The notes under the pieces are model-generated. The model was not told where the DNA came from. It saw only the letters and a program-made list of their open reading frames with translations, and searched no databases. The position numbers and the translations under genes were made by a program. A stretch of 64,000 nucleotides of DNA from Hyphomicrobiales bacterium (GTDB lineage: Bacteria; Pseudomonadota; Alphaproteobacteria; Rhizobiales; Xanthobacteraceae), in contig JAFKKN010000008.1 in assembly GCA_017305535.1 (NCBI GenBank), forward strand, positions 124,001-188,000, read 5' to 3'. Within the stretch, counting starts at the first letter, position 1. The number at the start of each line of letters is the position of its first letter. This document shows, one piece after another, positions 1-64,000 of this stretch.

Positions 1-882
1 GTCGTAGCGCTGGTACTGATGCTAGTCGCCCGCCCCGCCGCCGTCTTTCTCTGCCTCGCCCCGTTCAAGTTCACCTGGCGGGAGAAGGCGTTCGTCTCGT
101 GGGTCGGCCTGCGCGGCGCGGTGGCGATCTTCCTTGCCTCGATCCCGCTGCTGGTCGGGCAAAACAAGGCCTACCTGTATTTCGACGTCGCCTTCGTGGT
201 GGTCGTCATTTCGCTCCTGATGCAGGGCTGGACGCTCGGCTTCGCCGCGCGGAAGCTCAACATCGCACTGCCGCGCACCGACCGCGCGCCACGTCGCGTC
301 GAACTCGACCTGCCCGGCCAATTGGAGCAGCAACTGGTCGGCTATGCGGTGCGGCCCAAGAGCCTCTACCTGAAACGCGGGCTATTGCCGTCGTGGTCGA
401 AGCCGACGCTGGTGATCCGCGACGAGAAGATCCTGACGCCGGCGGAAGCCGCACCCGTCGCCGCCGGCGACTACATCTATCTGCTGGCGCCACCGGAGAA
501 GGCCGACGCGCTCGACCGCTTCTTCGTCGATCTGCCGCCCGCCGCCGCACCCGACCCCAGCGCGCTGGGCGACTTCGTGGTGCTGGGCGACACGCCGCTC
601 AGCACGCTCGCCGAACTCTACGACGTCAAGATCGACGGCCACCAGGGCAAGCTAACGCTGGCCGACTATTTCGATATCCACCTCGATCGCGCGCCGAAAG
701 TCGGTGCGACCTTGCCGCTGGATATGTTGACGCTGGTGGCGCGCAGCATCAGTGGCGGACGGGTCAGCATCGTCGGCCTCCGGCTGCCCGACGACGAAAG
801 CGCGCCGCAAGCACCACCGACCCGCATCGACTGGCTGAAGCGGCGGCTGACGAACGTCTGGGCGTCGGTCGCCGGATTCTGA
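1..882 (+). CDS. nhaP2: K+/H+ antiporter, NhaP2 (CvrA) type, C-terminal part
   Basis: Partial gene: the frame is open from the first base, so the true start lies to the left. The first ~85 residues are the end of the CPA1 membrane domain, with hydrophobic helices and the WVGLRGAVAIFLA segment typical of NhaP antiporters. A cytoplasmic tail of about 200 residues follows. It fits the TrkA-C (RCK-C) regulatory domain plus a CorC/HlyC-like end found in NhaP2. The family exchanges cytoplasmic K+ for protons across the inner membrane. It converges on modC with a gap of only 10 bases, so no separate terminator is visible. Family assignment is good; ion specificity is inferred. Confidence 0.85.
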   Translation, partial: VVALVLMLVARPAAVFLCLAPFKFTWREKAFVSWVGLRGAVAIFLASIPLLVGQNKAYLYFDVAFVVVVISLLMQGWTLGFAARKLNIALPRTDRAPRRVELDLPGQLEQQLVGYAVRPKSLYLKRGLLPSWSKPTLVIRDEKILTPAEAAPVAAGDYIYLLAPPEKADALDRFFVDLPPAAAPDPSALGDFVVLGDTPLSTLAELYDVKIDGHQGKLTLADYFDIHLDRAPKVGATLPLDMLTLVARSISGGRVSIVGLRLPDDESAPQAPPTRIDWLKRRLTNVWASVAGF

Positions 883-892
883 TCGGAGTTGT

Positions 893-1582
893 TCAGTCGG
901 CGAATTGCGGCGTGACATCCGCCAGCGCACTTTCGGCATCGCCGAACGCCGCCACGCGGCCGCGCTTGATCACCACCACCTGCGCGGCAAGCCGGCGCAA
1001 TTCATTCGGATCGTGGCTGACGTAAACCATCGGCACGCCGGACTCGTCGCGCAGCCGGATCAGGTAAGGCAGGATTTCCGCCTTGCGCGCGCTGTCGAGC
1101 GACCCCAACGGTTCGTCGAGCAGCAACAGCCGCGGCTGCATCAACAGCGCGCGCCCGAGCGCCACGCGCTGGCGCTCGCCGCCGGAGAGTTGACCGGTCC
1201 TGCGCGCCAACAGCTTGCCGATATCGAGCAGATCGACCACGCGATCCTGATGGGCATGATCGTAGGCGACGCCATTCATGCGACGTCCATAGTTGAGATT
1301 TTGCGAGACGCTCAGGTGCGGAAACAGCCGCGCATCCTGAAACACGTAGCCGATACGGCGGCGATACGGCGGGACGTGGATGCCGGCGAGCGTATCGTCG
1401 AGCACATCGTTGCCGACAGCGATGAAGCCGCGGTCCGGCTTGAGCAGGCCGGCGATCATGTTGACCAGCGAAGTCTTGCCGGCGCCGGACGAGCCGAACA
1501 GCCCGGTCACCCGGCCCTCGCCCGTGAACTTCACCTCAACGGTGAAATCGCCCAGTTTCTTGAACACATCGACGCGCAGCAT
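893..1582 (-). CDS. modC: Molybdate ABC transporter, ATP-binding protein ModC (short form)
   Basis: ATPase of the molybdate importer. It shows Walker A (FGSSGAGKTS), the ABC signature LSGGERQRVALGRAL, Walker B (RLLLLDEPLGSLD) and the switch His in YVSHDPNE. The ATG at 1582 was chosen because it opens directly on MLRVDVFKKLGDF and lies 2 bases after the modB stop, giving 229 residues. The well-studied ModC of E. coli is about 350 residues and ends in a TOBE/Mop oxyanion-binding domain. Here the protein stops just after the ATPase core (DVTPQFAD), so that domain is absent. It is the third gene of a modABC operon read leftwards. Confidence 0.93.
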   Translation of the reverse strand: MLRVDVFKKLGDFTVEVKFTGEGRVTGLFGSSGAGKTSLVNMIAGLLKPDRGFIAVGNDVLDDTLAGIHVPPYRRRIGYVFQDARLFPHLSVSQNLNYGRRMNGVAYDHAHQDRVVDLLDIGKLLARRTGQLSGGERQRVALGRALLMQPRLLLLDEPLGSLDSARKAEILPYLIRLRDESGVPMVYVSHDPNELRRLAAQVVVIKRGRVAAFGDAESALADVTPQFAD

Positions 1583-1584
1583 GG

Positions 1585-2280
1585 TCAGGTCCCGTGCATA
1601 CGCTGCGTCGCGCGGCGCGCGAACCATTCCGAGGTCACCAGCGCGATCATCGAGATCACGATGGAGACGCCGACCAGCCGCAGCGCGGCGGCATCGCCGT
1701 CCGGCACCTGCGTCAGCGTGTAGATCGCCGCCGAGATGGTCTGGGTCTCGCCGGGAATATTGGAGACGAAGGTGATGGTGGCGCCGAACTCGCCGATCGC
1801 CTTGGCGAAGCCGAGCACCATGCCGGCAAGCACGCCCGGCAGCGCCAGCGGCAATGTCACGGTGAGGAATACCTTCCACGGCGCCGCGCCGAGCGTGCTC
1901 GCCGCCTGTTCAAGACGGCGATCCACGGCTTCGATCGACAGCCGGATCGGTCGAACCAAGAGCGGGAACGACATGATCCCGCAAGCCAGCGCCGCGCCGG
2001 TCCAGCGGAACGCAAAAACCAGACCAAGATGATCGGCGAGCCAGCCGCCGATCAATCCCTTTCGCCCGAACGTGAGGAGCAGCAGATAGCCCGTGACCAC
2101 CGGCGGCAGCACCAGCGGCAGATAGATCGCCGCATCGACCACCGATTTGCCCCAGAAGTGATACCGCGCCAAAAGCCACGCGATCGCAATGCCGAATGGG
2201 GTGGCAACCAGCGTTGCCACCAGCCCGACCTTCAGCGACAGCAGAACCGCCGTCCATTCGGCGGGCGAGATATCGAACAC
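1585..2280 (-). CDS. modB: Molybdate ABC transporter permease ModB
   Basis: Inner-membrane permease of the molybdate importer, 231 residues with about five hydrophobic segments. The cytoplasmic coupling loop is the EAA motif region, visible as EQAASTLGAAPWKVFLTVTL. The start is GTG at 2280, three bases after the modA stop. The modC start follows its own stop by two bases, so the three genes are almost certainly translated from one mRNA. Length and motif match the ModB/CysW-like family. It channels molybdate handed over by ModA, with ModC supplying ATP hydrolysis. Confidence 0.94.
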   Translation of the reverse strand: MFDISPAEWTAVLLSLKVGLVATLVATPFGIAIAWLLARYHFWGKSVVDAAIYLPLVLPPVVTGYLLLLTFGRKGLIGGWLADHLGLVFAFRWTGAALACGIMSFPLLVRPIRLSIEAVDRRLEQAASTLGAAPWKVFLTVTLPLALPGVLAGMVLGFAKAIGEFGATITFVSNIPGETQTISAAIYTLTQVPDGDAAALRLVGVSIVISMIALVTSEWFARRATQRMHGT

Positions 2281-2283
2281 GGC

Positions 2284-3069
2284 TCAGGACGTCGGCTTGA
2301 TCAGGTAGGAGAAGCCGTACTTCTCGAAGATCGCCTTGGCCTGCGCGCTTTTCAGGAACGCGAGATAATCGGCCGCGTCGGCCTTGGCGTTCGCGGTGGC
2401 GGCGACCGGATAGACGATCGGCGGATGCGAGTCGGCCGGGAAGGTGCCGACGATCTTCACGCCGGGCTCGACCTTGGCATCGGTCGAATAGACGATGCCA
2501 AGCGCAGCCTCCCCGCGCGCCACCAGCGCCAGTGCGGCGCGGACGTTCTCCGCCATCGCGAACTTCGGTTCGGCCGCCTGCCACGAGCCGAGCTTTTCGA
2601 GCGCGGCCTTGGCGTACTTGCCGACCGGCACCGCCTTGACGTCGCCGGTGGTGATGCGGCCGTCGCCGGCGAGCTTGGCGAGATCAAAGCCCGGTCCGAT
2701 CGAGACGTTCTCGATCTTGGAGTCCTTCGGCGCGATCAGCACGATGGCGTTGCCGAGCAGGTCGACGCGGGTCGCTTCATTGATCGACTTGTTCTTGATG
2801 GAATAATCCATCCACGCGGTGTCGGCCGAGATGAAGATATCCGCCGGCGCGCCCTGCTCGATCTGCTTGGCGAGCGCCGAACTCGCGGCGTAGCTGACGC
2901 TGATCTTCACGCCGGACTTCGCGGAATAGGCCGCATCGGCCTCGTCCAGCGCGTTCTTCATCGAAGCCGCGGCGAAGACGGTGAGGCTTTTGTCCTGGGC
3001 CTGCGCCGGTTGATGGAATGATCCGCAAAGAATCGCGGCAGCGAACAGAAAGCCGGCAAGACGACGCAT
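2284..3069 (-). CDS. modA: Molybdate-binding periplasmic protein ModA
   Basis: Periplasmic binding protein that captures molybdate or tungstate for ModBC. The ATG at 3069 gives 261 residues beginning with a signal peptide (MRRLAGFLFAAAILCG, cleavage probably after AQA). The mature protein starts with KSLTVFAAASMKNALDE, the typical ModA opening whose Ser/Ala backbone binds the oxyanion, and continues with the GAPADIFISADTAWMD block characteristic of the family. It is the first gene of the operon. The promoter should lie in the 208-base gap 3070-3277; I saw no convincing ModE-type palindrome there. Confidence 0.95.
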   Translation of the reverse strand: MRRLAGFLFAAAILCGSFHQPAQAQDKSLTVFAAASMKNALDEADAAYSAKSGVKISVSYAASSALAKQIEQGAPADIFISADTAWMDYSIKNKSINEATRVDLLGNAIVLIAPKDSKIENVSIGPGFDLAKLAGDGRITTGDVKAVPVGKYAKAALEKLGSWQAAEPKFAMAENVRAALALVARGEAALGIVYSTDAKVEPGVKIVGTFPADSHPPIVYPVAATANAKADAADYLAFLKSAQAKAIFEKYGFSYLIKPTS

Positions 3070-3277
3070 GATGGCGCTCCAAATCCAACGCCCCGACGCA
3101 ACGCGCCCGGCGGCGAGCCAAATTCGTGAAGGGTGATGTGGCGACAAGCGGAAGCGCCGTTCCGGCAGGCCGAAGGGCTTACGGCCCCTCGGATATCGCA
3201 CGCCCAACAATAACAGGCTGACAACGCTCGTAAAGTCCCCTGCCCCGACCTCAACAACCGATAATCGCGTTACGGCC

Positions 3278-4231
3278 TTACGGTGCCTTGAGCACCAAGC
3301 GACATGCAGGGGGCAATTCCGACAGCGTGATCTGATGCGGTGGTTTCGGAGGCTTCGGCGGCGGCTTCGGATGCAGCACCGCGTCGCTGAACCAGTAAGC
3401 GAGATCGGAGGCGGCGCAGCCCTCGCTATCCGACGGCGGCGCCTGCGGCGTACATTCGCTGTTGCCCGCCGGGCAGGTGATGCGGACATGGAAATGATAG
3501 TTGTGGCCGTACATCGGCCGCACCTTGGAAAGCCAGCTCCGGTTGCCTCGCGCCTCGCGGCACAGCGCCTTCTTGATCGCAGCGTTGACGAAGATGCGTT
3601 CGACGCGCGGTTCCAGCGCCGCCGCGCGGATCACTTCGAGATGATGCGGCGTCCAGACGCGCGGATCGATATCGAGCCGGTCGGTGCGCACCATGTCGAC
3701 CGCCGACATCTCCTCGCGCTCGTTGCGCGACAGCATCCGGTTCGGCATCGGCGTCAGCCAGATGTCGGCATCGAGCCCGATCTGGTGGCTGGCGTGACCG
3801 GTGATCATCGGGCCGCCGCGCGGCTGCGCCATATCGCCGATCAGCAGGCCGGGCCACCCGGCGCTGCGATGCACTTTCGCTGACAGCTTCTCGACCAGCG
3901 CCACCATGTCCGGATGCGCCCAGTTGCGGTTGCGCGACAGCCGCATCACCTGCCAGGTCGGCCCGTTGATCGGAAGTTCCGCGCCGCCCGCAAGGCAGCC
4001 CTTGGCATAGAAACCGATCGCCTGCGGCGCTTGAGCGCTAGGCTTGGTCTTGCGGCCGAACAACTGTTTCGCGGGCAAACTCGGATCGTCGGGATGGGCC
4101 AGCACCGGCAACGGCTTCGGATGCAGCGTGCCTTTCTCCTGCGCGCGCGTTGCAGCGGGCATGAACAATGTCGCGCCGGCAGCAACACCCGACAGCAGGA
4201 GACACACGAGAATCAGGCGGTGATTCATCAT
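3278..4231 (-). CDS. mepA: Penicillin-insensitive murein endopeptidase (MepA family)
   Basis: Periplasmic zinc peptidase that cuts D-Ala-meso-DAP cross-links in peptidoglycan. From the ATG at 4231 (317 residues) it begins with a signal peptide ending near ATRAQE. The zinc-site signature GHASHQIGLDADIW is present, with the His149 and Asp156 spacing of MepA, and the second cluster HNYHFHVRI supplies the H-x-H metal ligand and active-site His. Paired Cys residues in the C-terminal third (ITCPAGNSEC, EGCAAS) fit the disulfides of the family. The extreme C-terminus is a Pro/Lys-rich KPPPKPPKPP stretch, probably a flexible linker. It lies upstream of modA on the same strand, 208 bases away, so it is probably a separate transcript. 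Confidence 0.93.
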   Translation of the reverse strand: MMNHRLILVCLLLSGVAAGATLFMPAATRAQEKGTLHPKPLPVLAHPDDPSLPAKQLFGRKTKPSAQAPQAIGFYAKGCLAGGAELPINGPTWQVMRLSRNRNWAHPDMVALVEKLSAKVHRSAGWPGLLIGDMAQPRGGPMITGHASHQIGLDADIWLTPMPNRMLSRNEREEMSAVDMVRTDRLDIDPRVWTPHHLEVIRAAALEPRVERIFVNAAIKKALCREARGNRSWLSKVRPMYGHNYHFHVRITCPAGNSECTPQAPPSDSEGCAASDLAYWFSDAVLHPKPPPKPPKPPHQITLSELPPACRLVLKAP

Positions 4232-4429
4232 GCGCCGAGTATAGCCTAGATTCGTGCGAGGTCTGTGCACCGCACACATTCGAGGATGCACCGGGAACAG
4301 CGCTCATCTTGCATCGCAAGACCACGAAGCAACGCCAATATCCCGGCTTTCACCAGACGATCAATTGACAGTCCGCATTCATGCCCGCTCTAATACCGCC
4401 AAACAAAAATACACAACGGGAGGATGACC

Positions 4430-5425
4430 ATGAAGAAACTGATCACCGTTCTGGCGGGAGCGGCCACCATTGCCGCCTTCAGCATGGCGGCCCAGGCACA
4501 GACGGTGCTCAAGGCGTCGCATCAGTTCCCCGGCGGCAAGGGCGATCCGCGCGACGAAATGGTGCAGATCATCGCCCGCGACGTGAAGGCCGCCAATGTC
4601 GGCCTCGAGATCCAGGTCTATCCGGGCGCTTCATTATTCAAACCGAACGAGCAGTGGAACGCGATGACGCGCGGCCAGCTCGACATTTCCTCGTTCCCGC
4701 TCGATTACGCCAGCGGTAAGGTCCGCGCCTTCGGCGCGACGCTGATGCCGGGGCTGGTGCGCAACCATGAGCGCGCCGCTCGCCTCAACGACTCCCAGTT
4801 CATGAAGGACATCAAGGCGCATATCGAGAAGGCGGGCGTGCTCGTGCTGGCGGATGCGTGGCTCGCCGGCGCCGTCGCTTCCAAGGACAAGTGCATCCGC
4901 AAGCCCGACGACATCAAGGGCCTGAAGGTGCGTTCGGCCGGCCCGACCTTCGCCGCGATGTGGCAGGAAGCCGGCGCATCGATCGTCTCGATCCCGAGCA
5001 ACGAAGTCTACAACGCGCTGCAAACCGGCGTCGCCGAAGCGACCGACACCAGCGCCGGCAGCTTCATGTCGTTCCGGCTCTACGAGCAGGTGAAATGCAT
5101 CACCGCGCCTGGCGATAACGCGCTGTGGTTCATGTACGAGCCGGTGCTGATCTCGAAGAAGACCTTCGACAAGCTGACCAAACCACAGCAGGAGGCGCTG
5201 CTGGCCGCAAGCAAGAAGGCGCAGGACTACTTCGTCAAGGAGAGCAAGGGTCTCGACGACAAGCTGGTCAAGACCTTCAAGGAGCACAACGTCGAAGTGG
5301 TGACGCTGACGCCCGAGGAATACGACGCCTGGATCAAGGTGGCGCAAAAGAGTTCCTACGCCTCCTTCGCCAAGGAAGTTCCGGACGGCAAGAAGCTGAT
5401 CGACGAAGCGCTGGCCGTCAAATAA
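4430..5425 (+). CDS. dctP: TRAP transporter solute-binding protein (DctP family)
   Basis: Periplasmic binding protein of a tripartite ATP-independent transporter. The ATG at 4430 is preferred to the ATG at 4424 because GGGAGG (4418-4423) touches the earlier one but is ideally spaced for 4430. The signal peptide (MKKLITVLAGAATIAAFSMAAQA) is followed by TVLKASHQFPGG. The middle part contains the DctP signature region with GLKVRSAGPTFAAMWQEAGA, including the conserved Arg that usually clamps the ligand carboxylate, and ALQTGVAEATD. It feeds the DctQ/DctM membrane proteins encoded just downstream. The substrate is probably an organic acid but cannot be read from the sequence. Confidence 0.92.
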   Translation: MKKLITVLAGAATIAAFSMAAQAQTVLKASHQFPGGKGDPRDEMVQIIARDVKAANVGLEIQVYPGASLFKPNEQWNAMTRGQLDISSFPLDYASGKVRAFGATLMPGLVRNHERAARLNDSQFMKDIKAHIEKAGVLVLADAWLAGAVASKDKCIRKPDDIKGLKVRSAGPTFAAMWQEAGASIVSIPSNEVYNALQTGVAEATDTSAGSFMSFRLYEQVKCITAPGDNALWFMYEPVLISKKTFDKLTKPQQEALLAASKKAQDYFVKESKGLDDKLVKTFKEHNVEVVTLTPEEYDAWIKVAQKSSYASFAKEVPDGKKLIDEALAVK

Positions 5426-5463
5426 TCAGGCGCATTTCGTGCCGCGCACCATCAACCGATCCA

Positions 5464-5510
5464 CCCGGCGCTGCTTGAAGGCGATGACATCGCCGCAAGC
5501 CGGCGCCGGG
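5464..5510 (+). promoter_or_regulatory. Long hairpin in the dctP-dctQ gap
   Basis: The 114-base gap between dctP and dctQ holds a nested inverted repeat. Outer arms are CCCGGCGC/GCGCCGGG, then GCTTG/CAAGC, then GGCGAT/ATCGCC around a 3-base loop: 19 pairs with only small internal bulges. No T-run follows, so it looks like an mRNA stabiliser or partial attenuator rather than a full terminator. Such an element would let the binding protein be made in excess of the permeases (inference). Confidence 0.6.
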
Positions 5511-5539
5511 CTGTTGCCTCTTGTGCCGGAACCTCTCCG

Positions 5540-6058
5540 ATGGACCTTTATATTCGCGCCATCACGCTGATTTCGAAACTATGCGGCATCGTCGCAGCGC
5601 TGCTGATTGCGGCGGCGGTCGTTGTGGTCTGCCACATGGTGTTCGTTCGCAGCGTGCTGAACCAGAACACGATCTGGCAAACCGACTTCACCACCTACAG
5701 CCTGATCGCCGCCACCTTCATCGGCGCACCGTTCCTGTTGCTGAATCGCGGTCACGTCAACGTCGACGTGCTGCCGCTGTATCTCGGCCAGACCGCGCGG
5801 TTCTGGCTGGCGCTGGCTGCGGGGCTGATGTCATTCGCGTTCTGCGTGACGATGACGGTGCTCGGTGCACAGTTCTGGTACGAGGCGTGGAGCAACAACT
5901 GGGCCTCCGATACCATGTGGCGCGTGCGGCTGTGGATTCCCTACGCCGCGATGCCGATCGGCCTTGGCATCCTGTCGCTGCAATATATCGCCAGCCTCTA
6001 TAATCTGATTACCGGCCGCGAGCCGCCCTTCGGCCTGACTCCGAAGGAGGCCGCATGA
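5540..6058 (+). CDS. dctQ: TRAP transporter small permease (DctQ family)
   Basis: Small membrane subunit of the TRAP transporter, 172 residues. Four hydrophobic helices are visible: KLCGIVAALLIAAAVVVVC, TYSLIAATFIGAPFLLL, FWLALAAGLMSFAFCVTM and IPYAAMPIGLGILSLQYIA. The second is followed by NRGHVNVDVLP, the conserved DctQ loop. Its stop overlaps the dctM start in an ATGA arrangement, so the two are translationally coupled. No strong ribosome site is seen before the ATG, in keeping with lower expression than dctP. Confidence 0.92.
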   Translation: MDLYIRAITLISKLCGIVAALLIAAAVVVVCHMVFVRSVLNQNTIWQTDFTTYSLIAATFIGAPFLLLNRGHVNVDVLPLYLGQTARFWLALAAGLMSFAFCVTMTVLGAQFWYEAWSNNWASDTMWRVRLWIPYAAMPIGLGILSLQYIASLYNLITGREPPFGLTPKEAA

Positions 6059-7377
6059 GCCCGGCAGTCCAAGGCACCCTCGTTCTCGTCGTCACGCTGG
6101 TCATTCTGCTGTCCGGCGCGCCGGTGGCCTTCGCACTCGGCGCGATCGCCATCAGCTTCCTCGTCATCTTCCAGGGCGTCGATGCGCTTCAAGTGGCCGC
6201 CGAAACCTTCTACGGCAGCCTGCACGACTTCACGCTGGTCTCGATCCCGATGTTCGTGATGATGGGCGCGGCTATCGGTTCGTCACCAGCGGGCAAGGAT
6301 CTGTACGAGGCGCTCGACCGCTGGCTTTATCGCGTGCCCGGCGGGCTCGTGATCTCCAACATCGGCGCGTGCTCGATCTTCGCCGCGCTGACCGGTTCGT
6401 CGCCGGCGTGTTGCGCCGCTATCGGCAAGATGGGTATTCCGGAGATGCGGCGGCGCGGCTATCCGGACGACGTCGCCACCGGCGCGATCTGCGCGGGCGG
6501 CACGCTCGGCATCCTGATTCCGCCGTCGATCACCTTCATCCTCTACGGCATCGCCACCGAAAGCTCGATCGGCCGACTGTTCCTCGCCGGCGTGCTGCCG
6601 GGCGTGCTGCTGACGGCACTGTTCATCCTGTGGACGATGTTCATCCTGTGGAAGCGCGGCTTCCGCTCCCACGCACTCGACTTCCGTTACTCGTGGCGCG
6701 AGAAATTTCAGTCGATCCCGAAAATCCTGCCATTCGTGCTGGTGATCCTCGGCGTCATGTACACGCTCTATGGCGGTGTCGCGACGCCGTCGGAAGCGGC
6801 CGGCGTCGGCGCGGCGCTGTGCGTCGTGCTCGCGGTGGTGATCTACCGAATGTGGTCGCCGGACAAATGGTGGCTGATCCTCTACGACACCACGCGGGAA
6901 TCCGTGATGATCCTGATGATCATCGCGGCCGCCGTGCTGTTCGGTTACATGCTGACCTCGCTGTACCTGACCCAGACGCTGGCGCAGGCCATCGCCGACA
7001 TGCACGTCAACCGCTGGGTGCTGATGTTCCTCATCAACATCTTCCTGCTGGTGTGCGGCTTCTTCATTCCCCCGGCGGCGATCATCCTGATGACCGCGCC
7101 GATCCTGCTGCCGATCATCACCGCCGCCGGCTTCGACCCGATCTGGTTCGGCGTCATCATCACCATCAACATGGAGATCGGTCTGATCCATCCGCCGGTC
7201 GGACTGAACCTCTACATCGTCAACTCAATCGCGCCGGACGTGCCGGTGACCAAGATCATGTACGGCACCATCCCCTACGTGCTGTGCATGATGCTGGCGA
7301 TCGTGATCCTCTGCATCTTTCCAGAGATCGCGACCTGGCTGCCGGACACCCTGATGGGGCCGGTGCGCGGCGGGTAA
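6055..7377 (+). CDS. dctM: TRAP transporter large permease (DctM family)
   Basis: Large ion-coupled permease of the TRAP system, 440 residues with about 12 hydrophobic segments. Diagnostic stretches are GSSPACCAAIGKMGIPEMRRRGY, the GTLGILIPPSITFILYG motif near residue 150 and the related GLIHPPVGLNLYIVNS repeat near residue 380; these internal repeats are typical of DctM. It imports the DctP-bound solute using a sodium or proton gradient. It is the last gene of dctPQM; a hairpin lies just after its stop. Confidence 0.95.
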   Translation: MSPAVQGTLVLVVTLVILLSGAPVAFALGAIAISFLVIFQGVDALQVAAETFYGSLHDFTLVSIPMFVMMGAAIGSSPAGKDLYEALDRWLYRVPGGLVISNIGACSIFAALTGSSPACCAAIGKMGIPEMRRRGYPDDVATGAICAGGTLGILIPPSITFILYGIATESSIGRLFLAGVLPGVLLTALFILWTMFILWKRGFRSHALDFRYSWREKFQSIPKILPFVLVILGVMYTLYGGVATPSEAAGVGAALCVVLAVVIYRMWSPDKWWLILYDTTRESVMILMIIAAAVLFGYMLTSLYLTQTLAQAIADMHVNRWVLMFLINIFLLVCGFFIPPAAIILMTAPILLPIITAAGFDPIWFGVIITINMEIGLIHPPVGLNLYIVNSIAPDVPVTKIMYGTIPYVLCMMLAIVILCIFPEIATWLPDTLMGPVRGG

Positions 7378-7389
7378 CCGGCGGTTTTG

Positions 7390-7411
7390 GCATCCGGGCA
7401 CGCCCGGATGC
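7390..7411 (+). terminator. Hairpin after dctM
   Basis: Perfect 10-base arms GCATCCGGGC/GCCCGGATGC lie 13 bases after the dctM stop. There is no T-tract, so it may act as an mRNA 3-prime end or a Rho-dependent terminator rather than a classical intrinsic one. Confidence 0.45.
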
Positions 7412-7497
7412 GCTGTTGACGAAGCGCCATCCGCACTGGAAAGGCGGAGCCATGGCCGTTAGGGTCCGGCGATCCCTCCGACCTGAAAGTCCCTGCC

Positions 7498-8061
7498 GTG
7501 CCCAATTCCGCCTCGCGCGCCCGCCTTGCCGACATCATCTTCACCCGCTCCTTCGGGCGCGGCGAAATCACCCTGGCATCGGGGCGGAAGAGCGATTTCT
7601 ACTTCAACCTCAAACCGACCATGCTCGATCCCGAGGGCGCGGCATTGCTGGCGGAACTGACTTTCGAGGCACTGAAGGACGATAAGCTCGATTATGTCGG
7701 CGGTCTCGAGATGGGCGCCGTGCCGCTTGCCGGCGCCATCGCACAGCTCTCGTGGCTCAAGAAAGCGCCGATCGCCGCGTTCTTCGTTCGCAAGAAGCCC
7801 AAGGAACATGGCGCGCGGCTGGCGGTCGAGGGCCTGACCAAGACGGAAAGCCTGCGCGGCAAGCGCGTGGTGATCGTCGAGGACGTCACCACCACCGGCG
7901 GTTCGGCGATCAAGGCCGTGGAGGCAGTTCGCGATGCCGGGGCCGAGGTGGCGCTGGTGTTCACCATGGTCGACCGCGACGAAGGCGCCGCCGAAACATT
8001 CGCCGAAGCCGGCCTCGTCTTTCGCTCTCTGTTCAAAGCCTCCGAATTCCTCAATAGATAG
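7498..8061 (+). CDS. pyrE: Orotate phosphoribosyltransferase
   Basis: Joins orotate to PRPP, forming OMP in pyrimidine synthesis. The 187-residue protein carries the PRPP-binding signature [18 protein letters not shown] near residue 120 and the catalytic loop region [11 protein letters not shown] near residue 95. The start taken is GTG at 7498 ([15 protein letters not shown]), consistent with the usual N-terminus of alphaproteobacterial PyrE. It lies after the TRAP operon with a 120-base gap and is probably transcribed separately. Another pyrimidine gene, pyrC, lies 46 kb away, so the pathway is scattered. Confidence 0.95.
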
Positions 8062-8114
8062 AGGCGACCGATCGCCTCATTGCCTCGGCGATCAATGCCC
8101 GGTAGCTCCAGTCA

Positions 8115-9545
8115 ATGACCTTGCCGTTTCGTCCCTACGCCCCGCTCGCGCTCATCGCACTTCTGGCTCTCGCGATGTGGCCGGAGCCTGCGCTGGCCGC
8201 TGAAGGGTTGGACGGCGCGAAGTTGAACTGGCCTTGGGCGCTGCCGTTCATCGGCATCCTGCTCTGTATCGCCACCGGCCCTGTGTTCTATCCGCACGTC
8301 TGGGAACATCACTTCGGCAAGTTCACGGCCTTCTGGTCGGCGCTGGTCGTGGTACCGTTGCTCATCACCACCGATCTGCACACAGTAACGACGACGCTGG
8401 CGCACACCGCGCTGCTCGAATACATGCCGTTCATCCTGTTGCTGCTGGCGCTGTTCACGGTCGCCGGCGGCATCTATCTCGAAGGCAACCTGCACGACAG
8501 CGTCTTCACCAACACCGCCCTGCTTGCCATCGGCACCGCGATCGCCAGCCTTGTCGGCACCACCGGCGCGGCGATGATCCTGATCCGGCCGCTGATCCGG
8601 GCCAACGACGATCGCAGATATAACGCCCACGTCTTCGTATTCTTCATCTTCCTGGTCTGCAACATCGGCGGGTCGCTGACGCCGCTCGGCGATCCACCCC
8701 TGTTCATCGGTTTCCTCAAGGGCGTCGACTTCTTCTGGACCGCGCAGCACCTGTGGCCGGAAACATTGGTCGTGAGCGCCGTGGTGCTGGCGATCTTCGC
8801 TGTGATCGACATCTATTTCCATCGCCGCGACGACCGGAAGCCGCATCCGATCGATCCCACGCCGGACACGCCGCTCAAGCTGCATGGTGGTATCAATTTC
8901 GCGCTGATCGCCGTTATCATCGGCGCCATCCTGATGAGCGCGCAATGGCGGCCCGGCATCAGCTTCACCGTCGCGGGCGTCCATCTCGAATTGCAGGACC
9001 TGGTGCGCGACGCCATCTTCGTGCTGGTCGCCATCGCGTCCGTCGCGCTGACCCGCAAGGAAGACCGCGCCGCCAACGGTTTCAGCTGGGGACCGATCAG
9101 GGAAGTCGCGATCCTGTTCGCGGGAATCTTCATCTGCATCGTCCCGGTGATGGCGATGCTACAGGCTGGGTCGCACGGCGCGTTCAGTTCGGTACTGAGC
9201 ATGGTGACCCGCGGTGACGGTAGCCCGAATCCGATGGCCTATTTCTGGCTGACCGGCATTCTCTCGTCGTTCCTCGACAACGCGCCGACCTATCTGGTGT
9301 TCTTCCAGATGGCCGGCGGCGATGCCACTCACCTGATGACCGATCTGGCACCGGTGTTGGCCGCAATCTCGCTCGGCGCGGTGTTCATGGGGGCGATGAC
9401 CTATATCGGCAACGCGCCGAACTTCATGGTCTATGCCATCGCCACCGAGCGCGGCATCAGGATGCCGAGTTTCTTCGGCTACATGCTGTGGTCGCTGGCG
9501 GTGCTGCTGCCGGTTTTCATCGTACTGTCGCTGATCGGCATCTGA
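8115..9545 (+). CDS. Sodium:proton antiporter, NhaD/citrate-transporter-like family
   Basis: Inner-membrane protein of 476 residues with about a dozen hydrophobic helices and an N-terminal signal-like segment (LALIALLALAMWPEPALAAE). Motifs shared with the NhaD/ArsB ion-transporter superfamily include GTTGAAMILIRPLI, NIGGSLTPLGDPPLFIGFLKGV and SSFLDNAPTYLVFF in the second half, which is the repeated counterpart. It follows pyrE by 53 bases in the same direction and may be co-transcribed. Antiport of Na+ and H+ is inferred from the family; transport of an organic anion cannot be excluded. Confidence 0.85.
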   Translation: MTLPFRPYAPLALIALLALAMWPEPALAAEGLDGAKLNWPWALPFIGILLCIATGPVFYPHVWEHHFGKFTAFWSALVVVPLLITTDLHTVTTTLAHTALLEYMPFILLLLALFTVAGGIYLEGNLHDSVFTNTALLAIGTAIASLVGTTGAAMILIRPLIRANDDRRYNAHVFVFFIFLVCNIGGSLTPLGDPPLFIGFLKGVDFFWTAQHLWPETLVVSAVVLAIFAVIDIYFHRRDDRKPHPIDPTPDTPLKLHGGINFALIAVIIGAILMSAQWRPGISFTVAGVHLELQDLVRDAIFVLVAIASVALTRKEDRAANGFSWGPIREVAILFAGIFICIVPVMAMLQAGSHGAFSSVLSMVTRGDGSPNPMAYFWLTGILSSFLDNAPTYLVFFQMAGGDATHLMTDLAPVLAAISLGAVFMGAMTYIGNAPNFMVYAIATERGIRMPSFFGYMLWSLAVLLPVFIVLSLIGI

Positions 9546-9609
9546 CCGGCCGCTTACGGCTCATTTACCATCCCGCGATAAAGTCCAGCCCATCGAGCCG
9601 GCGCGAAAC

Positions 9610-10449
9610 GTGCCGCGCCGATGGAAGCCGCTGGAGTTCGCGTTGCGTACAGACTTGCGTTCAAAGACCCAGCGTGGCCGCGTGATCCTTGCCGCAGCCG
9701 TCGTAGCGATGGCGTCATCGACCGTTGCGCCATCCGCATCCGCCCAAGGCCTGTTCGATTTCCTGTTCGGCGATGCCCCGAAGCAGCAACAAAAATCCGC
9801 TCCCGCCAGCGCGGCGAATTTCTTCGCCGACCCCTTCGGGCTGAACCAGCAGCAGAATGCCGCGCCACCGCGTCCCGTCGCCACCGCGTCGGGCGGACGT
9901 GGCGGCACGTTCTGCGTGCGCACCTGTGACGGCAAGTATTTTCCGCTCTCGGTCAAGAGCGGTGCTACCCCGGCGCGGATGTGCCAGGCGTTCTGCCCGG
10001 CAGCGCAAACCAAGATCTATTCCGGCAGCACCATTGACGGGGCCGTCGCCAGCAACGGCGAACGTTATGCCGACAGCCCGAATGCCTTCGCCTATCGCAA
10101 GGCGCTGAAAGCCGATTGCACTTGTAACGGCCGCGATCCCGCCGGCCTCGCGCAGGTCGATCTGTCCCAGGACCCGTCACTGCGTTCGGGCGACGTGGTC
10201 GCGACCGCCGACGGCCTCGTCGCCTATACCGGCGTCCGCCTCGGCGCCGATCAGGCTCCGGACTTCGCACCGGTCGCCGACTATCCGGGACTCACCGCGA
10301 GCGTGCGCGCCAAGCTCGGCGAGATGAAGGTCGCGCCCGCCAGCGCCGACATGCTGAGCGAAGCAGCCACGTCCGCCGCGAGGGCCGCACCGGACAACGC
10401 TGTACAGGCGGCAACGACGCCGAAGGCGAAACACACCATCGTCAATTGA
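9610..10449 (+). CDS. DUF2865 family exported protein
   Basis: Protein of 279 residues from a GTG start at 9610; a TTG at 9643 is possible and would give a more typical signal peptide. A hydrophobic stretch (VILAAAVVAMASSTVAPSASAQ) fits secretion to the periplasm. The core has the Cys pattern of DUF2865: GGTFCVRTCDGKYFPLS, MCQAFCPA and later CTCNGRDP, which together could form disulfides or bind metal. The N-terminal linker is Gln/Ala-rich. The family is common in Rhizobiales, and I know of no established function. It ends 9 bases from a convergent gene. Confidence 0.8.
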   Translation: MPRRWKPLEFALRTDLRSKTQRGRVILAAAVVAMASSTVAPSASAQGLFDFLFGDAPKQQQKSAPASAANFFADPFGLNQQQNAAPPRPVATASGGRGGTFCVRTCDGKYFPLSVKSGATPARMCQAFCPAAQTKIYSGSTIDGAVASNGERYADSPNAFAYRKALKADCTCNGRDPAGLAQVDLSQDPSLRSGDVVATADGLVAYTGVRLGADQAPDFAPVADYPGLTASVRAKLGEMKVAPASADMLSEAATSAARAAPDNAVQAATTPKAKHTIVN

Positions 10450-10458
10450 AGATGGAAA

Positions 10459-10890
10459 TCAGCGACCGACGATAACCCCGATGACGTTCGGCGCCGCGAG
10501 ATATTTTTCCTCGATCGCGGCGCGCGCCGCCGCGCGATTTTCCGCCGTCAGCAGACCGCGGTTCTCGGCGAGGATCATCCAGCAGTACCCCCACCAGTCC
10601 GCCAGCATCCCGGTGTCGTCAACGAGATCGTAACCGTGCTCGGCGGCGAAGATACGCGCGTGGGCTTCATCAAGCGTATCGAGCCAGGCGTGATCTTCGA
10701 TCGATAACAGATCGTCGCTGAAGTCGTCGGTGGTGTAGCCCCATATCGACATGCACACGGCGTTGAACTCACGATCGATCTGATCGTCGTCCACCGGATG
10801 CCGGCGCGACATCTGATGCAGCCGCGACAGCGAGCGCGCGAAATCCGCGATACGGGTGAGCGCGAACTGATGACTGGCAATCGTGGACAT
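10459..10890 (-). CDS. Hypothetical acidic protein, 143 residues
   Basis: Not recognised. The ATG at 10890 is favoured because TTTGAGGGC sits 6-8 bases before it; a longer version would lack a ribosome site. The product has no signal peptide or membrane helix. It is rich in Asp, Trp and His (DDDQIDREFNAVCMSIWGYTTDDFSDDLLSIEDHAWLD) and reads as a soluble, mostly helical protein. A perfect inverted repeat lies about 30 bases upstream of the start. The gene is convergent with the DUF2865 gene. Confidence 0.7.
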   Translation of the reverse strand: MSTIASHQFALTRIADFARSLSRLHQMSRRHPVDDDQIDREFNAVCMSIWGYTTDDFSDDLLSIEDHAWLDTLDEAHARIFAAEHGYDLVDDTGMLADWWGYCWMILAENRGLLTAENRAAARAAIEEKYLAAPNVIGVIVGR

Positions 10891-11231
10891 ATAGCCCTCA
10901 AATGGTGTGACAGACCCTAGATGTTGTGCATCCACAACAGCGAATCACAACGATATATCAATAGGTTATTATTTTGTTCTTAATTTGTTCCGACATCAAG
11001 GAAGGGATTTGGCGCAAAGCTCATCGGAACCGTTCCAACGGTATTTCGTTCATTCACTGCCGAATGCATCCTTCCGCTCCAAACGGATCAAACGACGTGC
11101 ATTGGTTCCGCGTGTCGCGCGAAGGTCCGTGGTTCCCCGATCCCAATTTCTCCTTATGCCGGTCATAGTTTTGATCGCCGAGTCAGGACAATTGAATGAT
11201 GTCGATGAGTTCCGCTGAAGAGAGGCCAACG
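10891..11231. other. Gene-free gap, 341 bases
   Basis: AT-richer than its surroundings, especially 10940-11000 (GATATATCAATAGGTTATTATTTTG). It holds the inverted repeat at 10922-10939 and probably divergent promoters for the two small flanking genes. I see no credible coding frame or RNA gene. Confidence 0.5.
10922..10939. promoter_or_regulatory. Operator-like inverted repeat
   Basis: Perfect 7-base arms TGTTGTG/CACAACA around CATC lie in an AT-rich gap about 30 bases upstream of the 143-residue gene. Another CACAAC half-site follows at about 10946. This is a candidate regulator-binding site; no regulator gene is adjacent. Confidence 0.4.
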
Positions 11232-11402
11232 ATGACAACCACGCCCTCACCCCAGCGCACAAACGAGATCAAGCGCTCCAAGGTTTCGCGTCACGGCGAC
11301 AACATCGATATCGAGGCCGTGCTCGAAGAAAACGACCGGCTTCGCGGACTTGTCGTGCAACTCTCGCGGCTGGTGATCCGGAACGTGGCCGATCACCAAT
11401 AA
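11232..11402 (+). CDS. Small conserved-looking protein with a leucine-rich helix, 56 residues
   Basis: Starts at the ATG at 11232, preceded by GAAGAGAGG with good spacing; an in-frame ATG at 11196 lacks such a site. The C-terminal half (IDIEAVLEENDRLRGLVVQLSRLVIRNVADHQ) has a heptad-like spacing of Leu/Val/Ile that predicts an amphipathic helix or short coiled coil. I recall similar short ORFs in Bradyrhizobium-type genomes but know no function. It lies about 100 bases upstream of glgP in the same direction and may share its transcript. Confidence 0.6.
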   Translation: MTTTPSPQRTNEIKRSKVSRHGDNIDIEAVLEENDRLRGLVVQLSRLVIRNVADHQ

Positions 11403-11503
11403 GTTCGAAGTGTTCGCATCCCCGTGACAACGCATTCCACCGGGTTTTCGGTCCCGCACGATGGGGCTATGGTCCCGTCGACAGTCTTTTCAGGATTGAT
11501 CAT

Positions 11504-14023
11504 TTGCCGCATGATTCCTTCGCAGACAATGTTCCGCAGTCTCGCCAGCCGGTCGACGAGTTGGCGCTTGCGGACATCAAGAGCGCGATCCTCGGCAAGC
11601 TGACGCTCGCGATCGGCAAGGATGCCGGCATCGCGACAACGCACGATTGGTACAAGGCCGCCGCGCTGGCCTTGCGCGACCGCATCGTCCATCGCTGGCT
11701 CCTAACCGAGAAGGACAATTACGACGCCGGCCGTAAGCGGGTCTATTATCTCTCGCTCGAGTTCCTGATCGGCCGCCTGTTCACCGATGCGCTCAACAAC
11801 ATGGGGTTGCTGCCGCTGTTTGCCGCGGCGCTGGGCGATCTCGGTGTCGATCTCAATGAGTTACGTAAATGCGAACCGGATGCGGCGCTCGGTAATGGCG
11901 GCCTCGGCCGGCTCGCGGCGTGCTTCATGGAGAGCATGGCAACGCTCGCCGTCCCCGCCATCGGTTACGGCATCCGCTATGATTTCGGCCTGTTCCGCCA
12001 GATCATCGCCGACGGCCGCCAGCAGGAATATCCCGACGAATGGCTGTCGTTCGGCAACCCGTGGGAGTTCGCGCGGCGTGAACTAGTCTATGACGTGCAT
12101 TTCGGCGGCCATGTCGAACGGATCGCTGACGACAAGGGGCACGAACGCTACGTCTGGCATCCCGCCGAAACAGTGCAAGCGGTGGCCTTCGATACGCCCA
12201 TCGTCGGCTGGCGCGGCGCGCATGTGAATGCGCTGCGGCTGTGGTCGGCGCGCGCGCCCGATCCGCTGAGGCTCGACGTGTTCAACACCGGCGATCATCT
12301 CGGCGCGATGTCGATGCAGGCCCGCGCCGAAGCGATCTGCAAGTTCCTTTATCCCAATGACGAGACCGCAGCGGGACGCGAACTGCGGCTGCGGCAGGAA
12401 TACTTCTTCGTCTCGGCCTCGTTGCAGGATTTGGTCAACCGCCACCTGCACGCCGACGGCTCGTTGAACGCGCTGGCCACCAAGGCCGCCGTCCAGCTGA
12501 ACGATACGCATCCAAGCCTCGCGGTCGCCGAACTGATGCGCATTCTCGTCGATCATCATGCCGTGGCATGGGACACGGCGTGGCAGATCACGACGAAGAC
12601 ATTGTCCTATACCAACCACACCTTGTTGCCCGAGGCGCTCGAAGTGTGGTCGGTCGAGCTGTTCGAGCGAATGCTGCCGCGGCACCTCGATATCATCTAT
12701 CGCATCAACACCACGCATCTCGACCGAGCCAGCGCCGTCCGCCCGGATGATAACGACTTCCTCGCCTCGGTCTCGATCATCGACGAGAAAGCCGGCCGCC
12801 GCGTCCGCATGGGCTATCTGGCCTTCGTCGGCTCGCACCGCATCAACGGCGTCTCAGCGATGCATTCCGAACTGATGAAGGAAACGGTGTTCCGCGATCT
12901 GCATCGGCTTTATCCGGACCGCATCACCAACAAGACCAACGGCATCACCTTCCGCCGTTGGCTGATGCTGGCCAATCCCGGCTTGACCGATCTGTTGCGC
13001 GAGGTCTGCGGCGACGCGTTGCTCGACGATCCCACCCGGCTGACGCAGCTTGAGCGCTACGCCGGGGACGCCGCGTTTCAGCAGCGCTTCAGCCACGTCA
13101 AGCATCACAACAAGACGGCGCTGGCAAAATTGATCTACGAGCGTCTCGGCATCGAGACGGAAGCGGATGCGCTGTTCGATGTGCAGATCAAGCGCATCCA
13201 CGAATACAAGCGGCAGCTCCTCAACATTCTGGAAGCCATCGCGCTCTATCAGGCAATGCGCGACGACCCGCAGCGCGACTGGGTACCGCGCGTCAAGATT
13301 TTCGCCGGCAAAGCCGCCGCGAGTTATCGCTATGCCAAGCTGATCATCAAGCTGATCAACGATGTCGCGAAGATCGTGAACAACGATCCCGCCATCGGCA
13401 ATCGGCTCAAGATCGTGTTCCTGCCCGATTACAACGTCAGCCTCGCCGAGGTCATCATTCCGGCCGCCGATCTCTCCGAGCAAATCTCGACGGCCGGCAT
13501 GGAAGCCTCCGGCACCGGCAACATGAAGCTCGCGCTGAACGGCGCACTGACCATCGGCACGCTCGACGGCGCCAATATCGAAATTCGCGATCATGTCGGC
13601 GCGGAGAACATTGCGATCTTCGGCATGACCGCCGAGGAAGTGATGGCGCGACGCGCGCACGGCCTCGATGCCAGCGATGTCATCGCGCGCTCGGAGCGAC
13701 TTGCGCGCGCGATCCACGCCATCGAATCCGGAGCGTTCTCGCCGGACGATCCAGCGCGATTCCATACCATCGGCCATGCCTTGCGCCACATCGACCACTA
13801 TATGGTCAGCGCCGATTTCGATGCCTATTACGATGCCCAGCGCGCGATCGACAGCCGTTGGCGCGCGGGCTCGGCCTGGACCCGCGCCAGCATCCTGAAC
13901 ACGGCGCGCATGGCGTGGTTCTCCTCGGATCGCACCATCCGTGAATATGCCGAGGATATCTGGGACGTGCCGGCGATCGCCGCGCCGTCGCAACCCGCAC
14001 GCAATCAGCGCGGACACGGCTAA
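11504..14023 (+). CDS. glgP: Glycogen/starch phosphorylase
   Basis: Releases glucose-1-phosphate from glycogen using phosphate and PLP. The 839-residue length is normal for the family. Early motifs YYLSLEFLIGR and ALGNGGLGRLAACFMES match the phosphorylase N-terminal half. The PLP-site signature EASGTGNMKLALNGALTIG contains the cofactor Lys at about position 675. The start shown is a TTG at 11504, which gives a natural N-terminus (MPHDSFADNV), but the frame is open further upstream, so the exact start is uncertain. Other glycogen genes are not nearby. Confidence 0.95.
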   Translation: MPHDSFADNVPQSRQPVDELALADIKSAILGKLTLAIGKDAGIATTHDWYKAAALALRDRIVHRWLLTEKDNYDAGRKRVYYLSLEFLIGRLFTDALNNMGLLPLFAAALGDLGVDLNELRKCEPDAALGNGGLGRLAACFMESMATLAVPAIGYGIRYDFGLFRQIIADGRQQEYPDEWLSFGNPWEFARRELVYDVHFGGHVERIADDKGHERYVWHPAETVQAVAFDTPIVGWRGAHVNALRLWSARAPDPLRLDVFNTGDHLGAMSMQARAEAICKFLYPNDETAAGRELRLRQEYFFVSASLQDLVNRHLHADGSLNALATKAAVQLNDTHPSLAVAELMRILVDHHAVAWDTAWQITTKTLSYTNHTLLPEALEVWSVELFERMLPRHLDIIYRINTTHLDRASAVRPDDNDFLASVSIIDEKAGRRVRMGYLAFVGSHRINGVSAMHSELMKETVFRDLHRLYPDRITNKTNGITFRRWLMLANPGLTDLLREVCGDALLDDPTRLTQLERYAGDAAFQQRFSHVKHHNKTALAKLIYERLGIETEADALFDVQIKRIHEYKRQLLNILEAIALYQAMRDDPQRDWVPRVKIFAGKAAASYRYAKLIIKLINDVAKIVNNDPAIGNRLKIVFLPDYNVSLAEVIIPAADLSEQISTAGMEASGTGNMKLALNGALTIGTLDGANIEIRDHVGAENIAIFGMTAEEVMARRAHGLDASDVIARSERLARAIHAIESGAFSPDDPARFHTIGHALRHIDHYMVSADFDAYYDAQRAIDSRWRAGSAWTRASILNTARMAWFSSDRTIREYAEDIWDVPAIAAPSQPARNQRGHG

Positions 14024-14160
14024 CGCGCCTCTATTCCGGCACCATCGATCCGGGTTACGATTTCTCGACTTCACCATTTAGTTATGCGGAGCGCGGGCCT
14101 CCTTCGCAGGACGCCCCGCGGCCGGATTAAAGCTTACCGTGACGAACGAGAGGTTGATCG

Positions 14161-14979
14161 ATGCAGACACTGACAACCCAGGGCATCAGCTTTCCCGCCC
14201 TCGGCTTCGGCACCTTCGCCATGCAAGGCGCCGAATGCCAAAGCGCGGTCGAGAGTGCGCTCGCGTTGGGATATCGCCACATCGATACCGCCGAGATGTA
14301 CGGCAACGAGCAGGCTGTCGGCGCGGCGTTCGCGGCCTCCGGAATCAAGCGCGAGGATGTTCATCTTACCACGAAGGTCTGGCACGATCATTTGACCAGC
14401 GATGGCATCCGCCGTGCATTCGATGCCAGCCTTGCGCGCCTTGGTCTCGATCACGTCGATCTCTACCTCGTGCACTGGCCGGCGCCCGCAATGAATCTTG
14501 CCGAGATTTTCGAGACGCTGATGCGATTGCGCGAAGAGGGCCGGACCCGTGCCATCGGTGTCGCCAATTTCACCGTTCCGCTGCTGCGTCAGACGGTTGA
14601 GGAGATTCGCGCGCCGATCGCCTGCAATCAGGTCGAGTATCACGTGTTGCTCGATCAAAGTCCCCTGCTCGGCTATCTGCAATCGAAAGCCATTCCGCTG
14701 GTCGCCTATTGCCCGCTCGCCAAGGGCCAACTGGCGGAGCGCCCCGAGCTGCTCGCTATCGCCCGCAAGCATCAGGCAACACCCGCGCAAGTGGCCTTGA
14801 AATGGCTGCTCGATCAGCAGGGCGTTGCCGCCATTCCGAAAGCCCGGCATCCGGAGCGGCAAGCTGCCAATCTCGCAGCGCTGCAAGTCTCCCTCGACGC
14901 CGAGGACCGCCGCGCCATTGCCGCCCTGCCGAAGGACCTTCGCTATGTGAATCCCGCCTTCGCACCGGCTTGGGACTGA
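14161..14979 (+). CDS. Aldo/keto reductase (2,5-diketo-D-gluconate reductase type)
   Basis: NADPH-dependent TIM-barrel reductase, 272 residues. The AKR catalytic tetrad is visible: Asp and Tyr in YRHIDTAEMYGNE, Lys in VHLTTKVWHDH and His in LYLVHWPAP. The NADPH-binding C-terminal part contains IPKARHPERQAANL, a small variation on the usual IPKS. GAGG seven bases before the ATG at 14161 supports the start. Closest family members are DkgA/DkgB-like, but the physiological carbonyl substrate cannot be deduced. It stands alone between glgP and a thioesterase gene. Confidence 0.9.
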   Translation: MQTLTTQGISFPALGFGTFAMQGAECQSAVESALALGYRHIDTAEMYGNEQAVGAAFAASGIKREDVHLTTKVWHDHLTSDGIRRAFDASLARLGLDHVDLYLVHWPAPAMNLAEIFETLMRLREEGRTRAIGVANFTVPLLRQTVEEIRAPIACNQVEYHVLLDQSPLLGYLQSKAIPLVAYCPLAKGQLAERPELLAIARKHQATPAQVALKWLLDQQGVAAIPKARHPERQAANLAALQVSLDAEDRRAIAALPKDLRYVNPAFAPAWD

Positions 14980-15115
14980 TCGGACTGCGCGACAAATGCG
15001 CATGGGCCAATGACCTGCAACGTCATTGAATTCCGCCGCCGGTTGCGCCATTCCCTTTGGCGTGGAGTGCCGTCCGATCCTGCTCCGCCTTGCCTTGCTA
15101 TAATCGGAGCGCTCC

Positions 15116-15946
15116 ATGACCAGCCTGCTTGAGACCGCCGAACACGTGTTCGATAAAGCCACGCGCGTTAGCGCTGGCGACAGTCAATGGAGCGGCCACA
15201 CCAGCGAGGACTACTGGGCGTTCATCGGTCCTTTTGGCGGCATCACCGCCGCGACCATGCTGCGCGCCGTCATCGAGCATTCGCAGCGCGAGGGCGATCC
15301 GCTGTCGTTGACGGTGAACTACTGCGCGCCGATCGCGGCGGGGCCGTTCGATCTCGACGTGCGGCTGATCAAGGCCAATCGCTCGACCCAGCACTGGTCG
15401 GTTGAACTCACGCAGAGCGGCGAGACCGCCGCGTTCGCGACTGCCGTGTTCGCGGTGCGGCGGCCATCGTGGTCGCATCGTCCGGTCGCGCGCCCCGAGG
15501 CAACGCCGTTCGAGGATACGAAACGCTATCCCAAGAGCGGGCTCAAGATGACGTGGATTCATCAGTACGATTTCCGCTTCGTCGAGGGGCAACCGCTGTT
15601 CGGCGTCGCCGCGCAAGGCGAGTTCGGAAGTCCCTTCTCCAAGCTATGGATCGGCGACACAGTGCCGCGACGCCTCGATGCGTTGTCGCTTGTGTCGATG
15701 TCCGATGCGTTCTTCGCCCGCATCTTCCATATCCGCAACGAACTGGTCCCGTTCGGCACGGTCTCGCTCACCACCTATTTCCACGCGGATGCCGAAGACC
15801 TTATCGCCGAGGACGCCCGCCAGGTGCTCGCGACCGCGGACGGCAACGTTTTTCACAAGAGCTACGGCGACCAGGTCGGAGCCCTGTGGTCCCCGAACGG
15901 CAGACTGTTGGCGACCACGCAGCAGATCGCCTACTTCAAGGCGTGA
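15116..15946 (+). CDS. Thioesterase family protein (double hot-dog acyl-CoA thioesterase-like)
   Basis: Protein of 276 residues. The first half (GPFGGITAATMLRAVIEH, then DPLSLTVNYCAPIAAGPFDLDVRL) matches the first hot-dog domain of TesB/4HBT_3-type acyl-CoA thioesterases. The second half repeats the theme (DALSLVSMSDAFFARIF, FGTVSLTTYFHADAEDL). Such proteins hydrolyse acyl-CoA to free acid and CoA. GGAGCG precedes the ATG. It is separated from convergent pckA by a hairpin that can stop transcription from both sides. Substrate chain length is not predictable. Confidence 0.85.
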   Translation: MTSLLETAEHVFDKATRVSAGDSQWSGHTSEDYWAFIGPFGGITAATMLRAVIEHSQREGDPLSLTVNYCAPIAAGPFDLDVRLIKANRSTQHWSVELTQSGETAAFATAVFAVRRPSWSHRPVARPEATPFEDTKRYPKSGLKMTWIHQYDFRFVEGQPLFGVAAQGEFGSPFSKLWIGDTVPRRLDALSLVSMSDAFFARIFHIRNELVPFGTVSLTTYFHADAEDLIAEDARQVLATADGNVFHKSYGDQVGALWSPNGRLLATTQQIAYFKA

Positions 15947-15991
15947 CGTCGCACTCCGACTGTTTCATCACCGAAGGCGCGAACGCAAAGC

Positions 15992-16028
15992 AAAAACCCG
16001 ACGCTGATTGTCCCAGCGCCGGGCTTTC
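15992..16028 (-). terminator. Terminator between thioesterase gene and pckA
   Basis: A 10-base stem (CCCGACGCTG/CAGCGCCGGG, one mismatch) with a 7-base loop. Read on the minus strand it ends in TTTTTG, so it is a good intrinsic terminator for pckA. On the plus strand it is followed by CTTTCG and is weaker. Confidence 0.75.
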
Positions 16029-16056
16029 GTAATTTCAGCGACGTTCTCGCGCAATA

Positions 16057-17673
<1,617 letters not shown>

Positions 17674-17851
17674 GAAAATTCCTCCTCGAAATCCGTCGCC
17701 GAACCCGCGCGGTCATCCAGACGCGTCATCAACGCGGAGACCGTCTCGTCCAGGCCAAGGTCTGCGATCTAATACTCACGAACGCGGACCTTGCCAAGCC
17801 GATCCCCGGTCGCAAGGGAAACTTGATGGTATCTATAAAGGATAGGTCGCC

Positions 17852-18595
17852 TTAACGGCCGTGCCCTCGCGCCTGGTCCGCGAGCCTGCGCAGAACTGCA
17901 CGTAGAGCCAACGGCTCGCACACCCGCTCCGGAAAGGTAATCCGCACCACCCCGGCGCCGTTTGCGAGGTCGATTCCATCTGGATCGCAGCCGGTGCAGC
18001 GCCAGTTTTCATCGCCCACGGTCGCCCCGGCCAGCTTCGCTGCATAAAGTTTCATCGCGTCCAAATGTTCGGCATTCATGTGCGCGATGATGTCCGGTTC
18101 CGCCTCGATCAGGGCCGCGCAGTCCGTCAGATCGGTTAAAACCCGCTCCGGAGCGAGATCGACAATGCGCCCGAACCCTGCCACCAAGTGGACACCATCG
18201 ATTTGAATCCGGAAAAATCCGAAATCGGGGAAATCAACGAAACCTTCGGCATCGGGATGGGCACTCAGATACCGCCGCCTCAGACCCGGCAACGCATCTC
18301 CCGTTATTTCCCGCGCTTCACCGGCCACCATGATCCGGGCCCCCTCCAGCGGATCGCCGGCCGCCCGCTCGTCCAGCATCAGCGACACGCGCGGGTCCGC
18401 CAGGATGTTCCGGGTATGCACGGCGAGCCGGGAAATCAACAGAATCGGCGCGCCATCGACATCGCTGGCGACATTAACCAGCGAACAATAGGGGGCGCCA
18501 CCTTCTGCCATCAGCGTGGCGAGAGCCCCCTGTCGGCGCCGACGCAGCAGGCTCCGGGTCAGGACTTGAGGATCGAATTCGGGATCAGGGCGCAT
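17852..18595 (-). CDS. HugZ-like / pyridoxamine-phosphate-oxidase-fold protein with DUF2470
   Basis: Protein of 247 residues from the ATG at 18595. The N-terminal ~150 residues (ALATLMAEGGAPYCSLVNVASDVDGAPILLISRLAVHTRNI) form a split-barrel flavin/heme-binding domain. The C-terminal ~80 residues (EPDIIAHMNAEHLDAMKLYA) are a DUF2470 domain. This two-domain layout is that of HugZ/HutZ-type proteins involved in heme degradation. Catalysis cannot be confirmed from sequence, and many alphaproteobacterial members are uncharacterised. It is on the same strand as pckA but 178 bases upstream of it, and divergent from chvI. Confidence 0.85.
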   Translation of the reverse strand: MRPDPEFDPQVLTRSLLRRRRQGALATLMAEGGAPYCSLVNVASDVDGAPILLISRLAVHTRNILADPRVSLMLDERAAGDPLEGARIMVAGEAREITGDALPGLRRRYLSAHPDAEGFVDFPDFGFFRIQIDGVHLVAGFGRIVDLAPERVLTDLTDCAALIEAEPDIIAHMNAEHLDAMKLYAAKLAGATVGDENWRCTGCDPDGIDLANGAGVVRITFPERVCEPLALRAVLRRLADQARGHGR

Positions 18596-18896
18596 TGTTA
18601 AATCTCGCGAATTTCCGCCTTTGGGCCTTTTCTCCGCAATTTCGGCCGTTATATAGCCTCTTTGACGGCAACAGCAGGAACTCGCCGTCGTTTTGAACGT
18701 TTGGAACTCGGCCACACTTCAGCCCAGCTTGCATTGCTCGTTGGCGCGTGGTCCGGTTTCGGCATTCGCTCGGTCGGTTCGCGGTAATGCCGGTTACGAA
18801 TGTCAAATCCACGCCACCAGGTTCTCATGCCCGCCTGATACGACAAGGTATCGGACAGGTCGACGTACAAGGCACTCCGCTTCGGAAAGCAGGCTC
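18596..18896. other. Divergent promoter region, 301 bases
   Basis: Separates the HugZ-like gene (left) from chvI (right). The part next to the HugZ-like gene is AT-richer (TTATATAGCC, TTGACGG) and could hold its promoter. Several short frames cross it on both strands, but none has a ribosome site or recognisable product. I saw no clear operator. Confidence 0.45.
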
Positions 18897-19598
18897 ATGC
18901 CCACAATCGCTCTGGTCGATGATGACCGCAACATTCTCACTTCGGTGTCCATTGCATTGGAGGCCGAAGGCTATCGCATCATGACCTACACCGACGGCGC
19001 GTCAGCGCTGGACGGTTTCCGCACCAGCCCGCCCGACCTCGCGGTGCTGGATATCAAGATGCCGCGCATGGACGGCATGGAGACGCTGCGCCGCCTGCGC
19101 CAAAAATCGGATTTGCCGGTGATCTTCCTCACCTCGAAGGACGAGGAGATCGACGAACTGTTCGGGCTCAAGATGGGCGCCGACGATTTTATCCGGAAGC
19201 CATTCTCGCAGCGGCTTCTGGTCGAGCGCGTCAAGGCGGTGCTGCGCCGCTCGGCGCCGAAGGATCCCGCCGCTGTTCCGAAGGAAACCGATGCCAAGGC
19301 ACTGGACCGCGGGCTGCTGCGCATGGACCCCGAACGCCACACCTGCACTTGGAAGAACGAGCCGGTGACCTTGACCGTCACCGAATTCCTGATCCTTCAG
19401 GCCTTGGCGACGCGTCCGGGCGTGGTAAAGAGCCGCAACGCGCTAATGGATGCCGCCTACGACGACCAAGTCTATGTCGACGATCGCACCATCGACAGTC
19501 ACATCAAACGGCTGCGCAAGAAGTTCAAGGTGGTCGACGACGATTTCGAGATGATCGAAACCCTGTACGGCGTCGGCTATCGCTTCAAGGAAAGCTGA
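18897..19598 (+). CDS. chvI: Response regulator ChvI
   Basis: OmpR-family transcription factor, 233 residues. The receiver domain has the acidic pocket VDDD at positions 7-10, the phospho-acceptor Asp52 in LAVLDIKMP and Lys in FLTSKDEE. The winged-helix domain ends with the DNA-contacting helix region [19 protein letters not shown]. ChvI is the Rhizobiales regulator of envelope and acid responses and host interaction, partnered by ChvG. The ATG at 18897 was chosen because it starts exactly at the receiver fold ([10 protein letters not shown]). chvG follows after 173 bases. Confidence 0.95.
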
Positions 19599-19771
19599 TC
19601 GAAGTGCCTGAGAGGAGCCGTGCGTGCGCCCAGTCGACGCGCACGGTTTCGCGCTTTGTGACCTGACGAGCCTGCAACCGTGGTCTATGCTGGCGCCGCC
19701 GCAAGCGCAGAACTGAAACAACCGGGCGGATTTAGCCATTGCTGGATCGAATACAGCCTGATCGAGAGACC

Positions 19772-21544
19772 ATGGACGACGTCGTCTCGGCGGCCAGAGC
19801 CTCCTCCATCGCCGCACCAGACGCGGCCCCGGCCTGGCGGCGACCGCTGGGCTGGCTGCAGCGCGCCGGGCAGTTCTTTTTCACCGTCAGCTTTTCGAGC
19901 CTGACGCGGCGGATCGTCTCGCTTAATCTTGCCGGTCTGATCGCGCTGGTCGCCAGCATTCTCTACCTGTCGCAGTTCCGCGCCGGCCTGATCGACGCAC
20001 GCGCGCAAAGTCTTCTGGTGCAGGGCGAGATCATCGCCGGCGCCATCGCCGCCTCGGCGACGGTGGAAACCAACACGATCACCATCGACCCGGATCGACT
20101 GCTCGATCTCAAACCCGGCGAAACCTATGCCGCACCCGATGAGCTCGCGACGCTGGATTTCCCGATCAATCCGGAACGGGTCGCGCCGGTGTTGCGTCGG
20201 CTGATCTCGCCGACCAAGACTCGCGCGCGCATCTACGATCGTGACGGCGTGTTGATCCTCGACAGCCGCAGTCTTTATGGCCGCGGCGACGTCATGCGTT
20301 TCGAGCTGTCGCCACCCGCCAACGAGAAGCCCGGCCTGATGGAGCGCGCGATGATCGCGGTCCGCACCTGGCTCAATCGTGGCGACCTTCCGCTCTACCG
20401 CGAGTTGGGACCGGAGAACGGCAAGGGCTACGAGGAAGTCGCGGAGTCGCTCAAGGGCGACAAGTCCAGCATGGTGCGCATCAACGATCGCGGCGAGATC
20501 ATCGTCTCGGTCGCGGTGCCGGTGCAACGCTTCCGCGCCATCCACGGCGCGCTGATGCTGTCGACGCAAGGCGACGATATCGACCAGATGGTGACGGCTG
20601 AACGGCTGGCAATTCTGAAAGTGTTCGGCGTCGCCGTCGTGGTGATGATCGTACTGTCACTGCTCTTGGCCAGCACCATCGCGGGCCCGGTGCGTCGGCT
20701 TGCGGCCAGCGCGGAACGCGTGCGCCATCGCATCAAGACCCGCGTGGAAATTCCCGACTTTACCCGCCGCCGCGATGAGATCGGCCATTTGTCCGGCGCG
20801 CTGCGCGACATGACGGAGGCGCTCTACAACCGCATCGAGGCGATCGAGATGTTCGCCGCCGACGTTGCGCACGAATTGAAAAATCCGCTGACCTCGCTGC
20901 GTTCGGCGGTGGAGACGCTGCCACTCGCCAAAACTGAAAACAGCCGCGCCCGCCTGCTCGAAGTCATCGAGCACGACGTGCGCCGACTCGATCGCCTGAT
21001 CTCCGACATTTCCGACGCCAGCCGGCTCGATGCCGAATTGCAGCGGCAGGACGTGGCGCCGGTTGAGTTGCGCCGGCTGCTCACAACGCTCACCTCGGTC
21101 GCCAATGAAACGCGGCTCGGCCACGACGTCGCGGTCGAGACCCGCTTCGAGGGTGGCCCCGCGGATGCCTTCTCCATTCCCGGCCACGATTCGCGGCTCG
21201 GTCAGGTGATCTCCAATCTGGTGGTGAACGCGCAGTCGTTCTCGCAACCCGGCGGCAAGGTTCGCGTCACCTGTCGCCGCGTCAAATCGGAAATCGAAAT
21301 CGTGGTCGACGACAATGGCCCCGGCATTCGCGACGACGCGCTCGAACGCATCTTCGAGCGCTTTTATACCGACCGGCCGCATCAAGGCTTCGGCCAAAAT
21401 TCCGGGCTCGGCCTCTCAATTTCGAAACAGATCATCGAAGCCCATCGCGGCCGCATCTGGGCCGAAAACCGCGAGGGTCCCGCCGACGACGATGGCCAGC
21501 CGACGGTTGCCGGCGCGCGCTTCGTGGTGCGGCTACCGACATGA
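19772..21544 (+). CDS. chvG: Sensor histidine kinase ChvG
   Basis: Membrane kinase for ChvI, 590 residues from the ATG at 19772 (GAGAGA lies before it; an upstream TTG at 19739 is less likely). Order: cytoplasmic N-terminus, membrane helix (IVSLNLAGLIALVASILYL), periplasmic sensor of about 200 residues, second helix (VFGVAVVVMIVLSLLLA), HAMP, then the HisKA His in FAADVAHELKNPLTSL and the ATPase domain with N-, G1- and G2-type boxes (NLVVNAQSF, DNGPGI, GLGLSI). Its stop overlaps the hprK start by ATGA, linking envelope sensing to the PTS regulatory genes. Confidence 0.95.
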   Translation: MDDVVSAARASSIAAPDAAPAWRRPLGWLQRAGQFFFTVSFSSLTRRIVSLNLAGLIALVASILYLSQFRAGLIDARAQSLLVQGEIIAGAIAASATVETNTITIDPDRLLDLKPGETYAAPDELATLDFPINPERVAPVLRRLISPTKTRARIYDRDGVLILDSRSLYGRGDVMRFELSPPANEKPGLMERAMIAVRTWLNRGDLPLYRELGPENGKGYEEVAESLKGDKSSMVRINDRGEIIVSVAVPVQRFRAIHGALMLSTQGDDIDQMVTAERLAILKVFGVAVVVMIVLSLLLASTIAGPVRRLAASAERVRHRIKTRVEIPDFTRRRDEIGHLSGALRDMTEALYNRIEAIEMFAADVAHELKNPLTSLRSAVETLPLAKTENSRARLLEVIEHDVRRLDRLISDISDASRLDAELQRQDVAPVELRRLLTTLTSVANETRLGHDVAVETRFEGGPADAFSIPGHDSRLGQVISNLVVNAQSFSQPGGKVRVTCRRVKSEIEIVVDDNGPGIRDDALERIFERFYTDRPHQGFGQNSGLGLSISKQIIEAHRGRIWAENREGPADDDGQPTVAGARFVVRLPT

Positions 21545-22098
21545 CAGCCTCACCGATCGGTCCCCGTGAATGTCTTCCGGGCCGCCCGAGCGTCCACGCG
21601 TCCGCCGTGCTCGTCGGCGACAGGGCCGTCCTGATTCGCGGCCCTTCGGGCTCCGGTAAAAGCCGGCTGGCCTTCGAATTGATCATGGCCGGACGCGGCG
21701 GACAGATTCCCGCAGCGGTTTTGGTCGGCGACGATCGAATTCATCTGGAGGCTCGCAACAACCAGCTCCTGGCACGGCCTGCGACCCGGCTCGCGGGGTT
21801 GATCGAAATTCGCGGTCTTGGCATCCGGCGCTGCGACTTTGTGTCCGAGGCACCAATCGGATGGGTGGTCGATCTCGGAGCCACCGATGGAACTCGCCTT
21901 CCGGCCCCGGAAAGCCTAGCAACGACGCTTTTCGGTATCGAATTGCCGCGAATTCCGGTCCAGGTCGGCTTTTCGGCGCTGCCTTTGATCGTTGCCGCGC
22001 TTACCACACGTCCGCTCCCCTCACCGCCTGCTTCAGCAAAGGAAGATTGTCCAGGCGAAATTTATCACCATATAGGTCCCACTGTTGCCACCGATTAG
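21541..22098 (+). CDS. hprK: HPr kinase/phosphorylase, short alphaproteobacterial form
   Basis: Phosphorylates and dephosphorylates HPr on a Ser residue. It has only 185 residues: the N-terminal domain of Firmicutes HprK is missing, which is normal for alphaproteobacteria. The P-loop GPSGSGKS is at 34-41, VGDDRIHL at 62-69, and the family signature LIEIRGLGI at 87-95. The C-terminal ~30 residues (RPLPSPPASAKEDC...) are low-complexity and not part of the catalytic core. It overlaps chvG by 4 bases, so kinase and HprK are made together. Confidence 0.93.
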   Translation: MTASPIGPRECLPGRPSVHASAVLVGDRAVLIRGPSGSGKSRLAFELIMAGRGGQIPAAVLVGDDRIHLEARNNQLLARPATRLAGLIEIRGLGIRRCDFVSEAPIGWVVDLGATDGTRLPAPESLATTLFGIELPRIPVQVGFSALPLIVAALTTRPLPSPPASAKEDCPGEIYHHIGPTVATD

Positions 22099-22227
22099 AG
22101 CCACCCCAGTTCCCGCCTTGTGGCGAAATTTAGGGAAAATCGTGATGCTCCCCCCTTGCGCGGGAGCGCCGGATGGTCAAAGTGGCCCGTTCGTGCGGTG
22201 CACCAAAGCACCCGCGAGGAGTTTTCG

Positions 22228-22629
22228 ATGATTGGTCTGGTTCTTGTGACCCATGGGCGCCTTGCCGACGAATTCAGGGCAGCGCTCGAACATGTGATGG
22301 GTCCGCAAAAGCAAATCGAGGCGATCACGATCGGCGCCGAGGACGATGCCGATTTGTGTCGAAGCGATATCATTGAAGCCGTCAACCGCGTCGATAGCGG
22401 TAATGGCGTCGCCATCCTCACCGACATGTTCGGCGGCACACCGTCGAACCTTGCGATCTCATGCATGAGCAGGCCGAAGGTCGAGGTTCTCGCCGGCATC
22501 AATTTGCCTATGCTGGTGAAACTCGCCAAGGTACGCAACGATCTGCCATTGCCGGAGGCGATTGCGGCCGCGCAGGAAGCCGGTCGCAAGTATGTCACCA
22601 TCGCCAGTCGCGTCCTCGCTGGAAAATGA
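22228..22629 (+). CDS. PTS system EIIA component, mannose (EIIA-Man) family
   Basis: Phosphocarrier of 133 residues (MIGLVLVTHGRLADEF); the phospho-acceptor is His9. The segment AILTDMFGGTPSNLAISC is the conserved EIIA-Man core. No sugar permease gene is nearby, so it probably works as a regulatory phosphate sink receiving phosphate from HPr, as proposed for alphaproteobacterial PTS systems. GAGGAG precedes the ATG. A 129-base gap separates it from hprK, while its stop overlaps the HPr start (ATGA). Usually named manX or ptsA. Confidence 0.93.
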   Translation: MIGLVLVTHGRLADEFRAALEHVMGPQKQIEAITIGAEDDADLCRSDIIEAVNRVDSGNGVAILTDMFGGTPSNLAISCMSRPKVEVLAGINLPMLVKLAKVRNDLPLPEAIAAAQEAGRKYVTIASRVLAGK

Positions 22630-22964
22630 GCCCACCGCCCGACGATCTTCCGCTCTCAAGTAACGGCAGTACCGCCGACGCATCGTCGTCCGGAACTGTC
22701 GTTCGTGAATTACCCATCACCAACAAACGCGGCCTGCACGCCCGCGCCTCGGCGAAATTCGTGCAACTGGTCGAGCGCTTCAACGCCGACGTGACGGTGA
22801 CACGCAACGGCGAGACGGTGGGCGGCTCTTCAATCATGGGCCTGATGATGCTCTCGGCGGGTCCGGGCACCACCATCACCGTTTCGGCAACGGGCGCGGA
22901 TGCGGCCGAAGCGATCACCGCCATCGCCAATCTTGTCGGCAGCAAGTTCGGCGAAGGCGAATAG
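22626..22964 (+). CDS. ptsH: HPr phosphocarrier protein with N-terminal extension
   Basis: HPr family, 112 residues. The phosphorylated His is His38 in NKRGLHARASAKF, and the HprK target Ser is Ser69 in GGSSIMGLMML; their 31-residue spacing matches His15/Ser46 of classical HPr. The N-terminus is about 23 residues longer than the classical protein and is low-complexity (Pro/Ser/Asp). The alternative is a later start, but the ATG at 22626 couples perfectly to the EIIA stop. Presence of both sites supports a functional HprK-HPr switch. Confidence 0.93.
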   Translation: MSPPPDDLPLSSNGSTADASSSGTVVRELPITNKRGLHARASAKFVQLVERFNADVTVTRNGETVGGSSIMGLMMLSAGPGTTITVSATGADAAEAITAIANLVGSKFGEGE

Positions 22965-22974
22965 GCGCTTTACG

Positions 22975-24237
22975 TCACGTCCGAACGCCAAGGCCCCGCG
23001 CGGCCAGTTGCGCCAGCACCTCATCCAGATGCGCCCTGTCACGGGTTTCGATGACGAGCTGGAGCAGCGCTGCCTTGGCCGGCAGATCCGAAAACGTCCG
23101 CTGATGCGAGACTTCGATGATGTTCGCGCCCGCTTCCGCCAGCAGATTGCAGACCAGCGCCAGTTGACCGGGACGATCGACGATATCGATCGCCAGCTGC
23201 GTGAGCCTGCCTTCGCGCGCAAGGTCGCGAGTCAGTACTGAGGCGATCAGCCGCGTGTCGATGTTGCCGCCGGTGAGGATCAAACCGACATTCATCCCCA
23301 GAAAGCGTTCCGGCATGGCCAGCACGGCGGCGAGGCCGGCGGCGCCCGCGCCCTCCGCTACCGTTTTCTCGACCGAGATCAACATCGCGACAGCGCGCTC
23401 GATATCGTCGTCCGACACCAGAACGATGTCGTCGACCAATCGGCGAATGATCTCCCGGGTGATGTGGCCCGGCGACTTGACCGCGATGCCCTCCGCCAGG
23501 GTATCGCCGCGGCTCGGCAAGTCGGTGCCCTTGATGACATTGTACATCGACGGATAGAGTTTTGCCTGGACGCCGATGATGCGGATGCGCGGGTTGATAG
23601 CCTTGGCGGCGATCGCGATGCCGGAAATGAGCCCGCCGCCGCCGATGGGGACAACCAGCACTTCAAGTTGCGGGACAGCTTGCAGCATTTCGGAGGCGAT
23701 CGTGCCCTGCCCCGCGATGATCAACGGATCGTCATAGGGGTGGATCAACGTCAGGCCGTGGACCTCGCCATGATCGAGCACGAACTTGCCGGCTTCCTCG
23801 AGGGTCTGCCCGGTGATGATCACCTCTGCGCCGTGCCGTCGTGTATTTTCCACCTTCACCATCGGCGTGCCGACAGGCATCACGATCGTCGCGGGGATTC
23901 CCAGCCGCTTGGCGTGATAGGCGACGCCTTGCGCATGATTGCCCGCCGACATCGCGATCACGCCGCGTCTACGCTCCTCAGCCGACAACGCGGACAGCCG
24001 ATTCAGCGCGCCGCGTTCCTTGAAGGTCGCGGTGAACTGGAGATTCTCGAACTTGAGCCAGAGATTGCAGCCGCAAATCTCGCTCAACGTTTGGCTTTGG
24101 CTGCAATCCGTGACGAAAACCGAACCGCGCAGCGTTGCCGCTGCGGCCACGATGTCTTCGGGGCCGATCCTCGCACCACCCATCTCGAACGAAAGGTTCG
24201 CCGTATCAGGAGAATGGCTTTTCGGCGCGGACGACAT
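22975..24237 (-). CDS. ilvA: Threonine ammonia-lyase (threonine dehydratase) with ACT domain
   Basis: PLP enzyme making 2-oxobutanoate from threonine, the entry to isoleucine. It has 420 residues. The PLP Lys lies in QFTATFKERGALNRL near residue 70; the phosphate-binding glycine loop is VVPIGGGGLISG. The last ~80 residues (REGRLTQLAIDIVDRPGQLALVCNLLAEAGANIIEVSHQR) form a single ACT domain, the short type rather than the two-ACT E. coli IlvA, so allosteric behaviour may differ. It converges on ptsH with a gap of 10 bases. Confidence 0.94.
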   Translation of the reverse strand: MSSAPKSHSPDTANLSFEMGGARIGPEDIVAAAATLRGSVFVTDCSQSQTLSEICGCNLWLKFENLQFTATFKERGALNRLSALSAEERRRGVIAMSAGNHAQGVAYHAKRLGIPATIVMPVGTPMVKVENTRRHGAEVIITGQTLEEAGKFVLDHGEVHGLTLIHPYDDPLIIAGQGTIASEMLQAVPQLEVLVVPIGGGGLISGIAIAAKAINPRIRIIGVQAKLYPSMYNVIKGTDLPSRGDTLAEGIAVKSPGHITREIIRRLVDDIVLVSDDDIERAVAMLISVEKTVAEGAGAAGLAAVLAMPERFLGMNVGLILTGGNIDTRLIASVLTRDLAREGRLTQLAIDIVDRPGQLALVCNLLAEAGANIIEVSHQRTFSDLPAKAALLQLVIETRDRAHLDEVLAQLAARGLGVRT

Positions 24238-24344
24238 GATCTTCCCTCGGATATGCTAGACACGATCAGTACAAATACGCGGCGCCAATACTTTTCAAGT
24301 CACGCATGGCGGGTCAGCGCATAGCACTTCGCGACCGCACCACC

Positions 24345-24786
24345 TCAACACTCGGTGACATTCAGCATGAGGCCGCCGAGCGAGGTCTCCTTGTCTCTCA
24401 ATTTCATGTCTTCGCTGGTTTGTAGCATCGGCTTGATGACCGCATCGAGCGAGACATAGTGATTGCCGCCCCCTCTTTGCGCCATGCGCGCCGCGTTGAT
24501 GGCCTTGACCGCGCCATCACATTGCGCTCAGTGCACGGGATCCGAATCATGCCGCCCACCGGATCGCAGGTCAAACCGAGATTGTGCTCCATGCCGATTT
24601 CGGCGTTCTCGACCCGGGCGACGCTGGCGCCGAGTACCGCCGCGAGCGACCTGGCCGCCATCGCGCACGCGACGCCGACCTCGCCCTGGCACCCCATCTC
24701 CGCGCCGGAGATCACGCGTTGGCCCTGTAGAGCAGATCGATGGCACCGGCGGTGAGCGGGAACACCATCACCACGCGGCTTGTCAC
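24345..24786 (-). pseudogene. L-serine dehydratase (sdaA) C-terminal remnant, frameshifted
   Basis: Only the C-terminal part of an L-serine ammonia-lyase is left, split over two reading frames. Reading leftwards: [20 protein letters not shown], then a one-base shift before [17 protein letters not shown], which continues through the conserved [21 protein letters not shown] second shift follows ERNVMA, after which [18 protein letters not shown] leads to [11 protein letters not shown] and a normal stop at 24345. The N-terminal two-thirds, including the beta-domain and the first Fe-S cysteines, are missing. It cannot encode a working enzyme. Confidence 0.85.
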
Positions 24787-24825
24787 CGCACAGCAAGTCC
24801 GTTATCTTTGTTAAAATTCGCTACC

Positions 24826-24850
24826 GAGAATACCATACTGTATAGAGAAT
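24826..24850 (+). promoter_or_regulatory. GAGAAT direct repeat over the iclR start, possible autoregulatory site
   Basis: Two GAGAAT motifs (24826-24831 and 24845-24850) flank the palindrome ATACTGTAT. CTGTATAGAGAAT (24838-24850) matches 11 of 13 bases of a motif in the promoter of the degradative operon at 37542-37554. A site overlapping the start codon would suit autorepression (inference). Confidence 0.4.
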
Positions 24851-25700
24851 GAACACTTCCGAGAAACCGGCCAAGCAGGTGAACGCGCTTTCGCGCGGCA
24901 TCGCCATCCTTCGCTACCTCGACTCGCAAGGCGAGCCGGTCGGCGTGGTGCAGATCGCCCGCGACCTGAAAATCAACGCCTCGACCTGCTTCAACCTGTT
25001 GCGCACCCTCGTTCACGAACGTCTGGCGATCTTCGATCCCGCGACGAAAAAGTACTCTCCCGGGCTCGGCGTGCTCGCGCTGGCGCACGCCGCCCTCAAG
25101 CAGGACGGCCACATTCAGCTGCTTCACCCGCAGCTCGAACAGATCGCCAACGCGCATAAGGTCACGGTGATGCTTTGGCAACTGACGTCGCCCGACCGGG
25201 CAATGGTGGTCGATCTCGCGGAGGCGTCGACACCATTGCGCGTGCAGTTCACCGTGGGACAACGGCTGCCGTCGCTGATCGGCGCGCTCGGACGCTGCTT
25301 TGCCGGGCACCTGAACCTGTCGAAAGCCGATATCAAGGTGATGTTCAAGGAACTGCGGTGGCAGAACGCACCCACCTTCGAGCAGTACTGGTCCGACGTC
25401 GAGGACGCGCGACGGAGCGGCTACGCCGTCGATATCGGCCGCTATAATCGTAACTTCACCACCGTGGCCGCGCCGATCCTGGCGGGCAACGGCGAGGCAA
25501 CCATGGCGATATCCGCCATCACGTTCTCCGGGGATCTCGACCGGCCGCGAATGCTCCGCCTTGCGGCGGATCTGAAACGCGTCACCGGGGAAGCTTCGAA
25601 CGCGCTCGGCTACAGCGGATCGTCAACCACGACGAAAGCAGTGCAAGCCGGCCGTCGCAAGACAGCGCTCCGCAAACAACGGACGACTACCGCGCCTTGA
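24849..25700 (+). CDS. IclR-family transcriptional regulator
   Basis: Protein of 283 residues. The N-terminal winged helix-turn-helix (VNALSRGIAILRYLDSQGEPVGVVQIARDLKINASTCFNLLRTLV, written here with the helix in the middle) is typical of IclR. The C-terminal ligand-binding domain contains VRFTVG-like and AAPILAGNGEATMAISAI blocks. IclR proteins bind small aromatic or aliphatic acids and often control adjacent catabolic operons. It faces the large acyl-CoA operon tail to tail, and its last 14 bases overlap the end of the last operon gene on the other strand. Control of that operon is an inference from position and shared motifs. Confidence 0.9.
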   Translation: MNTSEKPAKQVNALSRGIAILRYLDSQGEPVGVVQIARDLKINASTCFNLLRTLVHERLAIFDPATKKYSPGLGVLALAHAALKQDGHIQLLHPQLEQIANAHKVTVMLWQLTSPDRAMVVDLAEASTPLRVQFTVGQRLPSLIGALGRCFAGHLNLSKADIKVMFKELRWQNAPTFEQYWSDVEDARRSGYAVDIGRYNRNFTTVAAPILAGNGEATMAISAITFSGDLDRPRMLRLAADLKRVTGEASNALGYSGSSTTTKAVQAGRRKTALRKQRTTTAP

Positions 25701-26430
25701 GATAACGCGCGATCGTCTCACGCACGCCGGGACGATTGAAATTCTCATGCATCAGCGGCGCGAGCCGGGCAATCCGTGCCTGGACATCCGATCCCTCGCG
25801 CATGGCCTTGGCCTTCCGCCCGATCTGAAGCGCCTCGATCCGATCGCGATAGAACGCCACGCGCTCCGCGACGCCGGCTTCGAAAGAGGCGGCCGGAACG
25901 ATATCCGAAATAAGTCCCAGCGCGCGCGCCTCCGTGGCATCGAGCAGGCGGCCGGTGGCGCAAAGCTGAAATGCGACGACCTCGGAGACTTTCTCCTCCA
26001 GCGCCGCCTGCACCATCACCGGATACATATTGAACCTGATTTCCGGGAGACCGAAGGCGAGATTGTCAGCGGCAATTGCCAGATCGCACAACGAGGTGAT
26101 CAAAACGCCTGCGCCCATCGTGCGCCCATGGATCGCGGCAACCACCGGCCGTGACGAGCTTGCCAGACTGGCGACAATCGCCTTCAGCCCCTCTTCCTGC
26201 CGCTCGAGATACGCGCCGCCTTGCAGGAATTCCGCGATGTCCGCTCCGGCGGAGAAGCCGGCGGTTCCGCGACCTTCGATCAAAATCAATTTGACATCGC
26301 CGGCCGCACGCACCGCATCGGCAATCGCGAACATCATGTCCGCCGTCAGCGCGTTGGCCTTTTCAGCGCGATCGATGGTGACGGACCGGATGCCGTCGCG
26401 GTCCTGCCAACGGATGAACTGCCCGGTCAT
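25687..26430 (-). CDS. Enoyl-CoA hydratase/isomerase family protein (operon end)
   Basis: Crotonase-fold protein of 247 residues. The first oxyanion-hole segment is GRGTAGFSAGADIAEFL and the second is AAIHGRTMGAGVLITSLCD. At the position of the second catalytic acid in classical hydratases the residues differ, so the exact reaction (hydratase, isomerase, hydrolase or lyase) is open. Its start overlaps the stop of the acyl-CoA synthetase gene by 4 bases. It is the last gene of the 13-gene operon, and its 3-prime end overlaps iclR antisense by 14 bases. Confidence 0.87.
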   Translation of the reverse strand: MTGQFIRWQDRDGIRSVTIDRAEKANALTADMMFAIADAVRAAGDVKLILIEGRGTAGFSAGADIAEFLQGGAYLERQEEGLKAIVASLASSSRPVVAAIHGRTMGAGVLITSLCDLAIAADNLAFGLPEIRFNMYPVMVQAALEEKVSEVVAFQLCATGRLLDATEARALGLISDIVPAASFEAGVAERVAFYRDRIEALQIGRKAKAMREGSDVQARIARLAPLMHENFNRPGVRETIARYLKAR

Positions 26431-28517
26431 GTCGCGGCGACCTTGATCAAGGCGTCGAGCGCGACGACGCGGTCTCCCCGCGCCACCAGCGGGTTGATTT
26501 CGATTTCGTCCTGGCCCGGATCGGCGGCGAAACGGACACCGATGCGCGCCAGGGCTTCCGCGATCGCGTCAAGATCAACGGGGGGACGTCCGCGAAAACC
26601 ATCGAACAGCCGCGCGCTGCGCAGCGACTTCAGCATCGCGACAATGTCCGCCGGCGACAGCGGCAAAAGGGCGATCGCGAAATCCGGATCAAGCTCGACC
26701 TCGACACCGCCGCGCCCCACCATCAGGAGGGGCCCGAACACGGGATCGCGGCGAAACCCGACGATCAGTTCGATGTCAAAGCCGACCATCTCCTCGATCA
26801 GAACGCCCTCGCACGAAATCCCGCGCTCCTGGCCGATCCGCGCGAGCTTCCGCACCGCCTCCGTGACGGAAGCTGTATCGCGAAGTCCGAGCACGACGCC
26901 GCCGTGTTCACTCTTGTGCGGCATCTCGGCCGATTGCAGCTTGGCGACGAAGGGTCCCGTCAATCCGGCCATCACGGTTGCGCCCCCCTCCGCCGAGCCC
27001 ACCAGGACCCCGGCCGGCAACGTCACGCCGCCCATCTCGCGAAGCCGCGCCTTGCTCTGCCATTCGGACAAGGTGACGGACCGCGCCGTGGCGCGACCAC
27101 CCTCGGGTGCATCACCGAGCTTCGCCGCGCGAAGCCGCCGCAAGCGCCCCTCGCAGACATAGGCGAGCGCCGTAATAGCCTGCGGGATGTCGGGATAGAC
27201 CGGTATCCCGGCCGCGTTCAACTGCGCGACGATGGCCGGGCGCGCGCCGATCCAGACCACGATGAACGGGCGACCGCTTTTCGCGCGCGCCGCAAGGATC
27301 GACTCGGTGAACACATCGGAAATCGAATGCATCAGGCCGATGAACAGGATCGTTGCATCGAGTTCAGGCGCCGCGCTGACGACCGCGAGCGTCTCACGAA
27401 ACAGCTCGGTCTTGGCGATGACATTCGCGGTCAGATCGACCGGGTTCTGCGGCTTGGAAAAGCCCGGCAACGCCTTCGCCAACGCCGCGGCGGTGCGCTC
27501 GGTGAAAGCCGGCAGGCTGAGCCCTGCGGTCTCGATGGCATCCGCGAGCAACACGCCAGCGCCGCCGGAAACCGACAGCACGCCGATCTTGCCGGCGGTG
27601 GGCACCGCGTCATGCAACACCAGCTTTGCCGCATCGATCATCTCGCTCACCGACGCGACACGGATCGCGCCATATTGGTCGAAGCAAGCCTGATAGACCC
27701 GGTCCTCGCCGGCCATCGCCCCGGTATGCGAGGCGGCGGCCGCCGCTCCTGCGGCGGACCGCCCTGCCTTGATGATGAAAACAGGCTTGTTGGCACGCGC
27801 GGCATCACGCAAGGCCGCGCGGAACGCCGGGCCGTCCTTGACGTCCTCGACATAAGCACCAATCACCTTGGTCATGGGATCGTCGGCCAGCATGCCGATC
27901 GCGGCGGCGAGATCGATATCGCATTCGTTGCCGGTGGAAATCCAACGGCTGACGCCGAGGCCACCCTGAAGCACCAGATCGAGCCAGTACGCGCCGAGCG
28001 CGCCGCTCTGGGTGGCGAAGCCGAAGCCGCCCGGTGTCAGTGCGTTCTCCTCCATCGCCGTGGTGAACGACGCGATCAGCCCCGTCTCCGCGTTAATCAC
28101 GCCAAGGCAGTTCGGCCCGACGATGGCAACGTCATGCTGTCGCGCCAGCTCCGTCAGCCGGGCCTGCAATCGCGCCCCTTCCGCATTGTGTTCGGAAAAG
28201 CCGGAACTCAAGACAACGAATGACCTCACCCCCGCGGCGATGCCCTCCACGACGACCGGTTCGACCTGTTCGGCTGCGGTGCCGATCAGCGCCAGATCAA
28301 TCGGCCGGTCGACCGCCGCGAGCGAGGGATACGCCCGCAACCCCTGAATCTCAGTGCGCGATGGGTTGATCGGGATGATCTCGCCCTTGAACCCGCGTTC
28401 CAGCATGTAAGCAATGGGACGCCCGGTCAGCTTTCCGGGATCGCTGGAAGCGCCGACCACCGCGACCCGGGTCGCGGCCATCAGCTTGGTGATCTTCTCG
28501 CGCGTGTTTGCCGTCAT
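26427..28517 (-). CDS. ADP-forming acyl-CoA synthetase (acetate--CoA ligase family)
   Basis: Activates a carboxylic acid to its CoA ester with formation of ADP. It has 696 residues from the ATG at 28517. The N-terminal CoA-binding Rossmann domain has VAVVGASSDPGKLTGRP; the middle succinyl-CoA-ligase-like domains contain VGPNCLGVIN and SHTGAMAGED; the C-terminal ATP-grasp domain contains PFVAKLQSAEMPHKSEHGGV and EINPLVARGD. Both halves of the archaeal two-subunit enzyme are fused. The 4-base overlap with livM places it in the transport operon, so it probably activates the imported acid. The chosen start drops a 13-residue upstream extension that lacks a ribosome site. Confidence 0.9.
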   Translation of the reverse strand: MTANTREKITKLMAATRVAVVGASSDPGKLTGRPIAYMLERGFKGEIIPINPSRTEIQGLRAYPSLAAVDRPIDLALIGTAAEQVEPVVVEGIAAGVRSFVVLSSGFSEHNAEGARLQARLTELARQHDVAIVGPNCLGVINAETGLIASFTTAMEENALTPGGFGFATQSGALGAYWLDLVLQGGLGVSRWISTGNECDIDLAAAIGMLADDPMTKVIGAYVEDVKDGPAFRAALRDAARANKPVFIIKAGRSAAGAAAAASHTGAMAGEDRVYQACFDQYGAIRVASVSEMIDAAKLVLHDAVPTAGKIGVLSVSGGAGVLLADAIETAGLSLPAFTERTAAALAKALPGFSKPQNPVDLTANVIAKTELFRETLAVVSAAPELDATILFIGLMHSISDVFTESILAARAKSGRPFIVVWIGARPAIVAQLNAAGIPVYPDIPQAITALAYVCEGRLRRLRAAKLGDAPEGGRATARSVTLSEWQSKARLREMGGVTLPAGVLVGSAEGGATVMAGLTGPFVAKLQSAEMPHKSEHGGVVLGLRDTASVTEAVRKLARIGQERGISCEGVLIEEMVGFDIELIVGFRRDPVFGPLLMVGRGGVEVELDPDFAIALLPLSPADIVAMLKSLRSARLFDGFRGRPPVDLDAIAEALARIGVRFAADPGQDEIEINPLVARGDRVVALDALIKVAAT

Positions 28518-29512
28518 CGGGTTACAACCTCCGTCGCGCCACGACGAAAACGCCACGCCTGCCGCGCACGCCCGAACGCGCCGATCAGGCCGTCAGGCGC
28601 GAAGCGGATCACGACCACCAGCAGCACGCCGAAGACCAGCAGGTGCACGCCGGGGAGCGATCCGCCGAGCGAATGCCGCAGCCACTCTCCCGCCGGCACC
28701 AGCAGCATCGGACCGACCACCGGCCCCCAGACCGTTCCAGTGCCGCCCACCACCGTCAGCAGAATGATCTGGATAACGATATTGATACCGGCGAAGGTGT
28801 GCGGCTCGACGTATTGCAGATACTGCGCATAGAAGGTGCCGCCGAACGCCGTCAGCGCCGCGCTGATCGCCATCGCCAGCATCTTGTACTTGAGGACCGG
28901 CACGCCGATGGCGTGCGCCGCGCGCTCGTTGTCGCGCACGGCGCGAAGATAAAGACCGATCTTGGTGTGATACAGCCACATCGACAGCGCGAGTGCGATG
29001 ATCACCTGAATCAGGATCACCACATAGTAGGTCGTGTCCGACCTGAATTGATACATCGCGGGCGTACCCCGCACCGGCAGCGTGAGGCCACGGCTGGCGC
29101 CGAGGAAATCGATCGACGAGATCGCGAGATAACCCAGCATCGCCAGCGCGATGGTCACGAGCGCGAAGGACAACGGCGGCAGTTCGTAACGAAACGACAG
29201 CCACGCGATGAAGACGCCAATTAGCGCGGCCAGTGCCGCGCCCGCGAACATCCCGATCCACGGCGTAATACCGAGATGGATCGAAAGCAGCGTCGAGGTA
29301 TAGGCCCCGGCCGCAAGGAACAGGCTGTGGCCAATGCAAAATTGCCCGGCGATGCCGCCAACCAGATTCCAGGCGATGCAGAGGTGAACGAACAATAGCG
29401 TCAGGATCGCCATGTTGGTCCAGCTCGAGGACATCGCCAGCGGCGCGAGGGCGACCGCGAGGAAGGCAATCCATGGCAGGGTTGTCGACGACAGGAGGCG
29501 TGAATCGTGCAT
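28514..29512 (-). CDS. livM: Branched-chain-type ABC transporter permease (LivM family)
   Basis: Inner-membrane permease, 332 residues with about nine hydrophobic helices. LivM hallmarks are the N-terminal ALAPLAMSSSWTNMAILTLLFVH, GGIAGQFCIGHSLF and the coupling motif DNERAAHAIGVPVLKYK. It pairs with LivH. It overlaps livH by one base and the acyl-CoA synthetase gene by four. LivHMGF systems of alphaproteobacteria import not only amino acids but also aromatic and aliphatic acids; the surrounding CoA enzymes favour an organic acid. Confidence 0.93.
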   Translation of the reverse strand: MHDSRLLSSTTLPWIAFLAVALAPLAMSSSWTNMAILTLLFVHLCIAWNLVGGIAGQFCIGHSLFLAAGAYTSTLLSIHLGITPWIGMFAGAALAALIGVFIAWLSFRYELPPLSFALVTIALAMLGYLAISSIDFLGASRGLTLPVRGTPAMYQFRSDTTYYVVILIQVIIALALSMWLYHTKIGLYLRAVRDNERAAHAIGVPVLKYKMLAMAISAALTAFGGTFYAQYLQYVEPHTFAGINIVIQIILLTVVGGTGTVWGPVVGPMLLVPAGEWLRHSLGGSLPGVHLLVFGVLLVVVIRFAPDGLIGAFGRARQAWRFRRGATEVVTR

Positions 29513-30378
29513 CAGTGCTCTCCCATCAGGCCGTGCGGACGGAACAGCAGCACCAGAACCAGAATCGCATAGGGAATCATCGCGCCGACCGTGCCGCCGT
29601 AGAGCAGACTGCCGAGGCTTTCAGAGACCCCGATGATCGCCCCGGCGATCATCGACCCGGCGAAGCTGCCGAGCCCTCCGATCACCATGACGATCAGCGC
29701 GATCAGCGTGAAATCGAGACCCATCGCGGGGGTCAGCGTGAACTGCGCGACGATGATCGCTCCCGTCAGGCCGAGCAATCCAATACCGATACCGAAGGCG
29801 ATGGCCTGAACCCGATCGATGCGAATACCCATCAGGGCGGCGGCGTCGCTGTTCTGCGTGATCGCGCGCACCTGTCGGCCAAAATCGGTCCGCATCAGCA
29901 CGACGTAAAGAATTGCGGCCAGCACCACCGCAAGCAGCGAACCGACCAGCAGCGGCCACGGCATAGTCAACGGCGGGATGACCAGATTTTTGTTGGAGAG
30001 AACCGTCGGCACGCTGAGGTAGTCGCCACCGAACACCATCAGCAGAAAGTTCTCCTGAACGAACACCAGCCCGAGCGTGAGCTGCGCACCGGCAAGGACA
30101 CCGGCAGCCAGCACCGGCTGCACCAGACGGCGAAACATCAGAAAGCCGAGCAGGAAGAAGCCAAAGAACAGCAGCGGCGCAGCGGCATAGGCATCAAGCG
30201 CGAAAGATTGATAGAGCGCCAGCGCGCCGTACATGGCGAGCGCCATGAAGTCGCCATGTGCAAAATTCAGAAGCCCGCCGACGCTGAAGATCAGCGTCAT
30301 CGACAGCGCGATCAGGGCGTAGATCGCCCCCATCTGCAATCCTTGCACCGTCGCCTGCAACAGAACCTCAGCTGACAT
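29512..30378 (-). CDS. livH: Branched-chain-type ABC transporter permease (LivH family)
   Basis: Inner-membrane permease, 288 residues, about eight helices. The N-terminal GLQMGAIYALIALSMTLIFSVGGLLNFAHGDF (GLLNFAHG being the LivH hallmark) and the coupling region QNSDAAALMGIRIDRVQ are clear. It forms the membrane channel with LivM. Gene order livK-livG-livF-livH-livM is complete and tightly packed, with an 8-base gap to livF. Confidence 0.93.
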   Translation of the reverse strand: MSAEVLLQATVQGLQMGAIYALIALSMTLIFSVGGLLNFAHGDFMALAMYGALALYQSFALDAYAAAPLLFFGFFLLGFLMFRRLVQPVLAAGVLAGAQLTLGLVFVQENFLLMVFGGDYLSVPTVLSNKNLVIPPLTMPWPLLVGSLLAVVLAAILYVVLMRTDFGRQVRAITQNSDAAALMGIRIDRVQAIAFGIGIGLLGLTGAIIVAQFTLTPAMGLDFTLIALIVMVIGGLGSFAGSMIAGAIIGVSESLGSLLYGGTVGAMIPYAILVLVLLFRPHGLMGEH

Positions 30379-30385
30379 CAGATCC

Positions 30386-31093
30386 TCACAAGCGTCCGAG
30401 ATAGGCTTTGCGGGTGGCCGGATCGCGCGCCAGATCGCTGGAAGCGCCGGTCAGAACGATCTTGCCGTTTTCGATGACGTAGCCGCGGTTCGACACCGCG
30501 AGCGACAGCTTCACATTCTGCTCCGCGAGCAGAATGGTCAGCCCGTCCGCGTTCAGCTTGCGCAATGCGCCGTAGGTTTCCTGCACCAGCAGCGGCGACA
30601 GGCCCAGCGACGGCTCGTCGAGGATCAGCAGCTTCGGCTGCGCCATCAGCCCGCGCCCGATCACCAGCATCTGCTGCTCGCCGCCGGACATGGTCGCCGC
30701 CTTCTGGTCGCGTCGCTCGGCGAGCCGAGGAAAAAGATCGAAGATCCGCTCCAGCGTGGCCTCACGATACGGCCGCGCGCGGGGATGCACGCCGCCAAGC
30801 ATCAGGTTTTCCCACACCGTCATGCGCGGGAACACCATCCGCCCTTCCGGCACCAGCGCGATACCTGCCGCCACCGCGCGCTCCGCGCCCTCGCCCGCGA
30901 TCTCCGATCCCTCGAACGCGATGCGTCCGGCGGTCGGGCGAATGAGGCCGGCGATGGTTTTCATCAGCGTGGTCTTGCCGGCGCCATTGACGCCGACCAG
31001 CGCGACAAGCTCGCCCTTTTCGACGCGCAGGTCGATGCCGTGCAGAATGCTGATGCGGCCGTAACCCGATACGAGCCCCGAAATCTCAAGCAA
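30386..31093 (-). CDS. livF: Branched-chain-type ABC transporter ATPase (LivF family)
   Basis: ATP-binding subunit, 235 residues: Walker A GVNGAGKTTLMKT, signature MSGGEQQMLVIGRGLM, Walker B KLLILDEPSLGLSP and the His-loop replacement typical of LivF (LLAEQNVKL). It forms a heterodimer with LivG. Its start overlaps the end of livG by 8 bases. Confidence 0.94.
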   Translation of the reverse strand: MLEISGLVSGYGRISILHGIDLRVEKGELVALVGVNGAGKTTLMKTIAGLIRPTAGRIAFEGSEIAGEGAERAVAAGIALVPEGRMVFPRMTVWENLMLGGVHPRARPYREATLERIFDLFPRLAERRDQKAATMSGGEQQMLVIGRGLMAQPKLLILDEPSLGLSPLLVQETYGALRKLNADGLTILLAEQNVKLSLAVSNRGYVIENGKIVLTGASSDLARDPATRKAYLGRL

Positions 31094-31850
31094 GCTCCAA
31101 CTCCTCGCCGAGATAGATCTCGATCACCTTGGGATCGCGCACCACATCCTCCGGCGCGCCTTCGATGATCTTGCGACCGGTGCCCATGACTACGATCCGG
31201 TCGCTCAGGCTCATGATGACGTCCATATTATGCTCGACCACGAGGAAGGTGACGCCGCGATCGCGCAGGTTCTGGATCATGCGTACGACATCCTGCGTTT
31301 CAGCAGGTCGCAACCCGGCCATGACCTCATCCAGCAGGATCATCTGCGGCTGGGTCGCCATGGCCTTGCCGATCTCGAGCGCCTTCTGATCCGGCAAGGT
31401 CAGATGACGACAGGTCAGGTCGAGCTTGCCGTCGAGACGCACCAGTTCGGCGATCGAGATCGCGACCTTGCGCGCCTCGGCCATCGACAATCGAACCAAC
31501 GCGGCCGCCGTCAGCGTTTCGCGAACCGTCAGGCTGGGAAACACCTCCATGATCTGGAACGTGCGCGTCAATCCGCGCCGGCAGATCTCCTCAGGCGCCA
31601 CACCGTCGATCCGCTCGCCGCGAAACCGCACCTCGCCGCTGGTTCTGCGCACGAAGCCCGATATCGCCTGGAAGAACGTGGTCTTTCCCGCCCCGTTGGG
31701 GCCGATCAGACCGACGATCTCGCCACGCCTCACATCCAGCGAGACGTGGTCGACAGCCTTGAGGCCACCAAACTGGACCGAGATATCGACAGCGGAGAGG
31801 AGTATCTCGCCGCTGTCGCTTCCGGTCGCAGACGCGTCGCTTTTGCTCAT
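31086..31850 (-). CDS. livG: Branched-chain-type ABC transporter ATPase (LivG family)
   Basis: ATP-binding subunit, 254 residues. Walker A is GPNGAGKTTFFQAISG, Walker B is MILLDEVMAGL and the switch His lies in VVEHNMDVIM. The signature region is degenerate (CRHLTLPDQKALEIGKAMA instead of LSxGxQ), as often seen in LivG members. The N-terminal SKSDASATGSDSGE tail is extra. Together with LivF it powers import through LivHM. Confidence 0.93.
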   Translation of the reverse strand: MSKSDASATGSDSGEILLSAVDISVQFGGLKAVDHVSLDVRRGEIVGLIGPNGAGKTTFFQAISGFVRRTSGEVRFRGERIDGVAPEEICRRGLTRTFQIMEVFPSLTVRETLTAAALVRLSMAEARKVAISIAELVRLDGKLDLTCRHLTLPDQKALEIGKAMATQPQMILLDEVMAGLRPAETQDVVRMIQNLRDRGVTFLVVEHNMDVIMSLSDRIVVMGTGRKIIEGAPEDVVRDPKVIEIYLGEELELA

Positions 31851-31897
31851 GTGTTCGTCAGCCTGCGTCAGGTCTCGTTACGCATGAAGGGCGGTTG

Positions 31898-33127
31898 TTA
31901 CTTCACGCCTTCGATGATCGGTTTGGCCGACGCCACCGCTTCCGGATAGACGGTGTGCTTCGCGCCGTCCTTCCACTGCACGAAGATCGCGCTGGTGCCC
32001 GCCAACGTGCCATCTTCGGCATAGTGGACGTCGCCCGGAATAATCGGCAACACGATGGCGGGATCGCCGGCCTTGAACTTCAGGCCACGGAACGCCGCAT
32101 TGACCTTCACTGGATCGTCGGTGCCGGCATTCTCCAGCGCCTGCACCAGGAAGCGTGCGGCCTGCACGCCGAACATGAAGCTCTGATCCAGCACCTTGTC
32201 CGGATAGGCGGCGGTGCCCTTCTGCAACGCATCCTTCAGGCCGGGCAGCTTGCCGTCTGCCGAATAGAACGCCAACCCGAACGAACTGGTCAGCGTCTTC
32301 TCGGCAACTTCCTTGCCCAGCGTCCCCCACAGCTTGTCGTCGCTGAAGCCCGCCGAGCCGCCGAGCCAGATCGGCGAGGTGTAACCGAGATTGAAGCGCG
32401 CCTTATGCAGCAACACGCCGTCCTGGAAATAAACCACGGAGATGACGGCATCGGGCGCCAGGCTCTTCACCCGCAGCACGATCGGCGTCATGTCCTTCAC
32501 CGACGGCTCGACCGCGATCGATTCGAGAACCTTGACGCCCTGCGCCGCCAGCGCCGCCGCCGCCGTCTTGGACACCACCTGGCCGTAATCGTTATTGGCG
32601 TAGGTGATGGCGACGGTGTTGATCTTGGCGCCCTTCGAGATCAGCCATTTCACCGCGTCGGCATAGGCCTTGCCGAAACCCTCGGCGCTGATCGAAATCG
32701 TGGAGAAGTACGGCGTGGTCGGAATCACCGTGGTCTGGAGACCGACGCCGCCGACCTGATAGCGATCCGCCACCGGCATGAAGGCCTGCGCTTCCGGCGT
32801 CGAATACGGCCCGAGAATAAAGGAGACTTTCTCCTCCGACATCAGACGGCGCGCTTCGAGCGATGTCTTGGTGGGATCGGAGCCGTTGTCCGCGATCACA
32901 AGGTTGATCTTGCCGCCGCCGAGGCTCTTGATGCCTCCCGCCGCATTGGTGTTGTTCACCACCATCTCGATCCCGCGCACCACGCTCAGGCCGGTCTCCG
33001 CATAGCGTCCGGTGCGCGGCATCAGCACGCCGATCTTGACGTCCTTGGCGAAACTGGGAGCGACCGACATCACGCCGGTCATGAGCGCCAGTGCCCCAAC
33101 TGCCGCCAACCGCGATAATCTGCTCAT
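31898..33127 (-). CDS. ABC transporter substrate-binding protein (LivK/urtA-type, type I fold)
   Basis: Periplasmic binding protein of 409 residues with a signal peptide (LAAVGALALMTGVMSVAPSFAK) and mature start KDVKIGVLMPRTGRYAETGLSVVRG, the usual Peripla_BP_6 opening. It provides substrate specificity for LivFGHM. Leucine/isoleucine-binding residues are not obvious by eye, and the gene sits in a CoA-catabolic operon, so the ligand is more likely a carboxylic acid. It is preceded by a hairpin that may raise its expression over the upstream enzyme genes. Confidence 0.92.
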   Translation of the reverse strand: MSRLSRLAAVGALALMTGVMSVAPSFAKDVKIGVLMPRTGRYAETGLSVVRGIEMVVNNTNAAGGIKSLGGGKINLVIADNGSDPTKTSLEARRLMSEEKVSFILGPYSTPEAQAFMPVADRYQVGGVGLQTTVIPTTPYFSTISISAEGFGKAYADAVKWLISKGAKINTVAITYANNDYGQVVSKTAAAALAAQGVKVLESIAVEPSVKDMTPIVLRVKSLAPDAVISVVYFQDGVLLHKARFNLGYTSPIWLGGSAGFSDDKLWGTLGKEVAEKTLTSSFGLAFYSADGKLPGLKDALQKGTAAYPDKVLDQSFMFGVQAARFLVQALENAGTDDPVKVNAAFRGLKFKAGDPAIVLPIIPGDVHYAEDGTLAGTSAIFVQWKDGAKHTVYPEAVASAKPIIEGVK

Positions 33128-33150
33128 CAGGCATCCTCCGTTTGTTCATG

Positions 33151-33169
33151 CCGGGATTTGCCATCCCGG
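33151..33169 (-). promoter_or_regulatory. Hairpin between maoC and the binding-protein gene
   Basis: Perfect 7-base arms CCGGGAT/ATCCCGG around TTGCC lie in the only sizeable gap (55 bases) of the operon, just before the binding-protein gene. No T-run is present. It may be an mRNA processing or stabilising element, or mark an internal promoter for the transporter half. Confidence 0.4.
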
Positions 33170-33182
33170 TCGTGTGAAGGCT

Positions 33183-33572
33183 CTAGACAGCCAAGGTCAG
33201 CGTGCCGGAGATCACCGGCTCGCCGTGCTGATTTTCAATTGCGATATCGTAGATTCCATTCGCGCCGTCGCGAAGCCGTCCGCGCGCCGACACCGTATCG
33301 TTTTCACGAACGGGACGCGTGAAGCGCACATCCAGTTTCGCGCCGTCCTGCGCCTGCGAACCATAGGTTGCCCGCAGCGATTGCCAGACCAGATTCAGCG
33401 ACAGCATCCCGTGAGCGATAATGCCGCGCATTGGCGTCGTCGCCGCGAATTCCGGATCGACATGAATCGGATTGAAGTCGTCGGTGATTTCCGCATAGAG
33501 GCGGATGGCCGGACGATCCACGACCTTGCTGACGCGCGCGAGTTCGGCTTGCGTGTACTCGGACATGATCAT
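33183..33572 (-). CDS. MaoC family dehydratase/hydratase
   Basis: Single hot-dog protein of 129 residues. The hydratase-2 motif is present as YAEITDDFNPIHVDPEFAATTPMRGIIAHGML: catalytic Asp (DDFNPIH) and His are intact. The ATG at 33572 is chosen because it overlaps the upstream stop by 4 bases (ATGA); an ATG at 33566 would remove two residues. Together with the FAS1-type partner upstream it probably forms a heteromeric (R)-enoyl-CoA hydratase. Confidence 0.88.
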   Translation of the reverse strand: MIMSEYTQAELARVSKVVDRPAIRLYAEITDDFNPIHVDPEFAATTPMRGIIAHGMLSLNLVWQSLRATYGSQAQDGAKLDVRFTRPVRENDTVSARGRLRDGANGIYDIAIENQHGEPVISGTLTLAV

Positions 33573-33952
33573 TTCGCCCACAACGTCGTCATCAGGCCGG
33601 AGAACATCAATTCCCCGTCGGCCCGACGCGTTTCCGACCCGAACCGGACCCAGCGGCGATCACCCTTCAATTCCTTGCCTTCGCAACTCAATTCGGTGAC
33701 CAGTTCATCCCCGATCTTCGGCATCCTGCTCACCGTGAACAGTTGCTGGCCGTGGACATTGCCGGGCGGCCGCGGCACCAGAATATCGGAGTAGGCGCGA
33801 ATGTAGACCGAGGCCATCATTCCCGGCGGCATGGTGTCGCCGTCGCGGTCCTCAGGAAACAACGTCAGCCACCGCTCCACGAGGTCGCGACCGAGCACCA
33901 GAGTCCTGCGACCGATCAACTTGCCGGGCTCGAAGGTTTCAAACACAAACAT
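33569..33952 (-). CDS. MaoC-like N-terminal (FAS1-type dehydratase) domain protein
   Basis: Hot-dog protein of 127 residues (FEPGKLIGRRTLVLGRDLVERWLTLFPEDRD) resembling the non-catalytic half of double-hot-dog hydratases: it lacks the D-x-x-x-x-H catalytic motif of its neighbour. In related systems such a protein pairs with a small MaoC protein to create a large binding pocket for bulky acyl-CoA. The gene starts one base after the DUF35 gene stops and overlaps maoC by four, so the two should be made in equal amounts. Confidence 0.82.
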   Translation of the reverse strand: MFVFETFEPGKLIGRRTLVLGRDLVERWLTLFPEDRDGDTMPPGMMASVYIRAYSDILVPRPPGNVHGQQLFTVSRMPKIGDELVTELSCEGKELKGDRRWVRFGSETRRADGELMFSGLMTTLWAK

Positions 33953-34351
33953 CTAGCGCGGCCTCGCTTGTGGCAACGGATACTCGCCCTCGGTCGGCTC
34001 GAAGAACACCTCGATCGGCATGCCGATGCCGACCGTCTCCGGATCGACGTCACGAAGGTTGACCATCGCGCGCACGCCTTCTTCCAGCGCAACGATCGCG
34101 ATGACATACGGCACATCGGCCTTGAAGGATTCCAGCGGCGCGCGGTGAACCACCGTGAACGAATAGACCGTGCCGCGCCCGCTCGACGGCAGCCAGTCGA
34201 GATCCGCGCCGTGGCATGCGGTGCATGTCAAGCGCGGCGGAAACTGACTGTGGCCGCACGTCTTGCAGTGCTGAAATTCGAACCGACCGTCTTTGCAGCT
34301 CGACCAGAAGCGCTGCGTCACGACGTTGGGTTGCGGAAGCGGCTTCGACAT
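33953..34351 (-). CDS. Zn-ribbon/OB-fold DUF35 protein
   Basis: Protein of 132 residues with a four-Cys zinc ribbon near residues 29-47 (CKTCGHSQFPPRLTCTACHG) followed by an OB-fold (GRGTVYSFTVVHRAP). DUF35 proteins bind thiolase-like partners and are required for activity in several systems, including the ChsH2-Ltp2 steroid aldolase and archaeal HMG-CoA synthase/thiolase complexes. It lies between the thiolase-like gene and the hydratase pair, with 3- and 0-base gaps, so interaction with the thiolase-like protein is a good inference. Confidence 0.88.
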   Translation of the reverse strand: MSKPLPQPNVVTQRFWSSCKDGRFEFQHCKTCGHSQFPPRLTCTACHGADLDWLPSSGRGTVYSFTVVHRAPLESFKADVPYVIAIVALEEGVRAMVNLRDVDPETVGIGMPIEVFFEPTEGEYPLPQARPR

Positions 34352-34354
34352 CGC

Positions 34355-35509
34355 TCAGTTCCTCCCCAGCACGAGCGAACAATGCGCGGACAGGATGCCG
34401 CCATCGCCATGCACGAACGCCAACTCGGGCGACACGACCTGACGGCCCTCGGCCTCGCCGCGCAACTGACGCACCGCTTCGACCACATGGAACATGCCGC
34501 CGGCCGCACCGGAATGCGCGTAAGACAGCAGCCCGCCGTGCGTGTTGCATGGCAACCGGCCATCGAGATCGAGCGCGCCGCCGAGAATCGCGGGACCCGC
34601 CTCGCCGCGCGCGAAGAAGCCGATGGATTCCAGTTCCGCCAGCAAGGTGATCGTGAAGCTGTCGTAGATTTCGGCGACATCGATATCGGCAGGCGTGACG
34701 CCCGCGCGACGAAACGCCTGAGCGGACGACTGCTTGCAACCGAAATCGGTCAGCGACGGCGATGCGATGATATGCTCGTGGGTATTCATCTGGCCGGTGC
34801 CAAGAACCTCGATACCACGCTTGCGCGTATCCCGCGCAGCATCGGCGGCGCTGACGACGACAGCCGCGCCGCCGTCCGAGATCAAACAACAGTCGAGCAG
34901 GCGAAGCGGCGTCGAGATCGGTTTCGACTTCGCCACATCCTCCAGCGTGATCGGTTGCCGCATCTGGGCCTTCGGATTGCGCATCGCGTGCTTGCGATGG
35001 GCGACCGCGACACCGGCAAGGTGCTCCAGCGTCACGCCGTAGTCGTGCATATAGCGCTGCGCCACCAACGCATAAGCCGACGGCACGCTGATGCCGTAGG
35101 GCCGCTCGAACTGGGCGTGCCCCACCTCCGACAATGCCGCCACCGCCTTGTCGCGCGACATGCCGGTCAATCGGTTGTCGCCACAGACCGCGAGAACGTG
35201 CCGGCAGATTCCGGCCTCCACCAGCGCAGCCGCCTGCATTACCTGGGCGCAGGCAGTGGCTCCGCCCGCCTGTACGGCGATCGAGTAAGACGGCATGATG
35301 CCGAGGAACTCGCTCACCACCGACGACAGCATCAGGTGTGGCTCCGTGAACGAATACGCGCACAACACCCCGTCGATATCGCCGAGCGACAAGCCTGCGT
35401 CAGCGACCGCGGCCGCCGCGGCCTCCGCCTGCAATCCGAGCGACGTCGAGCCCTCGACCTTGCCGACCGCCGTGTCGGCGACGCCGGTGATAACCGCCTT
35501 CGCTGCCAT
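34355..35509 (-). CDS. Thiolase-family protein without the nucleophilic Cys (possible acyl-CoA aldolase)
   Basis: SCP2-thiolase-like protein of 384 residues. Where thiolases have the nucleophilic Cys (C-A-x-G-x-x-A) this protein reads AGGATACAQV at 81-90, i.e. Gly at the expected Cys position; the nearby Cys87 is out of register. Later motifs are IYDSFTITLL with Tyr282 and CNTHGGLLSYAHSGAAGG with Tyr330. Ltp2, a retro-aldolase of steroid side-chain degradation, also lacks the Cys and uses two Tyr residues about 50 apart (294 and 344). Aldol cleavage is therefore plausible; it could also be a thiolase with altered chemistry. Confidence 0.8.
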   Translation of the reverse strand: MAAKAVITGVADTAVGKVEGSTSLGLQAEAAAAAVADAGLSLGDIDGVLCAYSFTEPHLMLSSVVSEFLGIMPSYSIAVQAGGATACAQVMQAAALVEAGICRHVLAVCGDNRLTGMSRDKAVAALSEVGHAQFERPYGISVPSAYALVAQRYMHDYGVTLEHLAGVAVAHRKHAMRNPKAQMRQPITLEDVAKSKPISTPLRLLDCCLISDGGAAVVVSAADAARDTRKRGIEVLGTGQMNTHEHIIASPSLTDFGCKQSSAQAFRRAGVTPADIDVAEIYDSFTITLLAELESIGFFARGEAGPAILGGALDLDGRLPCNTHGGLLSYAHSGAAGGMFHVVEAVRQLRGEAEGRQVVSPELAFVHGDGGILSAHCSLVLGRN

Positions 35510-35511
35510 GC

Positions 35512-36324
35512 CTATTTATCCTTGGTCTTGCGGCCGAACCGCTCCCAGACGAACTCGAGCGGCTTCTTCGCCAGGAAGCCGGCGACGGCCTCATGATGAT
35601 AAGGCGTCTCGAGCGCTACCGCCTGCGCATAGGATTCCATCTCGGCGAGCGCGTGCCGATCGAGATTGAAAGATTGGTTTAGAATCGTCTTGGCCATCCC
35701 GATGGCGTCGGTCGGCGCATGGCGGAAGCGCTGCGCGAAGGCCACGCCGGTCGCCAGCGGATCCTCCTGCGGTATGATCTCATGCACGATGCCGAGCCGA
35801 TGCGCTTCCTCCATCCCGAGCACACGGCCGGAGAAGATGATCTCCTTGGCGCGCTGCAGCCCGACGATGCGCGGCAACAGTTGCAGACCGCCCAGATCCG
35901 GCACCAGACCGATACGAACGAACACAGCGCACATCTGCGCGCGCGGCGTCGCCAGAATGAAGTCGGCCGCCAGCGCCAGATTGAATCCCGCGCCGAAGGC
36001 CGGCCCATCCACCACGGCCACGACGGGAATTTCCAGATCAAGCAGCTCGCTGAACCAGATATGCAGCCGACGGATGCGTTCGCGATTGGCAGTGGTCGGG
36101 CGTCGCCCCTCCGACAGCGCGCGCAGGTCACCGCCCGCGCAGAATGCGCCACCCTCGCCCGCAATCACCAGCGCCCTGGCGCCGCCATTCGCACGCAATT
36201 CGCGCACCACATGCTCGATCTCCTGACGCATGTCGAGATCGAGTGCGTTGCGCTGGTCCGGCCTGTTCAGGACAAGCCTCGCAATTTCATCTTCGATGGT
36301 GAAGCGGATGACCTTGAACGTCAT
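35512..36324 (-). CDS. Enoyl-CoA hydratase/isomerase family protein
   Basis: Crotonase-fold protein of 270 residues from the ATG at 36324, which overlaps the acyl-CoA dehydrogenase stop by 4 bases. Oxyanion-hole segments are GEGGAFCAGGDLRAL and VAVVDGPAFGAGFNLALAAD; RIGLVPDLGGLQLLPRIVG has Asp in the position of the second acidic residue. It follows acyl-CoA dehydrogenase in the operon, as expected for hydration of the double bond or its isomerisation. The presence of a separate MaoC pair means the two hydratases may have opposite stereochemistry or different substrates. Confidence 0.9.
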   Translation of the reverse strand: MTFKVIRFTIEDEIARLVLNRPDQRNALDLDMRQEIEHVVRELRANGGARALVIAGEGGAFCAGGDLRALSEGRRPTTANRERIRRLHIWFSELLDLEIPVVAVVDGPAFGAGFNLALAADFILATPRAQMCAVFVRIGLVPDLGGLQLLPRIVGLQRAKEIIFSGRVLGMEEAHRLGIVHEIIPQEDPLATGVAFAQRFRHAPTDAIGMAKTILNQSFNLDRHALAEMESYAQAVALETPYHHEAVAGFLAKKPLEFVWERFGRKTKDK

Positions 36325-37463
36325 GATGCGGACCTCAGCTGGCGCGCGATGATATTGCGCTGGATTTCCGACGTCCCCTCGCCGATCACATAGACGAGCG
36401 CGTCGCGATGGAAGCGGCCAACCGGGTACTCGCGCATGATGCCGGCGCCGCCGAGAATGCGGATCGCGGCCTCGGTGACACGAACCGCCATCTCCGACGC
36501 AACCAGCTTCACCCGCGCCGCCGTTGCGCTGTCGATGGTCCCCTGATCGACGCGCCACGCGCCGTAGTAGACAAACCATTTGGCCGCATCGATATCCGCC
36601 GCCATGTCGGCCAGCTTGTGCGCGATCGCCTGATATTCGATGATCGGCTTGCCTCGAACGATCCGTGTCTTGGCGAAATCGAGCGCGGCGTCGAAAGCCC
36701 CGCGGGCCATGCCGATGCAATTGGCCGAGACGCCGATGCGGTTTTCCGAAAGCGAGTCCAACACAATGTTATACGTGCCGGTCTCGCCGCCGAGCAGGCA
36801 ATCATCCGGCACGAATGCGTTCTCGATGTAGATCAGCCCGGTTTCCGACGATCGGATTCCTTCCTTCTTCAGCTTGCTGATGGCAAAGCCGGGATTCGGC
36901 AACTCGACCAGAAAGAGACTGATTGCATCCGACGTATGTTCGGACTTCGTCCGCGCGGCCACCGTCAGGAAATCCGCCATCGGCGCGTTAGTGATGTACA
37001 GCTTCGAACCGTTGAGCCGCCATCCACCGTCGACCTTCTCGGCGCGCGTCTTCATGCTGCGGACATCGGAACCGCCATCGGGCTCCGACAGACCGAAGCC
37101 GCCGACTTTGTCGCCGGACAATCCAGGTTTGAAGAAGCGCTCCTTCTGAGCCTCGGTGCCGGCGCGCCAGATCGGCCAGATCGCAAGATGCGTATGTGCC
37201 GACCACGACGACGCGAAGGCCTGGCAAACCCGGCTCATCTCCTCGCGCACGATGCAATCGCTGACCTTGTCGAAGCCGGTGCCGCCGTCGGCTTCCGGAT
37301 AACGCACGCCGAGCAAGCCAAGCTCGCCCCACTTGCGAAACAGCTCGCGTGGGAACACCTCACTTTCCTCCGCTTCCGTGACGAGGGGCGCGATATCCTG
37401 AGCCACGAAGCGGGCAATCGTCTCCCGCACCTGCTCCTGCTGAGGCGTGAACTGGAAGTCCAT
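36321..37463 (-). CDS. Acyl-CoA dehydrogenase (first gene of the operon)
   Basis: FAD enzyme of 380 residues introducing the alpha-beta double bond in an acyl-CoA. FAD/substrate motifs include GFGLSEPDGGSDVRSMKT and KLYITNAPMADF. The catalytic Glu is Glu362 in the classical IGEGTSEIQRNI context (MCAD/SCAD type). It is the promoter-proximal gene of the minus-strand operon and is divergent from a second dehydrogenase, with a palindromic operator-like site between them. Confidence 0.94.
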   Translation of the reverse strand: MDFQFTPQQEQVRETIARFVAQDIAPLVTEAEESEVFPRELFRKWGELGLLGVRYPEADGGTGFDKVSDCIVREEMSRVCQAFASSWSAHTHLAIWPIWRAGTEAQKERFFKPGLSGDKVGGFGLSEPDGGSDVRSMKTRAEKVDGGWRLNGSKLYITNAPMADFLTVAARTKSEHTSDAISLFLVELPNPGFAISKLKKEGIRSSETGLIYIENAFVPDDCLLGGETGTYNIVLDSLSENRIGVSANCIGMARGAFDAALDFAKTRIVRGKPIIEYQAIAHKLADMAADIDAAKWFVYYGAWRVDQGTIDSATAARVKLVASEMAVRVTEAAIRILGGAGIMREYPVGRFHRDALVYVIGEGTSEIQRNIIARQLRSAS

Positions 37464-37534
37464 CGAGCCCTTCCTTCCCAGCTTGCGCTGCCGACCGCAT
37501 CGACCGAACCGGAATTCAATCTCGGGCCATCATT

Positions 37535-37564
37535 TATAATTCTATATGGAGAATTATATTCTCC
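37535..37564. promoter_or_regulatory. Overlapping palindromes between the divergent acyl-CoA dehydrogenase genes
   Basis: Two nested perfect palindromes lie in an AT-rich patch: TATAATTCT/AGAATTATA with a 6-base spacer (37535-37558), and GGAGAAT/ATTCTCC with a 3-base spacer (37548-37564). Thus three half-sites of the GAGAAT type occur in 30 bases. The same motif recurs at the iclR start. It is well placed to control both directions; IclR is the candidate binder. Confidence 0.6.
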
Positions 37565-37667
37565 TTTGAAAATAGTCATAGGCGATGGGCCGTCGCCATG
37601 TCAACATCGTCGCGCATGTCGGCGCGGTGAAAACCCGCATGCCGGCCATGATCGCAGGATGGAGCAG

Positions 37668-38825
37668 ATGAACCACAAGAAAACACGTTGTCCGCAGAAG
37701 AGCGTCGACCGAACGCAGTTTCGCGATATGTGCGCGCGCTTTGCCGCCGCGGAGATCGGCCCTCGCTGGCGCGCGGCGGATCGCGACAAGATCTTTCCGC
37801 GGGATTTCTATGTCGCTGCCGCGAAGGCGGGATTGATCGGCATCACCGCGCCGGAAGATGTCGGCGGCTCCGAACTCGGCGCTTACGAAGAAGCGATCGC
37901 GATGGAAGAGATGTCGAAGATCAATCCGAACCTTGCCGTCTCCGTACTGGTTCAAAACGTTGCGGGCTCGATTCTCTACGACTACGGTTCGCCGGCGCAG
38001 CGCGATATCGCGCGCGAAGTGATCGCCGGCAATTGTCTGGTCGCGATCACGGTGACCGAGCCCGAGGCCGGCAACGATGTGCAGAACGTCAAGACACATG
38101 CGCGGCGCGACGGCGATGACTGGATCGTCGACGGGTTGAAATCGTTTATCACGCTGGGCGGCGACAGCGATGTGCTGGTGACGCTCGCGCAAACCGATGC
38201 GAGTCGCGGCCGCCATGGGATGCACTTCTTCGCCATCGATCGCCGCAGCCCCGGCGTGACGTGCAGTCAGATCGAAACCTACGTCAATCGTCCGGCGCCG
38301 ACCTATCGCGTTCAGTTCGACAACGTCCGCGTGCCGGAAAGCCGGCGGCTCGATGCCGGCTTCAAGGAAATCATGACCGGGTTCAATCGCGAGCGCATCA
38401 TGGTCGCCGCGCGCTGGCTCGGCCACATGCAAGCTTCATTGAATTGGGCGCGGGATTACGCCACCACGCGACAGCAGTTCGGCCGTCCGATCGGCGCCAA
38501 CCAGTCGATCGCCTTCGCGCTGGCGCAAGCGCACGTCGATGTCGAAGCGACGCGGCACCTCACCTATCACGCCGCTGAACGTTACGATTCCGATATTCCG
38601 CTCAAGGATGTGATCCTCGACGTCTCCTCGGCGAAGCTGCTCGCGACGCAGGCGGTGGTGCGCGTCACGCAGGCCGCGCTGCATATCGGCGGAGGCTGGG
38701 GGCTGACGGAAGAGCTTCCGGCGATGCGCCTCGCGCTCGATGCGCTGGTCGCGCCGGTGACAGTCGGAAGCTGGGAGATCCAGCTCCGCGCCATCGCGCG
38801 CGAGATGGGTCTGCCCTGCGACTAA
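37668..38825 (+). CDS. Acyl-CoA dehydrogenase (IVD/LCAD-type catalytic Glu)
   Basis: FAD-dependent dehydrogenase, 385 residues from the ATG at 37668 (an in-frame ATG at 37659 is possible; GGAG at 37661 favours the later one). Motifs: ITVTEPEAGNDVQNV and KSFITLGGDSDV. At the classical catalytic position the sequence is VTVGSWEIQ, with Val366 in place of Glu, but Glu242 in FNRERI sits where isovaleryl- and long-chain acyl-CoA dehydrogenases carry theirs. It probably acts on a branched or otherwise different intermediate from the divergent neighbour. A strong hairpin follows. Confidence 0.92.
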   Translation: MNHKKTRCPQKSVDRTQFRDMCARFAAAEIGPRWRAADRDKIFPRDFYVAAAKAGLIGITAPEDVGGSELGAYEEAIAMEEMSKINPNLAVSVLVQNVAGSILYDYGSPAQRDIAREVIAGNCLVAITVTEPEAGNDVQNVKTHARRDGDDWIVDGLKSFITLGGDSDVLVTLAQTDASRGRHGMHFFAIDRRSPGVTCSQIETYVNRPAPTYRVQFDNVRVPESRRLDAGFKEIMTGFNRERIMVAARWLGHMQASLNWARDYATTRQQFGRPIGANQSIAFALAQAHVDVEATRHLTYHAAERYDSDIPLKDVILDVSSAKLLATQAVVRVTQAALHIGGGWGLTEELPAMRLALDALVAPVTVGSWEIQLRAIAREMGLPCD

Positions 38826-38885
38826 CGGGCCGCCCCGCCGCCGAAAGAACCCCCGCGGATCAACCGCCAGCGCAACCCGCGACAA

Positions 38886-38918
38886 ATGAAATAGCCCGCC
38901 AAAGGCGGGCTATTTCAT
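38886..38918. terminator. Bidirectional terminator between dehydrogenase and tRNA genes
   Basis: A perfect 15-base stem, ATGAAATAGCCCGCC and its complement, around AAA. T/A-rich flanks on both sides (TATTTCATTG; TATTTCATTTG on the other strand) suit termination of the plus-strand dehydrogenase and the minus-strand tRNA. Confidence 0.85.
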
Positions 38919-38936
38919 TGATATTTCTATCAGATT

Positions 38937-39013
<77 letters not shown>

Positions 39014-39383
39014 ACAAATCAATGCACGCCTTAACAGGGGAAACGAGGCCAACTCAACGCCCTGGGGCGTCGATTGATCCCGATCGAAGACTTCCTGAGA
39101 AGGCAACCACGGCGAATGCCGACGGCGCGATGGGTATGTATCAATGCTCGCTCCCTTTGGGAAGAGGCCACGGCCATTCTTTTCAACATTTTATGACAGC
39201 CCGGAACCGGATTGATCTTACCGCTTCCATGCGGCGCAACACCTGCGTTTTCAGACACGACTGACGGGCCGGTGTGGATCGCGCTCGATCCTTCGCTTAT
39301 TTCGCGACACGGTGTTCGATCGGCTTGCTCCCCGGCCCGTAAAAGCACAGCATTGCGGCCGTCAGGCTAGCTTCGAGGACCTC
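39014..39383. other. Gene-free gap, 370 bases
   Basis: Lies between the initiator tRNA and the aldehyde dehydrogenase gene. It should hold the tRNA promoter (right-to-left) and the promoter of the dehydrogenase. A short frame of 95 codons crosses it but overlaps the tRNA and has no ribosome site. I see no repeat or hairpin of note. Confidence 0.5.
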
Positions 39384-40817
39384 ATGGATCAATCCGTCAC
39401 ACCGCCGGGCAGCAACGCTCTCGAAGCTGGCTTTCGTCGCATGGTCGCGCTGTCGCGCCAGCAACCATCACCGACGCTGGATGAGCGGCGCGACCGTCTC
39501 GCTCGTCTGGGCGCGATGCTCGCGGCGAACGAAGCGCGTTTCCAGGAAGCCATCTCGGCGGACTTCGGCCATCGCGCCGCGATCGAAACCACGATGGCGG
39601 AGACGTTGCTGGTGCAAGGCGAGATCAAGCACGCGCGCAAGCATCTCAAATCGTGGATGGCATCGCAGCGCGTGGCGACGCAGGCGCAATTCTGGCCGGC
39701 AAAGAATCGCCTGCTGCCACAGCCGATCGGCGTGGTCGGCATCATCGCGCCATGGAATTATCCACTGCAACTCACGCTCGCGCCGACGGTCGCGGCGATT
39801 GCCGCCGGCAACAGCGTGATGATCAAGCCGAGCGAGCTCGTGCCGCGCTTCTCGGCACTACTGAAGCAGGTGATCGCCGATACGTTTGACGAAACCGACG
39901 TCACGGTCACTGGCATCGACGGCAACATCGCGGAGATCTTCGCGGCGTTGCCATTCGATCATCTGATGTTCACGGGCTCGACGCGGGTTGGGCGGCTGGT
40001 CGCGGAAGCGGCGGGACGAAATCTCACACCGATCACGCTCGAACTCGGCGGCAAGTCGCCGGCGATCATCGATGCTTCCGCGAATCTCGATCAGGCATCG
40101 GAGCGCATCGCTTACGGCAAATTGCTCAACGCCGGGCAGACCTGCATCGCGCCGGACTACGCACTGGTGGCGAAAGAATCCGCCGAAAACTTCGCCGGGA
40201 AAGTTGCGGCGAACATGCGGCGGATGTACGGCACCTCGCCCGGCAATCCGGACTACACCTCCATCGTCTCCGGCCAGCACTATGCCCGCCTCGAAGGGCT
40301 GGTGAGCGATGCGGCGGCGAAAGGCGCGCGCGTCATCCAGTCCGCGGCCGCCGATGATCCGGCCTGGCAGACGGTGCGCAAGTTTCCGCCCACCGTCATT
40401 CTCGGCGCGACACCGGAGATGAAGGTGATGCAGGAGGAAATCTTCGGCCCCATTCTGCCGGTGGTGGATTGCGCCGGGACCAAGGAGGCCATCGCCTTCA
40501 TCAACGAACGCGACCGACCGCTGGCGCTGTACTGGTTCGGCGCCGACGATGCCGCGCGCGACGAGGTGCTGACGCGCACCGTGTCCGGCGGCGTCACCGT
40601 CAACGACTGCCTGTTTCATTTCACGCAAATCAACCAGCCGATGGGCGGCGTCGGTGCGTCGGGGATCGGCGCTTATCATGGCGAATGGGGCTTTCGCACC
40701 TTCAGCAAGCTGAAGCCGGTGTTCTATCGCTCGCCCCTTAATCGCTTTGCCGATCTCTATCCGCCCTATGGCGCGAAAATGGCGCGTATGGAAAAATTGC
40801 TGCGATTCCTGTCGTAG
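39384..40817 (+). CDS. Aldehyde dehydrogenase, coniferyl-aldehyde dehydrogenase type
   Basis: NAD(P)-dependent aldehyde dehydrogenase, 477 residues. Conserved elements: APWNYPLQLTL (cofactor fold), MFTGSTRVGR, catalytic Glu in LELGGKSPAI and nucleophilic Cys in NAGQTCIAPDY. The Pro-Asp after the Cys and the C-terminal GIGAYHGEWGFRTFSK are typical of the CalB/coniferyl-aldehyde and fatty-aldehyde group. It lies 63 bases before a GMC alcohol oxidoreductase gene; together they could oxidise a primary alcohol to an acid. The specific aldehyde is not known. Confidence 0.9.
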   Translation: MDQSVTPPGSNALEAGFRRMVALSRQQPSPTLDERRDRLARLGAMLAANEARFQEAISADFGHRAAIETTMAETLLVQGEIKHARKHLKSWMASQRVATQAQFWPAKNRLLPQPIGVVGIIAPWNYPLQLTLAPTVAAIAAGNSVMIKPSELVPRFSALLKQVIADTFDETDVTVTGIDGNIAEIFAALPFDHLMFTGSTRVGRLVAEAAGRNLTPITLELGGKSPAIIDASANLDQASERIAYGKLLNAGQTCIAPDYALVAKESAENFAGKVAANMRRMYGTSPGNPDYTSIVSGQHYARLEGLVSDAAAKGARVIQSAAADDPAWQTVRKFPPTVILGATPEMKVMQEEIFGPILPVVDCAGTKEAIAFINERDRPLALYWFGADDAARDEVLTRTVSGGVTVNDCLFHFTQINQPMGGVGASGIGAYHGEWGFRTFSKLKPVFYRSPLNRFADLYPPYGAKMARMEKLLRFLS

Positions 40818-40880
40818 CGACACGGCGGAGCAACCGCCGGGCTCAAGACCATTCCAAGAAAAATTCCAAGGGAGTAAACA

Positions 40881-42491
40881 GTGACCGACACATTTGATTT
40901 TGTCGTCGTGGGAGGCGGATCGGGTGGCTGCGCGGTGGCGGGCCGCCTGTCGGAAGACCCCGGCGTCTCGGTGGCGCTGCTGGAGGCCGGCGGCAAGGGC
41001 GACAACTGGGTCGTCAACACGCCGGGCGCGCTGGTGCTGATGGTGTCGGGCAAGGTCAACAACTGGGCCTTCGACACCGTGCCGCAGGCCGGGCTCAACA
41101 ACCGCATCGGCTATCAGCCGCGCGGCAGGGCGCTCGGCGGCTCCTCCGCCATCAACGCCATGGTCTATATTCGCGGCCATCGCGCCGATTACGATCACTG
41201 GGCGGCGCTCGGCAACACCGGCTGGTCCTATGCCGACGTGCTGCCCTACTTCAAGCGCTCGGAAGACAACGCCACGATCTCGGACGAGTATCACGGCAAG
41301 GGCGGCCCGCTCAGTGTTTCCAACCTGCAATCGGACAATCCGGTTCACGACATCTTCCTGCAAGCCGCACGCGAGGCGCAATTCCGCATCCGCGACGATT
41401 TCAACGGCGCGGAGCAGGAAGGACTCGGCGTCTATCAGGTGACGCAGAAGAACGGCGAACGCTGGAGCGCGGCGCGCGGCTACATCCATCCGTTCATGAC
41501 GAACCGGCCGAATCTTAAAGTCGAAACCGGCGCGCACGCCACCAGCATCATCTTCGACGGCCAACGCGCGGTCGGCGTGAAATACCGGCGCGGCAAGAAC
41601 ACGTTCGAAATCCGCGCGCGCCGCGAGGTCATTCTCAGCCTCGGCGCGTTCCAGACGCCGCAACTCTTGATGCTGTCCGGCATCGGCGACGCGGCGGCAC
41701 TCGCGAAACTTGGCATTGCGTCAACGCATCATCTGCCCGGCGTCGGACAGAACTTGCAGGATCACCCGGACTTCGTGTTCGGCTTCACCTCCGACGCACC
41801 CTACTTCGCCGGCCTGTCGTTTCCCGGCCTCTCGCGCATCTTCAAGGGCATCATGCAGTATCGCCGCGAGCGGCGCGGCCCGATGACCTCGAATGTCGCC
41901 GAATGCGGTGGCTTCCTGAAAACGCGACCCGATCTCGAGGTGCCCGACGTGCAGCTTCATTTCTGCACCGGCATGATCGACGACCACGGCCGCAAGCCGG
42001 CGTGGAATCGCGTCGGCTTCTCGTGCCATGTTTGCCTGTTGCGGCCGCAGAGCCGCGGCAGTGTCTGGCTTCAGGATGCCGATCCGATGCGCGCGCCGGC
42101 GATCGATCCGAACTTCTTCGGCGATGAAGCTGACCTCGATGCCATGGTGGCGGGCTTCAAGGTGACGAAGCGGCTGCTCGATGCCCCGGCGCTGAAGGCG
42201 ATCCGGACTTCCGACGTGTTCACCTCAGGGATCGAGAGCGACGACGCGATCCGCCAAGTGCTGCGGCAACGCGTCGACACTGTCTATCACCCGGTCGGCA
42301 CCTGCAAAATGGGCGTGAATGACCCGATGGCGGTGGTGGACCCGGCGCTGAAGGTGCACGGCCTCGAGGGCCTGCGCGTCGTCGATGCATCGATCATGCC
42401 GACCTTGATCGGCGGCAACACCAACGCGCCGACCATCATGATCGGCGAAAAAGCCGCCGATATGATCAAGGCCGAGATGCGGGCGGGATAG
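40881..42491 (+). CDS. GMC family FAD-dependent alcohol oxidoreductase (choline-dehydrogenase-like)
   Basis: Protein of 536 residues. The N-terminal FAD-binding motif is [19 protein letters not shown] with ALLEAGG, followed by the GMC signature [18 protein letters not shown]. The C-terminal catalytic region has [11 protein letters not shown] and the conserved His/Asn motif [19 protein letters not shown]. It oxidises an alcohol to an aldehyde; the partner aldehyde dehydrogenase is encoded just upstream. No signal peptide is evident. Relatives include AlkJ, BetA and polyethylene glycol dehydrogenases, so the substrate remains open. Confidence 0.92.
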
Positions 42492-42575
42492 TTGGCGATC
42501 CAACAATTCGAGCGTCAAATGACATCTCGCAAATTGAGACGCCATTCGTTGCAGTTCGTCAGGGCCGGATTTATT

Positions 42576-42627
42576 CCGGCCATCCACGTCTTAACCTATA
42601 TGCAGCAAGAAAGACGTGGATGGCCGG
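42576..42627. repeat. Palindromic intergenic repeat (GGCCGG family)
   Basis: Perfect 17-base arms (starting CCGGCCATCCACG) around an 18-base loop, with weaker GGCCGG/CCGG extensions on both sides out to about 42558-42646. A related copy lies at 50520-50648. Typical of palindromic repeats in Bradyrhizobiaceae intergenic regions. Confidence 0.8.
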
Positions 42628-42708
42628 GACAAGCCCGGTCATGACGAAAATGAATTCATCCCTCGGCGATGTGAGAAAGACTTTGAGGTCGTTTAGGCGC
42701 TTTTCAGA

Positions 42709-43221
42709 ATGAACATCTTCGATATCGCGATCTGTGCCGGATTACTGATCGCGGTGGTGGGCGGCTTTCATGTCGGCTTGCTGCGGAGCGCCGCAACCAT
42801 TGTGGGCTATCTGATCGCGATGCCGATCGCGGTCTGGATCACCGGACTGATCGCGCCGCAACCACGCTCGGCCGAGACATCATTGCTGGAAGGCCCCTCG
42901 CTGCTGTTTATCGTCTTCCTCGTGGCCGGCATCGTATTCGGCAAACTGCTGCGCATGGTGGTGGACGAAATCACCGGCACCGATGTCGGCCTGCTCGACC
43001 GTCTCGCCGGCGCGCTATTAAGCGCGGTGCGACTGTTTCTTGTGGCTGTCACGCTGGTATTGATTTTCGATCAATTGATGCCCGCGAACCGCCAGCCGGC
43101 TTTTCTCAGCCAGTCCTCGCTACGCCCCATGCTGTCATGGGCCGCGTCCCAAGGCATCAAGTCGCTGCCGCCGGACATCACGGCCTATATCGACCGACTG
43201 AAGCGCCAGTATCACCTCTGA
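42709..43221 (+). CDS. cvpA: CvpA family membrane protein
   Basis: Membrane protein of 170 residues with four hydrophobic helices (FDIAICAGLLIAVVGGFHVGLLRSA at the start). The sequence FDIAIxxxLLxxVxxGxxxGxxR is the CvpA/colicin-V-production signature. Family members are linked to envelope stress and biofilm, but the biochemical role is unknown. It stands alone between a repeat and an SDR gene. Confidence 0.87.
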   Translation: MNIFDIAICAGLLIAVVGGFHVGLLRSAATIVGYLIAMPIAVWITGLIAPQPRSAETSLLEGPSLLFIVFLVAGIVFGKLLRMVVDEITGTDVGLLDRLAGALLSAVRLFLVAVTLVLIFDQLMPANRQPAFLSQSSLRPMLSWAASQGIKSLPPDITAYIDRLKRQYHL

Positions 43222-43343
43222 CGCCCCATCCGGCCATAAGGGCCAGATATGCGTTTCAAGGTAGCTTGCGGGCTTATCATGGCTGCGCGCTTTGGCTAAG
43301 GTCCCCTATCATCGACAACCATCAAGAAAACGGGGAGTGAGCC

Positions 43344-44126
43344 GTGGATCTGGGAATTAAGGGCCGCCGCGCACTGGTCTGCGCATCCAGCAAGGGCTTG
43401 GGACGCGGTTGCGCCATGGCGCTGGCCGCCGAGGGCGTCAATCTCACCCTCACCGCGCGCGGTGCGGAAGCACTGACCAAAACCGCCGCCGAAATCCGAA
43501 AAGCCTTCCCCGGCATTGAAGTCAACGAGGTCGCCGGCGATATCACTACGCCGGAAGGCCGTGCCGCCGCGCTGGAGGCCTGTCCCGATCCCGATATTCT
43601 GGTCAACAACGCTGGTGGCCCGCCGCCGGGCGATTTCCGCACCTTCACCCGTGAGGACTGGATCAAGGCGCTCGACGCCAACATGCTGACGCCGATCGAA
43701 CTGATCAAGGCGACGGTGGATGGCATGATCACGCGCAAGTTCGGCCGCATCGTCAACATCACCTCTGCGGCTGTGAAGGCCCCGATCGACGTGCTGGCGC
43801 TGTCGAACGGCGCGCGCAGCGGCCTCACCGGCTTCATCGCCGGCCTGTCGCGCAAGACGGTGCGCCACAATGTCACCATCAACAATCTGCTGCCGGGACC
43901 GTTCGACACCGACCGCATCCGCAACGTCTCGGCCGGTCAGGCCAAGGCAGCCGGCGTCTCCACCGAGGAGATCATGAAACAGCGCGCCAGCGAGAACCCC
44001 GCCGGGCGCTTCGGCGACGCGGAAGAATTCGGCCTCGCCTGCGCGTTTCTCTGCGGCGCCAAATCCGGCTTCATCACCGGACAGAACCTGCTGCTCGACG
44101 GCGGCGCATTTCCCGGCACTATGTAG
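43344..44126 (+). CDS. Short-chain dehydrogenase/reductase (SDR)
   Basis: Classical SDR, 260 residues, from GTG at 43344 after GGGAGTGAGCC. The nucleotide-binding glycine motif appears as CASSKGLGRG, with NNAGG in place of NNAG. At the catalytic Tyr position the sequence reads ITSAAVKAPIDVLALSNGARSGL: Ser is present, but the usual YxxxK is replaced by LALSNGAR. This atypical active site is shared by a known subgroup (3-oxoacyl-ACP-reductase-like with SNGAR). The reaction is therefore uncertain. Confidence 0.88.
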   Translation: MDLGIKGRRALVCASSKGLGRGCAMALAAEGVNLTLTARGAEALTKTAAEIRKAFPGIEVNEVAGDITTPEGRAAALEACPDPDILVNNAGGPPPGDFRTFTREDWIKALDANMLTPIELIKATVDGMITRKFGRIVNITSAAVKAPIDVLALSNGARSGLTGFIAGLSRKTVRHNVTINNLLPGPFDTDRIRNVSAGQAKAAGVSTEEIMKQRASENPAGRFGDAEEFGLACAFLCGAKSGFITGQNLLLDGGAFPGTM

Positions 44127-44178
44127 GCGTCAACGCAACTCGGCCGGCGTGGTGTGCTCGTCGTCACAACATTTTCAG

Positions 44179-44311
44179 CGTCGTCCCCGCGCAGGCGGGG
44201 ACCCAGACTCCGTGTCGCTTGTGATGCGGGAGACGCTCCCGATGTGTGATGGGCGATCGTTATCATCACGACCGTCAGGGGTAATGGGTCCCCGCCTGCG
44301 CGGGGACGACG
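44179..44311. repeat. Inverted repeat with perfect 27-base arms
   Basis: Arms 44179-44205 and 44285-44311 are exact complements and enclose 79 bases. Each arm also folds on itself (GTCCCCGC/GCGGGGAC around GCAG). It occupies most of the 275-base gap between the SDR and MBL genes. Confidence 0.9.
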
Positions 44312-44401
44312 ATGTTCGTGTTGCTCGTCCGATCGAACTCATTGCGCGGAACACACGAAAGTTTCATCCTTGAACAAGACACGAGACGAGAGGAATGCCG
44401 G

Positions 44402-45244
44402 ATGAGTTGGACCGTCGGCCGGGTCAAAATCACGAAAGTCGTCGAGATGGAGACCGTGGGGCACACCCGGTTCATCCTGCCGCAGGCGACCCCCGAGAAA
44501 ATTCAGCAGATGCCCTGGCTGATACCGCACTTCGCCAACGACGAAGGGCGGCTGCGGATGAGCGTGCATTCGCTGGTGATCGAGACGCCGTCGCAGCGCA
44601 TCGTGGTGGACACTTGCATCGGCAACGACAAGCAGGGGCGCGGCGTGCCGACCTGGAACAACCTCAACACGCCGTTCCTGCAAACGATGACTGATGCGGG
44701 CTATCCGCTGGAGTCGATCGACATGGTGCTGTGCACCCATCTGCATGTCGATCACGTCGGCTGGAATACGCGGCTCAAGGACGGCCAGTGGGTGCCGACT
44801 TTCCCGAAGGCGCGCTATGTATTCGGCAAGACCGAATACGATTATTGGGCTGCCCACAGCGACAGCGCCGAGCATCGCGCGGTGTTCGACGACTCGGTGA
44901 AGCCCATCGTCGATGCCGGGCGCGCCGATCTGGTCGCCAGCGACGCAAAACTGTCCGACGAGGTGTCGCTGATTTCGACGCCGGGCCACAGCCCCGGCCA
45001 CATGAGCATCCTGATCCGCTCCGACGGCCAGGAAGCGCTGCTCACCGGCGACGTCGCCCATCATCCGTGCCAGATGGCGCATCTCGACTGGTCGTCCACC
45101 GCCGATTCCGATCCGGTGCGATCCATCGTCTCACGTCGCGAATTGTTCTCGCGCTTCGCCGACACTCCGACGCTGGTGATCGGCGGGCACTACAATCCGG
45201 GCCACATCAAGCGCGACGGCGATGCCTTCCGCCTCGACGTGTAA
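44402..45244 (+). CDS. MBL-fold metallo-hydrolase
   Basis: Metallo-beta-lactamase fold protein, 280 residues, starting MSWTVGRVKI at 44402 with GAGAGGAATGCCGG before it. Dinuclear metal ligands are THLHVDHVGW, the His in STPGHSPGH, the Asp in LTGDVAHHP and the final GGHYNPGH. The sequence resembles lactonase-type members (AiiA-like) rather than beta-lactamases. It precedes a FAH-family gene and a GST gene in the same direction, so a ring-opening or small-molecule catabolic role is possible. Confidence 0.88.
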   Translation: MSWTVGRVKITKVVEMETVGHTRFILPQATPEKIQQMPWLIPHFANDEGRLRMSVHSLVIETPSQRIVVDTCIGNDKQGRGVPTWNNLNTPFLQTMTDAGYPLESIDMVLCTHLHVDHVGWNTRLKDGQWVPTFPKARYVFGKTEYDYWAAHSDSAEHRAVFDDSVKPIVDAGRADLVASDAKLSDEVSLISTPGHSPGHMSILIRSDGQEALLTGDVAHHPCQMAHLDWSSTADSDPVRSIVSRRELFSRFADTPTLVIGGHYNPGHIKRDGDAFRLDV

Positions 45245-45351
45245 CAGCGTGCCGCATCACCGTTTCCACCGGCGCGGTTGAATTCGGCCGCGCGTTGCTC
45301 CAAGAGATACCTTCAAGAGATACCGACCAACGAGACCGCAGGGAGACCACG

Positions 45352-46197
45352 ATGAAACTTGTGAGATATGGCGCCATCGGCAGCGAAAAGCCGGGCTTGA
45401 TCGATGCATCCGGCCAGTTGCGCGACCTTTCGGGCCAGATCGGCGATCTCGCCGGCGACGCCTTCTCGCCAGCCGGGCTGGCGAAGCTCGCCGCGCTCGA
45501 TGCCGCGAAGCTCCCCGCCGTCAGCGGCTCACCGCGCCTCGGATCGCCGGTCGGCGGCAGCCCGAAGTTCATCGCCATCGGCCTCAACTTCGCCGACCAC
45601 GCGGCGGAATCCAACCTGCCGATCCCAACCGAGCCGATCGTCTTCATGAAGGCCAACAATTCGCTGTGCGGCCCCAATGACGACGTCGAGAAGCCGCGCG
45701 GCTCGACCAAGCTCGACTGGGAAGTCGAGCTTGCGCTGGTGATCGGCACGCGCGCGAAATACGTCAGCGAGGCCGATGCGCTCAAGCATGTCGCCGGCTA
45801 CGCGGTGTGCAACGACGTCTCCGAGCGCAACTTCCAGATCGAGCGCGGCGGCAACTGGACCAAGGGCAAGTCGCACGACACCTTCGGACCGCTCGGCCCG
45901 TGGCTCGTGACCGCCGACGAGGTCGGCGACGTGCAGAAGCTCGACATGTGGCTCGACGTCAACGGCCAGCGCCGCCAGACCGGCTCGACCGCGACCATGA
46001 TCTTCAACGTGGCGCAGATCGTCTCCTACCTCTCCGGCATGATGACCTTGATGCCGGGCGACGTCATCACCACCGGCACGCCTCCGGGCGTCGGCATGGG
46101 CATGAAGCCGCAGCCGCAGTTTCTCAACGTCGGCGACGTCATGACGCTCGGCATCGCCAAGCTCGGTGAGCAGAAGCAGAAGATCGTCGCGGCCTGA
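45352..46197 (+). CDS. Fumarylacetoacetate hydrolase (FAH) family protein
   Basis: Protein of 281 residues. The FAH C-terminal fold shows the metal ligands in LDWEVELALVIG and later GYAVCNDVSERNFQ and KSHDTFGPLGPWLVT, then GDVITTGTPPGVGMGM. Reactions in the family include ureidoglycolate lyase-like, 2-keto-4-pentenoate hydratase-like and acylpyruvase activities; the sequence is of the general short type. GGGAG precedes the ATG at 45352. It lies 107 bases after the MBL gene and 79 before the GST gene. Confidence 0.88.
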   Translation: MKLVRYGAIGSEKPGLIDASGQLRDLSGQIGDLAGDAFSPAGLAKLAALDAAKLPAVSGSPRLGSPVGGSPKFIAIGLNFADHAAESNLPIPTEPIVFMKANNSLCGPNDDVEKPRGSTKLDWEVELALVIGTRAKYVSEADALKHVAGYAVCNDVSERNFQIERGGNWTKGKSHDTFGPLGPWLVTADEVGDVQKLDMWLDVNGQRRQTGSTATMIFNVAQIVSYLSGMMTLMPGDVITTGTPPGVGMGMKPQPQFLNVGDVMTLGIAKLGEQKQKIVAA

Positions 46198-46276
46198 TCG
46201 CGATAACGGAGTTGCGCGGCGATGCGTCGCGCAACTCCACAAAGATTTCCCGGCTATTGCGTCAAGGGCATTTCAG

Positions 46277-46894
46277 ATGAAGCTGACATTTTCTCCGGCA
46301 TCGCCGTTCGCCCGCAAGGTTCGCATCTGCGCCATCGAACTCGGACTGATCGACCGCATCGAACTGGTGCCCACCGCCGTCGCGCCGGGCACGCCGAACA
46401 CGCAATACGCCCACGACATCAATCCGCTGCGCAAGCTGCCGGTGCTGATTCTCGACGACGGCAGCGTCATCGCGGACTCGCTGGTGATCTGCGAATATCT
46501 CGACGATCTCGCCGGCGGCGGCAAGCTGATGCCGGTAAGCGGCCTTGATCGCTGGAAGGTCAGGACCGAACACTCGCTGCTGCAAGGCATGCTCGACGCC
46601 ATGCTGCTGTGCCGCTACGAGAAGCTGCTGCGCCCCAAGAGCAAGGCGTGGGACCTCTGGTACGACGATCAGTGGGATCGCGCCTGGCAAGGCTTCGCGC
46701 GTTTCAACGCGTCGCCGGACGTTCTGGCGCGGCCGCTCGACATCACCCAGATCGCGCTGGCCTGCGCGCTCGGCTATTCCGACTTCCGCTTCCCCGATCA
46801 GGACTGGCGCAAGGCGTTTCCGAAACTCGCGACCTTCAACAAGACCATGATGAAGCGGCCGTCAGTAAAGATTTCGGTGCCGTCGACGGCATAG
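46277..46894 (+). CDS. Glutathione S-transferase family protein
   Basis: GST of 205 residues. The thioredoxin-like domain begins KLTFSPASPFARKVRI, with Ser/Pro in the glutathione-activating region, and NPLRKLPVLILDDGSVIADSLVICEYLDD holds the cis-Pro and GSH gamma-Glu binding Ser. The all-helical C-terminal domain follows. The arrangement is like YibF-type GSTs. Whether it conjugates, isomerises or simply binds is not predictable. Confidence 0.9.
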   Translation: MKLTFSPASPFARKVRICAIELGLIDRIELVPTAVAPGTPNTQYAHDINPLRKLPVLILDDGSVIADSLVICEYLDDLAGGGKLMPVSGLDRWKVRTEHSLLQGMLDAMLLCRYEKLLRPKSKAWDLWYDDQWDRAWQGFARFNASPDVLARPLDITQIALACALGYSDFRFPDQDWRKAFPKLATFNKTMMKRPSVKISVPSTA

Positions 46895-46926
46895 AGTCCT
46901 CAAGCGTTTCATGTTTTGACGGAAAC

Positions 46927-47035
46927 GTCATTGCCGGATTAGCCGTTCGAGGAACGGCGTCGCTTCGCTCGCCTATGACCCGGCAATCCATCCATTCAAA
47001 AAAATAGATGCGCGGATCAAGTCCGCGCATGACGA
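46927..47035. repeat. Composite palindromic repeat with nested 36-base module
   Basis: TTGCCGG (46931-46937) and CCGGCAA (46980-46986) flank a 36-base module (46940-46975). That module matches the reverse complement of 50597-50632 at 34 of 36 positions. A second palindrome, ATGCGCGGA/TCCGCGCAT, lies at 47008-47030. Confidence 0.8.
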
Positions 47036-47064
47036 CGGATGCTTCCGTCAAAACGCAAATCGCT

Positions 47065-47607
47065 CTAATCGAACAGCGACGGCGTGTGATTGACGTAGGC
47101 GCCTTCGATCTCCAGCATCTTCAGCTTGGTGGCGACGCCGCCATTGGCTGAGAAGCCGCCGGGCTTGCCGCCGGCCGCCAGCACGCGATGACACGGCACC
47201 ACGATCGGACACGGATTGCGACCGAGCGCCTGCCCGACATCGCGCGACAGTTCGACGCCACCGAGACGTTTGGCGATATCGCCATAGGTCAGCGTCTTGC
47301 CGGGCACGATGGTGCGGGCGATCGCGTAGACCTGTTGGTGGAATTCCGGCACTTCCGAGAGATCCAGCGCGATATCGGCGAGGTCGTTCGGCTTGCCGTC
47401 GAGCAATTCGATCATGCCGTCGATGGCGTGTCGCACGTCCGCCGGCGGCGAGGTTTCGACAAGGTCGCCGTAACGCTGCTGCAAGCGTAGCCGGGTTTTC
47501 TCGGCGCTCGACATCGGCAGTTGCACGCCGACGATGCCGTGCGCGCCCCAGACGATGCCGCAGGCGCCGATCGCGGTGTCGAACATGGCGAAGAGATGAG
47601 CGGTCAT
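47065..47607 (-). CDS. ogt: Methylated-DNA--protein-cysteine S-methyltransferase
   Basis: Suicide repair enzyme removing methyl from O6-methylguanine. It has 180 residues. The acceptor is Cys139 in NPCPIVVPCHRVLA, preceded by the helix-turn-helix GDIAKRLGG and Arg finger, and followed by GGFSANGGVATK. The N-terminal domain is of Ogt type without the Ada regulatory part. It stands alone, opposite to the GST gene. Confidence 0.95.
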   Translation of the reverse strand: MTAHLFAMFDTAIGACGIVWGAHGIVGVQLPMSSAEKTRLRLQQRYGDLVETSPPADVRHAIDGMIELLDGKPNDLADIALDLSEVPEFHQQVYAIARTIVPGKTLTYGDIAKRLGGVELSRDVGQALGRNPCPIVVPCHRVLAAGGKPGGFSANGGVATKLKMLEIEGAYVNHTPSLFD

Positions 47608-47714
47608 GGCAAATGTCCTGCCTAGGATGGCTCATCATGTCGCGATCGCGGGCGCCGCGCCACCCGGATTCCGACATTTCAAACTGAACATTTTCGGGAC
47701 CACAGCGCAGGCTC

Positions 47715-48035
47715 TCAGGCCTTGCCGGACAGCCTTCCCGCACCGCGTCCCTTCGGTTTCGCCGCGACCGTCTTGAGGAATTCCACCCCGATCTCGTCGC
47801 CCTGTAATCGCACCAGACGGCAACGCCGATAGACCAGACCGGTCGACGACAACAGGACGAAAAATTCCTTCAGCTCAAGTCCCTCGAGCGAATCGCTGAC
47901 GATTAACCTGGCACCGCTGTCGGACGCATCCTTCATGATGCAATCACGACGCCATGTGCCATCGATCGCCATCATTTGAACGGTGACGCCATCCTCGAAA
48001 TTCACCCGCGCATTCTTGCGGTTATCCCACCCCAT
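47715..48035 (-). CDS. PilZ domain protein
   Basis: Single PilZ domain, 106 residues from the ATG at 48035 (AGGAG is 8 bases upstream). Cyclic-di-GMP-binding elements are RKNAR near the N-terminus and DASDSGARL (the D/N-x-S-x-x-G motif). The linker RKNAR has Arg in positions 1 and 5 as expected for c-di-GMP contact. A longer version with a hydrophobic stretch is possible but lacks a ribosome site. Likely a cyclic-di-GMP receptor; the target is unknown. Confidence 0.85.
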   Translation of the reverse strand: MGWDNRKNARVNFEDGVTVQMMAIDGTWRRDCIMKDASDSGARLIVSDSLEGLELKEFFVLLSSTGLVYRRCRLVRLQGDEIGVEFLKTVAAKPKGRGAGRLSGKA

Positions 48036-48235
48036 GGCAGGAGCTCCTGCGGCCACTGAAAGAACTGAAACAAAAACGCCGGCAACAATTCGGTTCCACG
48101 TCGCCGGACATCCTGCTTGCGATCCGCGATCCGCAGCCGCCATGTCGGAGATCACGGATAGCGGACGGATGAAGCTACCGAGAGCGACTTTCGATTGTCT
48201 TAAGCTTAAACACCGTTGCGCGCGCAGCAGCTCGC

Positions 48236-48268
48236 AAAAAACAGGCCCGCCGAAGCGAGCCTGTTTAT
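48236..48268 (-). terminator. Terminator after the His-rich gene
   Basis: Stem AAACAGGC/GCCTGTTT extended by CGC/GCG with one mismatch and a CGAA loop. Read on the minus strand it ends in a run of six T. It lies 18 bases after the His-rich gene stop. Confidence 0.85.
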
Positions 48269-48286
48269 ATCGATCGGTCCCGCCGA

Positions 48287-48577
48287 TCACCAACGACGGT
48301 GATGATGGTGGTGATAGCGGTGGTGGTGATGGCGCGGGACATAGACGCGCGGCACATAGTGATGGCGGTGGTGGTGATGATAGCGAGGCCGCGGATGATA
48401 GTGACGATGATGATGTCGCCGGTGCTGAACCTGCGTCACCATGCCGGCCGAGCCCTGCTGAACCGCAGTGGTGACGCCCGGGGTGAGCGGGGATGCGGCT
48501 TGCGCTTGCGGTGTCGGAGCCGCGACAACGAGCAGTCCACCGACCGCGAGCAGGCCGAGAAGTTTTCTGACGAACAT
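48287..48577 (-). CDS. Small exported histidine-rich protein
   Basis: Protein of 96 residues. A signal peptide (MFVRKLLGLLAVGGLLVVAAPTPQAQA) is followed by a short Ser/Thr/Gln-rich linker and a ~50-residue tail made almost wholly of His, Arg, Tyr and Pro, with repeats such as HHHHRHHYVPR and RHHHHRYHHHHH. GAGGGAGAAC precedes the ATG at 48577 and a terminator follows, so it is probably expressed. The tail could bind Ni, Zn or Cu in the periplasm; this is an inference from composition. I know no characterised homologue. Confidence 0.75.
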   Translation of the reverse strand: MFVRKLLGLLAVGGLLVVAAPTPQAQAASPLTPGVTTAVQQGSAGMVTQVQHRRHHHRHYHPRPRYHHHHRHHYVPRVYVPRHHHHRYHHHHHRRW

Positions 48578-48800
48578 CAATGTTCTCCCTCAGGTGTCGT
48601 GTGAAAGACCAGCATCGGTTTCCGGCCGATGTCGGAATGCAGGCTAGAATTCAACAGGTGAACGCAAAATGAATGCCCCTGCGACATTCCGCGCATCAAA
48701 CCGCAACGCCCGAATGCCGAACCATAGGAACGCGCGCCCGCGGGAATTGTTCCGCGCGGACATAAACGTGTAATGCGTACTTAGCTCTTCCGAGAGAAGC

Positions 48801-49127
48801 TCAACCCTGCCGCCAGAAGCAATGCATGCGCGGCACGATCACCGTGCCGCTCGGCCGGAATTCCTGCACATAGGTCGCGGTGCAATCGCGTACTGCATTG
48901 GGACCAAGCCGCTGGTAGCGCGGATACACGCGGATACGGGTCGGCGGCCGGCGATGTGTGCGACGCTGGGCCGAGAAATCGGTGGCCATCCGCGCCGTAT
49001 TCTGCCCCGCAGAGCTGACGTGCGACGCGGTCGCTTCAGCAGCGGCCGCGGCATCACCGCCAAATCCGATGCCCAGAAGAGCCACGGCGACCGCCGCTCC
49101 CAGCATCGCTTTCCCCATCTGCTTCAT
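48801..49127 (-). CDS. Hypothetical exported protein, 108 residues
   Basis: From the ATG at 49127 it begins MKQMGKAMLGAAVAVALLGIGFGGDAAAA, a clear signal peptide. The mature part contains a basic Arg/Pro block (RRTHRRPPTRIRVYPRYQRLGPNAVRDC) and a conserved-looking CTATYVQEFRPSGTVIVPRMHCFWRQG with two Cys that may pair. Similar short exported proteins are widespread in Bradyrhizobiaceae as I recall, but none is characterised to my knowledge. It is preceded by a 175-base gap to a divergent metallopeptidase gene. Confidence 0.72.
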   Translation of the reverse strand: MKQMGKAMLGAAVAVALLGIGFGGDAAAAAEATASHVSSAGQNTARMATDFSAQRRTHRRPPTRIRVYPRYQRLGPNAVRDCTATYVQEFRPSGTVIVPRMHCFWRQG

Positions 49128-49302
49128 GACGCCCCGCCAGTCTTCCAATTATTGCCGATACGGTCCCCGATTGCCGCGCCGGCGTCAACCGTCCGACGTC
49201 CCACCCCGGGGATATCCCGCGACCATGGGCTCGAAGACACCCGCTGCTTATATTTGGTAGGGTCCGCCAACACCAGCATCAGACAGTGATTTTCGCAGCG
49301 GA

Positions 49303-49755
49303 ATGCCCATGCCAGAACCAACCGAGAGCACCCCGTCAGGCGAGGGCGTAGCGATCTGGACAGGCGCGAAAGCCCCCTCCCTCGCCGAACTGGAGGCCAT
49401 GGCCCGCGAGCAACTGGCGACGCTGCCCCAGGTGTTTCGCGATGTCTGTACCGGCGTGGTGATCCAGGTCGACGACTTCGCCACCGACGAGGTACTGGAC
49501 GAACTCGACGCCGAGAGCGAATTCGACATTCTCGGGCTGTTTCAAGGCATCGGGCTTCCGTTTCGCAGTCAGGAAGAGATCGCGCCGTTGCCCAACATGA
49601 TCTGGCTCTATCGCCGCCCGATCCTGGAATATTGGGCCAGCCACGACGAAACGCTCGGATTCATCGTCCGCCACGTGCTGGTCCACGAAATCGGCCATCA
49701 TCTCGGGCTCTCGGACGACGACATGGAGGCGATCGAGGCCAGCGTCGCGGACTAG
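49303..49755 (+). CDS. Minimal metallopeptidase-family protein (zincin, PF06262-like)
   Basis: Protein of 150 residues with the zinc motif VLVHEIGHHLGLSDDDME near the C-terminus (HExxH plus a third His). Upstream is LGLFQGIGLPFRSQ and a typical PNMIWLYRRPI strand. These short gluzincin-like proteins are common in Proteobacteria and Actinobacteria; a substrate is not established. An ATG at 49309 is an alternative start. Confidence 0.85.
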   Translation: MPMPEPTESTPSGEGVAIWTGAKAPSLAELEAMAREQLATLPQVFRDVCTGVVIQVDDFATDEVLDELDAESEFDILGLFQGIGLPFRSQEEIAPLPNMIWLYRRPILEYWASHDETLGFIVRHVLVHEIGHHLGLSDDDMEAIEASVAD

Positions 49756-49863
49756 CCTCGCGGACGAGCCCTGCGCAAATGGGCCTTGGACCAGCGGCTA
49801 TATTTGGCTAAAACCACCGCACTTTGCGCCCCATCGGCGCATTTCTGGAACCCGGGACCGGTT

Positions 49864-50469
49864 ATGGACAAATTCACCACGCTCGAAGGCGTCGCGGCGC
49901 CGCTGAAGATCATCAATGTCGACACCGACATGATCATTCCGAAGCAGTACCTGAAGACCATCAAGCGCACCGGCCTCGGCAAGGGCCTGTTCTCCGAACA
50001 GCGCTACAAGGACGACGGCAGCGACAACCCGGATTTCGTGCTGAACAAGCCGGCCTACAAAAACACCAAAATTCTCGTGGCAGGCGACAACTTCGGCTGC
50101 GGTTCGAGCCGCGAGCACGCACCGTGGGCGCTGCTGGACTTCGGCATCCGTTGCGTGATCTCGACCTCATTCGGCGACATCTTCTACAACAACTGCTTCA
50201 AGAACGGCATTCTGCCGATCCGCGTCTCGCAGGAAGACCTCGACAAGCTGTTCGACGACGCCGAGCGCGGCGCCAACTCGACGCTGACCGTCGACCTCGC
50301 CAATCAGGAAATCCGTGGCCCCGACGGCGGCAAGGTCAAGTTCGAGATCGACGCCTTCCGCAAGCACTGCCTGCTCAACGGCCTCGACGACATCGGCCTG
50401 ACGATGGAGAAGAAGGCCTCGATCACGAGCTACGAGGCGAAAGCCCACGAAGCGCGCCCCTGGGCATGA
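49864..50469 (+). CDS. leuD: 3-isopropylmalate dehydratase small subunit
   Basis: Leucine biosynthesis, isomerising 2- to 3-isopropylmalate with LeuC. It has 201 residues starting [14 protein letters not shown]. Motifs: [14 protein letters not shown] (family hallmark) and [18 protein letters not shown]. LeuC supplies the Fe-S cluster and is not in this window, so the subunits are encoded apart. An ORF upstream of the ATG is open but lacks a ribosome site. Confidence 0.96.
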
Positions 50470-50519
50470 GGAGTGCGGGATAATTCCTGACCCGTACCGT
50501 TGATATCGATCCTATCAGT

Positions 50520-50648
50520 CGTCATGGCCGGGCTTGTCCCGGCCATCTACGTCTTAACTGTACCTCAGCGAAGAACAGACGTGGATGGCCGGGACATAGG
50601 CGAGCAAAGCGACGCCGTTCTTCGAACGGCTATGCCCGGCCATGACGC
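50520..50648. repeat. Palindromic repeat carrying an inserted 36-base module
   Basis: Arms GTCATGGCCGGGCTTGTCCC... and its imperfect complement surround a central loop. The right arm is interrupted at 50597-50632 by a 36-base module (TAGGCGAGC...CGGCTA) that also occurs, reverse-complemented, at 46940-46975. The uninterrupted form of the same family lies at 42558-42646. Confidence 0.82.
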
Positions 50649-50674
50649 ACATCGATAGACCGCCGACGTCCGCT

Positions 50675-52948
50675 TCAGCCCTTCACCGCCTCGGCGGCCG
50701 CGATCGCGGCCATGTTGATGATGCCGCGGCTGGTCACCGTCGGCGCCAGCACATGCGCGGCCTTGCCGGTGCCCATCAGGATGGGGCCGATGGGAAGGCC
50801 GTTGTTGATTTCCGCGAGCAAGGTCAACGACAGGTTGGCCGCTTCCAGATTGGGGAAGATCAGCAGATTGGCTTCGCCCGAAAACGCCGGATTGGAAATA
50901 TAGTCCTTGCGCAGGGTCTCGTTGACGGCGAGATCGCCCGGCATTTCGCCTTCCACCAGCAGATCGGGCGCGATCGCCTTCAGCTTGCGATAGACCTCAC
51001 GCATCTTGGCGGCGGAGGCGGCATCGCGCGAGCCGAACGCCGAATGGCTGAGCAGCGCCACCTTCGCCTTGATCGCGAAGCGGCTCATGTGATCGCGCGC
51101 CTGCAAGGTGATCTTCACCAGTTCGTCGGCGTCAGGATCGACGTTGACGTAGGTGTCCGCGAGGAAGAACGTACCGCGCGGCATGATCAGCACCGACAGC
51201 GTCGACAGATGCGAGACGCCATCGGCAAGACCGAGGATCGATTGCACCTCCTGCGCGTGGCGCGGGAAATCGCCTTCCAGCCCGCACAATAGCGCGTCGG
51301 CCTCGCCACGACGCACCGCCAGCGCGCCGATCGCCGTGGTGTTGGTACGCACGATGGCGCGTGCGCCGTCCAGCGTCACGCCGTTGCGCTCCTGCAAGGA
51401 ATGATAGAGCGCGACGTAATCACGATAGCGCGGATCGTCCTCGGGATTGATGATCTCGATATCGCCGGCGCGCAGCGGCAATCCCAATCGCTCGAAACGC
51501 TGCTCGATCACCGTCGGCCGCCCGATCAGGATCGGCCGCGCGATCGACTCCACCATCAGCACATGCGCGGCGCGCAACACCCGCTCGTCCTCTCCGTCGG
51601 CGAAGGCGACGCGAATGTTCTTGTTCAGCGTCTGCTCGATCATCGGCTTCATCACCAGACCGGAGCGGAACACGAAACGCTTGAGACTGTCCTGATACGC
51701 CGCCATGTCGGCGATCGGCCGCCGCGCCACGCCGCTGTTCATCGCCGCCTGCGCCACCGCCGGCGCGATGCGCAGGATCAGGCGCTGATCGAACGGCGAC
51801 GGAATCAGATAATCGCGCCCGAACGTCGCCGGCGCGCCGCTGGCAGTGACATCCATTGCCGGCTCATGCGCCAGTTGCGCAATGGCATAGGCGGCAGCGC
51901 GCTTCATGTCCTCGTTGATCACGGTCGCGCCGGAATCCAGCGCGCCACGGAAGATGAAGGGGAAGCACAGGACGTTGTTGACCTGGTTCGGATAATCGGA
52001 GCGCCCGGTGCAGATCAGCGCATCCGGTCGCGCGGCGATGGCGATTTCCGGCATGATCTCCGGCACCGGATTGGACAGCGCGAGAATCACCGGATTCGCC
52101 GCCATGTCACGGATCATTTCCGGTTTCAACGCACCGGCCTGCGACAGGCCGACATAAATGTCGGCGCCGGCCATCACGTCCGCGAGTTCGGTCGCGTCCG
52201 TTTCCTGCGCGAATGCGCCGCGCCAGCGATCAACGGAATTGCCGCGCTTGGCGGTGACGAGACCCTTGCTGTCAGCAATGAAGATGTTCTCGCGTTTGGC
52301 GCCGACCGCGATCAACATGTCCATGCAGGCGATGGCCGCGGCGCCGGCACCCGACGTGCAGATCTTGACGCTACCGATATCCTTGCCGACCAGTTGCATC
52401 GCGTTGAGCACGGCGGCTGCGACGATGATCGCGGTGCCGTGCTGATCGTCGTGGAAAACCGGAATCTTCATGCGCTCGCGCAGCGTTTCCTCGACCAGAA
52501 AACAATCCGGCGCTTTGATATCTTCCAGATTGATACCGCCGAAGCTCGGCTCCAGCGGCGCGATGATTTCGATCAGCTTGGCCGGATCGTTTTCCGCGAT
52601 CTCGATGTCGATACCGTCGATGCCGGCGAATTTCTTGAACAGAACCGCCTTGCCTTCCATCACCGGCTTCGACGCCGCGGCGCCGATGTTGCCGAGCCCG
52701 AGCACCGCGGTGCCGTTGGAGATGACGGCGACGAGATTACCCTTCGCGGTGTAGCGATAAGCCTGCTCCGGATCAGCGGCGATTTCTTCGCACGGCGCGG
52801 CAACGCCCGGCGAATAGGCCAGCGACAGATCGCGCGTGTTGGACAGCGGCTTGGTCGGCGTCAGCTCGATCTTTCCCGGTTTAGGAAACTCGTGAAAGCG
52901 CAGCGCGGACGCGCGCAGATTGGCCTGGTCTTCTTCCGACACGATCAT
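50675..52948 (-). CDS. maeB: NADP-dependent malic enzyme (MaeB type, with phosphotransacetylase domain)
   Basis: Oxidative decarboxylation of malate to pyruvate. It has 757 residues. The N-terminal malic domain has [12 protein letters not shown] and [13 protein letters not shown]. The ~330-residue C-terminal domain ([19 protein letters not shown] onward) is phosphotransacetylase-like and is thought to be regulatory rather than catalytic. The ATG at 52948 touches a GGGGGG run; GTG at 52942 (MSEEDQANL) is better spaced and may be the real start. It complements pckA in organic-acid metabolism. Confidence 0.95.
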
Positions 52949-53157
52949 CCCCCCGATGTGTCAGTGCCACGCCGCGCGCGTCCCGAACACAACTTCACAA
53001 TGCCGATAGCCGCATGCCACCGTTCGGCGGCATATCCAAACGGGGGGCACCAACAAAAGACCAATTCCGCGTCAGGTCAAGTCAATCGTGGCGCGTTCCA
53101 GTGAACGGAATCATCGAGCGACCGTACCGTGTGTCCGCTTTTCATCCCTCGATGAAA

Positions 53158-54243
53158 TCAAGAGGTCACAATCGACCATGGCAGCGTGACGCCGCCACGA
53201 AACACCACCACTTCGCTGTCGTCGACGCCGACCGCCGCCATTACGCGGCTCTCGCGGCGCTCCAGCGTGATGGTGCCGCTGTTCGGCGCCATGCCATAGA
53301 AGCGCGCGCCGTTGAGCGAGGCAAATGTCTCGAAACGATCCAGCGCATTCTCCTCGTCGAACACCTGCACGTAGGTCTGCAACGCGGTCGCGCCGCCGAA
53401 GATGCCGGCCGAACAGCATTCGGCTTCCTTGCGGGTGCGCAGATGCGGCGCGGTGTCGGTGCCGATGAAGAAGCAGCTTTCGCCCGACGTCGCCGCCTTG
53501 CGCAACGCCAGCCGATGCCGTTCGCGCTTCGCCACCGGCAGGCAATACAGATGCGGCTGCAATCCGCCCTGGAAAATCGAGGTGCGATTGATGACGAGAT
53601 GATGCGGTGTGATCGTCGCCGCCGCGCGCGTGGCATGGGCGCGGACGATATCCAGCGTCTCCGCCGTGGTGGCGTGCTCGATCACCACCTTGAGGCCGGG
53701 ATGGCGTGCGAGCAGCGGCAACAAGCTGTGCTCCATGAATGCCGCTTCGCGATCGAAGATGTCGATTTCGGGATCGGTGGACTCGCCGTGGATCAACACC
53801 GGCATGCCGATCTTTTCCATGCGCTCCAGCACCGGCGCCAGCGCCGGAATATTGGTGACGCCATGATGCGCGTTGGTGGTGGCGCCGGCGGGATAGAGCT
53901 TCGCCGCGACCCATACGCCCTCGGCGTGGCCGCGCTCGATCTCATCAGGCGAGGTCATGTCGGTGAGATAGCAGGTCATCAGCGGTTGGAAGTCGGAGCC
54001 TTGCGGGCGCGCCGCGAGAATGCGGTCGCGATAGGCGGCCGCTGCTTCGACCGTCGTCACCGGCGGCACCAGGTTCGGCATGATGATGCCGCGCGCGAAT
54101 TGCGCGGCGGTGAACGGCAGCACGGCGTTGAGCATCGTGCCGTCGCGCAGATGCACGTGCCAATCGTCCGGCCGGCGAATGGTGATGGAGGCGACCGGCG
54201 CGGCATTGGCCGCCGCCTTGTCGAACATCGCGTCGAGACTCAT
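53158..54243 (-). CDS. pyrC: Dihydroorotase, PyrC type
   Basis: Closes carbamoyl-aspartate to dihydroorotate in pyrimidine synthesis. It has 361 residues, slightly longer than E. coli PyrC at the N-terminus. The zinc-site opening is RRPDDWHVHLRDG; the carboxylated Lys lies in AAKLYPAGATTN, the further His ligands in LIHGESTD and VIEHATTAE, and the catalytic Asp in FIGTDTAPH. It is on its own strand unit, downstream of lysR on the same strand by 139 bases. Confidence 0.95.
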   Translation of the reverse strand: MSLDAMFDKAAANAAPVASITIRRPDDWHVHLRDGTMLNAVLPFTAAQFARGIIMPNLVPPVTTVEAAAAYRDRILAARPQGSDFQPLMTCYLTDMTSPDEIERGHAEGVWVAAKLYPAGATTNAHHGVTNIPALAPVLERMEKIGMPVLIHGESTDPEIDIFDREAAFMEHSLLPLLARHPGLKVVIEHATTAETLDIVRAHATRAAATITPHHLVINRTSIFQGGLQPHLYCLPVAKRERHRLALRKAATSGESCFFIGTDTAPHLRTRKEAECCSAGIFGGATALQTYVQVFDEENALDRFETFASLNGARFYGMAPNSGTITLERRESRVMAAVGVDDSEVVVFRGGVTLPWSIVTS

Positions 54244-54382
54244 GCCGTCGCCTTGCCGCGAGCGCGCAACCGCGCGTTGAAATCAACAGCCTGTGTCATG
54301 CGAACGATCGTCCCCGGATGCTGCAAATCATTTCCCGCATTATAGGCCGAACCGCAACACGCTTGAAACCCGCACGGGTATC

Positions 54383-55291
54383 CTATCGGTGCCGCGCTGG
54401 CGCGAGGCGGTCGGCAAGAAATTCGATCAGCGCCTCGACGCGCGCGGGGCGCGGGCCGCCCGACGGCATCACCAGATGCACCGCGCCCTCGGTCTGTTTC
54501 CAGTCTTTCAGAATGACCTCGACCTGCCCCGCCGCGATAGCGTCGCCGACGATGAAGTCCGGCAGGTCGGCGATGCCGAGGCCGGCAATCAAGGCCGGGA
54601 GCACCGCCTCGCCGTTGTTGACGCGCAACTGCCCCGACGGCCGCACGGTCGCCTCGTCGCCGGCGGCATTGGTGAAGTGCCAGACATTCGGCGTCGAGAG
54701 GTAGGCGTAGGCGAAGCAGCGATGCTGCGCCAGATGCATCGGATGCGTCGGGCGACCGTATTTTTCGAGATAGCTCGGCGCGGCCACGGTATGGCGCGGC
54801 ATCGCGCACAATCGTCGCGCCACCAGCGACGAATCCGGCAGGCTGGCGATGCGCACGCCGATATCGAAACCCTCGCCGATCAGATCGACCATGGCGTCGC
54901 TCAGGTGCATGTCCACGGCGACGTCCGGATACTGCGCCAGAAAATCCGGCAGCAGCGGCGACAGCACCTTGATGCCGAATGTCATCGGCACCGCGAGCCG
55001 CACCAGCCCGCGCGGCGCGGCGGATTGCGCCAGCGCCTCGCTCTCCGCCGCCTCGCCGTCCGCCAGCAGTTGCGCCGCGCGCACCGCCAGCGTCCGCCCG
55101 GCGTCGGTGAGCGCCAGCCGGCGCGAGGTGCGGTTGAACAGCCGCGCGCCGAGCCGCTCCTCCAGGCGCCCCACGGCCTTGGAAACGGTCGCCTTGGACA
55201 ATGCCAGTTCGGTCGCCGCCGCCGCGAAGGAGCGCAGTTCCACCACCTTGGCGAAGATCGCCAGCGCCTCGAAATCCGGAAGTTTTGACAT
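54383..55291 (-). CDS. LysR-family transcriptional regulator
   Basis: Protein of 302 residues. The N-terminal helix-turn-helix is FAAAATELALSKATVSKAVGRLEERLGARLFNR; a type-2 periplasmic-binding-like effector domain follows. It is divergent from the pirin gene with a 108-base gap that contains GAAAC palindromes, the usual layout for a LysR regulator and its target. The effector is unknown. The sequence resembles the CrgA/DNA-binding AaeR-like group. Confidence 0.92.
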   Translation of the reverse strand: MSKLPDFEALAIFAKVVELRSFAAAATELALSKATVSKAVGRLEERLGARLFNRTSRRLALTDAGRTLAVRAAQLLADGEAAESEALAQSAAPRGLVRLAVPMTFGIKVLSPLLPDFLAQYPDVAVDMHLSDAMVDLIGEGFDIGVRIASLPDSSLVARRLCAMPRHTVAAPSYLEKYGRPTHPMHLAQHRCFAYAYLSTPNVWHFTNAAGDEATVRPSGQLRVNNGEAVLPALIAGLGIADLPDFIVGDAIAAGQVEVILKDWKQTEGAVHLVMPSGGPRPARVEALIEFLADRLAPARHR

Positions 55292-55299
55292 CTCAATTT

Positions 55300-55327
55300 T
55301 AGAAACAATGAGTTTCGATAGTTTCTA
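55300..55327. promoter_or_regulatory. LysR operator candidate
   Basis: TAGAAAC (55300-55306) and GTTTCTA (55321-55327) form perfect 7-base arms 14 bases apart. A third half-site GTTTC at 55312-55316 makes a tighter palindrome with the first. It begins 9 bases upstream of the lysR start and about 73 bases upstream of pirin. Confidence 0.6.
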
Positions 55328-55399
55328 TTTATACGCTGATCGGGCCGACGTATCTAGTCTCCAACAGAGTTCGAACCCCCGTTCGAAAGGAGTTATCCG

Positions 55400-56098
55400 A
55401 TGATTGAACTTCGCCCCTTCGACAGCCTCGGCGCCGCCAACCACGGCTGGCTCAATGCTAAGCACCACTTCGCGTTCGCCAGCTATTACGACCCCAAGCG
55501 CATGAACCACGGCAGCCTGCGGGTCTGGAACGACGACGAGATCGCGCCCAATTCCGGCTTCCCGCCGCACCCGCACGCCAACATGGAGATCATCACCTAT
55601 GTCCGTGAAGGCGCCATCACCCATCAGGACTCACTCGGCAACAAGGGCCGCACCGAGGCCGGCGACGTGCAGGTGATGAGCGCGGGCTCCGGCATCCGCC
55701 ACGCCGAATACAACCTCGAACCGGTGACGACGCGGATCTTCCAGATCTGGATCGAGCCGACGCAAGAGGGCGGCCAACCCTGCTGGGGCGCCAAGCCGTT
55801 CCCGAAGGGCGACCGCTCCGGCAAGTTCGTGACGCTCGCCAGCGGCATCAAGGGCGACGCCGACGCGCTGCCGATCCGCGCCGACGCGCGGGTGGTGGCG
55901 GCCACGGTGAAGGCCGGTGAAAGCGTCAGCTACGATCTCGCAGCGGGCCGCAACGGCTATCTGGTGCCGGCCACCGGCGCGATCGAGGTCAACGGCGTGC
56001 GCGCCAACGCCCGCGACGGCATCGCGATCAGCAACGAGAGCAGCCTGACGATCACCGCGCTCGCGGATTCGGAACTGGTTCTCGTCGACGCCGCATAA
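55400..56098 (+). CDS. Pirin family protein
   Basis: Cupin protein of 232 residues. Metal ligands fit the pirin/YhhW pattern: FPPHPHANMEIITYVREGAITHQDS. The C-terminal cupin half is degenerate. Some pirins are quercetin 2,3-dioxygenases; others regulate enzymes, so function is inferred only at family level. AAGGAG six to ten bases before the ATG supports the start. Probably controlled by the divergent LysR protein. Confidence 0.93.
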   Translation: MIELRPFDSLGAANHGWLNAKHHFAFASYYDPKRMNHGSLRVWNDDEIAPNSGFPPHPHANMEIITYVREGAITHQDSLGNKGRTEAGDVQVMSAGSGIRHAEYNLEPVTTRIFQIWIEPTQEGGQPCWGAKPFPKGDRSGKFVTLASGIKGDADALPIRADARVVAATVKAGESVSYDLAAGRNGYLVPATGAIEVNGVRANARDGIAISNESSLTITALADSELVLVDAA

Positions 56099-56112
56099 CC
56101 CGACCACTCACC

Positions 56113-56141
56113 GTCATGCCCGTGCCCGTCACGGGCATGAC
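56113..56141. repeat. Short palindromic repeat between pirin and wrbA
   Basis: Perfect 12-base arms GTCATGCCCGTG/CACGGGCATGAC with a CCCGT loop. It may also act as a transcription end for pirin, though no T-run is present. Confidence 0.7.
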
Positions 56142-56191
56142 ACGTCCTCCCCCGACAAATCACATCTCAGCCAGACAATCGGAGATTCGAC

Positions 56192-56791
56192 ATGGCAAAA
56201 GTTCTCGTCCTTTATTATTCCGCCTATGGTCACATCGAAGCGATGGCCAATGCCGTCGCCGAGGGCGCGCGCGAGGCTGGCGCCACCGTGGACATCAAGC
56301 GCGTGCCGGAACTGGTGCCGCCTGATGTCGCCAAGGCCGCGCATTACAAGCTCGATCAGGCCGCGCCGATCGCCAACATCAACGACCTCGCCAATTACGA
56401 TGCCATCATTGTCGGCACCGGCACGCGCTTCGGCCGCATGTCGTCGCAAATGGCGAACTTCCTCGATCAGGCCGGCGGGCTGTGGGCCAAGGGCGCGCTG
56501 CACGGCAAAGTCGGCGGCGCCTTCTCGTCGAGCGCGACCCAGCACGGCGGCCAGGAGACCACGCTGTTCTCCATCATCACCAACCTGCTGCACTTCGGCA
56601 TGGTCATCGTCGGTCTGAACTACGGCTTCGCCGGCCAGATGGGCGTCAAGGAAGTGACCGGCGGCGCGCCCTACGGTGCGACCACCATCACCGATGGTGA
56701 CGGCAGCCGCCTGCCCAGCGCCAATGAACTCGCCGGCGCGCGTTATCAGGGCCGGACCATCGCGGAGACGGCGGTAAAACTGCACGGCTAA
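56192..56791 (+). CDS. wrbA: NAD(P)H:quinone oxidoreductase, type IV (WrbA)
   Basis: FMN-dependent two-electron quinone reductase of 199 residues. The flavodoxin-like FMN-phosphate loop is [37 protein letters not shown] and [18 protein letters not shown] are WrbA hallmarks. It protects against quinone redox cycling. It follows pirin by 93 bases and may respond to the same LysR signal, but a palindromic repeat lies in between. Confidence 0.95.
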
Positions 56792-56900
56792 AAATCAGCT
56801 CAGGGAGTCATGCACTCGACGCATGACTCCCAAGCCGGGCTCAGCATTGGCGGCAGCCACCGAGGCAATTATCTCGGGCGGGAACCAAATGGAGTCCGCC

Positions 56901-57005
56901 ATGAGCGAACTATATTACCTCTACTACACAACCCCGAGTCCGCTGCCGCGCTTTGTCATCGACTGGATTCGCGGCAACTTCGGCGGCCGCACCTCCGGCC
57001 GATGA
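56901..57005 (+). CDS. Possible small protein, 34 residues
   Basis: ATG at 56901, with GGAGTCC ideally placed before it. The product (MSELYYLYYTTPSPLPRF... ending GGRTSGR) has aromatic residues, Pro and one hydrophobic stretch, VIDWI. I do not recognise it. A longer in-frame version begins at 56823 without a ribosome site. It may be a genuine microprotein or a chance frame. Confidence 0.4.
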   Translation: MSELYYLYYTTPSPLPRFVIDWIRGNFGGRTSGR

Positions 57006-57012
57006 ATTCGTT

Positions 57013-57094
57013 TCGTCGTGGCGAGGACCATCAGCGACGGAGCAATCCAGAACTCCTTCAGTGAAAGCTGATTGTCTCGCTCCGCTCGTCGTGA
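57013..57094. repeat. Degenerate copy of the GTCATTGCGAGGAGC repeat
   Basis: Reads TCGTCGTGGCGAGGACC...AGCGACGGAGCAATCCAG...CTCGCTCCGCTCGTCGTGAC, clearly related to the two cleaner copies at 59721 and 63491 but with several substitutions. Confidence 0.65.
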
Positions 57095-57117
57095 CAGCCC
57101 CGGTTATGTAGCACCTC

Positions 57118-57148
57118 AAAAAGCCCGCCTCACCGGCGGGCTTTTTTT
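57118..57148. terminator. Bidirectional intrinsic terminator
   Basis: Stem GCCCGCC/GGCGGGC, extended by an A-run/T-run, around TCACC. Seven T follow on the plus strand and a T-run also follows on the minus strand. It separates the 34-residue ORF/wrbA side from the convergent DUF2171 gene. Confidence 0.9.
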
Positions 57149-57185
57149 CGATCTCAACTTTCGTCAAGCTATCGCGAAACGATAC

Positions 57186-57416
57186 TTACGATGCCTTCTG
57201 CAAGGCGCTGATGTCATTCACCGGCTTGTTGAGATGGACATGACTGTCGACGTGATCGACCCAGCTCAACGGCACCAGATGGTGCTTGCCGTCGGGCGAA
57301 CCGGTCTTGGTCAGTTTGATCTTGTCGCTTCCTTCCATGTGATCGACCTGCCCGATTTTCTTGCCGGCGGAGTCGAGCACATCCATGTGTTCCTTGATCT
57401 TCGCAACATCCATCAT
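57186..57416 (-). CDS. DUF2171 (PRC-barrel-like) small protein
   Basis: Protein of 76 residues starting at the first of two adjacent ATGs (57416), with AGGAG 7 bases upstream. [33 protein letters not shown] is the DUF2171 signature, followed by [20 protein letters not shown]. Function is unknown. It is divergent from the CsbD-type gene, as stress-response genes often are, with a 172-base gap. Confidence 0.85.
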
Positions 57417-57588
57417 CCTGCTGCTCCTGTTGCTTGGCCCTCGCAACCCATGCCCTTCACAACAATCGAGCTGGCCACCAGTTGCATCTGGTCAGCAATT
57501 CCTCATCGTTCACGGAACCGTGCCCCGCCGCGACGCGTTGTTGAGCGACGCTGACAACGGCGACAGGTTCGCCACGGAGATCAATCGT

Positions 57589-57960
57589 ATGGACAAGGAT
57601 CGAATCGCAGGCGCGGCGAAGGAGATCGCCGGCAAGGCGGAGAGTGCGTTTGGCAAAGTGACGGACGACACCGAGACGGAAATCTCAGGACGCGCACGCG
57701 AAGCCGCGGGCACCGCGCAGAATGTATTCGGCCAGGCCAAGGATGCCATGCGCGACTTCGGCGAGACCGCGAGCGGTTACGCGCAGGACGCGCTCGATGC
57801 CGGCAGTGATTATTACCGCGATGGCCATCGCGCCGTCGCCGCGAAGATCAAGGAGCAGCCGATGACCGCGTTGCTCGCCGCCGGCGCCATCGGCTTCACA
57901 CTCGGCGTGTTGCTGACCCGCCAGCCGCGCCAGCGCAATTGGCGCGATTATTATCGCTGA
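57589..57960 (+). CDS. CsbD-family stress protein with C-terminal membrane segment
   Basis: Protein of 123 residues. The N-terminus MDKDRIAGAAKEIAGKAESAFGKVTDD is a CsbD-like Ala/Gly/Lys-rich helix, followed by further amphipathic repeats (EAAGTAQNVFGQAKDAMRD). The C-terminal TALLAAGAIGFTLGVLLTRQPRQRN is a hydrophobic anchor like that of YqjD/ElaB proteins. Likely expressed under general stress; the function is not established. GGAG precedes the ATG at 57589. Confidence 0.85.
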   Translation: MDKDRIAGAAKEIAGKAESAFGKVTDDTETEISGRAREAAGTAQNVFGQAKDAMRDFGETASGYAQDALDAGSDYYRDGHRAVAAKIKEQPMTALLAAGAIGFTLGVLLTRQPRQRNWRDYYR

Positions 57961-57990
57961 AGCGCTTCGTCTTAGACGAAACCATCAAAG

Positions 57991-58025
57991 CTCATCATGC
58001 CCGGCCTCGTGCCGGGCATGATGAG
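57991..58025. repeat. Palindromic repeat after the CsbD-type gene
   Basis: Perfect 15-base arms CTCATCATGCCCGGC/GCCGGGCATGATGAG around CTCGT. It resembles a terminator without a T-run and belongs to the same ATGCCCGG style of repeat as at 56113. Confidence 0.75.
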
Positions 58026-58147
58026 TCTTCGATGTCGTGCAGATGAAATCTGCTTCAGCCGTCGATACGTTGAGGGGTTATCACGTGAAGCCAGCATCAC
58101 ATCATCGTTGCTGGAATGCGCGCGCCGCTTCCGCGACAATGCCGGTT

Positions 58148-59695
58148 ATGAAACACATCTTATGCAATTGCGCGATCGCCCTCGCGCTGATCGCGTTGCC
58201 TTCATCCGCGTGGGCGCAAGATGCGGCCCGTTCCTCAACATCCGCGCAGCATCAGGACGCATCCCATCAGGATTCGCCGCACACGAAAGGCGACCGTGGC
58301 GGTGGCGTACTGGATCTGCTGCCGGCCGATGCGGTCTCCGATCACACGCTCGACCTCGACGGGCGCAAGCTCGCCTATACCGCGACGGCCGGCACGCTGA
58401 ATCTCTACGACCAGAACGGCCAGCGCTCTGCGGCGGTGTTCTACACCAGCTATGTCGCCAAGGATCGGAATGCGGACCGCCCGATCACCTTCGTCTTCAA
58501 CGGCGGTCCGGGTGCCGCGTCCGCGTTTCTGAATCTCGGGTTGGTGGGGCCGCGCCGGCTCGACTTCGGGCCGACCGAGCGCGACGGCGCCAATGCCAAA
58601 CTCGTCGACAATCCGCAGAGCTGGCTCGCCTTCACCGACCTCGTGCTGATCGATCCCATCGGCACCGGCTGGAGCCGCACCGCGAAAGCCGACGACGCCA
58701 AGAAATTCTACGGCGTGCGGCAGGACGCGCAATCCATTGCCAAGGCGATCGCGCTCTATTTGTCGCACCGAGGACGCACCGGTTCGCCGACATATCTTTT
58801 CGGCGAGAGTTATGGCGGATTCCGCGCCGCCAAGGTCGCGACCGCCTTGAGCGACGAACAGGGCATCATCGTCTCCGGCATCGTGATGCTGTCGCCGCTG
58901 CTCGACGGCGCGCTGACCTTCGGCGGCAATCGTCTCGCACTTGGCGCGGCGCTGCAACTGCCGTCGCTCGCCGCCGCCGAACTCGAACGCCGCAACGCTT
59001 TTTCGCTGAAGGACCAGCAAGCCGCGGAGCACTTCGCCCTGACGGACTATCTGACGATGCTGGCCGGGCCAGCACCGACTGGACCGAACGCGGATGCGTT
59101 CTACCAGCACGTTGCCGACATCACCGGCCTGCCGCTCGACGTGATCAGGAAGCGGCGCGGCTTCATTCGTGACGCTTATGTCAAACATCTGCGCGGCGGC
59201 GAGCATGCGTTGGTCAGCCACTACGACGTCACGCTGGCGGCGCCCGATCCCTCTCCGGAGTCCGACAGCGCGCATAGCGGCGATCCGGTGCTCGACGGCT
59301 TCGTCCGCGCCTATGGCGGCGCTTTCGCCAGCTACGCCCGCAACGAGCTGGGCTTCAAGACGGAGATGACCTACACGCTGCTCGCGGACGGCGTGAACGG
59401 CCGCTGGGACTGGGGCTCGGGCGGACGCGCCATGGCCAACGTCACCGACGATCTCCGTCAGTTACTGGCCGTCAATCCCGCATTCCGGGTGATGATCGCG
59501 GGCGGCTACAGCGACCTCGTCACGCCCTATGCCGCCAGCAAATACGTCGTCGACCATCTGCCGGACACGCTGACCGATCGCGTGAGCTTCAAGGTCTATC
59601 GCGGCGGCCACATGCTCTACACCCACGCGCCCTCACGCAACGCGTTTACTGCCGATGCGAAGACGTTTTATACGAAAGGCGCGGAGAAGAAGTAG
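58148..59695 (+). CDS. Serine carboxypeptidase-like protein (peptidase S10)
   Basis: Exported protein of 515 residues from the ATG at 58148 (58139 also possible), with a signal peptide MKHILCNCAIALALIALPSSAWA. Catalytic triad elements of family S10 are visible: Ser in FGESYGGFRA, Asp in GGYSDLVTPY and His in GGHMLYTH; NGGPGAASAF is the oxyanion region. It removes C-terminal residues from peptides in the periplasm or outside. A Ser/His/Asp-rich linker follows the signal peptide. Confidence 0.9.
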   Translation: MKHILCNCAIALALIALPSSAWAQDAARSSTSAQHQDASHQDSPHTKGDRGGGVLDLLPADAVSDHTLDLDGRKLAYTATAGTLNLYDQNGQRSAAVFYTSYVAKDRNADRPITFVFNGGPGAASAFLNLGLVGPRRLDFGPTERDGANAKLVDNPQSWLAFTDLVLIDPIGTGWSRTAKADDAKKFYGVRQDAQSIAKAIALYLSHRGRTGSPTYLFGESYGGFRAAKVATALSDEQGIIVSGIVMLSPLLDGALTFGGNRLALGAALQLPSLAAAELERRNAFSLKDQQAAEHFALTDYLTMLAGPAPTGPNADAFYQHVADITGLPLDVIRKRRGFIRDAYVKHLRGGEHALVSHYDVTLAAPDPSPESDSAHSGDPVLDGFVRAYGGAFASYARNELGFKTEMTYTLLADGVNGRWDWGSGGRAMANVTDDLRQLLAVNPAFRVMIAGGYSDLVTPYAASKYVVDHLPDTLTDRVSFKVYRGGHMLYTHAPSRNAFTADAKTFYTKGAEKK

Positions 59696-59720
59696 TATTC
59701 AAGAAAGCATCAGAGCACTT

Positions 59721-59799
59721 CGTCATTGCGAGGAGCGCAGCGACGAAGCAATCCAGTCCTTGCTTTGCAGCTTTCTGGACTGCTTCGCTCGCAATGACG
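59721..59799. repeat. Palindromic repeat, GTCATTGCGAGGAGC family
   Basis: Starts CGTCATTGCGAGGAGCGCAG and ends GCTTCGCTCGCAATGACG, with imperfect arms of about 32 bases. It lies between the S10 peptidase and ligD genes, which converge here. Confidence 0.85.
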
Positions 59800-59807
59800 G
59801 TTCAACT

Positions 59808-62519
59808 TCATTTCAATCGACGGACCGCCTCACTCAGCGGCCGCGCGCCGTCGTCGTAGTCGCGCCACGCTTTCGAGGTCCTCAGCAGCTTCGGCACCGT
59901 GCGTAGCGTGAAACGCTTCGGGTCGAGCCCGGCGCGCACCTGGGTCCAGGTCAGCGGCATCGACACCGTTGCCAGCGGCCGCGCGCGCGGCGACAACGGT
60001 GCCACCGCCGTCGCCATCCGGTCATTGCGCAAGTAATCGAGGAAGATCTTTCCGTTGCGCTGCGCCTTCGCCATCGTGATCAGATAGCGTTCGGGTTCGT
60101 CTTCGGCGAGACGACGGCAGACCTCCTTGGCGAACGCCTTGGCATCGGGCCACGTCAGCTTGTCGGATTTTTTCACCGCCAACGGCGTCACCACATGCAG
60201 ACCCTTGCCGCCGGTGGTCTTGCAGAACGACACCAGACCGAGATCGTCCAATCGTTCCCGCATGGTCTGCGCCGCGTCGATTACCTTGTCGAAGCCGACA
60301 TCGGGTGCTGGGTCGAGATCGAACACCAGCCGCCCCGGCGTCGCGGGATCGTCCGGCGCGTTGTTCCAGGCGTGCAGTTCGATGCCGCCCATCTGCGCGA
60401 CCGCGGCCAGCCCCTCGACGCGGTCGATCTGGAGATAGGCTTGCCGGTCGCCGGTGACCTTCACCGTCTCGAGCAGGTTCGACGAGCCTTTCATGGCGTG
60501 GCGCTGGAAAAATGTCTCGCCCTCGATACCGTCCGGCGCGCGGACGATCGAACACGGCCGCCCCTTGATGTGCGGCATCAGCCAGTCACCGACCGCCTCG
60601 AAATACGTCGCGAGATCAAGCTTGGTGATCGGCGCGCCCTCGCCATCGTCGGGCCAGAGCGCCTTGTCGGGATGGCTGATCGGCACGCCCATCACGATCG
60701 AGCCTTCCGACGAGCGCGCGGCTGCGGCGCGACGAACCGTGTTGCTTTTGGTCCGCGATGCCTTCGGCGCTGGTGTCGCCACCCGCGTCTCCTTTGCCGG
60801 TGCCGGGCGTTCGGCGACCACCTCGTCGGCCGGCTTGTCCTGACGCAGCCCCTTGAACGCCGCCTGCCGGATGTTGCCCGCGCCGGTCCAGCCGGCGAAT
60901 TCGATCTCGGCTACGAGGTCGGGACGCAGCCAGTGCACGTCGGCTTTCTTGGTCGGCGCGTTGTTGCCGCCGAACGGACTCTTGTTCGCGGCACTGGCCT
61001 TCAACTTCGGCATCAGCCGCTTGACCACATCCCGCCCGAAACCGGTGCCGACATTGCCGACATAGATCAGATGATCGCCGCGATGGACGCCGGCCATCAG
61101 CGAGCGGAATTTGCCGCCGTTGCTCTGCCAGCCGCCCAGCACCACCTCGTGCCCGGCGCGGCATTTCGACTTGATCCAGTCCATGGTGCGCTCCGAACGA
61201 TACGGCGCATCGAGCCGCTTGGAGATGATGCCTTCCAGTGACATCCGGCACGCCGAACGCAGCACCGCATCGCCGCCGGTCTCGAAGTGTTCGACGTAAC
61301 GGATATCGCCGTGCGCGGTGCCCTTGATGCTGTTCTCCAACAGTTCGGCCAAGGCGAGCTTGCGTTCCGCCAGCGGTTGATCGCGCCAGTCGTGACCTGC
61401 GGCGAACAATAGGTCGAACGCGAAGAAGATCAGATCGTCGGTCTTGCCGTCGCTCAACGCCGCTTGCAGGCCGGCGAAATCCGGCGCGCCTTTCTCATCG
61501 AGCGCAACAATCTCGCCATCGATGATGCAGTCCGGCAGCTTCTTCGCAGTGGCGGCGATCGCAGGGAATTTCGCGGTCCAGTCGAGGCCCTTGCGCGTGC
61601 GCAAAGCGACGTCGCCATCCGCCACCCGCAACTGAATGCGATAGCCGTCGAACTTGATCTCGTGACCCCAGCCCGCGCCCGCAGGTGGGCGCTCGCGCGC
61701 GGTGCAGAGTTGCGGGCCGATGAAGTCCGGCATCGCCGCAGGCTTCATGGTCTTGGCTTTGGCGGCCGAGCGCTTCGACGCCGTTCGCGCTTTCGCGGCC
61801 GCGCCTTTATTGGAATCCCATTCGGCGCTAGCCGATGCGCGGGCACGCCTTGCCGTCATGAATGGCTTCGGCCCTTTGCCCTTGCCGGCTGCGATCTCGT
61901 CCATGCTGCGGCCGGAGGCGACGGAATCCTTTTGCTCGAGAATGTCGTTGGCCTTGCCTTCGCGCGCGGCAGCGTCGCGATGCTTGATCAGCAGCCAGTT
62001 GGTGCGTTTGCCGCCGGTGCGGTCGTGACGCATCCGCACCAGCACCCATTCGCCATGCAGTTTCTCGCCGTCCAGCGTGAATTTCAGGTCGCCCTTTTTC
62101 AGTCCTCGCTCGGGATCGTCGCTGGTCCAGTAACCGCGATCCCAGATCATCACCGTGCCGCCGCCATACTGGCCTTTCGGAATGGTGCCTTCGAAATCGC
62201 CGTAATCGAGCGGATGATCCTCCACCTCCACCGCGAGGCGCTTGTCGGCGGGATCGAGCGAGGGGCCGCGCGTCACCGCCCACGACTTGAACACGCCGTC
62301 GAGTTCGAGCCGCAGGTCGTAATGCAGCCGGGTGGCGGCGTGCTTCTGGATGACGAAGCGCCGCCGCTTGCTGGCTTTCACCGCCGCCGTACCGCTCGGC
62401 TCGGCCGTCACCTCGAAATCCCGTTTCGCCCGGTATCTGGCGAGTTGCTTCTTGGCGGGCTTCTTCTTGGTGGTGATCTTCTTGGTGGTGATCTTCTTCT
62501 TGGTGATCTTCCTGGCCAT
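59808..62519 (-). CDS. ligD: Multifunctional DNA ligase D (NHEJ)
   Basis: Non-homologous end-joining ligase of 903 residues. Domain order: Lys-rich N-terminal tail, 3-prime-phosphoesterase ([33 protein letters not shown]) to about 200, ATP-dependent ligase with nucleophile Lys289 in EIKFDGYRI to about 560, a linker, and the LigD polymerase/primase domain ([13 protein letters not shown]) at the C-terminus. This is the PE-Lig-Pol order usual for rhizobia. It works with Ku, encoded divergently 70 bases away. Confidence 0.96.
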
Positions 62520-62589
62520 GCGCCGCTCCGGGTCCGGAACGAAAAGTTCCCATCGCCGTTAAAGTTCCAGCTCCACGAAAGGGATCGCC

Positions 62590-63447
62590 ATGCCGCCGCG
62601 TGCGTATTGGAAAGGCTTGCTGAAACTGTCGCTGGTGTCCTGCCCAGTCGTGCTTTACCCGGCGACGACGGCATCGGAACGGACACACTTCCACCAGATC
62701 AACAAGGAGACCGGCCATCGGTTGCGCCAGCAGATGGTCGATGCCGAAACCGGCGACGTGGTCGAGAAGGACGAGAAGGGCCGCGGCTATGAACTGTCGA
62801 AAGGCAAGTATGTCGAGATCGACCAGGCCGACCTCGACGCCGTGCAAATCGAGAGCAGCCACACCATCGAGATCGACGCCTTCGTGCCGCGCGAGGAGAT
62901 CGACGAACGCTATTTCGAAAAGCCGTATTTCATCGCACCCGACGGCAAGACCGGCATCGACGCCTTCGCCGTGATCCGCGACGCCATGAAGCGGCAGGAC
63001 AAGGCGGCGCTGGCCCGCATCGTGCTGACCAACCGCGAGCACGTCATCGCGCTGCGGCCGCTCGACAAGGGGCTGCTTGGCACCACGCTGCGCTATCCAT
63101 ACGAATTGCGCGACGAAGACGATTACTTCGACGACATCCCCTCGCCGCGCATCTCGAAGGACATGGTAGACCTTGCCGCGCACATCCTCGACACCAAGTC
63201 GGCGAAGTTCGATCCGAGCACGTTCAAGGACAAATACGAGACAGCCCTGAAGGCGCTGGTGAAGCGCAAGGCATCCGGCAAGGTGATCAAGGCGCCGGAG
63301 CCGGAGGCCAGGCCCGACAACGTCGTCGACCTGATGGGCGCACTCCGCGCCAGCCTCGGGCGGAAGAAGCCGGCGTCAGGCCGAAGCACATCGACGGCAC
63401 GTCGCAAAACCGCGAAAACCCCGGCGCGGCGCAGGCGGGCGTCGTGA
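62590..63447 (+). CDS. ku: Ku homodimeric DNA end-binding protein
   Basis: Bacterial Ku, 285 residues. The beta-barrel core starts AYWKGLLKLSLVSCPVVLYPATT; KAALARIVLTNREHVIALRP is the conserved bridge region. The C-terminal ~50 residues are basic and Pro/Ser/Thr-rich (KKPASGRSTSTARRKTAKTPARRRRAS), the LigD-interacting and DNA-binding extension. It binds double-strand ends and recruits LigD. Confidence 0.96.
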   Translation: MPPRAYWKGLLKLSLVSCPVVLYPATTASERTHFHQINKETGHRLRQQMVDAETGDVVEKDEKGRGYELSKGKYVEIDQADLDAVQIESSHTIEIDAFVPREEIDERYFEKPYFIAPDGKTGIDAFAVIRDAMKRQDKAALARIVLTNREHVIALRPLDKGLLGTTLRYPYELRDEDDYFDDIPSPRISKDMVDLAAHILDTKSAKFDPSTFKDKYETALKALVKRKASGKVIKAPEPEARPDNVVDLMGALRASLGRKKPASGRSTSTARRKTAKTPARRRRAS

Positions 63448-63490
63448 GCGTCTAATTCGAAAGACGACTTATGGGATCAAGGCTCGATTC

Positions 63491-63571
63491 CGTCATTGCG
63501 AGGAGCGAAGCGACGAAGCAATCCAGACCAAACAAGAAAGACTGGATTGCTTCGCTGCGCTCGCAATGACG
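63491..63571. repeat. Palindromic repeat, GTCATTGCGAGGAGC family
   Basis: Starts CGTCATTGCGAGGAGCGAAG, arms nearly perfect over about 33 bases, centre ACCAAACAAGAAAG. It is the cleanest copy of this family in the window. Confidence 0.87.
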
Positions 63572-63595
63572 AAAGTTGCAAGCTCCAAACATGAC

Positions 63596-63620
63596 TTGGG
63601 CCGCACATGATGCGGCCCAA
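63596..63620. terminator. Hairpin between ku and HU genes
   Basis: Perfect 10-base arms TTGGGCCGCA/TGCGGCCCAA around CATGA. No T-run follows; it could end transcripts from either side. Confidence 0.5.
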
Positions 63621-63653
63621 TATCACTCTGATGGACGATGAAGAAGCAACGGA

Positions 63654-63683
63654 CCGGGTTTCGGCTGAGCGGCCGAAACCCGG
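63654..63683 (-). terminator. Hairpin after the HU gene
   Basis: Perfect 12-base arms CCGGGTTTCGGC/GCCGAAACCCGG with a 6-base loop, 7 bases beyond the HU stop. The tail is only moderately T-rich, but position and stability fit a terminator. Confidence 0.65.
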
Positions 63684-63690
63684 ATCGTTC

Positions 63691-63990
63691 TTACACCGCG
63701 TCCTTGGCGGCCTTGACCGGGCGCGCGCGCACGATCTTGCGGGCCGGCTTGGCCTTGAAGGTCATGGCTTCGCCGGTGAAGGGGTTGGTGCCCTTACGCG
63801 CCTTGGTGGCCGGCTTCTTGATGACGACGAACTTCGCGAACCCCGGAACCAGGAAGAGACCATTCTTCTTGAGTTCCTTGTGGCCGACCTCAACGAGCGT
63901 GTCCATCACGCCCTTGACGTCCCGCTTCGACAATTCGGTCTGCGTCGCAATCCGTTCGATCAACTGCGCTTTCGACATCTGGGTGGGCAT
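63691..63990 (-). CDS. HU/IHF-family histone-like DNA-binding protein
   Basis: Protein of 99 residues, first gene at the right edge. SKAQLIERIATQTELSKRDVKGVMDTLVEVGHKEL forms the helical dimer body and FVVIKKPATKARKGTNPFTGEAMTFKAKPARKIVRARP the DNA-binding arm. The N-P in GTNPFTGE is the intercalating Pro of HU/IHF. The C-terminal Lys/Ala tail (PVKAAKDAV) is a little longer than in E. coli HU. AGGAG precedes the ATG with good spacing. Confidence 0.95.
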   Translation of the reverse strand: MPTQMSKAQLIERIATQTELSKRDVKGVMDTLVEVGHKELKKNGLFLVPGFAKFVVIKKPATKARKGTNPFTGEAMTFKAKPARKIVRARPVKAAKDAV

Positions 63991-64000
63991 TGTATCTCCT

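Follow-up and report, generated by a model that had tools for sequence, protein, structure and literature searches.

The analysed stretch of DNA, referred to here as the window, spans 64,000 nt of a Hyphomicrobiales bacterium of the Xanthobacteraceae (GCA_017305535.1, contig JAFKKN010000008.1, positions 124,001-188,000, forward strand). Sequence comparison suggests that it probably encodes a third type of thiolase-fold acyl-CoA retro-aldolase, which would act together with a DUF35 protein and a split hydratase to break down a carboxylic acid taken up by the cell. Its enzymes appear to be relatives of those that shorten steroid side chains, but of a different kind.

Gene layout and conservation

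The genes concerned are collected in Table 1. The five core genes all lie on the - strand, and the tight packing described in the original prediction is borne out by the ORF coordinates, neighbouring genes being spaced by 0-3 bases or overlapping by 4. Pfam assigns Thiolase_C_1/Thiolase_N to the thiolase-like protein, zf-ChsH2 and OB_ChsH2_C to the DUF35 protein, MaoC_dehydratas to the MaoC protein and ECH_1 to the crotonase. For the binding protein of the transporter, 37 solved matches gave nothing specific on the ligand, the best being Leu/Ile/Val-binding proteins and uncharacterised receptors.

Table 1. Genes of the module and its surroundings in the window
Feature	Position	Strand	Proposed role or remark
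Cys-less thiolase-fold protein P0001, 384 aa	34355..35509	-	Proposed acyl-CoA retro-aldolase; Gly83, Tyr282/Ser284 (YDSF), His332
DUF35 protein P0002, zinc ribbon and OB fold (Pfam)	33953..34351	-	Proposed partner of the thiolase-like protein
Hot-dog protein P0003, catalytic dyad motif missing	33569..33952	-	Proposed substrate-binding half of heteromeric hydratase (ChsH2-MaoC/HadA role)
MaoC hydratase P0004, motif T-x-D-x-N-P-x-H-x-D	33183..33566	-	Proposed catalytic half (ChsH1/HadB role)
Crotonase-fold ECH2, no Glu in either hydratase column, conserved PD motif	35512..36324	-	Putative double-bond isomerase
Acyl-CoA dehydrogenase ACAD1	36321..37463	-	Proposed alpha,beta-desaturation
Second acyl-CoA dehydrogenase ACAD2, divergent	37635..38825	+	Start codon provisional
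Substrate-binding protein, branched-chain-amino-acid-type ABC transporter	31898..33127	-	Proposed import of the acid
ABC transporter genes LivG, LivF, LivH, LivM	28514..31850	-	Names from sequence reading and similarity to annotated plasmid genes
ADP-forming-type acyl-CoA ligase (CoA_binding_2, Succ_CoA_lig, ATP-grasp_5)	26427..28517	-	Proposed activation of the acid
Second crotonase ECH1	25687..26430	-	Glu in one of two hydratase columns only
IclR-type regulator	24849..25700	+	Proposed local regulator

In 46 of 49 relatives, which are Alpha- and Betaproteobacteria from one scan of named genomes, the genes for the thiolase-like, DUF35, hot-dog and MaoC proteins form a block within 4.5 kb (tblastn); the sample is biased to close relatives, as the loci were collected with two peptide patterns, one of them immediately after Gly83, and several loci come from one species. 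Close to the thiolase-like gene, tblastn finds DUF35 in 48 of the 49 loci, the hot-dog and MaoC genes in 46 each and all three in 46. Since four genes are kept together so often, the module is real and its arrangement is not due to chance. In 28 of the 49 loci, an ACAD1 copy of at least 60% identity lies within 4 kb. Gene calls in these loci derive from a codon-position score that overlooks genes (the thiolase-like gene, THL, is called in 47/49), so the core-gene counts were taken from tblastn; the family counts for E1, E2, ligase, transporter and monooxygenase are caller-derived lower bounds.

Active site and relatives of the thiolase-fold protein

The original prediction that a Gly occupies the place of the nucleophilic Cys holds: alignment with Cys-containing SCP2-type thiolases puts Gly83 in the nucleophile column, Cys87 lying four residues further on, and this Gly is present in 52 of 52 orthologues (plasmid locus L051 excluded). 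Equally invariant in this set are Tyr282, Ser284, His332 and His367. Tyr282 (in YDSF) and Tyr330 (in LLSYAH) are indeed 48 residues apart, as had been noted. Their equation with the Tyr/Tyr pair of Ltp2 is correct for one residue only. Tyr282 shares its column with the Ltp2 base Tyr294 (YDHF), but Tyr330 lies two residues before the column of Tyr344, which holds His332 in all 52 orthologues, and is Phe in two of them. The third position of YDHF (Ltp2) or YDCY (Sal) is Ser284, and the residue pairs of Ltp2 and of Sal are thus both absent. The C304S variant of CtSal is inactive (PMC12329534), so Ser284 cannot simply take over the role of the Cys. The best reading of these columns would be a third active-site type of thiolase-fold retro-aldolase, beside Ltp2 (Tyr/Tyr) and Sal (Tyr/Cys), with His332, kept from the thiolase ancestor, as the best candidate for the enolate-protonating residue. 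The YDSF/His pattern is found in 62 of 91 aligned rows (same-genus copies L009-L011, from the same contigs as L056, L058 and L059, were left out), including 10 rows that do not belong to the 52 orthologues; as it extends beyond this clade, it could mark something other than aldolase activity. In the AlphaFold2 model, pLDDT falls below 50 at residues 325-333, and the loop geometry for Tyr330/His332 was therefore set aside.

The structural comparison suggested with the original prediction returned CtSal (9myr) and TcLtp2 (6ok1) as the nearest solved chains with known function, in both sequence search and Foldseek. Both are retro-aldolases (PMC12329534); TcLtp2 matches with 204 bits. True thiolases reach similar TM values, so fold likeness does not discriminate. 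In a tree of 61 rows (the 91-row alignment minus 30 thinned rows), TcLtp2 groups with a second protein of plasmid pIBU218 (100/100), and the window's clade is separated from both Ltp2 and Sal. Five loci (L046-L049 and L094) have a further thiolase, with Cys, at a distance of about 2-5 kb from the Cys-less protein, so simple redundancy does not account for the pair; the Cys-less homologue is 50-51% identical in L046-L049 and an orthologue in L094. Homologues at E 1e-5, Cys-containing ones included, occur in 571 plasmid records. In public records, such Cys-less proteins bear names like 'thiolase' or 'acetyl-CoA acetyltransferase'.

Partner proteins, proposed pathway and alternatives

The DUF35 and MaoC setting foreseen earlier is in place, with an adjacent DUF35 gene and a heteromeric-type MaoC hydratase. 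The DUF35 protein, which we propose as complex partner of the thiolase-like protein, carries a Cys4 ribbon (first Cys pair in 41 of 44 rows, three being gapped; second pair in 44/44), as reported for TcChsH2; the ribbon of CtShy is Cys3His1. Its sole NCBIfam match is the benzoylsuccinyl-CoA thiolase BbsA, at 43.6 bits against a cut-off of 250, and DUF35-type subunits also accompany chains named thiolases (6esq, 7pxp). For P0003, originally described as a FAS1-type hot-dog protein, Pfam gives no match at E 1e-3, but the hot-dog fold stands (confident AlphaFold2 model, mean pLDDT 96.1; Foldseek top match HadA of HadAB, at only 10% identity). The MaoC dyad motif is invariant in 23 aligned sequences (22 of 45 open frames and the window's own) and was not seen by eye in 30 aligned hot-dog partner sequences. 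Of the copies in the loci, 36 of 49, 29 and 22 entered alignments A3, A4 and A5, respectively, each together with the window's own. An Asp/His dyad in one hot-dog subunit but not in the other is the ChsH1/ChsH2-type arrangement, and by analogy we propose that both form one heteromeric split hydratase. According to PMC11321319, the dyad of Mycobacterium tuberculosis ChsH1/ChsH2 is located in one subunit only, the other accommodating the bulky ring.

The crotonase ECH2 had been taken for an enoyl-CoA hydratase, which it probably is not. Crotonase-type enoyl-CoA hydratases use two Glu as catalytic residues; both are present in 13 of 13 rows of the hydratase-type crotonase ECH3, and neither column holds Glu in any of the 33 rows of ECH2. 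We propose that ECH2 is a double-bond isomerase.

In the pathway that we envisage, the imported carboxylic acid would be converted to its CoA thioester by the ADP-forming-type ligase and desaturated by an acyl-CoA dehydrogenase, with the crotonase perhaps acting as isomerase. The heteromeric MaoC/hot-dog hydratase would add water, with one catalytic subunit and, as in ChsH1/ChsH2, another that forms a large pocket. In complex with DUF35, the thiolase-fold protein would then carry out a retro-aldol cleavage of the beta-hydroxyacyl-CoA that needs no free CoA and yields a ketone or aldehyde together with acetyl- or propionyl-CoA. Tyr282 probably serves as the base that acts on the beta-hydroxyl, and the invariant His332, at the column of the Ltp2 acid Tyr344, would protonate the enolate. 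The substrate may be a beta-branched, alicyclic or otherwise bulky acid, probably a non-steroid one; alkylsuccinates (itaconate-like) or lignin phenylpropanoids are ideas only. At E 1e-3, six 3HCDH_N queries, which found each other, detected no 3HCDH domain in the window or 52 loci; a route of hydration and subsequent C-C lysis therefore agrees better with the data than beta-oxidation. The original proposal of a retro-aldol route in place of beta-oxidation is partly supported, by the lost nucleophile, the Tyr base column, the DUF35 and MaoC genes, the nearest solved chains with known function and the undetected 3HCDH domain; its Tyr/Tyr pair is not supported, and the tree does not place the protein with Ltp2. 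SDR-like genes occur in 9 of 49 loci (three queries) and the genome holds nine strong PF02737 matches elsewhere; a dehydrogenase encoded elsewhere could supply a beta-keto substrate.

An alternative reading is a DUF35-associated enzyme that does without a Cys nucleophile and either breaks down or makes a beta-keto compound, by hydrolytic retro-Claisen reaction, decarboxylation or acyl transfer. The retained thiolase His332 and fold, the BbsA match of the DUF35 protein and TbSLP, in which the nucleophile is also missing and which weakly decarboxylates malonyl-CoA (PMC12329534), all agree with this reading. We nonetheless consider it rather unlikely, as no 3HCDH domain was detected nearby, the His of HDCF is replaced by Tyr as in characterised aldolases, and CtSal showed no decarboxylation of malonyl-CoA (PMC12329534). 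The loss of the nucleophile, with Ser where CtSal needs Cys, might also indicate a protein without catalytic activity that serves the hydratase as scaffold or CoA-binding chaperone, cleavage taking place elsewhere. Strict retention of Tyr282, Ser284, His332 and His367 across Alpha- and Betaproteobacteria is unexpected for a dead scaffold, and the recurrent neighbour families, part of which were annotated, showed no further recognisable lyase, which makes this very improbable. Homology to TcLtp2, the DUF35 gene and the split hydratase might suggest a genuine Ltp2-type (Tyr/Tyr) steroid side-chain retro-aldolase of a steroid-degrading alphaproteobacterium. This is hard to credit with His in 52 of 52 orthologues at the Tyr344 column, the shorter Ltp2-type loop thereafter absent and the two clades apart in the tree. 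A steroid role also finds no support in gene content: all 10 genome matches to HsaA fall below the curated cut-off, in a search that is weak because no control genome exceeded this cut-off either, and by eye no steroid-ring genes were recognised among the listed window ORFs.

If the thiolase-fold protein and its class are retro-aldolases, part of the operons now assigned to beta-oxidation in fact encode hydration/aldol-cleavage pathways, and steroid degradation should not be concluded from the label 'homologue of Ltp2'. The module is a compact gene set with a clear residue prediction, namely Tyr282/His332 and not Tyr330. More tentatively, a non-steroid Tyr/His retro-aldolase class, accompanied by a split inert/catalytic hydratase and common among Alpha- and Betaproteobacteria, might give alicyclic or beta-branched (e.g., terpenoid) acids a degradation route not yet described. 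In marine Rhodobacterales, the ketone might then be taken over by a Baeyer-Villiger monooxygenase, and in other bacteria by a thiamine-dependent 2-oxoacid-dehydrogenase-like complex; in the window's genome, one E2 query (no control) found no E1/E2 block at E 1e-40. Lyase activity of the (1-hydroxycyclohexan-1-yl)acetyl-CoA type exists, and the class, if true, would provide a candidate gene set for such lyases.

Comparison with known systems

In open-licence PMC papers, no literature on this cluster was recognised by title or abstract, and the motif 'YDSF' has 0 occurrences among the matches listed. SCP2-type thiolases (4bi9, 7yvy) share the fold, and the His of their GHP motif is kept as His332, but their nucleophile Cys is replaced by Gly83 and their HDCF/HDAF by YDSF. 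The best solved match is the 'putative thiolase' 4u4e of Sphaerobacter thermophilus (303 bits; Foldseek rank 1), for whose function no paper was found; its Gly/YDSF/His pattern is identical, yet it is only 44-47% identical in sequence and belongs to a different clade.

Ltp2 with ChsH1/ChsH2 resembles the module in its thiolase fold, missing nucleophile Cys, retained Tyr294 column, Cys4-ribbon DUF35 partner and heteromeric hydratase with one inert subunit (for the window, partner and hydratase are proposed). It differs at two positions (Tyr344 versus His332, and His296 of YDHF versus Ser284), in the loop after the Tyr344 column, which is longer in the window protein, in its clade, and in ChsH2, whose MaoC and DUF35 parts correspond to two individual genes in the window. 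Sal/Shy of Comamonas testosteroni is likewise proteobacterial and combines the thiolase fold, Gly at the nucleophile column and the Tyr base column with a DUF35 partner and MaoC hydratase cooperation (both proposed for the window), CtSal being the second-best solved relative. According to PMC12329534 and PMC11321319, however, Sal acts on a bile acid and relies on YDCY with Tyr302 and an essential Cys304, against YDSF with Ser284 in 52/52; its Gln352 corresponds to His332. Shy has a Cys3His1 zinc finger instead of Cys4 and is a homomeric protein that unites MaoC with DUF35, whereas the window has separate genes and a heteromeric-type hydratase.

The module is alphaproteobacterial, as originally predicted, but also betaproteobacterial, and such chemistry is not new to the Alphaproteobacteria: PMC9195938 describes a retro-aldolase step to propionyl-CoA in ibuprofen degradation by Rhizorhabdus, with ipfDE as the genes behind propionyl-CoA. 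IpfD/IpfE (pIBU218, NZ_CP059320) likewise pair a Cys-less thiolase-like protein with an adjoining OB-fold DUF35-type gene, the IpfD open frame being assigned here by its place between the dioxygenase, OB-fold and ligase genes. IpfD is 36% identical to the window protein, carries YDAF and a Tyr at the Ltp2 acid column, and adjoins a ring dioxygenase instead of a hydratase.

Module layout and active-site residues

ORF and family searches of the window confirmed the coordinates and gene calls first proposed for the module. Beyond ACAD2, aldehyde dehydrogenase-like and GMC oxidoreductase-like genes (39312-42491; named by eye) could serve to form the acid from an alcohol. Among the other homologue-bearing loci, they are about 93% conserved in L040/L058 and were not found in L056.

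Genes of the module and its flanks in the window
Feature	Position	Strand
IclR gene	24849-25700	+
Crotonase ECH1	25687-26430	-
ADP-forming-type acyl-CoA ligase	26427-28517	-
Branched-chain-amino-acid-type ABC transporter	28514-33127	-
MaoC	33183-33566	-
Hot-dog protein	33569-33952	-
DUF35	33953-34351	-
Thiolase-like protein	34355-35509	-
Crotonase ECH2	35512-36324	-
Acyl-CoA dehydrogenase (ACAD1)	36321-37463	-
Second acyl-CoA dehydrogenase (ACAD2)	end at 38825	+

A 91-row alignment that includes Cys-containing SCP2-type thiolases (HDCF in five rows, HDAF in one) places Gly83 of the thiolase-like protein in the nucleophile column, as the original prediction had it, and not Cys87, which lies four residues downstream. 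The HDCF motif of thiolases is replaced by YDSF, and the His of their GHP motif is retained as His332. It is this His332, and not Tyr330 as had been assumed, that aligns with the acid Tyr344 of the aldolase TcLtp2. Gly83, Tyr282, Asp283, Ser284, Phe285, His332 and His367 are invariant in 52 orthologues (the window, 49 named genome loci and two plasmid loci, several from one species). The Tyr330 position holds Tyr in 50 and Phe in two of these, and the Cys87 position holds Cys in 49 and Ala in three, a count that is biased because one of the two search patterns covers Cys87. Within the 91 rows, the His332 column holds Tyr in TcLtp2, in two pIBU218 proteins (the putative IpfD of ibuprofen degradation and a further one) and in a single paralogue from the window's genome; the aldolase CtSal shows YDCY and Gln. 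PMC12329534 names Tyr302/Cys304 (CtSal) and Tyr294/Tyr344 (TcLtp2) as catalytic residues, reports CtSal C304S to be inactive and describes replacement of the thiolase nucleophile by Gly in these aldolases. With YDSF and His332, neither published residue pair therefore fits the module protein.

The retro-aldol reading of the module thus proved half right: the protein is Cys-less and accompanied by a DUF35 protein and a hydratase, but lacks the Tyr/Tyr pair of Ltp2. Judged by its residues, it is quite probably a new, putative active-site variant among the thiolase-fold/DUF35 acyl-CoA retro-aldolases. The occurrence of the YDSF/His pattern beyond the module clade slightly lowers our confidence. 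Gly, YDSF and His are combined in 62 of the 91 proteins, 10 of them outside the 52 orthologues. In a 61-row maximum-likelihood tree, the module clade (29 rows; support 95/84) is nested in a 34-row group (100/98). A different group (18 rows; 94/94) takes in TcLtp2, IpfD, CtSal and the Sphaerobacter 'putative thiolase' 4u4e; long branches make the exact positions of several of these unsure. The separation of the 4u4e group places the pattern in more than one clade. The AlphaFold2 model, built with 37 aligned orthologues, has a mean pLDDT of 82.5 and a pTM of 0.89, with residues 325-333 below 50. Foldseek ranks 4u4e, CtSal and TcLtp2 highest by E-value; true thiolases reach similar TM-scores, so the fold alone does not discriminate aldolase from thiolase.

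Related Cys-less proteins occur elsewhere. The window's own genome holds a second cluster (L041; contig C12, 82000-101000) with a 52% identical Cys-less protein (YDCF, His), crotonases, DUF35, two acyl-CoA dehydrogenases, an ADP-forming-type ligase and genes similar to the window's whole ABC transporter. A 41% identical paralogue on contig C1 (L043:8704-9825) has YDNF and Tyr at the Tyr344 column, which gives this genome an Ltp2-like active site as well. Across this 4.7 Mb genome there are seven DUF35 matches, of which one is below cut-off, and six thiolase-like ones with E 1e-60 or better, an expanded set. On pIBU218, a second OB-fold/thiolase-like pair (L105:5939-7503; YDHF and a Tyr344-type Tyr) has crotonase-type and CaiB-type genes beside it and lies close to those for ibuprofen degradation.

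Distribution and substrate leads

A single scan of genomes for two peptide patterns yielded 49 loci (67-98% identical), mostly from Alpha- and Betaproteobacteria by record titles. DUF35 is nearby in 48, the hot-dog protein in 46, MaoC in 46 and all three in 46; the exceptions are L058 (contig end inside a gene), L059 and L083. ACAD1 accompanies 28 loci, ECH2 27, an IclR gene 26 and an ADP-forming-type ligase at least 23. The same block is found on Azospirillum and Roseovarius plasmids. Uptake systems vary, being ABC in the window and Azospirillum and TRAP in Roseovarius, with tripartite-type binding proteins in further loci (read by eye only). This variation suggests that the imported acid is of a single kind and that the means of uptake is exchangeable. 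Among same-genus genomes, G003 (L038) conserves the cluster without the ligase gene between LivM and ECH1, and G002 (L039/L059) has thiolase-like and DUF35 orthologues (94% and 86%) in another context lacking the hot-dog/MaoC pair.

A 2-oxoacid-dehydrogenase-like complex is represented in at least 22 of the 49 loci by E1-alpha or E1-beta (NCBIfam matches below cut-off); in nine, these come immediately after MaoC or DUF35. In L059, L069, L070, L076, L080, L081, L087, L100 and L102, the module is followed by E1-alpha/E1-beta and, to the extent that the contigs cover them, by genes for crotonase ECH3, E2 and acyl-CoA dehydrogenase. One monooxygenase family is present in at least five loci plus a Roseovarius plasmid locus (L094, L052, L095-L098; Rhodobacterales). 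The L094 member (L094:7065-8744), which is the immediate upstream neighbour of the thiolase-like gene and the only one of the six searched, best matches OTEMO of camphor degradation among solved structures (553.8 bits; phenylacetone monooxygenase 516.1), which identifies this copy as a type I Baeyer-Villiger monooxygenase. The E1 genes and the monooxygenase would both be compatible with release of a ketone, but may belong to other steps. In Sphingomonadales, the thiolase-like gene of L069 is immediately preceded by a CoA_transf_3 gene, and Pfam also recognises two luciferase-like monooxygenases and a FAS1-type dehydratase in this locus; L077 is similar by eye, with a Baeyer-Villiger-like flavoprotein downstream. 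No HsaA match exceeded the cut-off in the window's genome. The pathway is widespread, probably non-steroid and, judged from open-licence literature, apparently undescribed.

Proposed hydration and retro-aldol cleavage, and known systems

With a hydratase, a Cys-less thiolase-fold protein to act after it and no dehydrogenase, the module looks like a hydration/retro-aldol pathway rather than beta-oxidation. Six own-genome 3HCDH_N query stretches, which matched each other, gave no match at E 1e-3 anywhere in the window or in the 49 genome and three plasmid loci. None of the genome's 17 PF02737 matches lies inside the window; three queries found SDR-like genes in nine of the 49 loci. A dehydrogenase encoded elsewhere in the genome may nevertheless serve the pathway. 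L046-L049 and L094 also encode a Cys-containing thiolase, about 2-5 kb from the Cys-less protein, which is thus no stand-in for it there.

For the hydration step, Glu is absent from both hydratase columns in all 33 ECH2 rows and present in both in all 13 ECH3 rows, which points to the MaoC pair as the likely hydratase. The MaoC motif T-x-D-x-N-P-x-H-x-D is invariant in 23 aligned sequences. Its hot-dog partner lacks the dyad motif (30 aligned sequences, read by eye) and gives a confident hot-dog model, with HadA of HadAB as best structural match at low identity. In the ChsH system, according to PMC11321319, the dyad is in ChsH1 only and ChsH2-MaoC is modified for bulky rings. The DUF35 protein has a Cys4 zinc ribbon like TcChsH2, whereas that of CtShy is of a different type (PMC12329534). 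The arrangement of ChsH1, ChsH2-MaoC, ChsH2-DUF35 and aldolase matches the module, except that ChsH2 is two genes here; in Comamonas testosteroni TA441, as PMC12502768 describes, the two ChsH2-type parts (MaoC, DUF35) kept both activities when expressed separately.
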